Below are positions 1 to 64,000 of a stretch of DNA of 64,000 nucleotides, piece after piece. The translations under genes and the position numbers were made by a program. Source of the stretch: Odiellus spinosus (Eukaryota; Arthropoda; Arachnida; Opiliones; Phalangiidae). How positions within the stretch are numbered: the first letter of the stretch is position 1; every line of letters begins with the position of its first letter. The notes below the pieces were generated by a model that saw only the letters and a program-made list of their open reading frames with translations, had not been told where the DNA came from and ran no database searches. Where the stretch lies: the NCBI GenBank assembly GCA_963920705.1, contig OY987230.1, forward strand, positions 9,123,185 through 9,187,184, given 5' to 3'.

Positions 1-299
1 GCAATGCCCGACGGGTGCGAGCTCTCGTTTATAAATTGCACGCAGCTCGAAAAAACGCTGATTTATAAGAAGGTGTAACCTCCGAAGAATTAATCCCGGA
101 AGATTAAATCTGTTTGTTTTAAAAATTTTGGGCGGGGGTGTTCTTTCTCGAACGGGCTCGCGGTGGCGTGATTTGTTAGAAGGCGTTAAATTGAGCTGGA
201 GTCGAGATTTCATATCTGGTCTTCAAGAGTATACCTACCATTATAAAGAACGAATTTGAAGGTCCTAAGAATCTTGAAGAGCGTCAATAAATAAGCAAA

Positions 300-425
300 C
301 GCCGTTTTAAAATAATACTAATACTAGTAATACTAGTAATACTACTAATACTACTCCTACTGCCTACTACTACCTTCAACTAATACTACTACTACTCTTA
401 CTACCTACTACTACCATCTACTATT
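300..425. repeat. TAC/TAA trinucleotide microsatellite
   Basis: Degenerate run of TACTAC and TAATAC triplets with a few interruptions. It is a simple-sequence tract and no gene overlaps it. The flanks (1-299 and 426-1290) are AT-rich DNA in which I see no gene or clear element. Confidence 0.85.
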
Positions 426-1297
426 ACTACTCCATCCACAAATGTGAACTCTCACAAGGGTCAGGTAATATGAGAGTCGAAAGATATGAAATTTTGCCTC
501 AAAGGCCTAAGGAAAGGTCATGGAAAATGAAAATGGCTCTAAATAGTCATATTAAATTAAGGTCAAGGGGAAAGTCGGTTGATATGAAATAATTTATGCC
601 TAAGGTCAAGTAGAAAGTAAGGTAATTTAACCACGTAGGTCGAATAATTTCGAAATTTTGGCTCAACGGGTCAGGGTAAAGACACGTGATTACGAAATTT
701 AGCTCTAAAGATCAGTGGAATGTCAGGGGTTATTGTTTAAATTTCTTAAGACGCATCTTTTAAAAATATATCTTGGTTTCTTGAATTTAAGGATAGTTCA
801 TTGTTAGTTATATAAGTAATAACCTAAAGTGACCAAATAATAATCTTGGCGAATAAGTTTTATAATAATAAACCAAAAGCAGATGTCAAAACATTTTTCT
901 TATTAAACAAAACGAAATAAACAAAAAGCCCAATTAAAAAAATCTGCTGCTAAAGCAATTAAGAGTAAAGTTTATTACAATTATTCCGATTGTATATTTA
1001 ATGAAGCTTAAGGCATTTGACGTTAAAAGAAGCCGAAAGTTTCTAGAAGGTCAAAATCGTAAACTTTCTTGACGTTTTTGATCGATGGCAATTTTAGGGA
1101 GGGAAGAAGGAAACTAGCTCGGAAAAGGGAATATTTATTTAAAAAAGAAAAATTACATTAAAAATAGAATGGCGCCACAATTTTACAACGGGTACTAATT
1201 TTTACAAAAATGCTTGCTCCGTCTGTCTGTGCTCGATAGGGTAGTTTTGTAAAGAGTTTAAAAGTAAAGTGTCAGCGAAAGTTTATCAAAATCCTTC

Positions 1298-1535
1298 TTA
1301 AAGGGAGAATGCAACCTAAAAACATTTTTTAATCGATTGCTTATCGTTTAAATATGTCTAATCCAACAGAAAAAAAATTACAAACAAATATAAAACTAGA
1401 AATAAATTTAAAATTTACCTGGAAAATAGGCTTAGCTGAATTTATGGAGATAATTGAACTCCCCATATAAGCACTATCGACCAATGACATTGATCGATGC
1501 CACTTATATGGGGAATGCGGGATCTCCATGATCCC
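1298..1535. mobile_element. TTAA-bounded foldback MITE, right end missing
   Basis: Begins TTAAAGGGAGAATGCAACC and continues through the family landmarks: an ATCGATT block, CTAATCCA, ACTAGAAATAAATTTAAA, and AATAGGCTTAGC. The centre is a palindrome in which CCCCATATAAG pairs with CTTATATGGGG. The homology stops after the central palindrome near GATCTCCATGATCCC, so the right terminal arm is absent. It is a non-autonomous DNA transposon derivative with no coding capacity. The family recurs at 2866, 8737, 10173, 12696, 21972, 42950, 51697, 55902 and 57390. Confidence 0.7.
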
Positions 1536-1606
1536 ATGTTTCAAGAAATCCAATCAAATCGATTAGATAAAAGACGGTGTGCAGTTCACACGACTAAATT
1601 GCAACG

Positions 1607-1767
1607 CGAGGGGCAGACACTTGTGAACTCAGGTGTACAAAATTTTTGAACTCCTTGCACTATCAAAGCTAAACTCTGAGTTCATAAGAGTTCGAACTCA
1701 ATGCGCTGTCAAAGCTGAACTCGGGGAACTCCGGTCTACAGCGAATTCAAGAGTGTCTGACCCCTCG
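1607..1767 (+). mobile_element. hAT-like MITE, 161 bp, family CGAGGGG
   Basis: The ends are inverted: CGAGGGGCAGACACT on the left and AGTGTCTGACCCCTCG on the right. The element is flanked by a perfect 8-bp direct repeat TTGCAACG (1599-1606 and 1768-1775), which fits a target-site duplication of the hAT length class. The interior has degenerate GAACTC/GAGTTC palindromes and no reading frame. A second copy in the opposite orientation lies at 25625-25778. Assignment to hAT rests only on duplication length; P and Merlin elements can also make 8-bp duplications. Confidence 0.8.
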
Positions 1768-2029
1768 TTGCAACGTTTTGAAACAGTTTGAATCGATTCC
1801 AGGGCCTAGTATGAAAGCAAATAAGATATTATCAAGATAATAATTACATAACTTGACAATATAAAGAATATAAAACATTAATAATTTTAAAAAACCTAAA
1901 ATAAATGCGCATGCATTCGAAAAAATGGTGTCAGTAGCGCTTTAAAAGCTGGATATTTAGAAAAGAAAATTATCGAGAATGCAGTATGAAACTCCCTGGC
2001 TTCGTAAATATCGTCGTTTCTCGAAATAT

Positions 2030-2368
2030 CAGAAGCCGATGAAACCCTCCTTTGAAGTCTACTACTCTAATGTTCCATATAGCGCTCCTCTCTGTATGGG
2101 TAAAATTCCCAATTTTACGAGATCGGAGGGGTCCTACTTCATACCCCCTGTCTACGGAAAATTGGAAATTCTCTCAATCCACAAACGACGACGTTTTTTT
2201 TTGACGAACTCCAAGGCTGCTAGAGATATTCACTCGACGAACTCTCGCTCCGAAAATATCTACCGTTAGGAGGCGTACGAATCGCTCTTTTTGAAACTAA
2301 CCCATACAGAGAGGGGTAGACGAGACCCGGGAGTAATAGACTTCAAAGGAGGGTTTCATCGGCTTCTG
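2030..2368 (+). mobile_element. P-like MITE, 339 bp, family CAGAAGCC
   Basis: Perfect terminal inverted repeats of at least 30 bp, starting CAGAAGCCGATGAAACCC and ending with its complement. They are flanked by a 7-bp direct repeat GAAATAT (2023-2029 and 2369-2375). A second copy of exactly the same length lies in inverted orientation at 43562-43900 and also has a perfect 7-bp duplication. The CA...TG ends and 7-bp target duplication fit the P superfamily best, but no transposase is present to confirm this. A short open frame that crosses the left end is a by-product of the element. Confidence 0.85.
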
Positions 2369-2705
2369 GAAATATATATATTTTTTTCTCTCCAATTTTA
2401 CTTCCTCCTTCTCCTCTCTTTCAAAGATAAGATTAACGATGCGGTAAAACATTTCCATTAAAAACAAAATGAAACTATAACGTTGAATTAAAGGACGGGG
2501 GTAGACCGAGTCGAGGAGGGTGTGAGGGAAAAAATATCCTTAAAATAATAACAACGTAAAAACACCGCGCATTCGATGCGGAGGTGACGAGCGGGTTAAA
2601 ACAATATTTGTTTAAACATAATATTTTGGCCAAGTTCTGTCCTATGGGACAGGACAGAAGGAGGCAACAGATTCTGGAAGACGACTTCCACTTCCTTATT
2701 ATCAA

Positions 2706-2848
2706 TAAACTCCATTACACGAAGGTTCGAAGAGCGTTTTAAGAGCTAGAGAAAGCCCTTTTCCATTAAAGCGCTTTTTCACTATCATGTAACACCTACG
2801 AAAGCGGCTTCCGGTAAAGCGCTTTTCGAACTCATGTAATGGAGTTAA
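2706..2848. repeat. Short foldback element, about 143 bp
   Basis: The left arm AACTCCATTACACGAAGG and the right arm ...CATGTAATGGAGTT are inverted copies. They continue inward through TTCGAAGAGCG and CGCTTTTCGAA. No clear target duplication is visible. It sits about 18 bp upstream of the TTAA-family element at 2866, so it may be an independent insertion beside it. Confidence 0.6.
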
Positions 2849-2865
2849 ATGCGCCAAGTCAAATG

Positions 2866-3230
2866 TTGAAGAGAGATTGCAACCTAATAACAAGTGATTT
2901 TTTTAATCGATTCATTATCGTTTAAATAGGCCTAATCCACCAATAAAAAGTTTACAAATCAAATATGAAACTATAAATAAATTTAAAACTTACCCAAAAA
3001 ATAGGCTTAGCGGGATTTATGGATTTCCTAAATTGTCTCCTTGTAAGTTCTAGCAACCAATGAGCAAAGGCCCATCGTTCACGCGAGATCTCCACGAGAC
3101 TTACAATCGCATTCGATTGGTCGCTAGACCTTATACGCGAGGAAATCAGGATCTCCATGAATCCCGCTAAGCCTATTTTCCGGGTAAGTTTTAAATTTAT
3201 TTCTAGTAGTTAGGTTGTATTCTCCATTGA
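2866..3230. mobile_element. TTAA-family foldback MITE, right arm internally deleted
   Basis: The left end is degraded (TTGAAGAGAGATTGCAACC); the right end is TTAGGTTGTATTCTCCATTGAA. The central part is a long palindrome around CAAAGGCCCATCGTTCACG, the second of two core types seen in this family (also at 55902 and 57390). The right arm jumps from TTTCTAG straight to TAGTTAGGTTG, so about 75 bp of the usual arm is missing. No protein is encoded. Confidence 0.75.
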
Positions 3231-5220
3231 ACACTCATTAACCAACGTAAGATTGTATCGACCCTGTTCCAAAAATTTAGTATTATTATCGTACCCAAGT
3301 TTATCAAATTTCAACTACTAACCAGAGGTGTCTCGGTATCATACTGAGCAATTAACGATCCATTTCTAATGTACTTAGATAAAATTTACCGCCTGCTGTG
3401 TGAGGTACGATTAATTACTCTGGCAACATCAATACAAAATCAAAATTTGAAAACCGGCACAGTCTCGGGCTATAAAATTATCTTTTATGAAAATTTTGGA
3501 AAAAGTAAAAATTCTATATTCGGAAGTTGATTCTATTTAAGATTTTCTAGGGAGTCGTGGGATGTAAAAAATAAAGACTTTTCGGGGAAATTTAATATCC
3601 ATCATTAGAGTCCACTAATGGAGAACCCCTTTTCATTCTTCGTTAATCAAAAATAACAAGAACTTCTTAAGAATTACAGCGAACCCGCATTGTGCAAACG
3701 CTCCGAACCAAAAAATGACAAGGGGGTATACACTAAAATCTTGGCTGATGACACAGTTTTTTTCTATTCGTAAAGCAAACATCGGATTAATGAAATGTCA
3801 GAATGTCCATCAATACTATATTTAAGCTAGGGTGGGAATGGGTGTCTTTAATTTCAAGGAGGCAGAATCGAGGCTTTAAATTGTACACCGGACTTTGGTT
3901 ACGCTAAATAAGTACTCGGGACGTAATCAATCTAGTACTGTCTAAGCTACAGGCTTGTAGACCGATACAGGGCCGGCAATGGAAGTCTAGGGGCCCTTCT
4001 CTCCTTAGGTAGGTCTCTAGGGGCCCTTAGACGGCGCCGAACCCATAGGCAGTTGCCTACATTGCTTATATGGTTAATCCGGTACTGCACCGATAACGTG
4101 GAGTAATCAAACTACCCGTGGAATTAAGTACATCGACTGTGATTCGTGGTTCATGCTCGATCGAAAACTGACGTTAAATTTCCCGCTTTTTCCGAGGGTG
4201 GAATTTTTTTTAACTAAATTAGAAGATCTTTCCTCATCGGCCTGATTTCTTTCGTTATTTTTTGAAGGATAAAGTAAAACCAACGTCATGCATATATTAA
4301 TACAGCATGGAGATTTTTTTTTAAATTCCTAAAGAATAAATTCGCGAGCTTGCCGCGAAATGAATTTGATGAGGCCCGAATCAGTGTACTTTAACAAGGA
4401 TGCTGGAAAGAAAGTGGTTCATATAATTCCCCCGCGCATTCTCGCTGCGTTACAATTAACAAACGCCCCTCTTAATCGGTGTATTACCCTCTGTAGCTTT
4501 GACTGTTCTTAAAGTGATGACGTAACTGAGTACGTATTTACCATTACCAAAGGCTGTAGTCAAGTAATCGCGTAGTTGGTGTACAAATTAAATCACTCGA
4601 TTATTTTTAAAGTCGGTCCTTTTTAGGCTTAGAAATTTCATTTCCTGATAAAAGTAAAGGGGTTGATGATAGGATAAAATAAACGTTTTTGGGCCGTTGT
4701 TTACACTTTCTCATTTAGACGTAACAAATCCACCTTTATAAATTGAATCCCTGTGTTATGTCTGACATTTAATAAAAAAATATCGCGAATTTGAAATATC
4801 TATATGAACAACTCCAGTTGCGCGCGAAATTCGTGTAAAGGAAATAGCGGAAAAATATATTTTTTGGAACTGACGTTACGTCAAAACAAAACTAGTATAT
4901 ACATAAATGGAAGTCAAGGCTATCACGATGGCGAGACAGACGACTAAGAGGAAATTATAGAGACAAGAACTATGCTTTCCACGCTATCGTATATACATCT
5001 TCTAAGCGCACCTGAAGCTATATAAATTATTTTCATCACCAAAAAAATAAAATCTAAAATAAAATACGATAGCCTTGGTTTGAAAATGGAGAAATCGTTA
5101 CGTGTTTAGTTTGTTGTTCGTTTGTGGCTCCCAAAGTCCGCAATAACCAAAGTTATTTACTACATATCATACATTATGAATCTAAAATTTTCATTTTACG
5201 TAAACAACCACGTACACGTT
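3231..5220. other. No gene recognised; AT-rich unique DNA
   Basis: All frames are closed at short intervals. The only repeat seen is TCTAGGGGCCCTT, present twice at about 3988 and 4016. Positions 4340-4385 resemble the end of the GTAGACACGC element family (compare 15640-15680 and 60396-60450), namely an inactive relic arm. Confidence 0.5.
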
Positions 5221-5240
5221 TTAAAGGGAGAATGAAGTTA
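5221..5240. repeat. Solo terminus of the TTAA MITE family
   Basis: TTAAAGGGAGAATGAAGTTA matches the terminal bases of the TTAA family, but the rest of the element does not follow. It may be a badly eroded copy or a chance match to a short motif. Confidence 0.35.
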
Positions 5241-6069
5241 TGTAGGCCTTTGGAGTAGATTCAATTTTAATTCAAACCTTTCAAAACGTTTCGCTGCTTT
5301 CGTGGCATTTTTTTCTCATCGATTTCAATCGATTTCCCGAAACTGCATAGGGAATCAGTTCTTAATCTAAATTCTGAGGTTAGGTTTGAAGTTAATCGTA
5401 GGGTAAGTTCCGGCCAATCATATTATTTCAGCTTTCAGCAGCGCTATCGTAATTGAGCTTCTTAAAAATGTCGAAAGATGGTATGTCCGAATATATTGAA
5501 GAAACCTGCAGGAGCCGTTGGGTTCGATTTTACACTTCACTTACATTCAAAAACTTAACCAAACTTTAAAAATTAATTTAAACATCAAAAACGTGTATAA
5601 TAATTGTGAAAAAAATTTAGTGCGGTAATTCCGAAAATACATGAATTTAATCAAAGAAAAACACAGTTTGGGCAAGCCAATTTCAGGAATATTTTTTGTT
5701 TTTTCGGAAAGTAATGATGTAAAATTGTATTTGGCTTCATTATACCTTTAAACAACGTGATAAAACATTGAATTGAATAATATTACAACCATCCTGTGTT
5801 TAGGTTTAAAATTCAATTGATATAAACATCGCGTAAACATTGGTGTCGATGTAAATCTGTTTCAGATTTACAATCGGCCAACTTCGGTTACAAGATGAGC
5901 TAGCGTTATCTGAAAGGATGAAGCGTCTTGACACACAATATTAAACCCCGGATATATAAAATTAATTAATCCGTGCCCCCTTCTCTCGAACAAGAGTATT
6001 TAGCTTATCATTTTTTATGGTTTATCTAGCTTTAAATGGGTTGAAATTTATTATTTAAACTGTCTCGTG

Positions 6070-6526
6070 AGGCAAGAATGCCCGAAAATGAGCCCCATCT
6101 TAAAATGGCCGTAACGTTTCTCTATGACCTTCTAGGGATAAACCGATTGCACCATTAGAAAGTTGAAGTTCCTTAGATTATTTTAAGACAATAAAATTAT
6201 GTTTCGCCACTCGAAAAAGATCTTTCGCCACTCATAGAAATGGAGCCAAATCCCGAAAAAGACGGCTATCTTAAAATGACCGTAACCTTTATCTATGACC
6301 TCCTAGCCATAAACCAATTGCCCCATTAGAAAGTTGACGTTCTTTAGATTAATTTTAGACAATCAAAATCTGTTTCGCCACTCGAAAAAGATGTTTCGTC
6401 ACTGATAGAAATGGAGCAAAAATCAAGAAAATGAACCCTATCTTAAAATGACCGAAACTTTTCTCTATGATCTCCTAGGCATAAAGCGATTGCACCAATC
6501 GAAAGTAGATATTCCTTATATTATAA
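6070..6526 (+). repeat. Diverged satellite patch, about 2.7 monomers of 171-172 bp
   Basis: Three tandem units are registered by TAAAATG at 6101, 6272 and 6444, giving periods of 171 and 172. Each unit carries the order seen in the big array at 26298-40690: CTTAAAATGRCCG, then TCTMYGATCTCCTAGG, AAACCGATTGCACC, ATTAGAAAG, and later CGCCACTSATAGAA. The units differ from each other and from the array at many positions, so this is an old, unhomogenised relative. No open reading frame spans it. Confidence 0.9.
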
Positions 6527-6532
6527 GTGTTA

Positions 6533-6547
6533 AGTGTCCGACCCCTC
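6533..6547. repeat. Orphan MITE tip, family CGAGGGG
   Basis: AGTGTCCGACCCCTC matches the terminal bases of the 8-bp-duplication MITEs at 1607 and 25625. It lies a few bases beyond the last satellite unit of the 6-kb patch. No matching opposite terminus was seen on the left of the patch. Confidence 0.5.
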
Positions 6548-7371
6548 AAGAACGCCCCATTTAATGGTAATGTTGTGAAAGTATTTTATATATCAAATAA
6601 TTTTTACCAACTTGTCGCGTTACTTCATGTTCCCTTTGTATAAAATAAATTCATAACGCGAACGGGCTTTTTTAAAATTAGGCTACGGTTAAATGATCAC
6701 TTGTAAAAAATTAAGTCGTAACTTAATCTTCGCGACTTTGGGTCGATATATCCAGTCCATATAGAAGGATCAAATATTTTTTTTTCTAAGCTTTTCGATT
6801 TTAAATGACTTTACGCGGAGATGTTGGGTAAGAAGAATATTTGACATATCTTTAATTAAACGTCAAATGTTCTCATTTTTCCTTATTTTGAATGGATGTC
6901 TCTGTAGAAAATTCGCAACCACGCCTTAGAAAAAAAAAGAAAATTCCTTCAAACTCAATTTTAATTCTTTGCTTTTCCCTTTACCGTGAAAAATTACTTT
7001 TTTATTTGGTTGGCAAAGTCTTAACGGCTCCATTCTGTAGTATACAGAAGGTATCTGGTATTATCAATTTAAAGAACGAATGACAGGAGATAATTGGTTA
7101 TTGTTAAGTTTATGATGTCACCAATTGAAGAAAATTTACAAATTTCTTAAATACCACTTTTTCTTTAGCGTGGAGTAATTTTTTCTGACGTCTTATATTT
7201 TCGTAATAAAATTTTCTTTACGTCAAAATTATCAAAGAATTACGTCTATCGAAATCATAACTAGTTTTCTAACTAGTTTTCATTCAATTCTAAATCATCG
7301 TCAGAAATAATAATCAGTTTGAAGACTTTTCACACCTAGCTGCATGGACGCAGTTGTAACGTAAAATTGCT

Positions 7372-7551
7372 TAGATGTCGGGGTTTTGACAAAGATGTTT
7401 CTGAGTATTTTATTTTTATTCATAATTGGAAATTATCCACGGGAAGTCTATGATAAATCTAATGTAATCGCGAATATATAACAGATTATTATTAGTAATT
7501 AACTGATTAATCAAACATTTGTGGATTATCTTGACCAAAGCCCGACCTCTA
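7372..7551. mobile_element. hAT-like MITE, 180 bp, family TAGAGGTCGGG
   Basis: Terminal inverted repeats TAGATGTCGGGGTTTTGAC and the complement of GACCAAAGCCCGACCTCTA are flanked by a perfect 8-bp direct repeat AAATTGCT (7364-7371 and 7552-7559). The interior is AT-rich and palindromic. A second 180-bp copy lies at 16294-16473. The end sequence and 8-bp duplication fit hAT-type MITEs. It has no coding capacity. Confidence 0.85.
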
Positions 7552-7905
7552 AAATTGCTAAATAAAAACTGATTTTAATCAAAGTCCCTTTCAGGTCTTA
7601 TAGTGAAACTTCGTGACTATGAAATTAGGGAACTATGAAAGAAAATGTTGTATTTTTTAGTTCGCGCTCAACAGACTATACTTTGACGTTTGGAAAAAGA
7701 CTTTTTTTCTATGATATTTCAAGTGGTGTATCTAATCCACTTCAGTTTTTCTCATTTTTCCAACACTTATTGATGAAAAATATAAACAAAAACTCAGGGG
7801 CCTTTCTCACGAGCCAATTTTTACCTCCCAATTATAGTTGGAACAATTACTATAGCAATTAGTTAGCCAAACAGTCCAAACTTAATCATTCATACGCTTC
7901 ATTTT

Positions 7906-7969
7906 ATAAATTTTATGGACAGCTAATAGTTGCTATCATAAATTTTACGGACAGCTAATAGTTGCTATC
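7906..7969 (+). repeat. Two-copy 32-bp tandem duplication
   Basis: The unit ATAAATTTTAYGGACAGC followed by TAATAGTTGCTATC occurs twice head to tail, with one C/T difference. This is a recent local duplication. Confidence 0.9.
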
Positions 7970-8079
7970 ATAAAAGAGGAGGAGCTTACTTAGCGAATGT
8001 TGCCGTCGACGTCATCAACTACGACATAGCTTGTAAAGCTCATAGCTCTCGTGAGCACAGAGTATTTCTTAAGCTTATT

Positions 8080-8240
8080 TTTTCTATATCCGTGTCAGCT
8101 CTTAAGGTCGGCTCTCTCCTGAACCGCCTGGCCCCTAGTGTTTTAGGAAAACGGACATAACTGCCCTGTATAACCTTAACGCCACGTGATTTCGTGACGT
8201 AGTTAGCATCATTCGAACAAGATGTCAAACCCACAAGTTC
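8080..8240 (-). repeat. Dispersed repeat, inverted copy of 49935-50103
   Basis: Reading the minus strand gives the same order as 49935-50103: GATGTC..., GTTGCTAACTACGTCAC-like, AATCACGTGGCGTTAAGG, TTATACAGGGCAG, then GAGAGCTGACAC and TATAGAAA. No terminal inverted repeats were recognised, so the element class is unknown. The open frame on the minus strand here is the repeat, not a gene. Confidence 0.75.
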
Positions 8241-8736
8241 TTTTATAATACCAACTATTACCGGCTTTGTGTAAAGTCACATATTTCGTCATTTCATTTT
8301 TCAACGTATCTTTAATTTCGATTTGAAAGCAATTTGCAGTCGGTTTGGAAATAAACTAACAAGACATTTGAGAACTGCTTATTATCAGTTGGACTGTACT
8401 TGGCTGCAGGCCCGAAAATGTTTCTGGGGAAAAAGCTAAAATTGATTTGTGGCCATCGAGAAGATTAAGATTAAGCCGCCATGTCTCGTTGAAGTTTTTC
8501 AAGAGGAAAAATATATTTCTTCCTTAACTCTTACGTAATAATGGCGCGCCGCTTTGGTGCAGTTTCCCGGGATTTTGAAGCCCTGTTCGCATTACGATAT
8601 ATGAATTCTGGATTCTTTACGGTGTTAAAGCTACCATACCCTATATGCTAAAGTTCCTATCCACTACATGTTGCGCTAACATTACTGTTAAGGGTAATGA
8701 CGGTCACTATTTGGAGCTAAAGGTCAGAGGAAGTCT

Positions 8737-9097
8737 TTAAAGAGAGAGTGAAACCTAACAAGTGTTTTTTTTATCGATTCCTTATTTTTTAAATAGGCCT
8801 AATCCACTAGTGAAAATATTTAGAAACAAATATTAAACTAGAAATAAATTTAAATCTTACCCGCAAAATAGGCTTAGCTGGATTCATGAAGATCCTGCAT
8901 TCCCCATATAACTAACATCGATCAATTCTATTGGTCGCTAGTCCTTATATGAAGAATGCAGAATCTCCAGCTAAGCCTATTTTCCGGGTAAGTTTTAAAT
9001 TTATTTCTAGTTAAATATTTCTTTATTTTTTTTACTAGTGGATTAGGCCTTATTTAAAATAAAACATGACTTGTTGTTAGGTGCATTCTACCTTTAA
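8737..9097. mobile_element. TTAA-family foldback MITE, complete, about 361 bp
   Basis: TTAA is present at both ends. The left arm reads AAAGAGAGAGTGAAACC and the right arm reads TTAGGTGCATTCTACC before TTTAA. The arms are inverted over about 160 bp and include CCGGGTAAGT / ACTTACCCGC and ATTTATTTCTAG. The centre holds the ATTGGTCGCTAG palindrome type. It encodes no protein. The TTAA could be a piggyBac-type target duplication or simply part of the inverted repeat. Confidence 0.8.
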
Positions 9098-10022
9098 AAT
9101 GTATCTAGATCATTCTAGAAGGGGGCAACTATATATATCTAAATGGGTAAAGTAAGGGTATGTTGAAAAACAAGGGTCAAACCTTTCAAATCGTTATAAA
9201 ATCAACGGGAGATTCTTGAAAAATGAACTTTGAACCATCGATTTGTTCAATACTGTTTTTGACTGGAATGCTTCAGTACTGTTTTAAATTATAAGCCCGC
9301 TAGGTTGCTTATTCCGATGAATAAAAATATATAAAAATAAAAGGGGTACGCTCCCGACTTAAAAACTTTTGCGTATAAACTTTTATTTAGACTGCCAAGA
9401 AAAACCTAGAATAGTTTAAAATATTTTAAACGATTTTGAGGCAATCTTGAGCCTAAACCCGGAAGTATGAAGGTATTGGTATTTGTGGCCCTGGAAGGAT
9501 TCGGAACATTTTTCTCTTCGTTTTTCCAAAGTTGTATATTTTTAAAGGTTTTTGATTATATAGAGTTGGGTGTGAGTTCAGTTTTTTTTTTTTTTTTGTA
9601 TGAAACTAGTTCTACTACCCTTCTCGTATTTGTCAAGCTGATCTTCCATCATTTCGCTAACGTGTTTATTTCCCAACAAGAAATTTAAGAAAAAAAAAAA
9701 AAAACTTTTTATCTCAAATTTTGCTTATCCTTTTTTTCTGTTCTTCGTACGTTCTTGAGAACTTCTAGAGTTCTAGAGAATGCGGAATATTGGCGCCTAG
9801 TAGGATCTCGCTCTCATTATACAGTAGTGAACGCGAATTACCGCCTACCATCGTACTTTTTTCAGATCTGTTTCCGACTTCACAGTATAAAGGAAACGTG
9901 CAATACATTAGTGTACTTGGAGATCTAAACATGTTCGTTAGTTAGTAAGCCTAAATTTCAGAAAATGGCCCGGGGAAAGTATCTATCCAGGGTGACAGAC
10001 GAAAGATATTTTAGTACTTAAA
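9098..10022. other. No gene recognised
   Basis: AT-rich DNA with homopolymer T (about 9585) and A (about 9690) runs. Short frames such as 9467-9688 cross the homopolymer and have no recognisable domain. Confidence 0.5.
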
Positions 10023-10170
10023 GACCCCTCTGAAATTTACCCCTTTAAAATGCTCTTACCTTATGCACAAAGTCAAGCTTTGATTGTACACTTTGTTATG
10101 GTTACCGTCGTCTGCTAAGCTAGAAAAGAAGGTGACTTTAAAGTGGATTTAAAAAGGCAGATAGTAGTCC
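10023..10170 (+). repeat. Dispersed repeat shared with 41975-42136
   Basis: TTTAAAATGCTCTTMCTTTAT, GTACAMTWYGYTATG and CGTCGTCTGCTAAGCTAG, followed by a GACTTTAAAGKGGATTT block, are collinear with 41975-42136. In this copy a TTAA-family MITE follows directly. Confidence 0.7.
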
Positions 10171-10172
10171 CT

Positions 10173-10673
10173 TTAAAGGGAGAATGTAGCCCAAGAACAA
10201 GTGATTTTTCTACCTAATATCGTTTGTAAAACAAAAATTGCAAACCAATAAAATCTCAAAATCAATTTTTAATTTCCGTGGAAAGTAGGCTTAACAACGA
10301 TCTATGGATAGTTTCGTCGCGTTCACACTAAAGACTTTGAAACCGTTTTTGATCGTTTTGTAAAGGTCAAATTAGAATATTTGTGGTCATACAGTCGAGA
10401 CCCTTTGTCAAAAAATGATATTATTTTCTTGGAAAATCGATGTGAACATTCAAAATTATTTCAAAACCTTTTCTAAGTTATAGTATGAACGTAACGCGTG
10501 CCTACTGATTTCAAAACGTTCTACTGTCGGAATAAAACGTTTGATTCGTTGTAGACTCGTTAACGACGAGATTGCAAACTCTCCATGGATCCGAGTAAGT
10601 TTAAAATTTATTTCTAGCTTAAAATCTGTTTGATTTTCGATAGAAAAACTATTGGGTTGCATTCTCTCTTTAA
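10173..10673. mobile_element. TTAA-family MITE with a second foldback core
   Basis: The terminal arms are of the TTAA family (TTAAAGGGAGAATGTAGCCC and GGGTTGCATTCTCTCTTTAA). The centre begins CGTTCACACTAAAGACTTTG with AAACCGTTTTTGA, a motif that forms separate foldbacks at 13781, 41667, 42984 and 44060. This is either an insertion inside the MITE or a chimeric subfamily. The arms retain AAGTTTAAAATTTATTTCTAG-like sequence. It has no coding capacity. Confidence 0.7.
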
Positions 10674-10961
10674 GAATTTGGCGTCTATAATATTTTGTAC
10701 ACTTTTGCACTGCACCAAAGCTGTAACCTTGAGTGCTAGGTGTAGGTTGAATTCAATGCAATGGGATGCTAAACTGATATTACAAGTACTCGTGATAAGT
10801 ATTCAAATTAACCTTATATTTTAAAATTATGTATAATTAAGAAAGACAATGTGTATTTAATATATGAATTAATGTTATGTATTACAATTTGACCGGCGAA
10901 TATGTTCTGACACAATTTTTCTTGTGTTTCTGATTAATTTAAAGTTTTCGTTCTGTTACAG

Positions 10962-11180
10962 ATGTACAGTGGGTCCTTGGACGTGGCCTGATATGGCCAA
11001 CGGACGTCAAATCCAATTGGGTTCATCGGGTCATGTCGAAACTTCTTCGGGGGAATCGTCGTGTCCCGGAGATCCTCCAGGAAAGGAGTTTCCGGCGGCT
11101 CATCAAAATTTTGCTGCCTGCAGACAAGTGCCCGAAGCATTTTGCCTTCGTTATGCCAATCAGAAACTAGGATAATTAAT
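10962..11180 (+). CDS. Unassigned exon candidate in a GC-rich island
   Basis: I do not recognise this gene. A 219-bp stretch, clearly richer in G and C than its surroundings, is preceded by a pyrimidine-rich acceptor-like TTCTGTTACAG (ends 10961) and followed by a donor-like GTGAGT at 11181. Two overlapping plus-strand frames stay open for about 68-70 codons. One starts TGT ACA GTG and ends in TAA at 11173-11175; the other starts GTA CAG TGG and ends in TAG just before it. The minus strand is also open from 11140 to 10934, so openness alone does not choose a frame. Stops near the end in all plus frames would suit a terminal coding exon, which conflicts with the donor-like site. A transposon remnant or GC-rich non-coding DNA is equally possible. 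Confidence 0.25.
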
Positions 11181-12695
11181 GTGAGTTTTACTTATTTTTT
11201 AAACCTTGACCTATAAGAACATTTCCAAGGCTATAAAAACTACAAATTAAAACTACTAAGCTTAATTTATTTTTCCGGGCCAGTTTCGGTAATTTAAATG
11301 CTATTCAAGGGAAATACTACCATTATGTCTAATTATTGATAATTTCTCCATATTTCCCTGATGTTAGTTACAAAATTGCCAGGTTATTTATATTATTTCT
11401 CGGTTATATTTCTATTATTTCCCGGTTATATTTCTATTATGTTAACTTGCTGTGCTTCAAAAGAAGTATGACATCGAAAAAATAAATTTTAGAAATATGT
11501 TTGTTATTTTAACCCATTGGAAAAGTATTATAGTGATGAGTTGGCTGGCTGGCTGGCTGGCTGGCTAAGTATTTCTCGTGTTCACCTAAGTAGAGAAAAA
11601 ATTAATTATATTTTTTATTTTCAGTAAATAAATCCAGATCGTATGTATCGCTTCCACCTGAAGTTTTTGTTGTTAAAAATAAAGCGGCGAATATAATTAT
11701 TTTCGTCAGCCAAATTATGAGCCAGAAGATAACCTGGGAAACCATCAAAATCTTTAATGAATCAAGGTGAAAAAAAAAGTTAAAAATAAACAAATTTCTT
11801 TTTAAAAATGAAAATCATCAGAAGAGTCGCCACGAGAAGATCACGTATACAACGTATAAAACATAAAGAAGAGATGAAATTGATACGGTCTTAGCGTGAG
11901 GTGGGGAGCAGGCTCCCTCTACTGTGGATAAAAAAATCAACTTTTTCCTAAAAGTTTGACTTCCTTCGCTGGCCTAACGTTCTTCTTCAAACTTAAAAAA
12001 TTCTCACGTCTGAAAAGAAAAAACCAAGTCTACTAGGTCACCAAAACGAAAATAACAAACGAAAAAGTCCGTCTATAACATTTTTTTATTAAAAATAAAA
12101 AACGCAAATCGCCAGTAGTTTAAAAACTTTTTTAAAAACGCCATAACCATATTATGACGCGTTCGTGTAGCATAATCGCCAATTATTTTAAATATAATTT
12201 CGTAATATATTTACGAAATATTTGAATATTTTCTTAGTTAATACGGGTTATTTAAAACAAATTTTTCGAATTATTAAAACAAAACAAAGAAAAAATAATA
12301 AGTTTTACCGGTTGGGGTTATACCCACATTTTCATTCTTCTAATTGGGGCCTTTTTTTAATTATATATTAGATAATTGTTTTTCTGTTAAAGGTCATAGG
12401 TTAAAATATTAAATATATACATGTATATATAAATATATATAATTAAATTATAAAATAAATGGCTAATTCCCATTTTTGTGCCAAAACATCATGAACCCCC
12501 AAAAATTTCTTCTTCTTGTTTAGGCTTAATTAAAAAAAATAGTGCCATTTATTTTTTCAGTATCCCTTTCATTGTTTGAGATATTCCAATCTATATATAG
12601 TTAACCTGTGACCTTTCCTCTATATAATTTCTTTTTTTTTCTCTTAAGATCTAGCAAATTATTAATTTTTAATTTTTGAAATTAAAGCACCCTCT
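11181..12695. other. No gene recognised; AT-rich, one TGGC microsatellite
   Basis: Contains six copies of TGGC at 11542-11565 and long A/T-rich blocks at 12360-12480. No frame exceeds about 63 codons and no element ends were recognised. Confidence 0.55.
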
Positions 12696-13063
12696 TTAAA
12701 GGAGAATGCAGCCTAACAATTGGTTTTTTATCAATTCCTTATCGTTTAAATAGACCTAGTTCAACAGTGAAAATAAAATTACAAACAAATATTAAACTAG
12801 AAATAAATTTAAAACTTACCCGAAAAATAGGCTTAGCTTTATTCATGGAGATATCCTGAACTCTCCCTATAAGGACTAGCGACCAATGGCATTGATCTAT
12901 GGACCTTATATGGGAAATTCATGATCTAAATGAATCCAGCTAAGCCTATTTTGATAGTAAGTTTAAAATTTATTTATAGTTCAATATTTGTTTGTGGATT
13001 AGGCCTATTTAAACGATAAGTAATCGATAAAAAATTACTTGTTAGGTTGCATTCTCCCTTTAA
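12696..13063. mobile_element. TTAA-family foldback MITE, complete, about 368 bp
   Basis: The best-preserved copy: left TTAAAGGAGAATGCAGCC, right GGTTGCATTCTCCCTTTAA, with arms inverted over more than 150 bp. The core reads GGACTAGCGACCAATGGC. The inner arm carries ACTTACCCG on one side and GATAGTAAGTTT on the other. No protein is encoded. It serves as a reference for the family. Confidence 0.85.
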
Positions 13064-13780
13064 CACTTTCTTAGATATATTTGGTTAATTTTTTTTATAA
13101 AACTCTATAAAGGTGCCTTCTAAGTTGTTTTTATTTTGTCTTTTAATTTGTAAGCTTTGTTTCTAATTTTATTATTGTGACTTTATTATTTCCTAGAACT
13201 CTTAATATTATTTCAAACCATTTTGAAATAATATCCAAGGGAATTTCGTTTTTTTTAATTGAAAATTTTTGTGGGCACTATTTTTCCAAATACTTTAAAG
13301 TACAAAACTTGACCGATTTTTACTAAAAAAATACGTAATTTTTTATTCAGATTTGACTGTAGAATTCCTCAAATATAATTGTTAAATTTTAAAACTAATG
13401 TCGCAAAAAAGGAGTTTAAACTTGAGTATATTTTACAAATATTTCCAAGAACTCATTTATCTAGCTAAGAACATGTGATTAAAAATATTCTAAATCCATC
13501 CTCGAATATTTAATAAGAATATGTTCAGCTTTTTGATAAAATATTGTAAAAGTCATAACTATTGGAGTGATACTACAAGGCGCTTTGCTTTTAGGGAATC
13601 AACCCCAGGAGAGAAATGTAACGCCATAAGGGGGCACGAGTAACGTGTTTTTAGATATCTGAGAAAGCGCATAACGGTGGAATTTTTTTCTACAAAATGT
13701 GGGATGATGGTACCAAAAGCTCAATTCTAATGTTCTTATCTACTTCAATGAGTTCTTGATATGACCCTAACTTAGCCATG

Positions 13781-14120
13781 CTCACATTAGAGACTTCAAA
13801 ACCGTTTTTAACCAATTTAAAAAGGTCAAATTGTAAAATTTGAGGTCAACCGTAAAGATAATATCTTATAATATATAATTATTATCCTGAAAATTAAGTT
13901 TAACCCTTACCAAAGAAAGTTAGTCTTAAGAGGTCTTGGTGAAGTCTTTCGGGTGTCTTATGTAGTCTTAAGAGATCTTTCATTATGTCAAGAAGTCTTG
14001 GGGAAGCCTTAAAGATTTCCCCAAGACTTTTGTAGTGTTCTTGAGGACCTCTTCAGCTCAGACAAACTATTTTCGGTAAGGGCGAATATTCAAAACGATT
14101 TTAAAGTCTCTAGTGTGAAC
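13781..14120. mobile_element. Foldback element, family TTCACACTAGAGAC
   Basis: The left end CTCACATTAGAGACTTC and the right end GAAGTCTC-like ...AAAGTCTCTAGTGTGAAC are inverted copies that extend into AAAACCGTTTT / AAAACGATTTT. A second inverted pair lies inside (CCCTTACCAAAGAAAG against CTATTTTCGGTAAGGG). The centre is packed with AGTCTTAAGAGATC and AGTCTTGGGGAAG repeats. Related cores occur at 10316, 41667, 42984 and 44060. Confidence 0.65.
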
Positions 14121-15218
14121 GTATCTTTACTATTATTTAGGTATTCCATAAGCAGAACTGAATAACAATTATAAGATATAATTTGATCGCCTTTTCTATT
14201 GCACTCCTATTAAAACAATAGATTTTTAACTCATCACTGGCTGAAATAAAAAAATAAACCCAACTGTAATAGTCCAAAAATTTGGCTATTAAACTTAAAA
14301 AAAAAAAAAAAAACAATTTTTAAGAAAACAACAAAGTATAGGGAGTACCTGATAAATCTTTAAAGATATTTTATTTGTTTTAACGCGCACAATTAACGTT
14401 ATTACATTTTTCCGAAGAAGAAAGAAAAAAAAAAAGAAAAAACCATGAAGTTTTTTCGATAAAATTAATAAATACCCTCATAGATCCAGTCAGTTGCCAA
14501 AAACAAAAACTTACAAATTTATTTAAATAACATCACCCGCCTAGAATTTTGACTAAAATACCAATGAAGTAATAATAAATTAAAATAAAAATAAATTTCG
14601 AAATTGACCCTTGATAAAATTTCCATGATTTTCTAACAAAAAATGATAAAAATACAAATTTTGTTTACAAAATGGCATAATTTGAATATTTAAAGTTTAA
14701 TTAAACTAAACAACAACGTAACAATGATATTGCAAGAAACATTTATATATAAATATCATGAAAATATAAAAAAAAAAAGAATTAACAAATACCAAAGAAA
14801 ATTTTTGATATTTTATTGAGGGAATAAATGGAAATGTTTTATACCTGATTAAAAAAAAAGATGAAATTAAAAAATTTTATATATATATCCATAAAAAACC
14901 GCGTTTCTAACACTTTAATTAAAAAAAAAAAAAAAACAATTTTAGAACGTATGAAAAGAAAACTAAGTCTTTTTTAAAGACCATTATTTATACATTTACT
15001 TAAAGTAAACGTATTCTATTTTAATTTATCAAAGTATACATTTTGACGGCGAAAAAAGCTTAAAAAAAATAACATTGGAATTTAATCCTTAAATTTTAAT
15101 CGTAAAGTCAACGCTATTAAGGTTATTTTTATTGTAGTTAATAATTTTTCAGGCCGCAATTGCCTGCGAATCCATACGTATGGTATAAAGAAAGAATGTA
15201 TCTTAAATGTTGAACACA
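14121..15218. other. No gene recognised; A/T homopolymer-rich
   Basis: Repeated poly-A runs (about 14300, 14770, 14920) and AT-rich filler. I see neither an element boundary nor an open frame of interest. Confidence 0.55.
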
Positions 15219-15686
15219 GTAGACACGCAATCTGGCTCGATTCGGGCAGGTTCTTAAATTGATCTCCCCCAAGCGAAATTTAATCACAAGATATTGAAAA
15301 AATCCACGTTTATTTTTTTATACCTGACATCAGTTTTACTTTGCGTTTTAATGTGCTAAAATACAATTTAGCAATGAAGGAAAATCAAATTTGGTCAAAA
15401 CAATTGTACAAAGATATAGAATTTGACCAAATAAAATGAAGCAAATGCCTTTAGTTCACTTTTGTTAAATTCTGTTCATGTCATTTGGTGTATTTGTTTG
15501 AATTCTGTTGCAGTTTTTAAATTTGGACCATTTTTGACCAAACTAGATTTTTTTTCCCTCATTGATAATGTGAGCGCATTGAAATGAAAAGTAAAACTGA
15601 CGTCACGCGTATGTAAAGTTTAAATTCGTGAGCTTGGCACGAGATAAATTTTACAAAGCCCTAATCGAGTCAGGTTGCGTGTCTAC
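15219..15686. mobile_element. Foldback MITE, about 468 bp, family GTAGACACGC
   Basis: The ends are inverted: GTAGACACGCAATCTGGCTC on the left and its imperfect complement ...GGTTGCGTGTCTAC on the right. Inner inverted blocks include ATCAGTTTTACTTTGCG against AAGTAAAACTGACGTCACG. Related termini lie at 59219 (left arm only), 59804, 60455 and a relic at 4340. The open frame at 15628-15870 starts in the right arm and runs into flanking DNA, so it is not a gene. Confidence 0.7.
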
Positions 15687-16293
15687 TTTAAAACTAGAAA
15701 ATTTCTTGTTCCCCGTAACATTTGGGCAGCAGTGTCCAATGAAAATAAAGAGAATAAATTACCGAGGGGCTTACCACTTCCCTAAAATCTGCACACTGAT
15801 TGCGGAAATGATTACAGCCTTTGGTAGCACTAAATGCGTAGTCAGTTACGTAATCACTTTAGTACAGTGAAAGATACATTCGTATACCCCTATTACACGG
15901 AGTGGTCAGCCCTTCGCAAATCACAGTTGTCTAGCACTTATTGGTAAAACAGATTTGAGGTACGCATATTACTATATTTACCAATCCGAATGCCTCTGAT
16001 TATTTAAAATCAAGTATGGTATAGTCATTTTTTATTGCTCATAATTATCATTAGTAGTTTTTTTTTTTTTTTTACTAACAGTACAAAGAAGTTATAAAAA
16101 AATCCTCCATCGATATTTTCCTCTCGAGTGAAAATATTGTTTAAGATACAAATAGCAAAAGATAATCCTAATTTCAAATTCAATCTGTAATTTGTAAGGA
16201 AAAGATGAGAAAATTAATTTGCCCTTAGAAGAAAGGTGACGTTTCAATCTGTAAAAAGCCGTTAAAAAATAACTATTTGGGTATCCCTGTTAG

Positions 16294-16473
16294 TAGAGGG
16301 CGGCTTTTGGACAAGATAATTTCTGTTTGTTTTATCATTATTCATAATTTGAAATTATCCATGGGAAATCCAAGATTAATGCAATGTAATCATGAATAAA
16401 TAACTGATTATTATTTGTAAATAACTGATTAATCAAATATTTATGGATTATCTTGTCCAAACCCCGACCTCTA
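16294..16473. mobile_element. hAT-like MITE, 180 bp, second copy of family TAGAGGTCGGG
   Basis: Same length as the copy at 7372-7551. The ends TAGAGGGCGGCTTTTGGAC and GTCCAAACCCCGACCTCTA are inverted, continuing through ACAAGATAAT. The flanks are CCTGTTAG (16286-16293) and GCTGTTAG (16474-16481), an 8-bp duplication with one mismatch. Confidence 0.8.
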
Positions 16474-19400
16474 GCTGTTAGTGAATCACGGCACATCTCC
16501 TTCTCATTGGATCATTGTATACATAGTTTTCTCTAAAGGGGCAAAAGAAAATTCCATCCCTCTTTCGCTTCATTGCAGAGTTGCAAGGAGCTTGTGAGCT
16601 CAGTTTAGAGCGGATTAGTTCCAAAAAAGAACTGCAAACCTTTATCTCTGGTTCAGTATGGGCTCACAAGTGGTTGGCAATACTGAGGGAATGTCATATA
16701 ACCCTGTAAGTGAAAACTATCTATACACCTAACATCATTAAACATTGCTGCTTTGTAACCATAGTCAAACAATTTTGGGTCGAATACTGAAGCCATACGT
16801 GTGTATAAGTCATTTCAAGAATGAGAGATTTCCCTAATTATATAATAATTCGAGACCAGTTGTTTAATTGATGTATTAATGATAGATTTTCAAAATTGAA
16901 AAATTCATGTGCGCCGTCTAGTTCGAAATGGACACTTATCTCAATAATGAGAGGGGAAAAAACTAAAATCCACGATCTATTAGTGAAACAGTGGCTAAAC
17001 TATTAACTATCAAAATCACGTGTGCAAGTCTGCCTAGTCTAGGAAAGTAGCCAACCCGAATTTGTTGAGATGTGACCGGTTCGCTTGTAAACTTTCAATT
17101 TATATTTTTTTTTCAAAGTTTTGAAAAAAATATTTCTACACTTTGCTACGTCACCTTTCTTATAAGGCTACAAAAAAATTTGGCCTGATCTCTTCCCCTT
17201 AATCCCCCTCCCCAAACCTTACTTTGTGTTTTCCAAAAACCGTAAAAGTTTTCTTAAAATATTCCTTATTGAAATCTAGTGAAAAATATAATTAACTCAT
17301 AGTGCTGTTGGCTTTATTGTGATGTTGAAAATGTATAACTTTTCAAACAAACAAAAACCTTAAATGGTTTAAATTTAAAGTAAAATTTGCGTCATGGTGA
17401 TTTATAATATTACAATGGTGATGAAGATTGCGAAAAGTTAAAAATGAAAGAAAAGGACGAATATGAAATTGGTGCCCCTGGTTGACGCGTTATTGACTGA
17501 GCTGAGGTTGAAATCGTTGTAGAAAAGTTAAAATGTACAACTTTTATGAAAAACGAATTCTGTATTTGAAATTTTTTTGGAAGTTGAGATACGACGAACA
17601 TGATAAAAATTTGTTGAAAAAAACTGTGATTATGTTGGGAAAAAAATGGGATAGACCAAGATGAGGCCTTCAGTTTAATTATCTACATTTATTAAGTAGT
17701 TATATTAAGTTTTTATACGAAAAGAGCTACGGACATTGAAGAAAAAATGAATTAAAAAAAAATTAAGGAAAAATGAAAGTTTTCTTTATAAAGTTGTTTA
17801 GGCTAAAAAAATTGAATTCATTTTTTTTTAATTTTCTGTTTCTTTTGTAAATATGCCTGAAGAAATGATGGAAATTTTGGAAGAAAGCCTTATTGAGAAA
17901 ACAAAAAAAAGTTATATGAAATAGTTGTCTCTTGTAAATATTAAAAACAAACAAACGATGTACGGTATGGAAAATTGATGAAAATTTATGAAAAAAAAAT
18001 GTCCCGCCTTATAACTAAAAATTGTATAAATAATTAAAAAACGCAAAAATGGGTTTTTTGAAAGAAAAAAATTCGGTCCAATTTTTCGAGTTAAGAAAAA
18101 ATTCAAATAATTACAAAACCAAATTTTAAAAACAAACAAAAAGTTTTTAAAATTCTCGAAAAATATATAAAAATTGTCCTCGTTCAACATGGTGCTGATG
18201 TTTATAATAAAATAAATTAATTAAAAGAGTAAGAAATATATTAGCTTAGCATTTGGTTTATTTTCTAAGTTTTCTCAAATTAAAAAAAAAAAAAAAAAAA
18301 AAATATTGGCATTTTTTTTTTTTTTCAAAAAGAAAAACCAAAAAACAAAAAGGGGTTTGTTCTTTATGAAATAAAAATATTTTCAAAATTTTGGACTGAA
18401 AATCTAACAGTTTTTGGAAGATATTCACGAAAGAAATAAGCCGTTGTAAAGTTTTGCAAAGTCAAAATTTAATTTACGCAAAAATATTCGAAAATTATGT
18501 CAAATTAAAATGTAATATACGGCTTATTTTTATAATTTCACTGGTCACCAAAATTTTAATCGAAATTATATTAATTAGGGATTTAGATATTATTAAATTA
18601 GGATAAAAATCAATTAAAAAATTAACGAATTACAATTAGGCACATTTCTAAAATTTAAAAAAAATTAATATTGAAAATTTAAAATGGGCTAATATATTTT
18701 GATAAAATAAAATTAGGCAAAAAAAAAAAAAAAAACTAAATTCAAAAAACATTTAATAAATTTGAAATAATAGAATTTCACTGGTGAAAACTTCTATGAA
18801 GGAAAGTCTTATAATTTTTCCATTAATAGGTTTTTCACTTTTTTGTAATAAGAACCGTGGCACTGTTTTTTACACAAATTTTGTGATATAAAATAATTGT
18901 ATCTTTGTTTTTTTTTAATTTAATAACGAAAAGAGAGAAATTAAATTTTACAAACCGTGGTGGTGTTAATTAGGGTTTTAAGTGACCTCCAGAAGTTCAA
19001 GGTCATTCTGGAAAAACGCCTAAAAACACCTTAGGACGAAGTAAAATTATATATATCCGATTTATCTTGCCTTATTATTTAAAACAAAACAAAAAAAAAG
19101 CAAATTTACACCCATTTAAAAAAGGTACTGTTTTGTATAAAAAAATGTTTTTGTCTATAAAATCGAAAAAAAAAAAAAAAAAGAGTGTCGTTTAAAGAAA
19201 ATTTAAGAAAGCAAAAAAAAAAAAAAATGTAAATATTCTTTATTATATATAAAAAAGTTAGAGATTTTGCGCAGGCACACGATAATAAAATGACAAAATA
19301 CAAGAATTTAGCTTTGGTGTGCATTTTGTTGGCTCCATTTTTTTATTATTAAAAATCGAGCCGATCGATACGAATTACTGAAACAAATGTTACTCTACTA

Positions 19401-20125
19401 CTCAAGGTCAAAAAAAAATATATATATAAAAATAAAAAGATTTCTCAAAAGAGTTTGATTTCAATTCATATTCAACTTTTGGCTTTTAAAATTCTAGGTT
19501 CATCCAAAAGATTGTTCAGTAAGTCGACTTCTTTTTACATATTAAAGCCGACTGGATAAGGTGAATCATGGAATAACTAACTCCGAGGAAACGGAGGGGA
19601 AAGCACAGTTTTAAGGGCAATGGACGACAGGATTTATAAAAATTTGTTGATTTTTGAGATTTTTTTTCTAGTTTCATCCCCCAAATCTCAATCGAAAACG
19701 CCCCAAGCTGAGTACAACTGGCAACCCTGCTGGGCTGCAACCTAGGAGGAAAGCTAGTACTTAGCGGCCGGAAAGCGGTAGTGCGTTTCAATACGAAAAC
19801 ATACAGCCAAACTCTCCTTCACCCGTATATCCTCCTAGCTGAAACGCCGTCTCTTTTTGATCGCTACTCTCTCTATAGTTCCTCCAAGGTCAAATCAAAC
19901 GGTGTTTTTTGTAGCCGCCATAGGCCCATAGTACACGTGACTAAAGTTTTATGGCTTTGAGGTCGAAGCTTACTAACGCCGCTGCGCTGATGATTTTCCA
20001 ATAAAAAAGTCGAGAATGATTCGATACTGAAATTTCTATTATGTTTTCTCTCTGCGTAATTACACATAATGACGATTTATCATCAGGTAAGCCATTCAAT
20101 GATACTAAAATGAATCTATATTTAA
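16474..20125. other. No gene recognised; extremely AT-rich region
   Basis: From about 17100 to 19480 the DNA is dominated by A and T, with homopolymer runs (for example about 18282-18302, 18719-18736 and 19167-19183). Several short minus-strand frames arise only because they are rich in Phe, Lys and Asn codons. GC rises again at 19550-19950, where no domain or element end was recognised. Confidence 0.55.
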
Positions 20126-20387
20126 AAAATTTATTAAGCCTTGGCTACTTCAAGAAAAGTTGGGAACATTTTTCCGCCAGAGAAAAAAAACAGTAGGCCT
20201 AAATGTCGTCACCATTGAGTAACGGGTTTAGAAGTTGCTTTTTAGTAAAATTAGCTTATTTTATCTTGCCTGTAGGTCAAAAAGAAAATGTATTTTATAG
20301 GCTAAAAAAACAAACCCACAAATTTAACACAATTTTCCATTCAATTTGACGTCTGATTAATTTTATTCATTTTGGCCCTGTACCTAG

Positions 20388-20544
20388 GTTGGATACAGTC
20401 GCGTTATTTTCTGCCGGCGAATAAACCAACATATGCGGTTTAAAAGTTGTGATGTGCGCCATAATCATATCATACGAACTAATGAAGATGGAAACGTGGG
20501 GAAATTTTCACCTCAGCGCGTCGTTAGGTGTATTACCAGTACAG
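20388..20544 (+). CDS. Putative internal exon, unit 1 copy
   Basis: I do not recognise the product. The stretch is bounded by an acceptor-like CCCTGTACCTAG (AG at 20386-20387) and a strong donor AG|GTGAGT at 20545. Read from the first base it is open for 52 codons plus one base and ends ...RCITST. A motif RTNEDG followed by GKFSPQR lies in the second half. The downstream copy at 24272-24438 keeps this frame over its last 34 or so codons, where its two 6-bp length differences are multiples of three. This weakly favours coding. No partner exons were identified on either side. It could instead be non-coding duplicated DNA that happens to be open. Confidence 0.3.
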
Positions 20545-21556
20545 GTGAGTTTAATTTTCTTTTAGCAAAGCGTTTTGTGTTGAATATTGCTGGTGCTTTT
20601 GTATAATTCGCGAGGGAAGAACTGATTGATGTTCCCTTTTGACGCCAATTATTATCTTAATCAAGCCGATAAATGGTACGGCTTTAATCCCTTCATTAAT
20701 TTGAATTCACGTCAAATGAGCTACCAATATACCCTACAATTAGATTTAGATTTTAGATGAGGCTAACCAGAGCAGCCATATATATTTTTTCTTCCGTATG
20801 ACTCTTCGCATTTTCTCCATGGTATTACCATTATAATCCCTTATAACCAATAGGTTTTAATTCTTGATTATTTGTCACAAAAGCAGACTGGGTAGCCCAT
20901 TAAGCCTTGGCTGTCGTTCACTTTACACTTGTACAGTAGTACTTAGTGATTCGTGTTTTAAATTGGATAAGTTATAATTCGTTCAAAACTATGCTGTAGT
21001 TTCAGCACTCTTTTGTAAGAGGGGATACTGTACGCGTCAGTATTAGGGTTAAGAAACCGAGGTAAGATAATTAACTGTATTACTTCAAGAACCTCTTCGA
21101 TTGAGACAATACTATTTTAGATCACATTTTTGCCAGTGGGCAAATATGTCACAATATTTTAAGTACTGTTAAAATGCGAGATTGAATTTTCACAGGAAGT
21201 AGAAATGAAGACTTCTCAGGATTCGTACCAAATTTTGGAAGTTAATTTCACTGACTTTTCGAGGTTTTCCGTGACCATTTCTAAATAATTTCCCTAGCTA
21301 ATTTTAATATTTTAAATTAATTTATTCTTATAAATAATCTCTTGGCAATTCCCACTTTTTATTTGACATTTAGTCTATGAATCAGGGTCGAAAGTTTACT
21401 CAGAATATGAGAAAACAATTTGGATTTTTAGGGAAATGTTTTCAGTTTAAAGTAATTATGTTACAGTTTCTTGGTCAACAACAGTTCCTTGGCGTACCAA
21501 AATCACAACAAACTGTAGTTCGTATGCAAGGTCCGGCCTAGAGTCATTTAGGGCTC

Positions 21557-21973
21557 CCATCGTGGCTTTCCAAAGGATAATTTTCAATACAAAGAATCTT
21601 GAGTTATTCAACAAAATAGTAGAATTATACATGGAGTCAATGGATCATTTATTGGGATGTAATTTAAAAGAATGAAGTCTAACAATAGTTAGTAGTGAAA
21701 TATGGATTTAATTCACCAAATTAGTAGAAATATGCAAGGGGTCAATGGATCATTTATTGGAATGACATTTGAAGGGATATAAAGTATTTAACACTAGTAA
21801 GTACTCAAAGATAGCCTTAGTTTTAATTTTTCTTGTTATTCTTGTTCTTCTTTCCGGAGATTGGCCTTTTTGGGCTACCATAGTGACATTCTAAAGGATA
21901 ATTTTCAATACCAAAGAGATCTTGAGTTGTTCACCAAAATAGTAGAAATATACACGGAGTGATTGGATCATTT
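21557..21973 (+). repeat. Three degenerate direct repeats
   Basis: AAAGGATAATTTTCAATAC, then TTGAGTTRTTCAMCAAAAT, GTAGAAWTATRCA and TGGATCATTT recur at 21557-21660, in part at 21703-21763, and at 21875-21973. The last copy runs straight into the TTAA-family MITE that starts at 21972. The block is absent from duplication unit 2. Confidence 0.75.
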
Positions 21974-22371
21974 AAAGGGAGAATGAACTATAACAATTTA
22001 TTTTTGTCTGACTTTATTTTTCGATTCTTTATCATAAATGTACGCCTGATACAATAGGAATGGTTCTACAAAGACGCATTTAATTAGAAATCACCTTTAG
22101 AAATGCTCTGAAAGTAGGCTAGGTATATGGATACATATTTTTATACCTTGGGATAGTAACAACCAATCAGCGAAGGCGAATCAAAGTGACTTCGCAAACA
22201 CGCGAATAGCACGGTTTTTATTTTTTCAGTATTAAAAGTCTCAAATTAGGCCCAAGTGGGGGGCCATTCGTTGATTGGTTGACATACAACAACGTAAAAA
22301 ATAGATGCCTGCTAAGCCTACTTTCCTAGTAGGTTAAATATTTATTTATAATTTAATGTTAGCTTGTACAG
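21972..22371. mobile_element. TTAA-family MITE, strongly diverged
   Basis: Left TTAAAGGGAGAATGAACTA, inner AAAGTAGGCTAGG, and on the right GCCTACTTTCCTAGTAGG then AAATATTTATTTATA. The centre contains TGATTGGTTGACA against AACCAATCAGCGAA, the usual ACCAATCA-type palindrome. The right terminus is not recognisable; ACAGGGTGTTTCG follows instead. Confidence 0.55.
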
Positions 22372-22616
22372 GGTGTTTCGAAAATGGTGGTTTTATGGTT
22401 CATTTTAAGACGAAAATTTTCTATGATGTTTTGTCGTATGGGGCGTCGTTTAAGAGTTAGGAAATGAATCATGTACGGATGACCCCTTAACGTACATTAA
22501 TAAACGTATACTCAATGATAAAATACGCTTAATTATATAGCTGGTATAGTTCTTTATTATACTTAAACAAATATAAAATGTAGGAGCTACAAAAATAAAT
22601 AAAATCCAACCGAAAA

Positions 22617-23080
22617 CCTTTAAACAAAAACGTGACGTTCTGCTAATACTCTAGCCTCTAACCATCGAGAAATTAAATTATTGGCAAGGTCTAGATGTGT
22701 TAGCCCATAAACGTCGATAAATTAAATAAGCCCTGTGTATCAAATCACTTGCCATCAAATATGCTAGACCTTTCGCTGCCCAAGTTTTTCAATGATTTGT
22801 GGTCTGAATTTTTACTCAATTTCGTTAAATAAAATTATGACATAAACTCATTAAAAAACTTGCGCAGCTCAAGGATAGCATATTTGATTTCAAGTGATTT
22901 TGATATGCTGCACTTTTTTAATTTGTCGACGTTTATGGGCTTAACACATCAAGACCTTGCCCATAATTAGAATCTTCGACGGTTATGGGCAAACATATCT
23001 AGACCTTGCCCATGATTTGATTTCACTACCTTAATGGGCTAGAGTTTTTGCAGCGAGGACGTCAGGTTTTTGTTTAAAGG
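22617..23080. mobile_element. Foldback element, about 464 bp, family CCTTTAAACAAAAAC
   Basis: The left end CCTTTAAACAAAAACGTGAC and the right end CAGGTTTTTGTTTAAAGG are inverted. The next inner blocks also pair: GCAAGGTCTAGATGTG and CCCATAAACGTCGA on the left match, in reverse, two tandem copies in the right arm (about 22925-23010). The arms are thus unequal, with an extra copy of the GGGCAAGGTCT...GTCGA block on the right. No target duplication could be identified. Confidence 0.7.
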
Positions 23081-23101
23081 ACCTTCCTGTTTTTAACCAA
23101 A

Positions 23102-23304
23102 TGGGTATGGACAATAAGCATGGTTCGTACAAGACCTGGAAAACCTAAAAAAGTTAGGGATTTTGGAAATTTTAAGAAAAGGTCAGGGAATTTGAAAATG
23201 AGCCCAGATGGTCAGAGACATTACACATCCAACCTTTTTCCAAAATCCCTAACTTTTCTAGGTTTTCCAGGTCTTGTACGAACCATGCTTATTATCCATA
23301 CCCA
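23102..23304. mobile_element. Foldback MITE, about 203 bp
   Basis: Near-perfect arms: TGGGTATGGACAATAAGC and CATGGTTCGTACAAGACC on the left, and their complement on the right ending ATTATCCATACCCA. The arms continue through TGGAAAACCT and AAAGTTAGGGATTTTGG. A single arm of the same family is present in unit 2 at about 24540-24640. The open frames here and on the other strand come from the hairpin. Confidence 0.75.
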
Positions 23305-23715
23305 GTAAGACATTATCTTGCGCTGCTCTAATGCATATACTGACAGAACATATTCTAAAATAACCTTGTAAGGTCAGAACTAAGTGATGTAACTTTGTTG
23401 TCCATAATTTCCAGGACCCTTACCAAGAGGGGTCCGTGTAGGAACTGCCTCACATATAATCTTCTTGGCTCTACCTAAACTTAGCCGTAACATACATTTG
23501 AGACTTTTTGTGGTCCTGGTAATTTCTATATTTTGGTTACTTGTTTTCTATTTTGGAACAGGCCCTTGTTTAAAAGGATATGTATTTGCTTTATATTAAA
23601 AAAATACTTAAGCCGTCCTTAGCTTGGGGTTGAAAAAGAAATGTTAGAAAGTTAGGAACATTCCCCCCCCCCCCCCCTCAGAAAAAAGTTGGCTTAAATG
23701 TCGTCACCATTGAGC

Positions 23716-23995
23716 CAAGGAGGATCAGAGAAGGAGAGGAAATGTGGGGCTGCGTTGAGTTAGAGAGAGAAAAGCCAACCTCCCACTCGGGTGGAAAGGG
23801 GGATAGGAAATTCTCGAGGTAAAATGTTGTCACGTGGTCGCTAGCTAGCGCGTCTCATAAAGGATTCGTTTTACCCACGCGACAACATTTTACCACGAAA
23901 CGTCTCTACCCCCGTTCTCCCAGAGTGGGAGTTTAGGCCGACGCAGTATGAACCGCGCCGTCCCCACATTTCCTCTCCTTCTCTGATCCTCCTTG
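23716..23995. mobile_element. P-like MITE, 280 bp, family CAAGGAGG
   Basis: About 34 bp of perfect terminal inverted repeat, starting CAAGGAGGATCAGAGAAGG. It is flanked by a perfect 7-bp direct repeat ATTGAGC (23709-23715 and 23996-24002). The interior is a further imperfect palindrome (AAAATGTTGTCACG against CGCGACAACATTTTA). The homologous spot in duplication unit 1, at about 20215, reads ATTGAGTAACGGG with no insert, which is an empty site. CA...TG ends and a 7-bp duplication match the elements at 2030, 43562 and 58705. Confidence 0.9.
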
Positions 23996-24271
23996 ATTGA
24001 GCAACGGATTTAGAAGTTGCTGTAGTAAAAAAATCTATTTTCAAGCAGCTTATTTTTATCTTGCCTGTAGGTGAAAAAAGACAATATATTATGTAGACTA
24101 AAAACACAAATTTAACAGAATTTTCTGATTAATTTTTAACCTTTTTATCTTGGCTGTAGGCCAAAAAATTTAAAAATATTACGTAGACTAAGAAAAAACC
24201 CCAAATTTAGCTGAATTTTCTAATTCCGTATGATGTCTGATTAATTTTATTCATTTTGACCCTGTGCCTAG

Positions 24272-24438
24272 GTTGGATACAGTCGCGTTATTTTCTGCCG
24301 GCGAATAAACCAACACGCGAATTAAAAGTTGTCGCGAAGATGTGCTTCTTAATCATATCATGGTCATAAGAACTAAAGAAGATGGAACCATGGGGGAATT
24401 CTCACAACAGCGCCTCGTTAGATGTATTACCAGTACAG
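24272..24438 (+). pseudogene. Second copy of the putative exon, frame broken
   Basis: Homologous to 20388-20544 with the same acceptor-like CCTAG and donor GTGAGT. Compared with unit 1 it lacks 2 bp near CAACACGCGAATT and gains two 6-bp insertions. The 2-bp loss puts a TAA into the frame that opens at the acceptor. Downstream of it the frame matches unit 1 again, with RTKEDG and RCITST recognisable. If the exon is real, this copy is probably non-functional. If the exon is not real, it is simply duplicated DNA. Confidence 0.3.
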
Positions 24439-24930
24439 GTGAGTTTAATTTTCAAATGTGTTCTTTTCATTTTCGAAGCACCTCATCGCTGGTACTTTTA
24501 TAATTCGCGAGGGAAGATTATGATATTCCCTTTCTTTTGGGCTCATTTTCAAATTCCCTGTCTTTTCTCTGACCTTTTGGGCAAATTTCCAAATTCCCTG
24601 ACTTTCCCAGGTCGTGTACGAAGCTTGCTTATTATCCATACGCAATTCCACATTATCTCTGCGTTGCCCTACTGACAGAACATAATATAAAATAACCTTG
24701 CATGGAAAGAAGAGTAGAGTGGTGTCCATAATTTCCCGGACCCTTACCAAGAATGGGGTCCTTAATTGCCCTACCTATAATCTGCTTGGCACTACCTAAA
24801 CTTAGTTCCAACGAACTTTTTGGACTGGTTACGCCCTGGTTATTTCTATATTTCGGCTACATTTTAGCTATTTTGCCATTGATATATCATAAATACATGC
24901 CAGAATCCTTAATTTTGCCCTTGTTTGATG

Positions 24931-25427
24931 TTACTCCATTTTCTTGGGGGAGGGAGGAGCTTAGAAAATATCCCGAATTTCATATCTAGTTACCCCTACA
25001 ACAGAACCAAAACGTAGGTTTAAGAGTCGATGTTGCCCAGATGGTGATGTTAGCCACGACGTTTTGTAGAGGTTTTAAAAAACCCTAGAAAACGGAGCTT
25101 GGTTAATAGGAAGTATCTGTCGAACCCTCTGTAATATGATGCGGTTCTAGCTACTCACTTGTCAATTCCCACCTCAAGTTATCAGCTAGGGAACCAATGT
25201 TATTTCTATTTCTAAGTTAAGAAGGAATAGAGATAATTGGTAGCCAAGCTTTGAACGTGCTGCCAGATCGAGGTGAGTTGACTATAGGATTAGATCGATC
25301 GGGTTCCTCATCTGTGTTGTGTTTTATCAAGCGACTAGTCATTTCTTCGATATACATCCTCGTTTTATCGATTGTTTTGGAACGCGAATTCCACGAAGAC
25401 CTGACCCTGGTCCTCAGTGCCTTAAGG
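24931..25427. other. No gene recognised between the duplication and the tRNA
   Basis: Moderately GC-richer DNA with short open frames (for example 25251-25442) that run into the tRNA and have no recognisable domain. No upstream element for the tRNA gene was identified. Confidence 0.5.
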
Positions 25428-25501
25428 GTCCGCGTAGCCTAATGGATTAAGGCGTCTGACTTCGGATCAGAAGATTGCAGGTTCGAGTCCTGTCGCGGAC
25501 G
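25428..25501 (+). tRNA. tRNA-Arg(TCG): tRNA-Arg, anticodon TCG
   Basis: A cytosolic arginine tRNA that would decode CGA (and wobble CGG). The acceptor stem GTCCGCG/CGCGGAC is perfect over 7 bp. The D arm GCC...GGC has a normal loop. The anticodon stem TCTGA/TCAGA closes the loop CTTCGGA with anticodon TCG at 25462-25464. The T stem GCAGG/CCTGT closes the loop TTCGAGT. There is no intron and no encoded CCA; the discriminator base is G at 25501. The internal promoters are intact: A box TAGCCTAATGG at 25435-25445 and B box GGTTCGAGTCC at 25480-25490. The gene lies about 0.8 kb from the edge of the large satellite array. All stems pair, so it looks functional rather than a SINE-type relic. Confidence 0.97.
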
Positions 25502-25516
25502 TTAACAGTAGCGTAC

Positions 25517-25522
25517 TTTTTT
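25517..25522 (+). terminator. RNA polymerase III T-run terminator of tRNA-Arg
   Basis: Six consecutive T residues begin 16 bases after the tRNA discriminator base, the usual pol III termination signal and distance. Confidence 0.85.
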
Positions 25523-25624
25523 CTGACCACTCGTATAACCCCAAGATATTTGCTACCGTTATTTGTACTCACACGATATAACTTAGTTTTTTTTAAATTA
25601 CGTATGCTAATTGCAACTAAATAC

Positions 25625-25778
25625 CGAGGGGTCCGACACTCTTGAATTCGCTGTACACCTGAGTTCAGAATTGACAGTGCATTTAGTTCGAACTCTTATG
25701 AACTCTTGAGTTCAGCTTTGATAGTTGAAAGAGTTCAAACATTTTGTACAACGAAGTTCGCGAGTGTCTGCCCCCTCG
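25625..25778 (-). mobile_element. hAT-like MITE, 154 bp, family CGAGGGG
   Basis: Left end CGAGGGGTCCGACACTC and right end GAGTGTCTGCCCCCTCG, flanked by a perfect 8-bp direct repeat CTAAATAC (25617-25624 and 25779-25786). It is inverted relative to the copy at 1607-1767. It lies between the tRNA gene and the tandem-repeat block. It has no coding capacity. Confidence 0.85.
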
Positions 25779-25789
25779 CTAAATACATC

Positions 25790-26297
25790 TTTTTAATGGG
25801 GCGTAGAATTTGCATCACGCTGATTTTGTAGCTTAACGGTTCTCTTTAAGAATTTAGCAACGATTCAATCCTATCCTTTAACGATAAGTCGCCAGCTCAG
25901 TTTTAGTTCGAAATGAAGACGTAAATTTTCTGGCAAGACACGCTATGGCTTCCCTTTAAATAATTTTTTTGGCCCGTTTTGATGGTGCTTCGAATTTGCA
26001 CCACGCTGATTTTGTAGCTTAGACGGTTCTCTTTAAGAATTTAGCCACGATTCAATCCTAGCCTTTAACGATAAGTCGCCAGCTCAGTTTTAGTTTCAAA
26101 TGAAGAAATTCATTTTTTGGCAATGCACACTAGGCTCTTTATTTACTCTTTAAATACATGTTTTCACTCTTTTTGATGGGGCTTAGAATTTGTAGCTTAG
26201 ACGCTTCTCTTTAAGAATTTAGCCACGATAAGTCGCCAGCTCAGTTTTCTTCACTCTTTTTGATGGGGCTTAGAATATGCACCATGCCTTATTTGTT
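25790..26297 (+). repeat. Tandem repeat of about 186 bp, 2.5 copies, distinct from the main satellite
   Basis: The unit contains CACGCTGATTTTGTAGCTTA (at 25816 and 26002, period 186), then GGTTCTCTTTAAGAATTTAG, AACGATAAGTCGCCAGCTC and AGTTTTAGTT. The third copy is truncated and rearranged (26175-26290), repeating TTTTGATGGGGCTTAGAAT. It directly abuts the 172-bp array. It shows no resemblance to the 172-bp monomer that I can see. Confidence 0.85.
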
Positions 26298-27966
26298 GTG
26301 ACCGGAACTTTTCTCCACGATCTCCTAGGCATAAACCGATTGCACCATTAGAAAGAAGACATTCCCTAGATAAATTTAAAATAATAAAATTAACATGAGC
26401 CACTCGTTAAAGAATATTCCGCCACTGATAGAACAATCTAAAACCCAAAACCACTATCTTAAAATAGCCGTAACCTTTCTCCACGATCTAATAGGCACAA
26501 AACGATTGCACCATTAGAAAGAAGACATTCCCTAAATTAATTTAAAATAATAAAATTAACATGAGTGACTCGTTAAAGAATATTCCGCCATTGATAGAAA
26601 ACAAGGAAAAACCCAAAAGTGACCCCTATCTTAAAATGGCCGTAACTTTTCTCCACGATCTCCTAGGCACAAACCGATTGCACCGTTAGAAAGAAGACAT
26701 TCCCTAAATTAATTTAAAATAATAAAATTAACATGAGTGACTCGTTAAAGAATATTCCGCCATTGATAGAAAACAAGGAAAAACCCAAAAGTGACCCCTA
26801 TCTTAAAATGGCCGTAACTTTCTCCACGATCACCTAGGCACAAACCGATTGCACCATTAGAAAGAAGACATTCCCTAAATAAATTTAAAATAATAAAATT
26901 AACATGAGCCACTCGTTAAAGAATATTCCGCCATTGATAGAAAACAAGGAAAAACCCAAAAGTGACCCCTATCTTAAAATGGCCGTAACTTTTCTCCACG
27001 ATCTCCTAGGCACAAACCGATTGCACCGTTAGAAAGAAGACATTCCCTAAATTAATTTAAAATAATAAAATTAACATGAGTGACTCGTTAAAGAATATTC
27101 CGCCATTGATAGAAAACAAGGAAAAACCCAAAAGTGACCCCTATCTTAAAATGGCCGTAACTTTTCTCCACGATCACCTACGCACAAACCGATTGCACCA
27201 TTAGAAAGAAGACATTCCCTAAATAAATTTAAAATAATAAAATTAACATGAGCCACTCGTTAAAGAATATTCCGCCATTGATAGAAAACAAGGAAAAACC
27301 CAAAAGTGACCCCTATCTTAAAATGGCCGTAACTTTTCTCCACGATCTCCTAGGCACAAACCGATTGCACCGTTAGAAAGAAGACATTCCCTAAATTAAT
27401 TTAAAATAATAAAATTAACATGAGTGACTCGTTAAAGAATATTCCGCCATTGATAGAAAACAAGCAAAAACCCAAAAGTGACCCCTATCTTAAAATGGCC
27501 GCAACTTTTCTCCACGATCACCTAGGCACAAACCGATTGCACCATTAGAAAGAAGACATTCCCTTAATAAAATTAAAATAATAAAATTAACATGAGCCAC
27601 TCGTTAAAGAATTTTCCGCCATTGATAGAAAACAAGCAAAAACCCAAAAGTGACCCCCTATCTTAAAATGGCCGTAACTTTTCTCCACGATCACCTAGGC
27701 ACAAACCGATTGCACCATTAGAAAGAAGACATTCTCTAAATAAATTTAAAATAATAAAATTAACATGAGCCACTCGTTAAAGAAGTTTCCGCCATTGATA
27801 GAAAACAAGCAAAAACCCAAAAGTGACCCCTATCTTAAAATGGCCGTAACTTTTCTCCACGATCTCCTAGGCACAAACCGATTGCACCATTAGAAAGAAG
27901 ATATTCCCTAAATAAATTTAAAATAATAAAATTAACATGAGCCACTCGTTAAAGAATATTCCGCCA

Positions 27967-30352
27967 CTGATAGAACAATCTAAAACCCAAAACCATTATC
28001 TTAAAATAGCCCTAACCTTTCTCCACGATCTAATAGGCACAAAACGATTGCACCATTAGAAAGAAGACATTCCCTAAATTAATTTAAAATAATAAAATTA
28101 ACATGAGCCACTCGTTAAAGAATATTCCGCCATTGATAGAAAACAAGCAAAAACCTGAAAGTGACCCCTATCTTAAAATGGCCGTAACTTTTCTCCACGA
28201 TCACCTAGGCACAAACCGATTTCACCATTAGAAAGAAGACATTCTCTAAATAAATTTAAAATAATAAAATTAACATGAGCCACTCGTTAAAGAAGTTTCC
28301 GCCATTGATAGAAAACAAGCAAAAACCCAAAAGTGACCCCTATCTTAAAATGGCCGTAACTTTTCTCCACGATCACCTAGGCACAAACCGATTGCACCAT
28401 TAGAAAGAAGATATTCCCTAAATAAATTTAAAATAATAAAATTAACATGAGCCACTCGTTAAAGAATATTCCGCCACTGATAGAACAATCTAAAACCCAA
28501 AACCATTATCTTAAAATAGCCCTAACCTTTCTCCACGATCTAATAGGCACAAAACGATTGCACCATTAGAAAGAAGACATTCCCTAAATTAATTTAAAAT
28601 AATAAAATTAACATGAGCCACTCGTTAAAGAATATTCCGCCATTGATAGAAAACAAGCAAAAACCCAAAAGTGACCCCTATCTTAAAATGGCCGCAACTT
28701 TTCTCCACGATCACCTAGGCACAAACCGATTGCACCATTAGAAAGAAGACATTCCCTTAATAAAATTAAAATAATAAAATTAACATGAGCCACTCGTTAA
28801 AGAATTTTCCGCCATTGATAGAAAACAAGCAAAAACCCAAAAGTGACCCCCTATCTTAAAATGGCCGTAACTTTTCTCCACGATCACCTAGGCACAAACC
28901 GATTGCGCCATTAGAAAGAAGACATTCTCTAAATAAATTTAAAATAATAAAATTAACATGAGCCACTCGTTAAAGAAGTTTCCGCCATTGATAGAAAACA
29001 AGCAAAAACCCAAAAGTGACCCCTATCTTAAAATGGCCGTAACTTTTCTCCACGATCTCCTAGGCACAAACCGATTGCACCATTAGAAAGAAGATATTCC
29101 CTAAATAAATTTAAAATAATAAAATTAACATGAGCCACTCGTTAAAGAATATTCCGCCACTGATAGAACAATCTAAAACCCAAAACCATTATCTTAAAAT
29201 AGCCCTAACCTTTCTCCACGATCTAATAGGCACAAAACGATTGCACCATTAGAAAGAAGACATTCCCTAAATTAATTTAAAATAATAAAATTAACATGAG
29301 CCACTCGTTAAAGAATATTCCGCCATTGATAGAAAACAAGCAAAAACCTGAAAGTGACCCCTATCTTAAAATGGCCGTAACTTTTCTCCACGATCACCTA
29401 GGCACAAACCGATTGCACCATTAGAAAGAAGACATTCTCTAAATAAATTTAAAATAATAAAATTAACATGAGCCACTCGTTAAAGAAGTTTCCGCCATTG
29501 ATAGAAAACAAGCAAAAACCCAAAAGTGACCCCTATCTTAAAATGGCCGTAACTTTTCTCCACGATCACCTAGGCACAAACCGATTGCACCATTAGAAAG
29601 AAGATATTCCCTAAATAAATTTAAAATAATAAAATTAACATGAGCCACTCGTTAAAGAATATTCCGCCACTGATAGAACAATCTAAAACCCAAAACCATT
29701 ATCTTAAAATAGCCCTAACCTTTCTCCACGATCTAATAGGCACAAAACGATTGCACCATTAGAAAGAAGACATTCCCTAAATTAATTTAAAATAATAAAA
29801 TTAACATGAGCCACTCGTTAAAGAATATTCCGCCATTGATAGAAAACAAGCAAAAACCCAAAAGTGACCCCTATCTTAAAATGGCCGCAACTTTTCTCCA
29901 CGATCACCTAGGCACAAACCGATTGCACCATTAGAAAGAAGACATTCCCTTAATAAAATTAAAATAATAAAATTAACATGAGCCACTCGTTAAAGAATTT
30001 TCCGCCATTGATAGAAAACAAGCAAAAACCCAAAAGTGACCCCCTATCTTAAAATGGCCGTAACTTTTCTCCACGATCACCTAGGTACAAACCGATTGCA
30101 CCATTAGAAAGAAGACATTCTCTAAATAAATTTAAAATAATAAAATTAACATGAGCCACTCGTTAAAGAAGTTTCCGCCATTGATAGAAAACAAGCAAAA
30201 ACCCAAAAGTGACCCCTATCTTAAAATGGCCGTAACTTTTCTCCACGATCTCCTAGGCACAAACCGATTGCACCATTAGAAAGAAGATATTCCCTAAATA
30301 AATTTAAAATAATAAAATTAACATGAGCCACTCGTTAAAGAATATTCCGCCA
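27967..30352 (+). repeat. Higher-order block A: two 7-monomer repeats of 1193 bp
   Basis: The diagnostic monomer is spaced 510, 683, 510 and 683 bp apart. The 510+683 pattern occurs twice, giving two consecutive 1193-bp higher-order units (27967-29159 and 29160-30352). Private variants repeat at the same places, for example AAGTTTCCGCC, GACATTCTCTAAA and CTTAATAAAATTAAA. Confidence 0.85.
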
Positions 30353-32640
30353 CTGATAGAACAATCTAAAACCCAAAACCATTATCTTAAAATAGCCCTA
30401 ACCTTTCTCCACGATCTAATAGGCACAAAACGATTGCACCATTAGAAAGAAGACATTCCCTAAATTAATTTAAAATAATAAAATTAACATGAGCCACTCG
30501 TTAAAGAATATTCCGCCATTGATAGAAAACAAGCAAAAACCTGAAAGTGACCCCTATCTTAAAATGGCCGTACATTTCTCCACGATCACCTAGGCACAAA
30601 CCGATTGCACCATTAGAAAGAAGACATTCTCTAAATAAATTTAAAATAATAAAATTAACATGAGCCACTCGTTAAAGAAGTTTCCGCCATTGATAGAAAA
30701 CAAGCAAAAACCCAAAAGTGACCCCTATCTTAAAATGGCCGTAACTTTTCTCCACGATCACCTAGGCACAAACCGATTGCACCATTAGAAAGAAGACATT
30801 CCCTAAATAAAATTAAAATAATAAAATTAACATGAGCCACTCGTTAAAGAATTTTCCGCCATTGATAGAAAACAAGCAAAAACCCAAAAGTGACCCCTAT
30901 CTTAAAATGGCCGTAACTTTTCTCCACGATCACCTAGGCACAAACCGATTGCACCATTAGAAAGAAGACATTCCCTAAATTAATTTAAAATAATAAAATT
31001 AACATGAGTGACTCGTTAAAGAATATTCCGCCATTGATAGAAAACAAGGAAAAACCCAAAAGTGACCCCCATCTTAAAATGGCCGTAACTTTTCTCCACG
31101 ATCACCTAGGCACAAACCGATTGCACCATTAGAAAGAAGACATTCCCTAAATAAAATTAAAATAATACAATTAACATGAGCCACTCGTTAAAGAATATTC
31201 CGCCATTGATAGAAAACAAGGAAAAACCCAAAAGTGACCCCCATCTTAAAATGGCCGTAACTTTTCTCCACGATCACCTAGGCACAAACCGATTGCACCA
31301 TTAGAAAGAAGACATTCCCTAAATAAATTTAAAATAATAAAATTAACATGAGCCACTCGTTAAAGAATTTTCCGCCATTGATAGAAAACAAGCAAAAACC
31401 CAAAAGTGACCCCTATCTTAAAATGGCCGTAACTTTTCTCCATGATCACCTAGGCACAAACCGATTACACCATTAGAAAGAAGACACTCCCTAAATTAAT
31501 TTAAAATAATAAAATTAACATGAGTGACTCGTTAAAGAATATTCCGCCATTGATAGAAAACAAGGAAAAACCCAAAAGTGACCCCTATCTTAAAATGGCC
31601 GTAACTTTTCTCCACGATCACCTAGGCACAAACCAATTGCACCATTAGAAAGAAGACATTCCCTAAATAAATTTAAAATAATAAAATTAACATGAGCCAC
31701 TCGTTAAAGAATTTTCCGCCATTGATAGAAAACAAGCAAAAACCCAAAAGTGACCCCTATCTTAAAATGGCCGTAACTTTTCTCCACGATCACCTAGGCA
31801 CAAACCGATTGCACCATTAGAAAGAAGACATTCTCTAAATAAATTTAAAATAATAAAATTAACATGAGCCACTCGTTAAAGAAGTTTCCGCCATTGATAG
31901 AAAACAAGCAAAAACCCAAAAGTGACCCCTATCTTAAAATGGCCGTAACTTTTCTCCACGATCACCTAGGCACAAACCGATTGCACCATTAGAAAGAAGA
32001 CATTCCCTAAATAAATTTAAAATAATAAAATTAACATGAGCCACTCGTTAAAGAATATTCCGCCACTGATAGAACAATCTAAAACCCAAAACCATTATCT
32101 GAAAATAGCCGTAACCTTTCTCCACGATCTAATAGGCACAAAACGATTGCACCATTAGAAAGAAGACATTCCCTAAATTAATTTAAAATAATAAAATTAA
32201 CATGAGTGACTCGTTAAAGAATATTCCGCCATTGATAGAAAACAAGGGAAAACCCAAAAGTGACCCCTATCTTAAAATGGCCGTAACTTTTCTCCACGAT
32301 CACCTAGGCACAAACCGATTGCACCATTAGAAAGAAGACATTCCCTAAATAAAATTAAAATAATAAAATTAACATGAGTGACTCGTTAAAGAATATTCCG
32401 CCATTGATAGAAAACAAGGAAAAACCCAAAAGTGACCCCTATCTTAAAATGGCCGTAACTTTTCTCCACGATCACCTAGGCACAAACCGATTGCACCATT
32501 AGAAAGAAGACATTCCCTAAATTAATTTAAAATAATAAAATTAACATGAGCCACTCGTTAAAGAATATTCCGCCATTGATAGAAAACAAGCAAAAACCTG
32601 AAAGTGACCCCTATCTTAAAATGGCCGTAACTTTTCTCCA

Positions 32641-35040
32641 CGATCTCCTAGGCACAAACCGATTGCACCGTTAGAAAGAAGACATTCCCTAAATTAATTT
32701 AAAATAATAAAATTAACATGAGTGACTCGTTAAAGAATATTCCGACACTGATAGAAAACAAGCAAAAACCCAAAAGTGACCCCCTATCTTAAAATGGCCG
32801 TAACTTTTCTCCACGATCACCTAGGCACAAACCGATTGCACCATTAGAAAGAAGACATTCCCTAGATAAATTTAAAATAATAAAATTAACATGAGCCACT
32901 CGTTAAAGAATATTCCGCCACTGATAGAACAATCTAAAACCCAAAACCACTATCTTAAAATAGCCGTAACCTTTCTCCACGATCTAATAGGCACAAAACG
33001 ATTGCACCATTAGAAAGAAGACATTCCCTAAATTAATTTAAAATAATAAAATTAACATGAGCCACTCGTTAAAGAATATTCCGCCATTGATAGAAAACAA
33101 GCAAAAACCTGAAAGTGACCCCTATCTTAAAATGGCCGTAACTTTTCTCCACGATCTCCTAGGCACAAACCGATTGCACCGTTAGAAAGAAGACATTCCC
33201 TAAATTAATTTAAAATAATAAAATTAACATGAGTGACTCGTTAAAGAATATTCCGACACTGATAGAAAACAAGCAAAAACCCAAAAGTGACCCCTATCTT
33301 AAAATGGCCGTAACTTTTCTCCACGATCACCTAGGCACAAACCGATTGCACCATTAGAAAGAAGACATTCCCTAAATAAATTTAAAATAATAAAATTAAC
33401 ATGAGCCACTGGTTAAAGAATTTTCCGCCACTGATAGAAAACAAGCAAAAACCCGAAAGTGACCCCTATCTTAAAATGGCCGTAACTTTTCTCCACGATC
33501 ACCTAGGCACAAACCGATTGCACCATTAGAAAGAAGACATTCTCTAAATAAATTTAAAATAATAAAATTAACATGAGCCACTGGTTAAAGAATTTTCCGC
33601 CAATGATAGAAAACAAGGAAAAACCCAAAAGTGACCCCTATCTTAAAATGGCCGTAACGTTTCTCCACGATCTCCTAGGCACAAACCTATTGCACCGTTA
33701 GAAAGAAGACATTCCCTAAATTAATTTAAAATAATAAAATTAACATGAGCCACTCGTTAAAGAATATTCCACCACTGATAGAAAACAAGGAAAAACCCAA
33801 AAGTGACCCCCTATCTTAAAATGGCCGTAACTTTTCTCCACGATCTCCTAGGCACAAACCGATTGCACCGTTAGAAAGAAGACATTCCCTAAATTAATTT
33901 AAAATAATAAAATTAACATGAGTGACTCGTTAAAGAATATTCCGACACTGATAGAAAACAAGCAAAAACCCAAAAGTGACCCCCTATCTTAAAATGGCCG
34001 TAACTTTTCTCCACGATCACCTAGGCACAAACCGATTGCACCATTAGAAAGAAGACATTCCCTAGATAAATTTAAAATAATAAAATTAACATGAGCCACT
34101 CGTTAAAGAATATTCCGCCACTGATAGAACAATCTAAAACCCAAAACCACTATCTTAAAATAGCCGTAACCTTTCTCCACGATCTAATAGGCACAAAACG
34201 ATTGCACCATTAGAAAGAAGACATTCCCTAAATTAATTTAAAATAATAAAATTAACATGAGCCACTCGTTAAAGAATATTCCGCCATTGATAGAAAACAA
34301 GCAAAAACCTGAAAGTGACCCCTATCTTAAAATGGCCGTAACTTTTCTCCACGATCTCCTAGGCACAAACCGATTGCACCGTTAGAAAGAAGACATTCCC
34401 TAAATTAATTTAAAATAATAAAATTAACATGAGTGACTCGTTAAAGAATATTCCGACACTGATAGAAAACAAGCAAAAACCCAAAAGTGACCCCTATCTT
34501 AAAATGGCCGTAACTTTTCTCCACGATCACCTAGGCACAAACCGATTGCACCATTAGAAAGAAGACATTCCCTAAATAAATTTAAAATAATAAAATTAAC
34601 ATGAGCCACTGGTTAAAGAATTTTCCGCCACTGATAGAAAACAAGCAAAAACCCGAAAGTGACCCCTATCTTAAAATGGCCGTAACTTTTCTCCACGATC
34701 ACCTAGGCACAAACCGATTGCACCATTAGAAAGAAGACATTCTCTAAATAAATTTAAAATAATAAAATTAACATGAGCCACTGGTTAAAGAATTTTCCGC
34801 CAATGATAGAAAACAAGGAAAAACCCAAAAGTGACCCCTATCTTAAAATGGCCGTAACGTTTCTCCACGATCTCCTAGGCACAAACCTATTGCACCGTTA
34901 GAAAGAAGACATTCCCTAAATTAATTTAAAATAATAAAATTAACATGAGCCACTCGTTAAAGAATATTCCACCACTGATAGAAAACAAGGAAAAACCCAA
35001 AAGTGACCCCTATCTTAAAATGGCCGTAACTTTTCTCCAC
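32641..35040 (+). repeat. Higher-order block B: near-identical 1200-bp direct repeat
   Basis: 32641-33840 and 33841-35040 read the same line by line, apart from a single C in a CCCC run near 33810. Shared private variants are TATTCCGACACTG, CACTGGTTAAAGAATTTT, AACCTATTGCACCG and AATATTCCACCACTG. Such similarity inside a satellite implies a recent unequal exchange. Confidence 0.9.
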
Positions 35041-35490
35041 GATCTCCTAGGCACAAACCGATTGCGCCGTTAGAAAGAAGACATTCCCTAAATTAATTTA
35101 AAATAATAAAATTAACATGAGCCACTCGTTAAAGAATATTCCGCCACTGATAGAAAACAAGCAAAAACCCAAAAGTGACCCCTATCTTAAAATGGCCGTA
35201 ACTTTTCTCCACGATCACCTAGGCACAAACCGATTACACCATTAGAAAGAAGACATTCCCTAAATTAATTTAAAATAATAAAATTAACATGAGTGACTCG
35301 TTAAAGAATATTCCGCCATTGATAGAAAACAAGGAAAAACCCAAAAGTGACCCCTATCTTAAAATGGCCGTAACTTTTCTCCACGATCACCTAGGCACAA
35401 ACCGATTGCACCATTAGAAAGAAGACATTCCCTAGATAAATTTAAAATAATAAAATTAACATGAGCCACTCGTTAAAGAATATTCCGCCA

Positions 35491-38400
35491 CTGATAGAAC
35501 AATCTAAAACCCAAAACCACTATCTTAAAATAGCCGTAACCTTTCTCCACGATCTAATAGGCACAAAACGATTGCACCATTAGAAAGAAGACATTCCCTA
35601 AATTAATTTAAAATAATAAAATTAACATGAGCCACTCGTTAAAGAATATTCCGCCATTGATAGAAAACAAGCAAAAACCTGAAAGTGACCCCTATCTTAA
35701 AATGGCCGTAACTTTTCTCCACGATCTCCTAGGCACAAACCGATTGCACCGTTAGAAAGAAGACATTCCCTAAATTAATTTAAAATAATAAAATTAACAT
35801 GAGTGACTCGTTAAAGAATATTCCGACACTGATAGAAAACAAGCAAAAACCCAAAAGTGACCCCTATCTTAAAATGGCCGTAACTTTTCTCCACGATCAC
35901 CTAGGCACAAACCGATTGCACCATTAGAAAGAAGACATTCCCTAAATAAATTTAAAATAATAAAATTAACATGAGCCACTGGTTAAAGAATTTTCCGCCA
36001 CTGATAGAAAACAAGCAAAAACCCGAAAGTGACCCCTATCTTAAAATGGCCGTAACTTTTCTCCACGATCACCTAGGCACAAACCGATTGCACCATTAGA
36101 AAGAAGACCTTCTCTAAATAAATTTAAAATAATAAAATTAACATGAGCCACTGGTTAAAGAATTTTCCGCCAATGATAGAAAACAAGGAAAAACCCAAAA
36201 GTGACCCCTATCTTAAAATGGCCGTAACGTTTCTCCACGATCTCCTAGGCACAAACCTATTGCACCGTTAGAAAGAAGACATTCCCTAAATTAATTTAAA
36301 ATAATAAAATTAACATGAGCCACTCGTTAAAGAATATTCCACCACTGATAGAAAACAAGGAAAAACCCAAAAGTGACCCCTATCTTAAAATGGCCGTAAC
36401 TTTTCTCCACGATCTCCTAGGCACAAACCGATTGCGCCGTTAGAAAGAAGACATTCCCTAAATTAATTTAAAATAATAAAATTAACATGAGCCACTCGTT
36501 AAAGAATATTCCGCCACTGATAGAAAACAAGCAAAAACCCAAAAGTGACCCCTATCTTAAAATGGCCGTAACTTTTCTCCACGATCACCTAGGCACAAAC
36601 CGATTACACCATTAGAAAGAAGACATTCCCTAAATTAATTTAAAATAATAAAATTAACATGAGTGACTCGTTAAAGAATATTCCGCCATTGATAGAAAAC
36701 AAGGAAAAACCCAAAAGTGACCTCTATCTTAAAATGGTCGTAACTTTTCTCCACGATCACCTAGGCACAAACCGATTGCACCATTAGAAAGAAGACATTC
36801 CCTAGATAAATTTAAAATAATAAAATTAACATGAGCCACTCGTTAAAGAATATTCCGCCACTGATAGAACAATCTAAAACCCAAAACCACTATCTTAAAA
36901 TAGCCGTAACCTTTCTCCACGATCTAATAGGCACAAAACGATTGCACCATTAGAAAGAAGACATTCCCTAAATTAATTTAAAATAATAAAATTAACATGA
37001 GCCACTCGTTAAAGAATATTCCGCCATTGATAGAAAACAAGCAAAAACCTGAAAGTGACCCCTATCTTAAAATGGCCGTAACTTTTCTCCACGATCTCCT
37101 AGGCACAAACCCATTGCACCGTTAGAAAGAAGACATTCCCTAAATTAATTTAAAATAATAAAATTAACATGAGTGACTCGTTAAAGAATATTCCGACACT
37201 GATAGAAAACAAGCAAAAACCCAAAAGTGACCCCTATCTTAAAATGGCCGTAACTTTTCTCCACGATCACCTAGGCACAAACCGATTGCACCATTAGAAA
37301 GAAGACATTCCCTAAATAAATTTAAAATAATAAAATTAACATGAGCCACTGGTTAAAGAATTTTCCGCCACTGATAGAAAACAAGCAAAAACCCGAAAGT
37401 GACCCCTATCTTAAAATGGCCGTAACTTTTCTCCACGATCACCTAGGCACAAACCGATTGCACCATTAGAAAGAAGACATTCTCTAAATAAATTTAAAAT
37501 AATAAAATTAACATGAGCCACTCGTTAAAGAATTTTCCGCCACTGATAGAAACAAGCAAAAACCCAAAAGTGACCCCTATCTTAAAATGGCCGTAACTTT
37601 TCTCCACGATCTCCTAGGCGCAAACCTATTGCACCATTAGAAAGACATTCCCTAAATAAATTTAAAATAATAAAATTATCATGAGCCACTCGTTAAAGAA
37701 TATTCCGCCACTGATAGAAAACAAGCAAAAACCCAAAAGTGACCCCTATCTGAAAATGGCCGTAACGTTTCTCCACGATCTCCTAGGCACAAACCTATTG
37801 CACCGTTAGAAAGAAGACATTCCCTAAATTAATTTAAAATAATAAAATTAACATGAGCCACTCGTTAAAGAATATTCCACCACTGATAGAAAACAAGGAA
37901 AAACCCAAAAGTGACCCCTATCTTAAAATGGCCGTAACTTTTCTCCACGATCTCCTAGGCACAAACCGATTGCGCCGTTAGAAAGAAGACATTCCCTAAA
38001 TTAATTTAAAATAATAAAATTAACATGAGCCACTCGTTAAAGAATATTCCGCCACTGATAGAAAACAAGCAAAAACCCAAAAGTGACCCCTATCTTAAAA
38101 TGGCCGTAACTTTTCTCCACGATCACCTAGGCACAAACCGATTACACCATTAGAAAGAAGACATTCCCTAAATTAATTTAAAATAATAAAATTAACATGA
38201 GTGACTCGTTAAAGAATATTCCGCCATTGATAGAAAACAAGGAAAAACCCAAAAGTGACCTCTATCTTAAAATGGTCGTAACTTTTCTCCACGATCACCT
38301 AGGCACAAACCGATTGCACCATTAGAAAGAAGACATTCCCTAGATAAATTTAAAATAATAAAATTAACATGAGCCACTCGTTAAAGAATATTCCGCCACT

Positions 38401-39591
38401 GATAGAACAATCTAAAACCCAAAACCACTATCTTAAAATAGCCGTAACCTTTCTCCACGATCTAATAGGCACAAAACGATTGCACCATTAGAAAGAAGAC
38501 ATTCCCTAAATTAATTTAAAATAATAAAATTAACATGAGCCACTCGTTAAAGAATATTCCGCCATTGATAGAAAACAAGCAAAAACCTGAAAGTGACCCC
38601 TATCTTAAAATGGCCGTAACTTTTCTCCACGATCTCCTAGGCACAAACCCATTGCACCGTTAGAAAGAAGACATTCCCTAAATTAATTTAAAATAATAAA
38701 ATTAACATGAGTGACTCGTTAAAGAATATTCCGACACTGATAGAAAACAAGCAAAAACCCAAAAGTGACCCCTATCTTAAAATGGCCGTAACTTTTCTCC
38801 ACGATCACCTAGGCACAAACCGATTGCACCATTAGAAAGAAGACATTCCCTAAATAAATTTAAAATAATAAAATTAACATGAGCCACTGGTTAAAGAATT
38901 TTCCGCCACTGATAGAAAACAAGCAAAAACCCGAAAGTGACCCCTATCTTAAAATGGCCGTAACTTTTCTCCACGATCACCTAGGCACAAACCGATTGCA
39001 CCATTAGAAAGAAGACATTCTCTAAATAAATTTAAAATAATAAAATTAACATGAGCCACTCGTTAAAGAATTTTCCGCCACTGATAGAAACAAGCAAAAA
39101 CCCAAAAGTGACCCCTATCTTAAAATGGCCGTAACTTTTCTCCACGATCTCCTAGGCGCAAACCTATTGCACCATTAGAAAGACATTCCCTAAATAAATT
39201 TAAAATAATAAAATTATCATGAGCCACTCGTTAAAGAATATTCCGCCACTGATAGAAAACAAGCAAAAACCCAAAAGTGACCCCTATCTGAAAATGGCCG
39301 TAACTTTCTCCACGATCTCCTAGGCACAAACCTATTGCACCATTAGAAAGAAGACATTCCCTAAATTAATTTAAAATAATAAAATTAACATGAGTGACTC
39401 GTTAAAGAATATTCCGCCATTGATAGAAAACAAGGAAAAACCCAAAAGTGACCCCTATCTTAAAATGGCCGTAACTTTTCTCCACGATCACCTAGGCACA
39501 AACCGATTGCACCATTAGAAAGAAGACATTCCCTAGATAAATTTAAAATAATAAAATTAACATGAGCCACTCGTTAAAGAATATTCCGCCA
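35491..39591 (+). repeat. Higher-order block C: 8- and 9-monomer repeats (1370, 1538 bp)
   Basis: The diagnostic monomer is spaced 1370 bp (35491 to 36861), 1538 bp (36861 to 38399) and 1193 bp (38399 to 39592). The 1538-bp unit carries an additional monomer marked by a 3-bp loss (CATTAGAAAGACATTCC, near 37637), repeated near 39176 and 40368. GACCTCTATCTTAAAATGGTCG-type variants occur near 36720 and 38260. Confidence 0.85.
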
Positions 39592-40690
39592 CTGATAGAA
39601 CAATCTAAAACCCAAAACCACTATCTTAAAATAGCCGTAACCTTTCTCCACGATCTAATAGGCACAAAACGATTGCACCATTAGAAAGAAGACATTCCCT
39701 AAATTAATTTAAAATAATAAAATTAACATGAGCCACTCGTTAAAGAATATTCCGCCATTGATAGAAAACAAGCAAAAACCTGAAAGTGACCCCTATCTTA
39801 AAATGGCCGTAACTTTTCTCCACGATCTCCTAGGCACAAACCGATTGCACCGTTAGAAAGAAGACATTCCCTAAATTAATTTAAAATAATAAAATTAACA
39901 TGAGTGACTCGTTAAAGAATATTCCGACACTGATAGAAAACAAGCAAAAACCCAAAAGTGACCCCTATCTTAAAATGGCCGTAACTTTTCTCCACGATCA
40001 CCTAGGCACAAACCGATTGCACCATTAGAAAGAAGACATTCCCTAAATAAATTTAAAATAATAAAATTAACATGAGCCACTGGTTAAAGAATTTTCCGCC
40101 ACTGATAGAAAACAAGCAAAAACCCGAAAGTGACCCCTATCTTAAAATGGCCGTAACTTTTCTCCACGATCACCTAGGCACAAACCGATTGCACCATTAG
40201 AAAGAAGACATTCTCTAAATAAATTTAAAATAATAAAATTAACATGAGCCACTCGTTAAAGAATTTTCCGCCACTGATAGAAACAAGCAAAAACCCAAAA
40301 GTGACCCCTATCTTAAAATGGCCGTAACTTTTCTCCACGATCTCCTAGGCGCAAACCTATTGCACCATTAGAAAGACATTCCCTAAATAAATTTAAAATA
40401 ATAAAATTATCATGAGCCACTCGTTAAAGAATATTCCGCCACTGATAGAAAACAAGCAAAAACCCAAAAGTGACCCCTATCTGAAAATGGCCGTAACTTT
40501 CTCCACGATCTCCTAGGCACAAACCTATTGCACCATTAGAAAGAAGACATTCCCTAAATTAATTTAAAATAATAAAATTAACATGAGCCACTCGTTAAAG
40601 AATATTCCGATTTCCGCCACTGATAGAAAACAAGCAAAAAACCCAAAAGTGACCCCTATCTTAACATGGTCGTAAGTTTTCTCCACGATA

Positions 40691-41666
40691 AGTAGTTCAT
40701 TTTCAGAGTTTCTATCAAATCCTGATTTTGTTCAATTTGAATTTCAGTTTACTTTAAGTTCAAGATTTCCGCACGTAACAAAGGTATGAATACCGACATC
40801 TAATGCTCAAAAGATAGAGCAGAAAAATTCAGTATAGAAGTACGTTCTTGAATTTTAGATTTGAACTAAAACAAAAGCGTCACACTTTGATGTCTAAAAT
40901 GTAGATTAGAGACTCGCAAGTGGATGTTACGATTATAAATATTGTTAGAAACTTAGATCATCAAATGTTTAAAATAGGGAAGCAATGGGGAATTAAAACT
41001 ATTTTATCGATCCAAGAAGAGTGTCCCAAGCAGGTTCAAATAATAAAATCCACCTGAAACTATCCATTTAACCATTTTCTGGTGGTACTATTTTCCTGTA
41101 GTGTAGCTCTTGCCATCTGCAAGCTAAATTTTGATATTTTATTGGAATAAAATTAATATATTCCCGAATTAACGCTAATAGTAGCTTCATTGGTATTTAC
41201 CTCTACGAGTCAAGTATGATTTAAAAAAAAAAAAAAATGGTAAAATATTTATAGAATATAGGTATAACAATTTCGGCATAGATGGCGGCTCAGTTTCAGT
41301 TACACTGAGTGTTTGGTTTGTCAGGTGACAAGTTTCTACTTTCTACTACCCAACACTAGCCGTCAGAAATGAAAAATAATCCGTGTATGGATTTTAACCC
41401 TCTCCCTTCTTTGCTTTACTTGCCCTTTAAATCCCTTTATGAATAATGCATTACCGAAAAGCGAAATTTCGGGTGGTTTTTCAAATAAAAAAAAACATTT
41501 GTAAATATCGTAATTCTTCACGATTTACTGGTACATGATACTTCAGGAAAGAGCTCAAGGTCTACCCAAATATTGATGCTCTTTGAATACTAGAATAATT
41601 ACTGTCAGCAGAAGAAGAAAATAGGAGAAGGGAGACACTCTTTTATTGCGTAATATAATCAGCAAC
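40691..41666. other. No gene recognised; right flank of the satellite
   Basis: Sequence becomes unique immediately after CTCCACGATAAG. There is one poly-A run near 41223. No MITE terminus or mirror of the left-flank 186-bp repeat is present here. Confidence 0.55.
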
Positions 41667-41830
41667 GTTCACTCTAGGCACTTTGGAACCGATTTCAAAC
41701 CTTTTTTAATATTCAAATCAACTTTTCAAGCCAATTATTCAGTTTTTTTGACAAATACCTCTCAATTTGACCCCAAAAGTTTGACCTTTCCAGAACGGTT
41801 ACGAAATATTTCAAAGTCTCTAGTGTGTAC
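41667..41830. mobile_element. Foldback element, family TTCACACTAGAGAC, about 164 bp
   Basis: Left GTTCACTCTAGGCACTTTGG and right CAAAGTCTCTAGTGTGTAC are imperfect inverted copies. Inner blocks AACCGATTTCAAACC and CAGAACGGTTACGAAA pair in part. A short open frame spans the element but has no recognisable domain. Confidence 0.6.
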
Positions 41831-41974
41831 TGGTCTACTTTCTAAGTCGGAAACAGTCTAAAGCCCTCCAAATATTCAATTTAAGATATATTAACGTCGT
41901 ACGATAATTCGTCTGCTAACTCGCGACATCGTGTTTCTGTCTCTAACTTGCGCCGATTTTAGAGCGCATCTGTT

Positions 41975-42136
41975 AAAGGCCGTATCTGCTCTAAAATTTT
42001 CCGTTTTAAAATGCTCTTCCTTTATCCACACAGCCTAGCTTTTACTGTACAATACGCTATGTCAACGTCGTCTGCTAAGCTAGAAAAGATGGCGACTTTA
42101 AAGGGGATTTAAAAATCGCAGATAGCTCCTTTAAGC
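41975..42136 (+). repeat. Dispersed repeat, second copy of 10023-10170
   Basis: Collinear with 10023-10170 through TTTAAAATGCTCTTCC, GTACAATACGCTATG, CGTCGTCTGCTAAGCTAG and GACTTTAAAGGGGATTT. Here it ends at CTCCTTTAAG, and no full TTAA element follows. Confidence 0.7.
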
Positions 42137-42949
42137 CCCGTTTTCAATGAAGATTTTCGTGACTTTAATTTAGTTTTGACGCAAAAAAGGCGTAGTGTCA
42201 GGAATATTAATTTTTACTATCTATCTTTAAACTCGCTTTTAAAGAGCTGCTAGAAACTAAGATTTTAGACTATTTTAATATTGCAATGTGCGCATGGCCA
42301 CGTTCGAAACAATTATTACTTCGTATTGGTGAAGAGAGGTGACGAAATATTTAGTCTAGTATGCTAGTGGTTTGTCAGAAATTGCCTAATATAAGTGTCT
42401 ACCTTCTTGAATTATCTCCTTCCGGTGTTACTTAACCATTAATACCACCCACATTTCTTTGTTCCACACCCTTATATATCGTCCGAACGACTGAAAACAG
42501 TGCAAGTCTACAACGGAAAAAAATTAAAATCAAGCGTGTTTAATACGTAACCATTGATTTCAAAATATGGGTTTGGTGAAAAACCTATATTCCTATATCT
42601 ATAAAGAGCGTTATCATTCTGGAGAGTGTTGCTTGCAAAACGTAATTAGGGCCTACGCGCGAAGCTCAAAGTAATAGCTATTATAGTGTAGGAAGGTTTT
42701 GGATATACATAAAGTCAAATATGGGCAGCCGTTATACTCGGGGCGGTCAGCCCACATTGAAACGTAGGAGAGGTTATATTTAAAATATAAATCTATAATC
42801 CCAGCCTAAATTTTGTAAACCCGGTACTACCCGTTAATGAAATTTTCAATGGAAAGACAAAAAATAATTATTTTTATCCACGGATATATAAAAATTAATA
42901 TTCTTACTTCCGTTAATAATTAGATAAAGATTTGCCCGGTTATTCATTA

Positions 42950-44160
42950 TTAAAGGGAGAATGAGACCATAACAACAAAGCTACGTTCACACTTGCGACT
43001 TGGAAACTGATTCGAATGTTCAAATCGACTTTCCAAGATGTACGTATTTAACCCCAAAATTTTGTAAGTTGACCTTTCCAAAACGGTTCAAAGTCTCTAG
43101 TGTGAACGCAGTTCAATTGATTTTTCTATCATTTCCTTACCCTTTAAATATAGGCCTACCTAATACTTGTTTTTATGAAATAAATCGTAGTTTTGACCAT
43201 ATTGTTGAAATTTTATTATTGAATCACGTGACTCAAGCTTAATTTGATTACCCCATGTACCATATAATTTACATGATTACACATGCCGTAAGAGAGAATT
43301 TTAGAGTGAAACGAAAAAAAACCTCCCATTATTGTTAGCTACGCTAGAAACTTTACGAGCTGTGTCAAAGGGCCCGTGTTGTTTTCGATTTGGTGGTACA
43401 TCAGCACAAATTCGATTTTGGCGCCATAAAGTATTGATAGACTTATGGCGCCCCTCAATTCGGTGCTATTCTAAGATTTAATGTACCAACCGTTCCTTCG
43501 CCACTGAGCTGTGACGTAGAAAGCAATATTTTCTCGCTAAACCACACCTCTTTCATAAAACCAGAAGCCGATGAAACCCTCCTTTGAAGTCTATTACTCC
43601 CGGGTCTTGTCTACCCCTCTCTGTATTGGTTAGTTTCAAAAAGTGCGATTCGTACGCCTCCAAACGGTAGATATTTTCGGAGCGGGAGCTCGTCGAGCGA
43701 ATATCTCTAGCAGCCTTGGAGTTCGTCAAAAAAACGTCGTCGTTTGTGGAGAGAGAGAGAATTTCCAGTTTTCCTTAGACAGGGGGTATGAAGTAGGACC
43801 CCTCCGATCTCGTAAAATTGTGAATTTTACCCATACAGAGAGGAGCGCTATATCGAACCTTAGAGTAGTAGACTTCAAAGGAGGGTTTCATCGGCTTCTG
43901 ATAAAACCAAGTATTAACTAGTAAAAGAAGCTATATATCGATTTTGAACTATTCTGGGGATTATAACTTTTTTCTCAACTAAGAGTAGGAAAAAATGAAT
44001 ATAAAAAGGGCGAGCTTAATATCTCTACCGGTGACCTCAAAATTCAACAATTTGACCTTTAAATAACGGTTAGAAACGGTTTCAATGTCTCTAGTGTGAA
44101 CACTATTAATTTTCCTCGCGTGAACGTAGCTTTGCTGTGTAGCTTCATTCTCTCTTTTAT
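42950..44160. mobile_element. Composite TTAA-type foldback, about 1.2 kb, with nested insert
   Basis: The outer left end reads TTAAAGGGAGAATGAGACC, then ACAACAAAGCTACGTTCAC. The outer right end is its complement: GTGAACGTAGCTTTG, then TTCATTCTCTCTTTTAT. Next inside lie TTCACACT...GAGAC foldback motifs on each side (42984-43110 and about 44020-44102). Between them is the complete 339-bp P-like MITE (43562-43900) with its own 7-bp duplication. The order of insertion is therefore readable: outer element first, 339-bp element later. Confidence 0.6.
43562..43900 (-). mobile_element. P-like MITE, 339 bp, second copy of family CAGAAGCC
   Basis: Same 339-bp length as 2030-2368, in inverted orientation. 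Ends CAGAAGCCGATGAAACCC and complement; perfect 7-bp flanks ATAAAAC (43555-43561 and 43901-43907). Internally conserved blocks include AAATATCTACCGTTWGGAGG read on the minus strand. The frame open at 43643-43921 is inside the element and is not conserved as a protein in the other copy. Confidence 0.88.
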
Positions 44161-44688
44161 ACAACTCAAATTCTAGAGTAGTCACGAAGCTGGGCGAATA
44201 AATTAGGACTATATATAACTGATCACAACGGGATGTTATGGATTATATTAATTCACCTTCCCTTTAATTATTTCTCATTAAAATTTTGAAATCATCATCA
44301 AAATCCTTGTTGGCCCTCGTTAAGGATATAGGGTAATTCGCGACAAGTTTGTTGAATATTGCGTGGGTAAAGAAATTATTCGGATACTTTCTTTAAACTT
44401 CTAGAAAAGTCAGCTGAGTCTGTGCAATGACAAACCTTGTAGGATTTAGAGGTTCTCGCGTCAAAATCGCTCGCACCCGAGGTTCCTAACCTCGATTTTG
44501 TTTTGCTTCCTTGCTCCTTTTATAGAAAGATGAAGATTGAGAGAGGGAACAAAAATTTCTTTACTATCTTACGTCATTTCAGACGTCAAGAGGCCGCCCG
44601 AACGGTTCTCGCTTAGAGTTAAAGAGTCAGTCTCAACAATTTCACGTTTTATCAATTTAGTTCCAGCAAGAGTATATGACAACCTTCG

Positions 44689-45206
44689 CTTTAACAAGGA
44701 GACTACCCAAGGTGTTTATCGTCGATTTTGTCCAAAGTCTGATATAATGTAGACCTATATAAGACATGAAAATCCCCAAAAGGAGACGACGCACTACCCA
44801 TTAGTTTGGCCATAGCAACCGAAAACTCTTTTGGCCATTTCGATCGAAAAAATCTCCATTGAAAAAAGCATGGGATTTTCTCTGTTTCACAGGGGCTACC
44901 TGTGAAACATTTTCAAAATTTTCAAATTGCTTGGAAATTGATAAATGTGCAATATGGTTAGTATCTAGGTAAATTGGGACTTTGTTGGGGTAAAATTGGT
45001 ACCATTTTTGGGAAAAATATTGAAAAGAAATTTCGTTTTTTCGTCGAAGGCGCTTAATGCCCAAAAACGTATTCGGTTGCCGTGGCCGAACCACTGGGTA
45101 GTGCGTCGTCTCCTTTTGGGGATTTTCATATCTTATATAGGTCTACATTATAGCAGACTTTGGACAAAATTGGCGATAAACACCTCGGTTAGTCTCCTAG
45201 TTAGAG
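44689..45206. mobile_element. Long palindromic foldback, about 518 bp, arms over 100 bp
   Basis: The left arm AAGGAGACTACCCAAGGTG through GATATAATGTAGACC, AAATCCCCAAAAGGAG and ACGACGCACTACCCA is repeated in reverse at the right (GGGTAGTGCGTCG, CTCCTTTTGGGGATTT, AGGTCTACATTATA, CACCTCGGTTAGTCTCC). Beyond the arms the centre is not palindromic. No clear target duplication is seen. The two overlapping open frames on opposite strands (44801-45094 and 44996-45301) result from the hairpin. Confidence 0.7.
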
Positions 45207-45260
45207 TATCGGTCTGTGGGACAGATCGACACTGCAAATGGGGCTGGGTGCGCCGACCTT

Positions 45261-45530
45261 TATTAGGAAATAATTTTTGGCTCTCAAATAAGTCCGACTA
45301 GGCTCCGACTACCATTATTAGGAAATAGCTTTTGGCCCTCAAATAAGTCCGACTTGCATGTTGCCGACTTGCATGTTGCCGACTTGCATGTTGCCGACTT
45401 GCATGTTGCCGACTTGCATGTTGCCGACTTGCATGTTGCCGACTTGCATGTTGCCGACTTGCATGTTGCCGATTTGCATGTTGCCGACTTGAGAAAAACT
45501 ACCTTTATTAGGAATTAACTTTTGGCCGAG
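45261..45530 (+). repeat. Direct repeats of a TTATTAGGAAATA block around a minisatellite
   Basis: TTATTAGGAAATAAYTTTTGGC followed by CTCAAATAAGTCCGACT occurs at about 45261 and 45316, and again as TTTATTAGGAATTAACTTTTGG at about 45502. A weaker copy lies at about 46930. The 15-bp minisatellite appears to have grown out of the ...GTCCGACTT end of the second copy. Confidence 0.75.
45349..45483 (+). repeat. Minisatellite, nine perfect or near-perfect 15-bp units
   Basis: Nine copies of CCGACTTGCATGTTG; only the last full unit has one C-to-T change. Because the unit is a multiple of three, every frame reads as a pentapeptide repeat, but no start codon lies in frame upstream. Confidence 0.97.
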
Positions 45531-48118
45531 TGTCTAGAATTATTATCTGCCTGTACATTTACCCGAATCTTTTTCATTCTAAGGATATTTATAATACGTC
45601 CTATTGTAGTCTGTTTTACCGAGCTCCCAAATAAAAACCTGCAAGCCTTCGTTTGAAATTTCATGAAACTTGCCCTTCAAAAGAAATGAAGAGCTCGCGT
45701 CTCGTGCGAAGTATTTGTAAAATTTTACGAGGGTAGGCCTTGCTTGCAAAAGGTATTTTAGACGGGGTGTGGTTAAAATTTTCTACGTTCGAAAATTATA
45801 TGTAAAATAGTAACAGTCGATTATTTCTATTAATTAAAAGGTTGTAATATAATTAGTTAAAATATTTTTTCTTCGTTGAAGAATTTGTTTAAGTTCAATG
45901 GCCTTCATTGATCAAAGGTTGAAAGTGAGGTTGAAACTAAATTAGCAGTAATTGTCAGTACTGGAATGCGGTATAGACTATAGACCGAGTGGGGAGTAGA
46001 AGTCACGTGGTCAGACGTCTATAGATATATTTCTTGATCTCGTCGACAGAAATGGTCAAACTCACGTTTCTATGGGACCTGAACTTAACCTGGGATTCAC
46101 TATCAACTCACTTGGTGGAAAACATAATTAAACGTGACCCTGTTCCCCACTTGGTCTATATTTCACTCTAGCAATGCTATGACATGGCTATACATTTAGT
46201 CCTTTTAACTTGGTGAACTTGGTGCGACACATTTCGAACTAGTTTCGAAATAAGTAAACAGCGACTTAACTCATAATTTTTGTTTAATTGCGGAGGAATA
46301 ATTGATAAAGGAAATGTATTTATTTATTTTTTCAACAAAATATGGCAAGTGATTTTGTGGTTCAGGCGCCCTTTAATGCAGTTCGTATTTTTGAGCTAAA
46401 CTTTTTTTATGGCTGGAAACATGTTTTCAACATGTCTAATTCTTCCTAATTTGGTTAGAACAGATCGTTTGAAACAAATCTCCAAATAGTTCTAAATATC
46501 AATATTTACCACTCAAAATCACTTAAAACTAATCTCAAAACTATTGAAATTTCAATGCAATTCAATGGGCAATCACCATTAAACAGAGTTTGAAACCAAT
46601 CAAAGATTCGGGCGCCCGTTCCATCTGTCTGTAACCGTGGCAACGCTCCCGCCAAAAATCGCTCGCCTTCAACATTCTTACTTTCAAATGGAATTTGTCA
46701 AAAATTAGGCTTAGCGTAAAATGAAACTACAAGAGCTTTCAGCGAGTGTAAAAGGGAACAATTTTACGGTTAATATCTAGAATAATATCGTTTTCGCTCC
46801 GGTATAAGTAATTTTCTTACAGTTACGTTTTATTTATAGTTAAATATCTATATTATTAACTGGTCTTAGTGGCTCACCCTGTACCGTGATTGGCTATCGA
46901 ATTGCTTTTCCAAATGACAAAAAGGAACATTATTAGGAAATAGTATTGTACCATCAAATAGTTCGATTTATAACCAAAATTGATGTTTTATCATTTTTTT
47001 ACTTTATTTATTACCAAGAAGCATTTTAACTCGAAATCCTCGAACACAGGTTTCCTGGTTCTTTTAAGAGGGTACATTCCCTTTAATTTCGATCGATCTT
47101 TAATGATGAGAAATATTTGTGAAAGAATTATGTAATGGCGTTTCACCTTCCTTTTAATCGGAAAGACAGACACTTTTCGCTTCGAGAGGTTTATTTTTCT
47201 TCTTATTATCCCGTCCCTAATTCCTCTCAGACTCCTGAAAGTTTGTGTCTTCCCCACTGATGAGAGTATGAAGTCTCTTTATAAATAGAATGCAGCGTCA
47301 TCTATCGAGTAGATGACTCTTTGGCTATTTATAAAATTAGGAACTCGTCCTCGACTATTTCCGTTTCGCAACCTTCATTTTTTTTTCTGCGCATTTTTAT
47401 CCCCAAATCTCCCTCCCACTATAGAACCAAAAGCTTTTACCGTATTGCACCGAGTAATTCGTTTATATTAAACCACAGTAAATAAAGTTCCTTCCAAGAA
47501 AGCAAATAGTCGTAACTCGATGTTGTGGCTGGCCTAAAAGACGTATATCTTACTTTGCATCCTTGGAAGGGGCAATAACGTATTACAGGGCCGTTTAAAT
47601 ATCCCTTTTTAACTGTAGTTGAAACAGTAAGGGTGTGAGAGATCTCTGATCTCATTTTATGAAAGCTGGATCAAAAACTAGTAATTAGATCATGATTAAA
47701 TGATGATTAAATATATTGCGCAACGATTTAATGATGGTTGAATTAAGTAAAACGCGGAAAATTTTCCGCAAATCGTAAAAATAAAAAACCATGGAGTCAT
47801 AGCTTTGAATCATTGAATTTCCATTTTTATTTAATTGATAGGAATTGAAATGGTTAATAGAAATCAGTTTCAGACTTTACACTTAAGAATTTAATCTAAT
47901 TCGCCGTCAATTCAACTTTTGTTATAGTACCTTAGAATCATTTCATGGAACTTCGTGCTAAAAAAGGCACACCCGAATCGTTTCCTTTCCCACGATCTAG
48001 TTACTCTAACTGTAGCTTTAAAGTAAAGCTAAAAACTGTTTCCAAGTCCCTTCAAATGAGAAGAGTGAACCAAGCGATCGTCGTTCTACACTAGGCCTAC
48101 GACTCCCCCCCCCCCCCC
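45484..48118. other. No gene recognised
   Basis: Contains a foldback at 45979-46160, a partial TTAA-family core near 46700-46850 (AATTAGGCTTAGCG, GTTTTATTTATAG), GATTAAATGATGATTAAAT motifs at 47690-47725 that resemble the 48-kb minisatellite, and a poly-C run at about 48105. Short minus-strand frames at 46991-47257 and 47437-47655 have no recognisable domain. Confidence 0.5.
45979..46160. mobile_element. Short foldback element, about 182 bp
   Basis: TATAGACCGAGTGGGGAG on the left pairs with CCCCACTTGGTCTATA on the right, with TCACGTGG / AACGTGACC further in. TA dinucleotides border both ends, which could be a 2-bp target duplication but is not diagnostic in AT-rich DNA. Confidence 0.5.
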
Positions 48119-48640
48119 ATGATTATACGTGATTAAATTCAGTACACCACGATTAAAAGGTGATTAAATTCAGTGCACCACGATTAAAAGGTGATTAAAT
48201 TCATTGCATTACCTATAAATGCTGATTAAATTCATTGCATCATCATTAAATGATGATTAAATTCATTGCATCACCAATAAATGATGATTAAATTCATTGC
48301 ATCACCAATAAATGATGATTAAATTCATTGCATCACCAATAAATGATGATTAAACTCATTGCATCACCAATAAATGATGATTAAATTCATTGCATCACCA
48401 ATAAATGATTAAATTCATTGCATCACCAATAAATGATTAAATTCATTGCATCACCAATAAATGATTAAATTCATTGCATCACCAATAAATGATTAAATTC
48501 ATTGCATCACCAATAAATGATTAAATTCATTGCATCACCAATAAATGATTAAATTCATTGCATCACCAATAAATGATTAAATTCATTGCATCACCAATAA
48601 ATGATTAAATTCATTGCATCACCAATAAATGATTGAATTT
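48119..48640 (+). repeat. Minisatellite, 31-bp units passing into 28-bp units
   Basis: About eight 31-bp units (GATGATTAAATTCATTGC plus ATCACCAATAAAT, with more diverged first units GATTAAAAGGTGATTAAATT) are followed from about 48397 by eight or nine 28-bp units that lack one GAT. The 28-bp units are almost identical to one another. The array ends at GATTGAATTTGAAC. It has no spacers and is not a CRISPR array. Confidence 0.95.
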
Positions 48641-51600
48641 GAACTATTTTCGCAACAATTACTACTGTGATGTTCTCTTTTATCAAAAGATTTTTCAACA
48701 TTTTACTGGCATAATTAGGTGATAAATTAAGTAATCTAATATCATTTAAACCTAAAATAATTCGAAGTTGTTAAGGCTACTTTTCAACAAGTAATTTTTG
48801 CAGCAAGTAGGAAAAACGGTAAAATAATTCCTCTAACGAAAAAAGTTTACATTTTCGCGGTATTAGCTATCTTAACCATTTTCCGCAGCAAAAACTAAAA
48901 TATTTTTCCCTTGCATCAAATAGAAGTTTAGAACAAACAAATTTCGGAATCGTGGTGTTTTCTCGTTTTAGAATTTGCTGCCGAGATGTGGATTTCAACT
49001 AAAACGAGGTGATTGTTTTTTTAAATCCGGTGCCTCTCTCCGGGTGGAGGGGAAAAAGTACCGTTGTATTAACAGTATTTTTTTATCAATATGCCACGCA
49101 AAGCGCTACCATCTGGTGTCAGCGTAGGGAAGAGAGATATTTTCCCCGTCATGCTTTGGAACACGTGTTATTTCGATGAGAGAATTCAACAGCAGGATTC
49201 GAAGAACTGAGATGCGATGATCAGGACGTGGAATTTTGTTTTTCCGTGGACCCCATACAATTTGAAACATTGGGGGTGAGTGTCTATAGTTTATCTTTGT
49301 TTATTAATTATTAATCAACTACACTTGCGTCTCGAAAAGTAGTAAATAATTGGTTGACTAACTTGTGTACTAGCTGTTTATTGTGTAACTAAAGTTTGAT
49401 TATATTAGGCTTAACGTATTCAATTTCTCAAGGTTGTTTTAAAGAAAAACATCAGAATATTAATTTGGATTGCGTTTTTTCAAAATATTTAAATAAGTTA
49501 TGTGTAATTTTAATTGAAATTATTGCGTCAATCTTCCCTAACCAAAAACTCTTCTATTGAATTTGATGCATAAAATTAGTTCGCAATTGAAAATTTAGAG
49601 TAGATGATGGTAATCTTTCGTAGGAAGTTCTCGGGAGTGTTGCTATAATTAGTCCTTCTGTTAAAACAAGCCTGTTAAGAGACAAATATACAAACTTCTG
49701 CATTATATTTTGGCATTGTACCAAACCTTCAAGGGACCATGAAGTGATATTTTTATTTGATGGGGTTTGTTATGGGAAATCTAAATTCAATTAAGTTACG
49801 AATGAAACCAAAACTATGATAGGTGGTAAGGCATTGGGGATGCTAGTCTCTCCAGAGAGTAACCAAAACTCCACCCAATATAATCTCTATCTATTTGAAA
49901 ACAACTGATTGGAATAGTTGATATTATAAAAGAAGTTGTGGGTGCGACATCTTGTTTGAATGTTGCTAACTACGTCACAAAATCACGTGGCGTTAAGGTT
50001 ATACAGGGCAGATATTTTCGTTTTCATAAAACGCTAGGGGTCAGAGGGCTAAGAAGTCACTCGGGAGAGACCCGACCTTGAGAGCTGACACCTGGATATA
50101 GAAACTTATCAGAACATTAGCTAATTTTTTTATGAATTTTTGAAGTATTAAAATTTTAGGCTTACAAGAGTCTCATTGAGATTTTTATTTAAACCTATTT
50201 ATTCCAGAGTAGGCATAGATCCAGTAGCGAATAGGTACTCCACTTGTTTATTGACGTCACTGCTTACGTCACTGATTACGTCACCTGCCTTTTACTTTAG
50301 TGATGATTGAACAAACCGAAACTTTATTCAATATAATTGTCTTTTAAGTCTCACGCTGACATCCGGCACCACTACCTGGAGCCAAATCTATCAATAAAAA
50401 CCCAAAATTATTTCGCTAGACAAGGTACGCGAGGGTACTCCAATATTTTCGCTTTTCATTGGATACTGATGAGCGCTTAAGAGAGATATTACACTTGCCA
50501 AGTTTAAAATTATCACGTTTGAAATTAAGGGTTCGACAAATCATTTTAAAGTCAATGAATAATAATTTTTAGTCGTGCTTTTCGATTTGGCCACTGCCTT
50601 CTTTAATACAAGGCCACGAAATGCCAACTACAACTTTTTATCTTGACATTTTTAATTTGCAATTTGTCCGAGATAGATGTCACTTTCCTGATGTATGAAT
50701 AGCTAATCGCGAGTCTCCCGTCGCCAAGAGCCAATTAGATAAGGCTCTATCCAAGTAAGATCGTAGAACTCCTAGCGACATCTAGGTGATAAAGTAGAAA
50801 TCTTGATTTAAATTTACGATTTGATTTAGAACTTGCTTTTAATGTAAATATTTAAAAATCACTGTTTAATTATTTAAATTAAATCCTAATTAATTTATTC
50901 TCCATTATTAACCTAAAATGCGTATCTATTTTATAATTTTCGGCCTACATTTGAATTTCCCGCTTTTTTTAACATCAAGAAAGCGACATCTAACGATATT
51001 TTTGAAATCGGTAAAGCCACCCCCTTGCTTTTCCTATGGATAGGCCTAGTATTAAAGAAGGCAGTGATTTGGCATATGCTATAAAATCAAAAGCGAATTT
51101 ACCACATTATTTCAATCTCCCTTTAAGGTGAGAAAAAAAATTGAGCGGATTCTCAAATTTTTCCATAGTCCTCTCCCCTCATTAAAATCAACAGTCATGC
51201 AAGACTTTTTAAACCAAAGACAAAAAAAAACTTACTTTTTTCTGGAAAATTCCAGAAACTTTCGTTATATATCATTATACGAGTTAAAGGTATACTTAAA
51301 CACTCTTAGTATTTAGAAACTACCTAATCCGTTGCGAATTTTCCACAAAATCATTAAGAAATCGTATCATTTATTAAGAAGGCAAGCACCACAACTTATC
51401 AAAACACCCTGATTTATTAGTGGGAGATTATTGGCCTTTTCTGCCCAGTGTTACACTAAATCAAACTATTGAAACTATAGCTCAAGTATCCCTTTAATTA
51501 CCGTTCATGCCATACCCTTTATCGAGTAATAGGCCTATATTTTTTTAATTTAAGAGTTTTAATACTTTATATATTGCGAAGTTTAAATTGGCTCCATTTA

Positions 51601-51696
51601 TTTTATTGGAAACAATAAAAGTTGTTAAAATTCTCGTATATATACGTGACTGTGTTCAGCATCGAGATTTTAAATTTTTTCATGAAACCCCTTTTA
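48641..51696. other. No gene recognised; includes one dispersed repeat copy
   Basis: A small open frame starts at 49091 (ATG CCA CGC, 38 codons) and a donor-like GGGGGTGAGTG follows at about 49269, but nothing identifies an exon. The dispersed repeat at 49935-50103 lies here. TGCTTACGTCACTGATTACG at 50261 is part of a cluster of three ACGTCAC motifs (50251-50284). A solo TTAA-type terminus (CAATCTCCCTTTAAGG) is at about 51114. Confidence 0.45.
49935..50103 (+). repeat. Dispersed repeat, inverted copy of 8080-8240
   Basis: GTTGCTAACTACGTCACAAA, then ATCACGTGGCGTTAAGG, TTATACAGGGCAG, ACGCTAGGGGTCAG and GAGAGCTGACACC are shared in order with the minus strand of 8080-8240. The element type is unknown. 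Confidence 0.75.
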
Positions 51697-52190
51697 TTAA
51701 AGAGATAATTAAGTGTAACACTCTTTTATTTAATCGATTCATAATCCTAAAAATAAGCACAACAAAATTACAAAAAATTGGATATTAATTTTTAACTTGG
51801 GAACTCGGCTTAGCTGGGAATTAGGCTTAGCTGGAACATGGATTATACATCCTCACAGGGATAATTATCTCTGGTACGATTTGCTACACTAGTAGTTCAA
51901 GATGTTTGTTTCAAACATGTCTGCCAGACATTTTATCCGGCCCCTCAATTTTACCCCCTTACCGATACAAATCCGGAAGTAATCCATGAGAGCATCGTCT
52001 GCTTTAGAGTTTTTTCCCCTTCAATATTTCACCCCGTGTATCGTTAGCTAGAAACTTCCGATGTAGACAATTTTTGTCACCAGGGTGCGATTCGAACAAT
52101 CATTTTACCAGAGTGAATTATCCCTGGGAGGTTGATTAATCCATGGCTGGAAACTAGGCTTAGCTGGCAACTAAGGGCAATAATTGTAAG
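51697..52190. mobile_element. TTAA-family MITE, diverged, right end not found
   Basis: TTAAAGAGATAATTAAGTG, then TTTAATCGATTCATAATCC, ACAAAATTACAAAA, AATTTTTAACTTGGGAAC and two GGCTTAGCTGG copies follow the family order. Inner arms GGATTATACATCCTCAC and AGGTTGATTAATCCATGG are inverted around CAGGGATAATTATCTCTGG / CCAGAGTGAATTATCCCTGG. The outer right arm is missing or unrecognisable. Confidence 0.55.
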
Positions 52191-53825
52191 CCGCGAGAAC
52201 CTGACTTGAAGTTCCCACCCTTACTTGACCGCTTTGAAGACGGCAGAGCTTTTTGTTGACGTATCTCTTCATTTTAACTTCGAATCTTTACTAAGCCTAC
52301 TTTTTAACATTTTGATGTTGAATTTATACGTTATGTAGATAACAAATTTTACATAATATTTATCAAATTCCAATTAACTCGGATCAGAAGTTAGTAAAAA
52401 CATATTTGAAAAGACTCTAGTTGTCTTTTATGAACGGTCCCCTTCTATATTAGACAACTTATTTCCCCAATACCCCCTGGACTGTGTTCTTATCCGTATC
52501 CGTATCGCGTGTTAGAAGTCTCTTAAAATGGCTTCATTTCACTCGCCTCATCTAAATCGTTGCAAACTGTTTCTATTTAGGCGGATACGCGTTTTGTAAA
52601 AAATGTCGCAATTCCGCGACACTTGTCGAGAGTCGAATATCAAATACATTCTTCGTTGTTTGAATCATAAGTGTATATAATTTTACCGCCCGGTAGCTGT
52701 ATTGCAATATCCCTCCGCGTAGGCTTTGCTAAAGCATGAGCAAATGGGTCTATGTTGGAATATTTTTTGCACACAGTTGGCAAAATTTATAAAGTTGAAA
52801 CTGACAAATAGGCGTGTTTCTCTTCCAATCGACCTGGTTTTCTTTCTTTTAAACAACTTCTCCTTTATTGTATTACTATACGATTGGAAATCCTACACTT
52901 TTCCTCAGCCTTGGAAGTAACAAAAATCACCGTTAAATAGAACCTGTTTCTTGGGAAAATGTGTCAGTTTTTCAAGGTTGGGACGTAGTAATTTTATATT
53001 ATCATCTATAAAGGAGACGATGCTCAAAAAACACCCCCAGTTCTTTATTTGTGAACGTACAATTCTAATTATCCACCTCTACCTTCGTAATTTGTTTTCT
53101 ACCAGATAGACAGGGGGAATACTTTTGTACAGAATGAAAAGCTAAAGTGGTCAAACGTTTGAAGTTTGTCTTGTACTGGAAAAAGTTTCGGGTTCAGCTC
53201 CTTGTATTTGGGGGGATTTTTTTTTGACTGAAAACCAAAATTTGCTCTTTTGTTGGTGTTCAGACGTCTGATATTATAAGAGATGATAGATATGTCATCA
53301 TCGGCGATTACGTCTATGTTAAAGTTGATATATGACCGTGGTTTTCTTTCCCTGACAGAGATATCTCAAAGATAACATTTTCATCTGCCTACTTAGGGAT
53401 AATAGTAAACTTATGGTATCACCTTGCCCCCAAATATGTTTGAATTTTTATGTTCATTTCATGTCATCATTTTTTTCCGACTGCATGCATTCTATGTCGG
53501 GTTTTAACTTTTGCGGCAGTGGCCAGGGGGGTTCCTAACGTGATTGTGATAATGGGATAGACCATAAAACGAACTTTTTAATTTATCATCCACTAACTAC
53601 TTTTTCTCCCTTTTTATGTACCTTTTTTAATATCGCTCTCGCCAAAATGGACTGCAAAGACATAAAAGCGTGCTCCACAGTATCAGTCTACATGGTATTC
53701 GATCAAGGGTATTGTAAAGGGCAGGGACAGTTATGTTTTGAATTGAATTTGTACAACCGATAAGCTCGATCTTCATTTAATGAAGATTAACAAGAATATC
53801 GGTACACTTCTTAAAATGTACTTCA
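52191..53825. other. No gene recognised
   Basis: Unique AT-rich DNA. The short frame at 52726-52920 has no recognisable domain. I see no element boundaries. Confidence 0.5.
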
Positions 53826-55335
53826 GGGTGAAATCTCAATATGACCCAAATTAGCTTTGTTACATTAAAATGTCTCCCAAATCAGCTTTGTCCTATCGAA
53901 ATATCTCCCAAATAAGCTTTGTCCCATCGAAATATCTCCCAAATCAGCTTTGTCCCATCGAAATATCTCCCAAATCAGCTTTATCCCATCGAAATATCTC
54001 CCAAATCAGCTTTGTCACATCAATAGGTCTCCCAAATCAGCTTTGTCACATCAATAGGTCTCCCAAATCAGCTTTGTCACATCAATAGGTCTCCCAAATC
54101 AGCTTTGTCACATCAATAGGTCTCCCAAATCAGCTTTGTCACATCAATAGGTCTCCCAAATCAGCTTTGTCACATCAATAGGTCTCCCAAATCAGCTTTG
54201 TCACATCAATAGGTCTCCCAAATCAGCTTTGTCACATCAATAGGTCTCCCAAATCAGCTTTGTCACATCAATAGGTCTCCCAAATCAGCTTTGTCACATC
54301 AATAGGTCTCCCAAATCAGCTTTGTCACATCAATAGGTCTCCCAAATCAGCTTTGTCACATCAATAGGTCTCCCAAATCAGCTTTGTCACATCAATAGGT
54401 CTCCCAAATCAGCTTTGTCACATCAATAGGTCTCCCAAATCAGCTTTGTCACATCAATAGGTCTCCCAAATCAGCTTTGTCACATCAATAGGTCTCCCAA
54501 ATCAGCTTTGTCACATCAATAGGTCTCCCAAATCAGCTTTGTCACATCAATAGGTCTCCCAAATCAGCTTTGTCACATCAATAGGTCTCCCAAATCAGCT
54601 TTGTCACATCAAAAGGTCTCCCAAATCAGCTTTGTCACATCAAAAGGTCTCCCAAATGAACTTTGTCCCATCGAAATAGCTCCCAAATGAGCTTTGTCCC
54701 ATCGAAATAGCTCCCAAATCAGCTTTGTCCCATCGAAATAGCTCCCAAATCAGCTTTATCACATCAATAAGTGCTCCCAAATCAGCTTTATCACATCAAT
54801 AAGTGCTCCCAAATCAGCTTTATCACATCAATAAGTGCTCCCAAATCAGCTTTATCACATCAATAAGTGCTCCCAAATCAGCTTTATCACATCAATAAGT
54901 GCTCCCAAATCAGCTTTATCACATCAATAAGTGCTCCCAAATCAGCTTTATCACATCAATAAGTGCTCCCAAATCAGCTTTATCACATCAATAAGTGCTC
55001 CCAAATCAGCTTTATCACATCAATAAGTGCTCCCAAATCAGCTTTATCACATCAATAAGTGCTCCCAAATCAGCTTTATCACATCAATAAGTGCTCCCAA
55101 ATCAGCTTTATCACATCAATAAGTGCTCCCAAATCAGCTTTATCACATCAATAAGTGCTCCCAAATCAGCTTTATCACATCAATAAGTGCTCCCAAATCA
55201 GCTTTATCACATCAATAAGTGCTCCCAAATCAGCTTTATCACATCAATAAGTGCTCCCAAATCAGCTTTGTCACATCAATAGGTCCCTCAAATCAGCTTT
55301 GTCACATCAAAAGGTCTCCCAAATCAGCTTTGTTT
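53826..55335 (+). repeat. Minisatellite of about 1.5 kb with 31- and 32-bp blocks
   Basis: The core is CTCCCAAATCAGCTTTGTC. Five blocks are visible. At about 53868-54000 are 31-bp units with CCCATCGAAATAT. At about 54001-54650 are some twenty 31-bp units with ACATCAATAGGT, nearly all identical. At about 54650-54750 are units with CCCATCGAAATAGC. At about 54750-55262 are sixteen 32-bp units with TTATCACATCAATAAGTG, again nearly identical. A short tail reverts to the second type. The open frame at 53870-54088 exists because three 31-bp units form a 93-bp cycle, and is not a gene. Units are contiguous, with no spacers. Confidence 0.97.
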
Positions 55336-55901
55336 CAGATTATTATCCGTACTTAACCGAAGATATTTGCATTAATATATATAACTTCCTTGTACCCTGT
55401 TAAATATATCCATGGCTGGAAAGACTTTATCAGTGGAGAAAAAAAACCACCTCGTTTCCGGTCGAATGTCTCCGCCCTTGACAACCTCCCCCCCTCTAAA
55501 GCCACAAAATAGTTTTCTTTTTTCTTTTTCCATTATATGAAAGATACAGCCCTGATTTTATATTCTCAAGTAATTAAGCTATGGCATTCCAGCTTGGTCC
55601 TCCTTTTTTCGTGAAAGTCTAGCTGCGTTTTCAAGACACTTTTTTTAAATCGTATCACTTTGCCAACTATCGTTTTGAAGTGAGAGTGAAACACCCATGA
55701 CATGAAAATGAATATATATTTTTTTCACTTACTTTATTGGCGTTGGATCTTGCAATCAATCGCTTGATGCCACTCGCATCTACACAATTTAAGAATAATT
55801 GTGAACTACTTTCCCTACGGGCAGTAATATTGGGTATCAATCCGCATCGATGTTTCCTATTTATCTCAACTCGCCTCGAACAGAAGTGTATAGGATAGCC
55901 A
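55336..55901. other. No gene recognised
   Basis: AT-rich flank of the minisatellite. A minus-strand frame at 55667-55918 runs into the MITE terminus and shows no domain. Confidence 0.5.
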
Positions 55902-56304
55902 TTAAAGGGAGAATGCAACCTAACATTTAATTTTTTTATCGATTGATTGTTTAAATAGGCCTAATCCACCAGTGAAAAAAATTACGAATAAATATTAAAC
56001 TAGAAATAAATTTAAACCTTACCCGGAAAATAGCCTTAGCGGGATTCATGGAGAACCTGATTTCCTCGCGTATAAGGTCTAGCGACAAATCTCGCGTGAA
56101 CAACGGGCCTTTGCTCATTGGTCGCTAGACCTTACACGGAGGCAATTCTCCATGAATCCCACTAAGCCTATTTTCCGGGTAAATTTCAAATTTATTTCTA
56201 GTTTAATATTTGTTTTCTAAACTTTTTATTGGTGGATTAGGCATATTTAAACAATAAGGAATTGATGAAAAATCACTTGTTATTAGCTTGAATTCTACCT
56301 TTAA
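55902..56304. mobile_element. TTAA-family foldback MITE, complete, about 403 bp
   Basis: Left TTAAAGGGAGAATGCAACC and right GCTTGAATTCTACCTTTAA. The arms carry TTACCCGGAAAATAGCC against TTTTCCGGGTAAATTTC, then ATTTATTTCTAG. The core is of the CAACGGGCCTTTGCTC type with TCCTCGCGTATAAGGTC. It has no coding capacity. Confidence 0.85.
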
Positions 56305-57389
56305 GGCTTGTTCGCGAGAAAGAAATCACAATTAACTTGTATATTGTTGTTTAAGGGGAGTTGTCGTAATGGGAAAAGCTGGCTCGGATTGATACATGTT
56401 AAACACCGTACAGTCAAAAATGTTTTAAGGCAACTTCTTTTGTAAATACAGTAGTCCACCTCGAGTTGGTCTAGCACGCGCATAGCTGGGTTCCATTTAT
56501 ATGTAAAATATAGAAACTAGCTATTACCAGTTAAAATTGGCGGACTATAAAAAATTATCGCAAATGACGGGGTTTTATATTAACTAGTTATTGGTTATGT
56601 GGCATAAATAATAATTAAATTAGGCCTTGTTTTAGCCCTGGTTAAGCTTAATCGAAGTTTAAAAGGTATGACGTGATTTGAATCTCACTATATTCAAACT
56701 CGCCTCGTGTTTTTGCAATAAAAACTCGTCGCGTCTATTTTGAAAAGAAGTTTAACATTGTGTATATAGCTTTGGCGTGTACCTTAGCGTTCCCGTCTGA
56801 CAGACAATCAGACAGACCTAGAGAACTATCAAAAGTATATCACTTTATTCCATAAAAGTAAACAACGCCCCATATATTTATCGGCAAAGGTAGAATTTCC
56901 TATAATAATAAGTTAATTTTCATTCAAAATTTTGTTAATTCAAAAATTTGCCTTTGATTTCCACCTACCCTTTGCGTAGGGCGTAGACAATTTTCCCGTT
57001 AATAAATTAATATATAAAATAACATATAGCCTTCCCGTATACCAAATTTTAGCTGTATATCGTTTTTCTTGGCAGCAGAAAATATAAAGGGCTTTTCTTC
57101 TCCGCTTACTTAACACGTTTGAGTATTTTTTAAGGCGGAGTCTCTTATTTCATAATTCCGCGCGGCGAAACACTTTTCGGTTTTAAATTCAAGTACTTTC
57201 TCTCCCTATATATATATATCCGACAATCTTTCCTCTACATTATATTGAATATCCTTACAATTTCCCGGGAAAGAAGGCGTTGATGTGAAACGAGATTTCT
57301 CTATAAAAATTTAAATTTATTTACGAAATTGCATATTTAAAACTCTATGAAATCGCCTTTTTATATTGCATTATATGGACCTCAACCCG
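56305..57389. other. No gene recognised
   Basis: Unique AT-rich DNA with a TA-repeat near 57205. Nothing supports a gene or element. Confidence 0.5.
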
Positions 57390-57748
57390 GCCTAATCCGC
57401 TAGTGAAAAATTTACAAAACAAATATTAAACCAGAAATAAATTTAAAACTTACCCGGAAAATATTCTTAGAGGGATTCATGGAGATCCTGATTTCCTCCC
57501 GAACGCGATTGTAAGTCTCGTGGAGATCTCGCGCGAACGACGGGCCTTTGCTCATTGGTCGCTAGACCTTACACGGAGACAATTCAGGATCTCCACGAAT
57601 CCCGCTAAGCCTATTTTCCGGGTAAATTTTAAATTTATTCTTAATTTAACTTTTGTTTTGTAAACTTTTTATTGGTTTATTAGGTATTTTTAAACGATAA
57701 GGAATCGATAAAAAAATCAGTTGTTATTAGGTTGCATTCTCCCTTTAA
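57390..57748. mobile_element. TTAA-family foldback MITE, left end truncated
   Basis: Starts abruptly at CCTAATCCGCTAGTG, lacking the first 60-70 bases of the family. The right end is intact: TTAGGTTGCATTCTCCC then TTTAA. The core matches those at 2866 and 55902 (GATTGTAAGTCTCGTGG, AACGACGGGCCTTTGC), which defines a subfamily. Confidence 0.8.
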
Positions 57749-58704
57749 CTCGAAGATTATCAGCTGTTTAAAATACTATTCGAGTTTAATTTTGAAGCCA
57801 AGGAACAGTTTATAAAGAAACTTTATATTTTAACACTCCCTTTACTGTAAAAATCTAAAGTTGAATTAGCCTATAAATCAAATTTATATCATTGCTGGAT
57901 ATCATTCGCTTAACTCTCCCTTCAATAAGCAAAATTATATGATCTCATAGCTGGAGAATTTCTTGTTAAATCCGACGATGTTTAAGAAGTGAAATGTCTC
58001 AAATTGCAACACCTTTTCTACATAAATTTGCCCGCGTAATATTTCCGTTTAATGTTCAGAAAAATCTCATTAAAATTTAGGTAGTTTTAGCGAGGAAATC
58101 CCGTTCGTATATAAAAGCGAATAAAATTAAGGTTTTATACAATCCGAGCAACTTCGCGAATGAGGAAATGTCACCAAGTCCTAAGTGTAATTTATATTTT
58201 TTTTCTAAAGTACGCGTATCCTTCCTTCGTTTGCAGGCTTAACGCTGCCAATATACAATATCTGCGACTAACCCACTACTTCCGTTCTTTTCAGACATTT
58301 ATTACGTTTGTTATATGGCACCAGGGATGGCAGCCATTAATTAACGCCACATAACGTCCTTTTATTCATTTATGAAGGGTGGGTGAATGGTTTCAAGATC
58401 AATTTTAAAATACTCGAAGGGTACGATGTATTTCTACCAAAAACTAGAAAGATACGAAATCCCTAGCGCATGCTGTAAAACACAAGTAGTATCGTTTTAA
58501 GAGGGAATAAACGTCACACGAAAAGGGCTCATTTTGCCTCCAGACTCACGCTGCGCCAATCTACAGCTGATGTTAAATTTTTTGCCTCGAAAATGTAAGC
58601 TTAGTTTTCACCCGCGTGCCATGAGCATTTTGTTCGCTGGAAGGCAGGGCGTTACACGATTGGTTGGAGGAGAGATCAGTGAAATCTGGATCTATTCAAA
58701 TCAT
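57749..58704. other. No gene recognised
   Basis: Short plus-strand frames at 58160-58354 and 58534-58749 have no recognisable domain; the second runs into the MITE at 58705. GC content rises from about 58530. Confidence 0.45.
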
Positions 58705-59122
58705 CAGAGGTATATAATAACCCCCTTCGGGGGGAAGTATGAAAGGTAGGCAAAATCGACGAACAACAAGTGCCCGGCGTAAATCGCGGCGGATCGACAC
58801 GCCGCTTTACTCCCAAAAAATAGTTACACCATTTTGAACCTCACTAAATTTTCCCTACGCACACTTCCGGAACTTGCGAGCTGAAGTCAACCTTCGACTC
58901 CAATTTAACAGACAGCCTGACTCCTGAGACAGGAAGTTCTAAACACAAATCGAGTCGTCTTGTTTATACAAAGACCATTTACTAGAGTAGCGACATTGAG
59001 AAGTCCAGCGCGAGCTAGTGGCCTAGATAATCAGCAGCGGGCTCTTGTTGTTCGTGATTTTTAGCATTGGTAGTGTAGGGGCTTTCATACTTCCCCCCGA
59101 AGAGGGTTATTATATACCTCTG
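58705..59122. mobile_element. P-like MITE, 418 bp, family CAGAGGTATA
   Basis: Terminal inverted repeats of about 41 bp start CAGAGGTATATAATAACCC and continue CCCCGAAG...AAGTATGAAAG. Weaker inverted blocks (ACGAACAACAAGTGCCCG against CGGGCTCTTGTTGTTCGTG) extend the arms to roughly 90 bp. It is flanked by a perfect 7-bp direct repeat AAATCAT (58698-58704 and 59123-59129). The interior is GC-richer than its surroundings, with no open frame of note. Confidence 0.87.
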
Positions 59123-59218
59123 AAATCATTGAATGATATATCCTGAATGATTAACTGCGCGGATATCTTTTAATTAGGAGGAAACTTGATTTTTTTTTCC
59201 TCTTCACCCTTCCTTTAA

Positions 59219-59290
59219 AGTAGACGCGCAATCTGACTCCATTCGGATCTCATCAAATTGATCTCGCACCAAACACGTAAATTTCATTTT
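59219..59290 (+). repeat. Single arm of family GTAGACACGC
   Basis: AGTAGACGCGCAATCTGACTC, then ATCAAATTGATCTCGCACC and AAATTTCATTTT follow the left arm at 15219. The partner arm within the next 600 bp was not found, so this is a truncated copy. The rest of 59123-59803 shows nothing recognisable. Confidence 0.6.
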
Positions 59291-59803
59291 CAAAAATTAA
59301 AAATTAATTAATGTACTTTCATAAAATAATCAAAGAAATCAGCTTTCCAAATGAAGGAATAAATGGCCCAAATTGAAAATTTCCAACGTAATTAGATCAT
59401 ATTGAAAAAATAACCTCAGATCTGAAGATTTTGCGAATGTTCGACGACTCAAAAGCAGCCAATATACTAGTTAGTATTTCTGCCCCTTGCCAACGTGATT
59501 AGGGTATTGCTGGCTTCTATGCTGCTCGAGTTCTAACTCGTTTCACCATTCCTTGAAACGTTTAAAATGATTAGCTTTCAATTTTATTGGAATTCAACAT
59601 TTAGTGACGTAGTCCCAATTCTTATTAATATTTTTTTTAGGAGGCGGGAGTTTTTTCTCTCTGGTACAGTTCTTTTGTGGGCGTAATTGTTAACCGTAGA
59701 GAGTTCAATTTTCTTCGATACTATACGTCTCATCTTTCGATATAATGGGACCTTTTATATTCAAGTTGCCGATAATTTCTTAATACGGGTTCTGCCTCTG
59801 AAA

Positions 59804-60455
59804 GTCTAAACGCGACCTAACTCGGTTTGGGCCTTGTCAAATTGATCTTGCGCCAAGCTCGGCAATTTAATCATATATATAACTAACGTCTGTTTTACTT
59901 TTCATTTCAAAATGCCCCCGTAGAATAACGAAAGAAATCGGCTTCCCAATGAGGAAAAATTAATTCTGAATTTGACCCAATAAACCAATTTAAATATCCC
60001 GAATTCATTAAAAGTGGACTAAAATTTAATATGCCCATGGTGTACCCCCTTTTTTAATTCAGGTTATTTTTATTTGGTCGAATTATGTTGGGAATTTTCC
60101 AATTACAACCGTTTTTGACCATATTAGATTTTTCATATTGTAAAGAAAAGTAAAACTGACGTCACGCGTACGTAAAAACCGCCTAAGGATCTTTTTCAAT
60201 AGATAATATAAAAAGGCGATTAGCTGGAAAATGTTGCTCTCTACGTCATAGCTTGTGACGCTCCTGGATCCATCCTACCTTCTATCCTTTGTACTAGGGA
60301 CAACCTTTAACCTTTATCAAGGACAAAAACACAACCGATCAGTTACAAAAACCACAATTTCGTTTATAATAATATTTATTTCTAAATATTAAATTTATAA
60401 TCTTGGCACGAGATCAATTTAACAAGGTCCGAATCGAGTTAGGTTGCGTGTCTAC
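59804..60455. mobile_element. Foldback element of family GTAGACACGC, about 652 bp
   Basis: Left GTCTAAACGCGACCTAACTC and right GTTAGGTTGCGTGTCTAC are inverted. Inner blocks TCTGTTTTACTTTTCATTTC and AAGTAAAACTGACGTCACG also pair. Between 60185 and 60395 the right arm is interrupted by sequence not found at 15219-15686, suggesting a nested insertion. The frame at 60403-60600 crosses a T homopolymer and is not a gene. Confidence 0.6.
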
Positions 60456-61076
60456 TTCAAGATTTTTTTTTTTTTTTTTCGTAGACAAGAAAACCAGTTC
60501 GTGCCCATTAGTCAAATTCTTCTGGCCAAGAATTCTAGTTTCTCGCGCATGCCCGTTTGTTGTTTACCCCTTTGAATTGACATCCTTGTCTTTTTGGTAA
60601 AAGAATAAATATATAGCGCCCTTTTTCCCAACTCAATCGCGTTGCGTGGACGCATTGGTCCATAGCTTAAGTTTGTTCCCCCCCCCCCCCTAAACCTGCA
60701 GCTGTCCAAAAAAAGCCTATTGTCTTTTACACTGTGGATGCTTTAATGGTTACGATAGCGGAGGCTGTGAACGCCAGGTCTTTGCACCCTTATCTATATT
60801 TATTTTATATCATACAATAGTCACGTATAGCTGTTGTTGTTACAAACGTAAAATATTGTCGAGCTTGCCTGTTATACAGAAATGAACCAGACTATTTGGT
60901 TTCCCTAAAAACTATATAACGGGAAAAGAAATTGTTACATAAAATATAAATGGATTTGCATTTGAAAGCCTGGTTTTACAAGGAAAATATAGTAAATCAA
61001 AATATATACAGGATGTTTTAATAAATCGTAAAACCCAAATTGACCAATGGTGGGCAATAACTGGATATTATTATTA
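60456..61076. other. No gene recognised; poly-T and poly-C tracts
   Basis: A T-run near 60463-60479 and a C-run near 60678-60690 are the main features. No element ends were seen. Confidence 0.5.
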
Positions 61077-61760
61077 GGGGAGCTTTCGAACACACACGCG
61101 GGAAGCCCAGTGGTCCTATAATTCCTATAAAATCCTATGTTTTCAAAAATGTTCTATATTATGCTGTATTTCCTTGAAATGCCCTATAAAGTCCAATAAT
61201 TTTGAGTTAACAGACATTGTCTAATCAAAAAATATCGAAGCGGCGTCAAAAACGTGAATGTTTCGCGTAAGCAAACACTATTATCCAAGATTTGTATATT
61301 GCTTTTCACAATTAGAGCTAGAACAACCTAACCAAACAAACTTTCAAGCGAGTTAAATATGTAAAATTCGACTGAGCCGCGTGTCTATCGCGTTTGTGAG
61401 CGAGTAGTTCCCGTATAACTGGAAAATAAAATTTTTAAAAGGTATTTTTGCAGAAATTTGCCTTGCAAAAATCATTTGAGATCATGTTAGTCCAATATTT
61501 TCCTATAAAACCTAATTTTGTGTCCCGTATAATCCTATATTTTGGTAAAAAAAATAATCCTATATTTCCTATAATTTATGGGTGAGCTCCCTGCACGCGC
61601 TCATTTTCTACAGAGCTAACGCAACAAAATTTCAACACAGAAAATGTATTAGCAAAAAATATTTGGGCAACCAACCAGTCACAGTTTGTGTGTAAAATAT
61701 TTATTGTGTTAGCTGGGTTGAAAAGAAAGCTTGTGTGCTCGCAACTTCGTAAGCTCCCCC
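61077..61760. mobile_element. Foldback element, about 684 bp, family GGGGAGCTT
   Basis: Left GGGGAGCTTTCGAACACAC and right GCAACTTCGTAAGCTCCCCC are imperfect inverted copies. The interior has many scattered TCCTATAATTCCTATAAA-like pieces on both sides (61118-61200 and 61480-61580). No target duplication is evident and no protein is encoded. Confidence 0.55.
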
Positions 61761-62297
61761 AAAAGTGTTAAAGTTTTTGAGGTTTTAAAACCATGTTTAG
61801 TCCCATAAATGAATTATTTTTGTTGTGGAATTATTTTTATGACGGGAGATTAAAATGACCATTTTTAACATACTCCTTTAAAATAAAATTCAACTCCTAA
61901 TATTGATATATGTATCCTACAGTAACAGCTAGCACTTAACGTGTTCCGCGTGACGTACTGGGACAGGTTGTAGCGAGCAATTAACTTAAAACGACATCAA
62001 AATTGGCAAAACCGTTTAGGGTATATTAATAAATTAATAATTGAAAAAGAGATGGGCTATAGGGAACTTCCAGTTATACGGTTAACTAAAAAAATGTATC
62101 CTCTTTCTATGGTATATTTCACGAACCGTTTGGTATGGGTGACGGGGTGACAAAGAAGGGTCACATACCAACCACGCATGAGGGCTTCCTAAACCTTTTC
62201 CCTCCTCGTAACCACCCTCTCTCGTTTTCAACCCTCAAACATTTTATTCTCATCCCGTACTCTCCCTAAATCCGTCTACTTCTCATGTACTCGTTTT
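61761..62297. other. No gene recognised
   Basis: Unique AT-rich DNA with no notable frame or repeat. Confidence 0.45.
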
Positions 62298-62928
62298 AAG
62301 GTGCGTTCAGACTACGATTTTTTGTGCAACTTGGGCTTTGCAACTTTTGTTACGCAACTAATCGGACAGAGCGAGTAAAATGGTTATTCAAATTTGGGCG
62401 ATATGAAAACTTATTCATATTTTTATATATTTCTTAAAAAACCAAAATTTTTATGTGGAGATACCTAATTACCATAAGAGAAATATTTCTTGGTATTGAA
62501 TATTTTTCTCTAAACCTTACTTTGGACACGATTTTCTCAACTTCTAGACGTTCATTACAATTATTTATTTGATAATGAATCTAGAGAATATATTTTAAAT
62601 ATGAATGTTTAAAAGATCGAATATTGGGAAGAGAATTTGATCAGTACATATGCACCGAGGGGGCTGCCACTCGCGAACCCCCCTCCCTTAAAATTTGAAA
62701 TACATTCGTGGGAATGATTGACTTAGAACTCTTTATGGACTTTTGGTAGTAAAACGAGTTCAAAATGTTCATTTGTTCACAAAATTCTGTCTCCCTCGGA
62801 AGACGACACCATTTTACGACAACATGCTGCATCTTTGACACTTCAAAAGTTGCGTAGCGAAAGATGTCCATGAACAAAAACAGATTTGTTTTTTACAGCA
62901 AAAATTTCTATAGTCTGAACGCGGCTTT
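62298..62928. mobile_element. Foldback element, about 631 bp, family GTGCGTTCAGACTA
   Basis: Left AAGGTGCGTTCAGACTACGA and right TATAGTCTGAACGCGGCTTT are inverted. Inner blocks GCAACTTTTGTTACGCAAC and CAAAAGTTGCGTAGCGAAAG pair as well. The minus-strand frame at 62641-62877 lies inside the element and resembles no protein I know. Confidence 0.6.
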
Positions 62929-64000
62929 CACACACTTAGTAGTCTACTCGGCCGCCTTCCTTCCACCCGACAATAGAAGGCGCTCAATAGCGCGCACCCC
63001 GGGAAATGACAAATGGCCAGTGTCCCCGTAAACAGGGGTGAAGATATATATTTTTTGATAGACATTCGGTATCCATCGCCGCCACAATGCCCTGGTACGT
63101 GTATCGTGTATGAATGATTGCGCTAACCGCAGCCACGTGCGTCCTCTACGTACGTATATTGTACATTTTGGTTTTTGCAACACCCATAACCCCTATCCCT
63201 CAGTTCCTAAACCCCCAATTTTACTCTTAAGCCTCGGTCTCTTCGAAACAGGATGAGCGCCAAATTTTACGGATGGCAAAGTGTGGGAGAGAACCATGGC
63301 AAGAACGGAACATATATGGGGCCTTACTTAGTCTAACGCGCCAGTCATAAATTGTTCTATAGAATATACAAACGCGTAGGGACATCTAATGGCATTTAAA
63401 GTAGAAACTAAACTAATTCAACATGACCCTGTTTTAGTTTTCTTATCGGTACAACTCCTAACACGGGATGTTGTACCATATTTTGTTATTCTCTTTTAAT
63501 AACTTATGGAATCATTCATTTAGAACAAGAGATAAGTATTTGTTCCTAATTATTTTATTTTTCAATTATTCGTTGGCTTTTTATTACTTAACACTATTTT
63601 TAAACTAAACACCACCAACTAACGGCACACCTTATCCTTGTTAGTATATTTTTAGCCTTATTTTGACGAATACATCCGGGCATCAAGATTGTCACGGTTG
63701 TCACCACCACCCAAGTTTAGACAAAAGGAATCGTGTCTACACCCTAGATTTGATAAATTGTTTTTCTTTTTAACGAAGCAAAAAATTTTATAAGACAAGT
63801 CAAAAAGCTGTAAACATTTTACAAGCTCTACTGCTTATACGCACACCCCGTGATTTAGTGTAAATTTCATTTATATACAATATTTGATTTGTGGTGCTAA
63901 ATCTAGATTTGAAAGCTGTCGATGATTGAGATGTTAAGTTTATAATAAGTAGGTAAACTAGGGTTCAAGCGGACTTTGTTCAAAGAATATTGGTTTGAAA
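62929..64000. other. No gene recognised; GC-richer start, AT-rich end
   Basis: 62940-63180 is relatively CpG-rich (for example GGCGCTCAATAGCGCGCAC), and one minus-strand frame of 79 codons spans it without a recognisable domain. It might be a promoter-proximal region of a gene outside the window, but nothing in view shows that. From 63180 to the end I see only AT-rich unique DNA. Confidence 0.4.

What the first reader, a model, noticed from the sequence alone, without database searches (positions are those of the whole stretch)
26298..40690. 171-172 bp satellite with true higher-order repeats of 7, 8 and 9 monomers
A diagnostic variant monomer recurs at intervals of 1542, 510, 683, 510, 683, 1713, 855, 1200, 1370, 1370, 1538 and 1193 bp, all close to whole multiples of 171. 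This is the architecture of homogenised centromeric satellites such as primate alpha satellite, with nearly the same monomer length, but the monomer sequence is unlike any I recognise and has no CENP-B box. A centromeric or pericentromeric role is inference.
Basis: partly seen in the sequence, partly recalled or inferred. Interest (0 to 1): 0.72.

Follow-up and report, generated by a model that had tools for sequence, protein, structure and literature searches.

The report
Dispersed insect-type satellite with block duplications
A short run of repeated DNA in an insect-like genome shows the block-within-block pattern known from human centromeres, but the same repeat lies at dozens of scattered places in that genome, so it looks like an ordinary dispersed satellite caught copying blocks of itself rather than a centromere.

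Summary
26299-40689 is a sharply bounded array of 84 head-to-tail monomers (~172 bp); all 12 stated intervals are exact. Intervals alone prove nothing, since any variant in a tandem array recurs at multiples of the unit. The order of variants does: 48 positions lie in repeated 4-monomer words against a mean of 0.02 in 2,000 shuffles. Four perfect tandem block duplications (9, 8, 7, 7 monomers) account for 31 of 84 monomers; tandem copies are 98.75-100% identical, monomers inside a unit differ by about 6%. These are young, shallow, variable-length HORs.

In the window's 443-Mb genome (TTAGG-rich, so arthropod-like) a 20-mer of the monomer has 6,220 hits, and capped listings already give 68 places on 15 of 16 chromosome-size contigs, up to 8 on one. 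One site per chromosome is not met; a 23-bp satellite has 69,499 exact hits. No CENP-B box. Homogenisation is partly array-specific (17 of 23 arrays). Best reading: dispersed satellite, locally reshaped by in-register unequal exchange; a centromere role is unsupported but not excluded.

The parts
26299..40689 (+). whole satellite array, 84 head-to-tail monomers of 166-179 bp (55 of 172 bp, 13 of 166 bp)
26302..27498 (+). left part, irregular monomers (labels A B C D C E C), no repeated multi-monomer block
27499..30567 (+). domain 1: FG, then the 7-mer HIGHJFG at 27844-29036 and 29037-30229 (3 mismatches in 1193 bp), then HI at 30230-30567 (identical to the HI of the copy before)
30568..32624 (+). 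middle part, irregular monomers K L M N L O L G P B Q R
32625..35023 (+). domain 2: 7-mer STISUVW twice (1203 bp exact at lag 1200)
33998..36737 (+). domain 2: 8-mer TISUVWXY twice (2 mismatches in 1370 bp)
36222..39297 (+). domain 2: 9-mer WXYTISUZa twice (identical; 1552 bp exact at lag 1538)
38276..40669 (+). domain 2: 7-mer TISUZab / TISUZac (7 mismatches and 8 gap columns)
6081..6523 (+). second, older mini-array of the same family, about 2.6 monomers, about 75-78% identical to the main array (83% over the last 70 bp), 83% among themselves
25791..26290 (+). degenerate tandem duplication (two copies by BLAST, a third partial one by eye), unlike the satellite, that abuts the left edge of the array

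Best explanation
This is one array of a dispersed, nucleosome-length satellite family of an arthropod-like genome. The array grows and homogenises locally: unequal exchange (or replication slippage) between monomers in register duplicates blocks of 7-9 neighbouring monomers. At least four such events, at different breakpoints and of different lengths, some overlapping others, give the 7-, 8- and 9-mer 'higher-order repeats'. Shown: the block duplications, their register, their recency relative to monomer divergence, the dispersal, three subfamilies with partly array-specific homogenisation. Inferred: the recombination mechanism, and the absence of a dedicated function; no selective function is needed to explain the pattern.
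For: Collapsing perfect tandem label duplications removes four blocks (9, 8, 7, 7) and takes 84 monomers to 53. All monomers remain whole, 166-179 bp, so every duplication is a whole number of monomers. Tandem unit copies are 98.75-100% identical, monomers within a unit about 94%. 13 of 13 copies of the 166-bp variant are followed by the same monomer group (these are not independent). Simulated random block duplications of 1-10 monomers give repeated words of median length 8-9 after 2-20 events, 2 without events. The C3 array shows comparable blocks, 9-mer (1536 bp) and 7-mer (1201 bp). A 20-mer of the monomer has 6,220 genome hits; at least 68 places. In 17 of 23 arrays mean identity is higher within the array than to the nearest other array. 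Flanks of arrays are mostly unrelated: 31 of 861 flank pairs share 60 bp or more.
Against: The mechanism itself is not observed. The simple simulation falls short of the real array: median longest word 8-9 against 12, and 12-36 positions in repeated 4-words against 48. In 6 of 23 arrays identity is not higher within than to another array, and only 10 of 23 loci with two or more rows come out as one clade in the tree. Lag signals in the C1 and C2 arrays are weak, except lag 5 in C1 21.50 Mb. Arrays are regionally clustered, for example C1 17.7-23.1 Mb and C8 18.1-20.1 Mb, which might mean a positional role. Two identical 1.5-kb blocks could in principle be an assembly artefact; reads were not available.
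Confidence: 0.78

Rival explanations
1. Centromeric or pericentromeric satellite: the larger arrays mark the centromere of each chromosome, and this one marks that of contig C6.
For: Monomer of nucleosome length with block duplications; larger arrays inside chromosomes: C1 17.730-17.749 (18.5 kb), C2 from 10.029 with spot samples positive to 10.086 (57 kb if continuous), C3 10.909-10.924 and positive spots to 10.941, C11 13.197-13.205 (9 kb), C17 7.668-7.689 Mb (21 kb); regional clustering on several contigs.
Against: Several separate arrays per chromosome, for example C2 at 2.72, 2.82, 6.57 and 10.03 Mb, C11 at 5.22-5.27, 13.20 and 21.7-22.3 Mb; none seen on C18 in the capped listings; a 23-bp satellite has 69,499 exact hits, and 97 of the 100 listed places lie on C2 at 27.35-27.68 Mb, far from this family's C2 arrays; 0 of 20 samples of short contigs hold this family (3 of them all N, 5 partly N), while 23-bp, 383-bp and 5S-like arrays do; no CENP-B box, no hairpin excess in one monomer folded (z +0.88), no perfect stem of 6 bp or more with a loop up to 20 in the consensus.
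Confidence: 0.13
2. The arrays are internal tandem repeats of a transposable element (as in some Helitrons and bivalve elements, recalled) and spread by transposition.
For: Dispersal to many sites on both strands; a few arrays share neighbouring repeats (left flanks of C14 16.48 and C5 8.86, 86% over 390 bp); small old copies exist (6081-6523).
Against: Only 31 of 861 flank pairs share 60 bp or more, and array ends lie in different phases of the monomer, judged by eye; no transposase or reverse transcriptase among hits of 193 open frames of the window scanned against Pfam.
Confidence: 0.06
3. Assembly artefact: the block repeats are misassembled copies of one stretch.
For: The 9-mer copies are identical over 1,538 bp.
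Against: Other tandem copies differ by 2-7 mismatches (the STISUVW pair has one gap only), the blocks have different lengths and breakpoints, and the C3 array shows blocks of the same kind.
Confidence: 0.03

Closest known systems
Primate alpha satellite HOR arrays (PMC8122249, PMC11157248; passages seen)
   Same: Monomer about 171 bp, head-to-tail, blocks of n monomers more alike than the monomers inside a block; units that repeat a monomer type inside (H and G occur twice in HIGHJFG), like the 'cascading' HORs of human chromosome 3.
   Different: Here about 6% divergence between monomers of a unit against 20-40%; two to six unit copies against thousands of monomers in period in the human array; 14.4-kb array; many arrays per chromosome; no CENP-B box. 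Sequence similarity to alpha satellite was not tested.
Higher-order repeats of beetle satellites, for example Tribolium castaneum (passages in PMC7598501 and PMC5615363; the original paper PMC5737470 is not held)
   Same: HORs in an insect satellite; PMC5615363 says that regular, usually dimeric HORs have been found in several beetles.
Dispersed short-array satellites of the Pacific oyster type (pattern b in PMC10048060; passages seen)
   Same: Many arrays along the chromosomes, next to other tandem repeats.
   Different: Here some arrays reach 9-21 kb or more, cluster regionally and carry multi-monomer blocks; a shared mobile-element carrier was not found.

Membership tests
Higher-order repeat (HOR) satellite | copies of a multi-monomer block are more alike than the monomers within the block | tested here: met
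   98.75-100% between tandem copies of equal type, 93.4-94.1% between monomers of a block; the 8-mer and 9-mer differ by 6 mismatches and 168 gap columns
Higher-order repeat (HOR) satellite | a canonical unit repeated many times in tandem | tested here: inconclusive
   each exact unit occurs about twice; counted by the TISU core there are six successive copies of 7 to 9 monomers
Primate alpha satellite | monomers of one HOR copy diverge by 20-40% | tested here: not met
   5.9-6.6% mean in three units against the figure in PMC11157248
Primate alpha satellite | CENP-B box in a subset of monomers | tested here: not met
   0 matches with up to 2 substitutions, both strands of 26299-40690; minimal motif recalled, full box in a passage of PMC8122249
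Primate alpha satellite | sequence homology to alpha satellite | not tested
   no alpha satellite sequence was used
Centromeric satellite | enriched for CENH3/CENP-A | not testable with these tools
   needs ChIP or CUT&RUN
Centromeric satellite | one major site per (monocentric) chromosome | tested here: not met
   68 or more places on 15 of 16 chromosome-size contigs, up to 8 on one; the listings were capped, so these are lower bounds; whether the species is monocentric is unknown
Centromeric satellite | dominant satellite in the short, repeat-rich contigs of the assembly | tested here: not met
   0 of 20 samples, 3 of them all N and 5 partly N
Dispersed satellite DNA | many arrays along several chromosomes | tested here: met
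Dispersed satellite DNA | association with mobile elements | tested here: inconclusive
   31 of 861 flank pairs share 60 bp or more; MITE-like elements lie in the window

The most novel reading that the evidence does not exclude
The family is split into subfamilies by chromosome compartment: one 172-bp subfamily near chromosome ends, another 172-bp and a 178-bp subfamily mostly inside chromosomes, each homogenised within its compartment. If the interior arrays were many small CENH3-bearing or heterochromatin-seeding units per chromosome, this would be a satellite that builds HORs in short, multi-site chromosome domains without one large centromere block.
Probability: 0.1. Interest if true: 0.7.

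Novelty: new member of a known kind. Interest (0 to 1): 0.3.

Why it matters
It is a compact, fully contained and readable case of HOR birth: four block duplications and their breakpoints can be read from 14.4 kb, in a satellite that is not at one site per chromosome. It warns that HOR organisation by itself is weak evidence of centromere function. The apparent split of the two 172-bp groups between chromosome ends and interiors (27 of 28 against 1 of 9 arrays within 4.4 Mb of an end) would be a testable case of compartment-limited concerted evolution.

Tried and rejected
Coding content of the monomer: stops in all six frames of the consensus. Hammerhead or other RNA: in 26299-28200 one hit at E 1.7, 18 bits against a gathering score of 120.3. 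Pfam scan of 93 open frames of 64 aa or more and of 100 of the 153 open frames of 50-63 aa; frames inside the array and the 31-bp minisatellite were left out beforehand. Hits, one member each: Pentapeptide 8.3e-4, PMG 9.5e-4, Decapeptide 6.4e-3, Keratin_B2_2 6.4e-3; Keratin_B2_2 6.8e-5, RB_B 6.4e-4, PHTF1-2_N 6.3e-3. I take them as low-complexity (probably frames of the 15-bp minisatellite at 45349) or chance-level; not followed up. Monomer pattern in viral contigs and genome contigs, and 1.7 kb of the array in plasmids: nothing. Monomer words in the paper library: no paper. A shared flank around arrays: not found in general; target-site duplications were looked for by eye only at the window array. 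Conserved block in the monomer: identity in 20-base windows between consensus and old array varies from 0.55 to 0.95 without one clear block. Period-10 AA/TT signal: not interpreted. The CENP-C family search and a map of the 383-bp satellite were asked for repeatedly and never answered. Organism: not identified; arthropod-like only by TTAGG (10,296 hits of a 25-mer, overlapping registers counted, against 0 for a TTAGGG 24-mer) and CpG o/e 1.04.

Weak points of my own counts: the 89% cut between the two 172-bp groups was chosen after seeing the list; arrays on one chromosome are not independent (9 and 5 chromosomes); array places were read off the listings by hand into; 'chromosome-size' means the 16 contigs of 9.9 Mb or more among the 38 whose length was shown, which hold 364 of 443 Mb; loci L010 and L037 overlap by 2 kb and are one C3 array, double-counted and corrected.
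Full report
WHAT WAS CHECKED. TRF finds one array, 26302-40689, period 172 bp, 84.1 copies, 93% matches; BLAST with its consensus delimits 84 monomers (55 of 172 bp, 13 of 166 bp, 16 of 169-179 bp other than 172) and a second mini-array at 6081-6523 with about 2.6 monomers, about 75-78% identical. Satellite matches start at 26299 and stop at 40689, with none directly on either side. The flanks hold a tRNA-Arg(TCG) gene at 25428-25501, dispersed repeats and, among other short tandem repeats, three sizeable minisatellites.

ORDER OF VARIANTS. Clustering monomers at two differences (average linkage) gives 29 classes in the order ABCDCECFGHIGHJFGHIGHJFGHIKLMNLOLGPBQRSTISUVWSTISUVWXYTISUVWXYTISUZaWXYTISUZabTISUZac. 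Against 2,000 shuffles, repeated 4-words cover 48 positions (shuffled mean 0.02, maximum 2), repeated 5-words 43 (maximum 0), longest repeated word 12 (maximum 4). Mean distance at lag 7 is 8.2 standard deviations below 300 shuffles. Whole-number multiples of the monomer are automatic in a tandem array, so it is this order, not the interval list, that proves block repeats.

ANATOMY OF THE BLOCKS. Domain 1 (27499-30567) holds FG, the 7-mer HIGHJFG twice, then HI. Domain 2 (32625-40669) holds STISUVW twice, TISUVWXY twice, WXYTISUZa twice and TISUZab/TISUZac, overlapping one another; the core TISU occurs six times. Identities between tandem copies: 99.75, 99.92, 99.85, 100 and 98.75%; the 8-mer and the 9-mer differ by 6 mismatches and 168 gap columns, V against Za. 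Mean divergence between monomers of one unit: 6.64, 5.88, 5.93%. Collapsing perfect tandem label duplications removes four blocks (9, 8, 7, 7 monomers) and leaves 53 monomers. All 13 monomers of 166 bp are followed by one monomer group, B/I/J, which has 13 members, so a two-monomer association is probably older than either domain; HIG and TIS are 96.9% identical.

MECHANISM. Every block is a whole number of monomers and no partial monomer lies inside the array, which points to exchange between homologous positions of different monomers (unequal sister-chromatid or homologous exchange, or slippage in register). This is inferred. A simple simulation of random block duplications gives median longest words of 8-9 (real 12) and 12-36 positions in repeated 4-words (real 48) after 2-20 events, against 2 and 0 without events. 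So HOR structure arises without selection, though the real array has more large-block duplication than that model. The monomer shows no sign of a special structure: fold z +0.88 for one monomer, no perfect stem of 6 bp or more with a loop of up to 20 in the consensus, no CENP-B box with up to two substitutions.

THE FAMILY IN ITS GENOME. The window is C6:9123185-9187184 of an unnamed 443-Mb assembly with 286 contigs. C1-C8 and C11-C18 are 9.9-35.4 Mb long; I call these chromosome-size. A 20-mer of the monomer with up to one mismatch has 6,220 hits, its reversed control 0; at about 175 bp each that is about 1.1 Mb or 0.25% of the genome, without the more diverged monomers. The listings, all capped, give at least 68 distinct places (merged at 50 kb), 38 of the 172-bp type with the window and 31 of the 178-bp type, on 15 of 16 chromosome-size contigs; C14 and C8 have 8 each, C13 and C15 one, C18 none seen. 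Larger 178-bp arrays: C1 17.730-17.749 Mb (18.5 kb between first and last exact hit), C2 from 10.029 Mb with positive stretches and spot samples to 10.086 and none at 10.110, C3 from 10.909 through 10.924 and positive spots to 10.941, none at 10.960, C11 13.197-13.205 and C17 7.668-7.689 Mb. The C3 array holds 9-mer (1536 bp) and 7-mer (1201 bp) blocks (lag 9 z 4.2, lag 7 z 3.4); C2 and C1 17.73 Mb show weak lag signals (z up to 2.4), C1 21.50 Mb lag 5 (z 4.1).

SUBFAMILIES. In 23 arrays sampled (400 monomers after removing 10 double-counted ones) mean identity within the array exceeds that to the nearest other array in 17 and does not in 6 (correcting). A tree of 67 monomers supports a 172-bp group around the window (17 rows, 100/96) and a 178/179-bp group (14 rows, 97/84); 10 of 23 loci with two or more rows form one clade each. 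Of the 37 arrays, 27 of 28 that are under 89% identical to the window probe lie within 4.4 Mb of a chromosome end, against 1 of 9 of the closer ones; uniform placement predicts 39%. The cut was chosen after the fact and arrays on one chromosome are not independent, so this is a lead.

CENTROMERE OR NOT. For: monomer length, blocks, some larger interior arrays, regional clustering. Against: several arrays per chromosome; 0 of 20 samples from short contigs, presumed unplaced, hold the family (3 all N, 5 partly N), while 23-bp (3 samples), 383-bp (2) and 268-bp 5S-like (1; label by eye) arrays do; the 23-bp satellite has 69,499 exact hits, and 97 of the first 100 places listed lie on C2 at 27.35-27.68 Mb, the other 3 on C1. 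By exact-match bases that is about 1.6 Mb against about 1.1 Mb for this family, both lower bounds. No chromatin data exist here, so the role is unproven either way.

COMPARISON. In alpha satellite, monomers of a HOR copy differ by 20-40% and copies usually by under 5% (passage of PMC11157248; PMC8122249 gives about 70% and up to 97-100% identity). Here the contrast is about 6% against 0-1.25%: the same kind of organisation at a far shallower stage. HORs are known in beetles and other insects (passages of PMC5615363 and PMC7598501), and dispersed arrays in euchromatin from several animals (passages of PMC10048060). Hence: new member of a known kind. The exact family was not found in print by the only search made for its letters (three sequence words, no paper), which says little.

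Noticed in passing
window 2027-2369 and 43561-43903: Two inverted copies (95% identical) of a MITE-like element with terminal inverted repeats and 7-bp flanking duplications read by eye.
   Followed up: partly
window 1606-1767 and 25625-25779: hAT-like MITE (83% identical copies), terminal repeats CGAGGGG..., 8-bp flanking duplications read by eye; a similar terminus lies just right of the old mini-array, by eye.
   Followed up: partly
window 1298-1534, 2866-3207, 8737-9058, 12696-13063, 55902-56304, 57390-57748: Dispersed repeat family with inverted parts; some copies begin and end in TTAA, by eye.
   Followed up: no
window 53845-55333, 48130-48639, 45349-45491: Three minisatellites of 31 bp (47.5 copies), 28 bp (17.4) and 15 bp (9.5).
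   Followed up: no
L041, L047, L051 and C2:27.35-27.68 Mb: A 23-bp satellite with 69,499 exact hits genome-wide that fills 3 of 20 sampled short contigs; a possible centromere or heterochromatin candidate.
   Followed up: partly
L040 and L054: A 383-bp satellite that fills 2 of 20 sampled short contigs, with multi-unit periods of its own (1,602 bp at 99% matches in L040).
   Followed up: no
contig C1, 0.19-31.1 Mb: Short interstitial TTAGG runs at many places along C1 (first 100 places listed).
   Followed up: no
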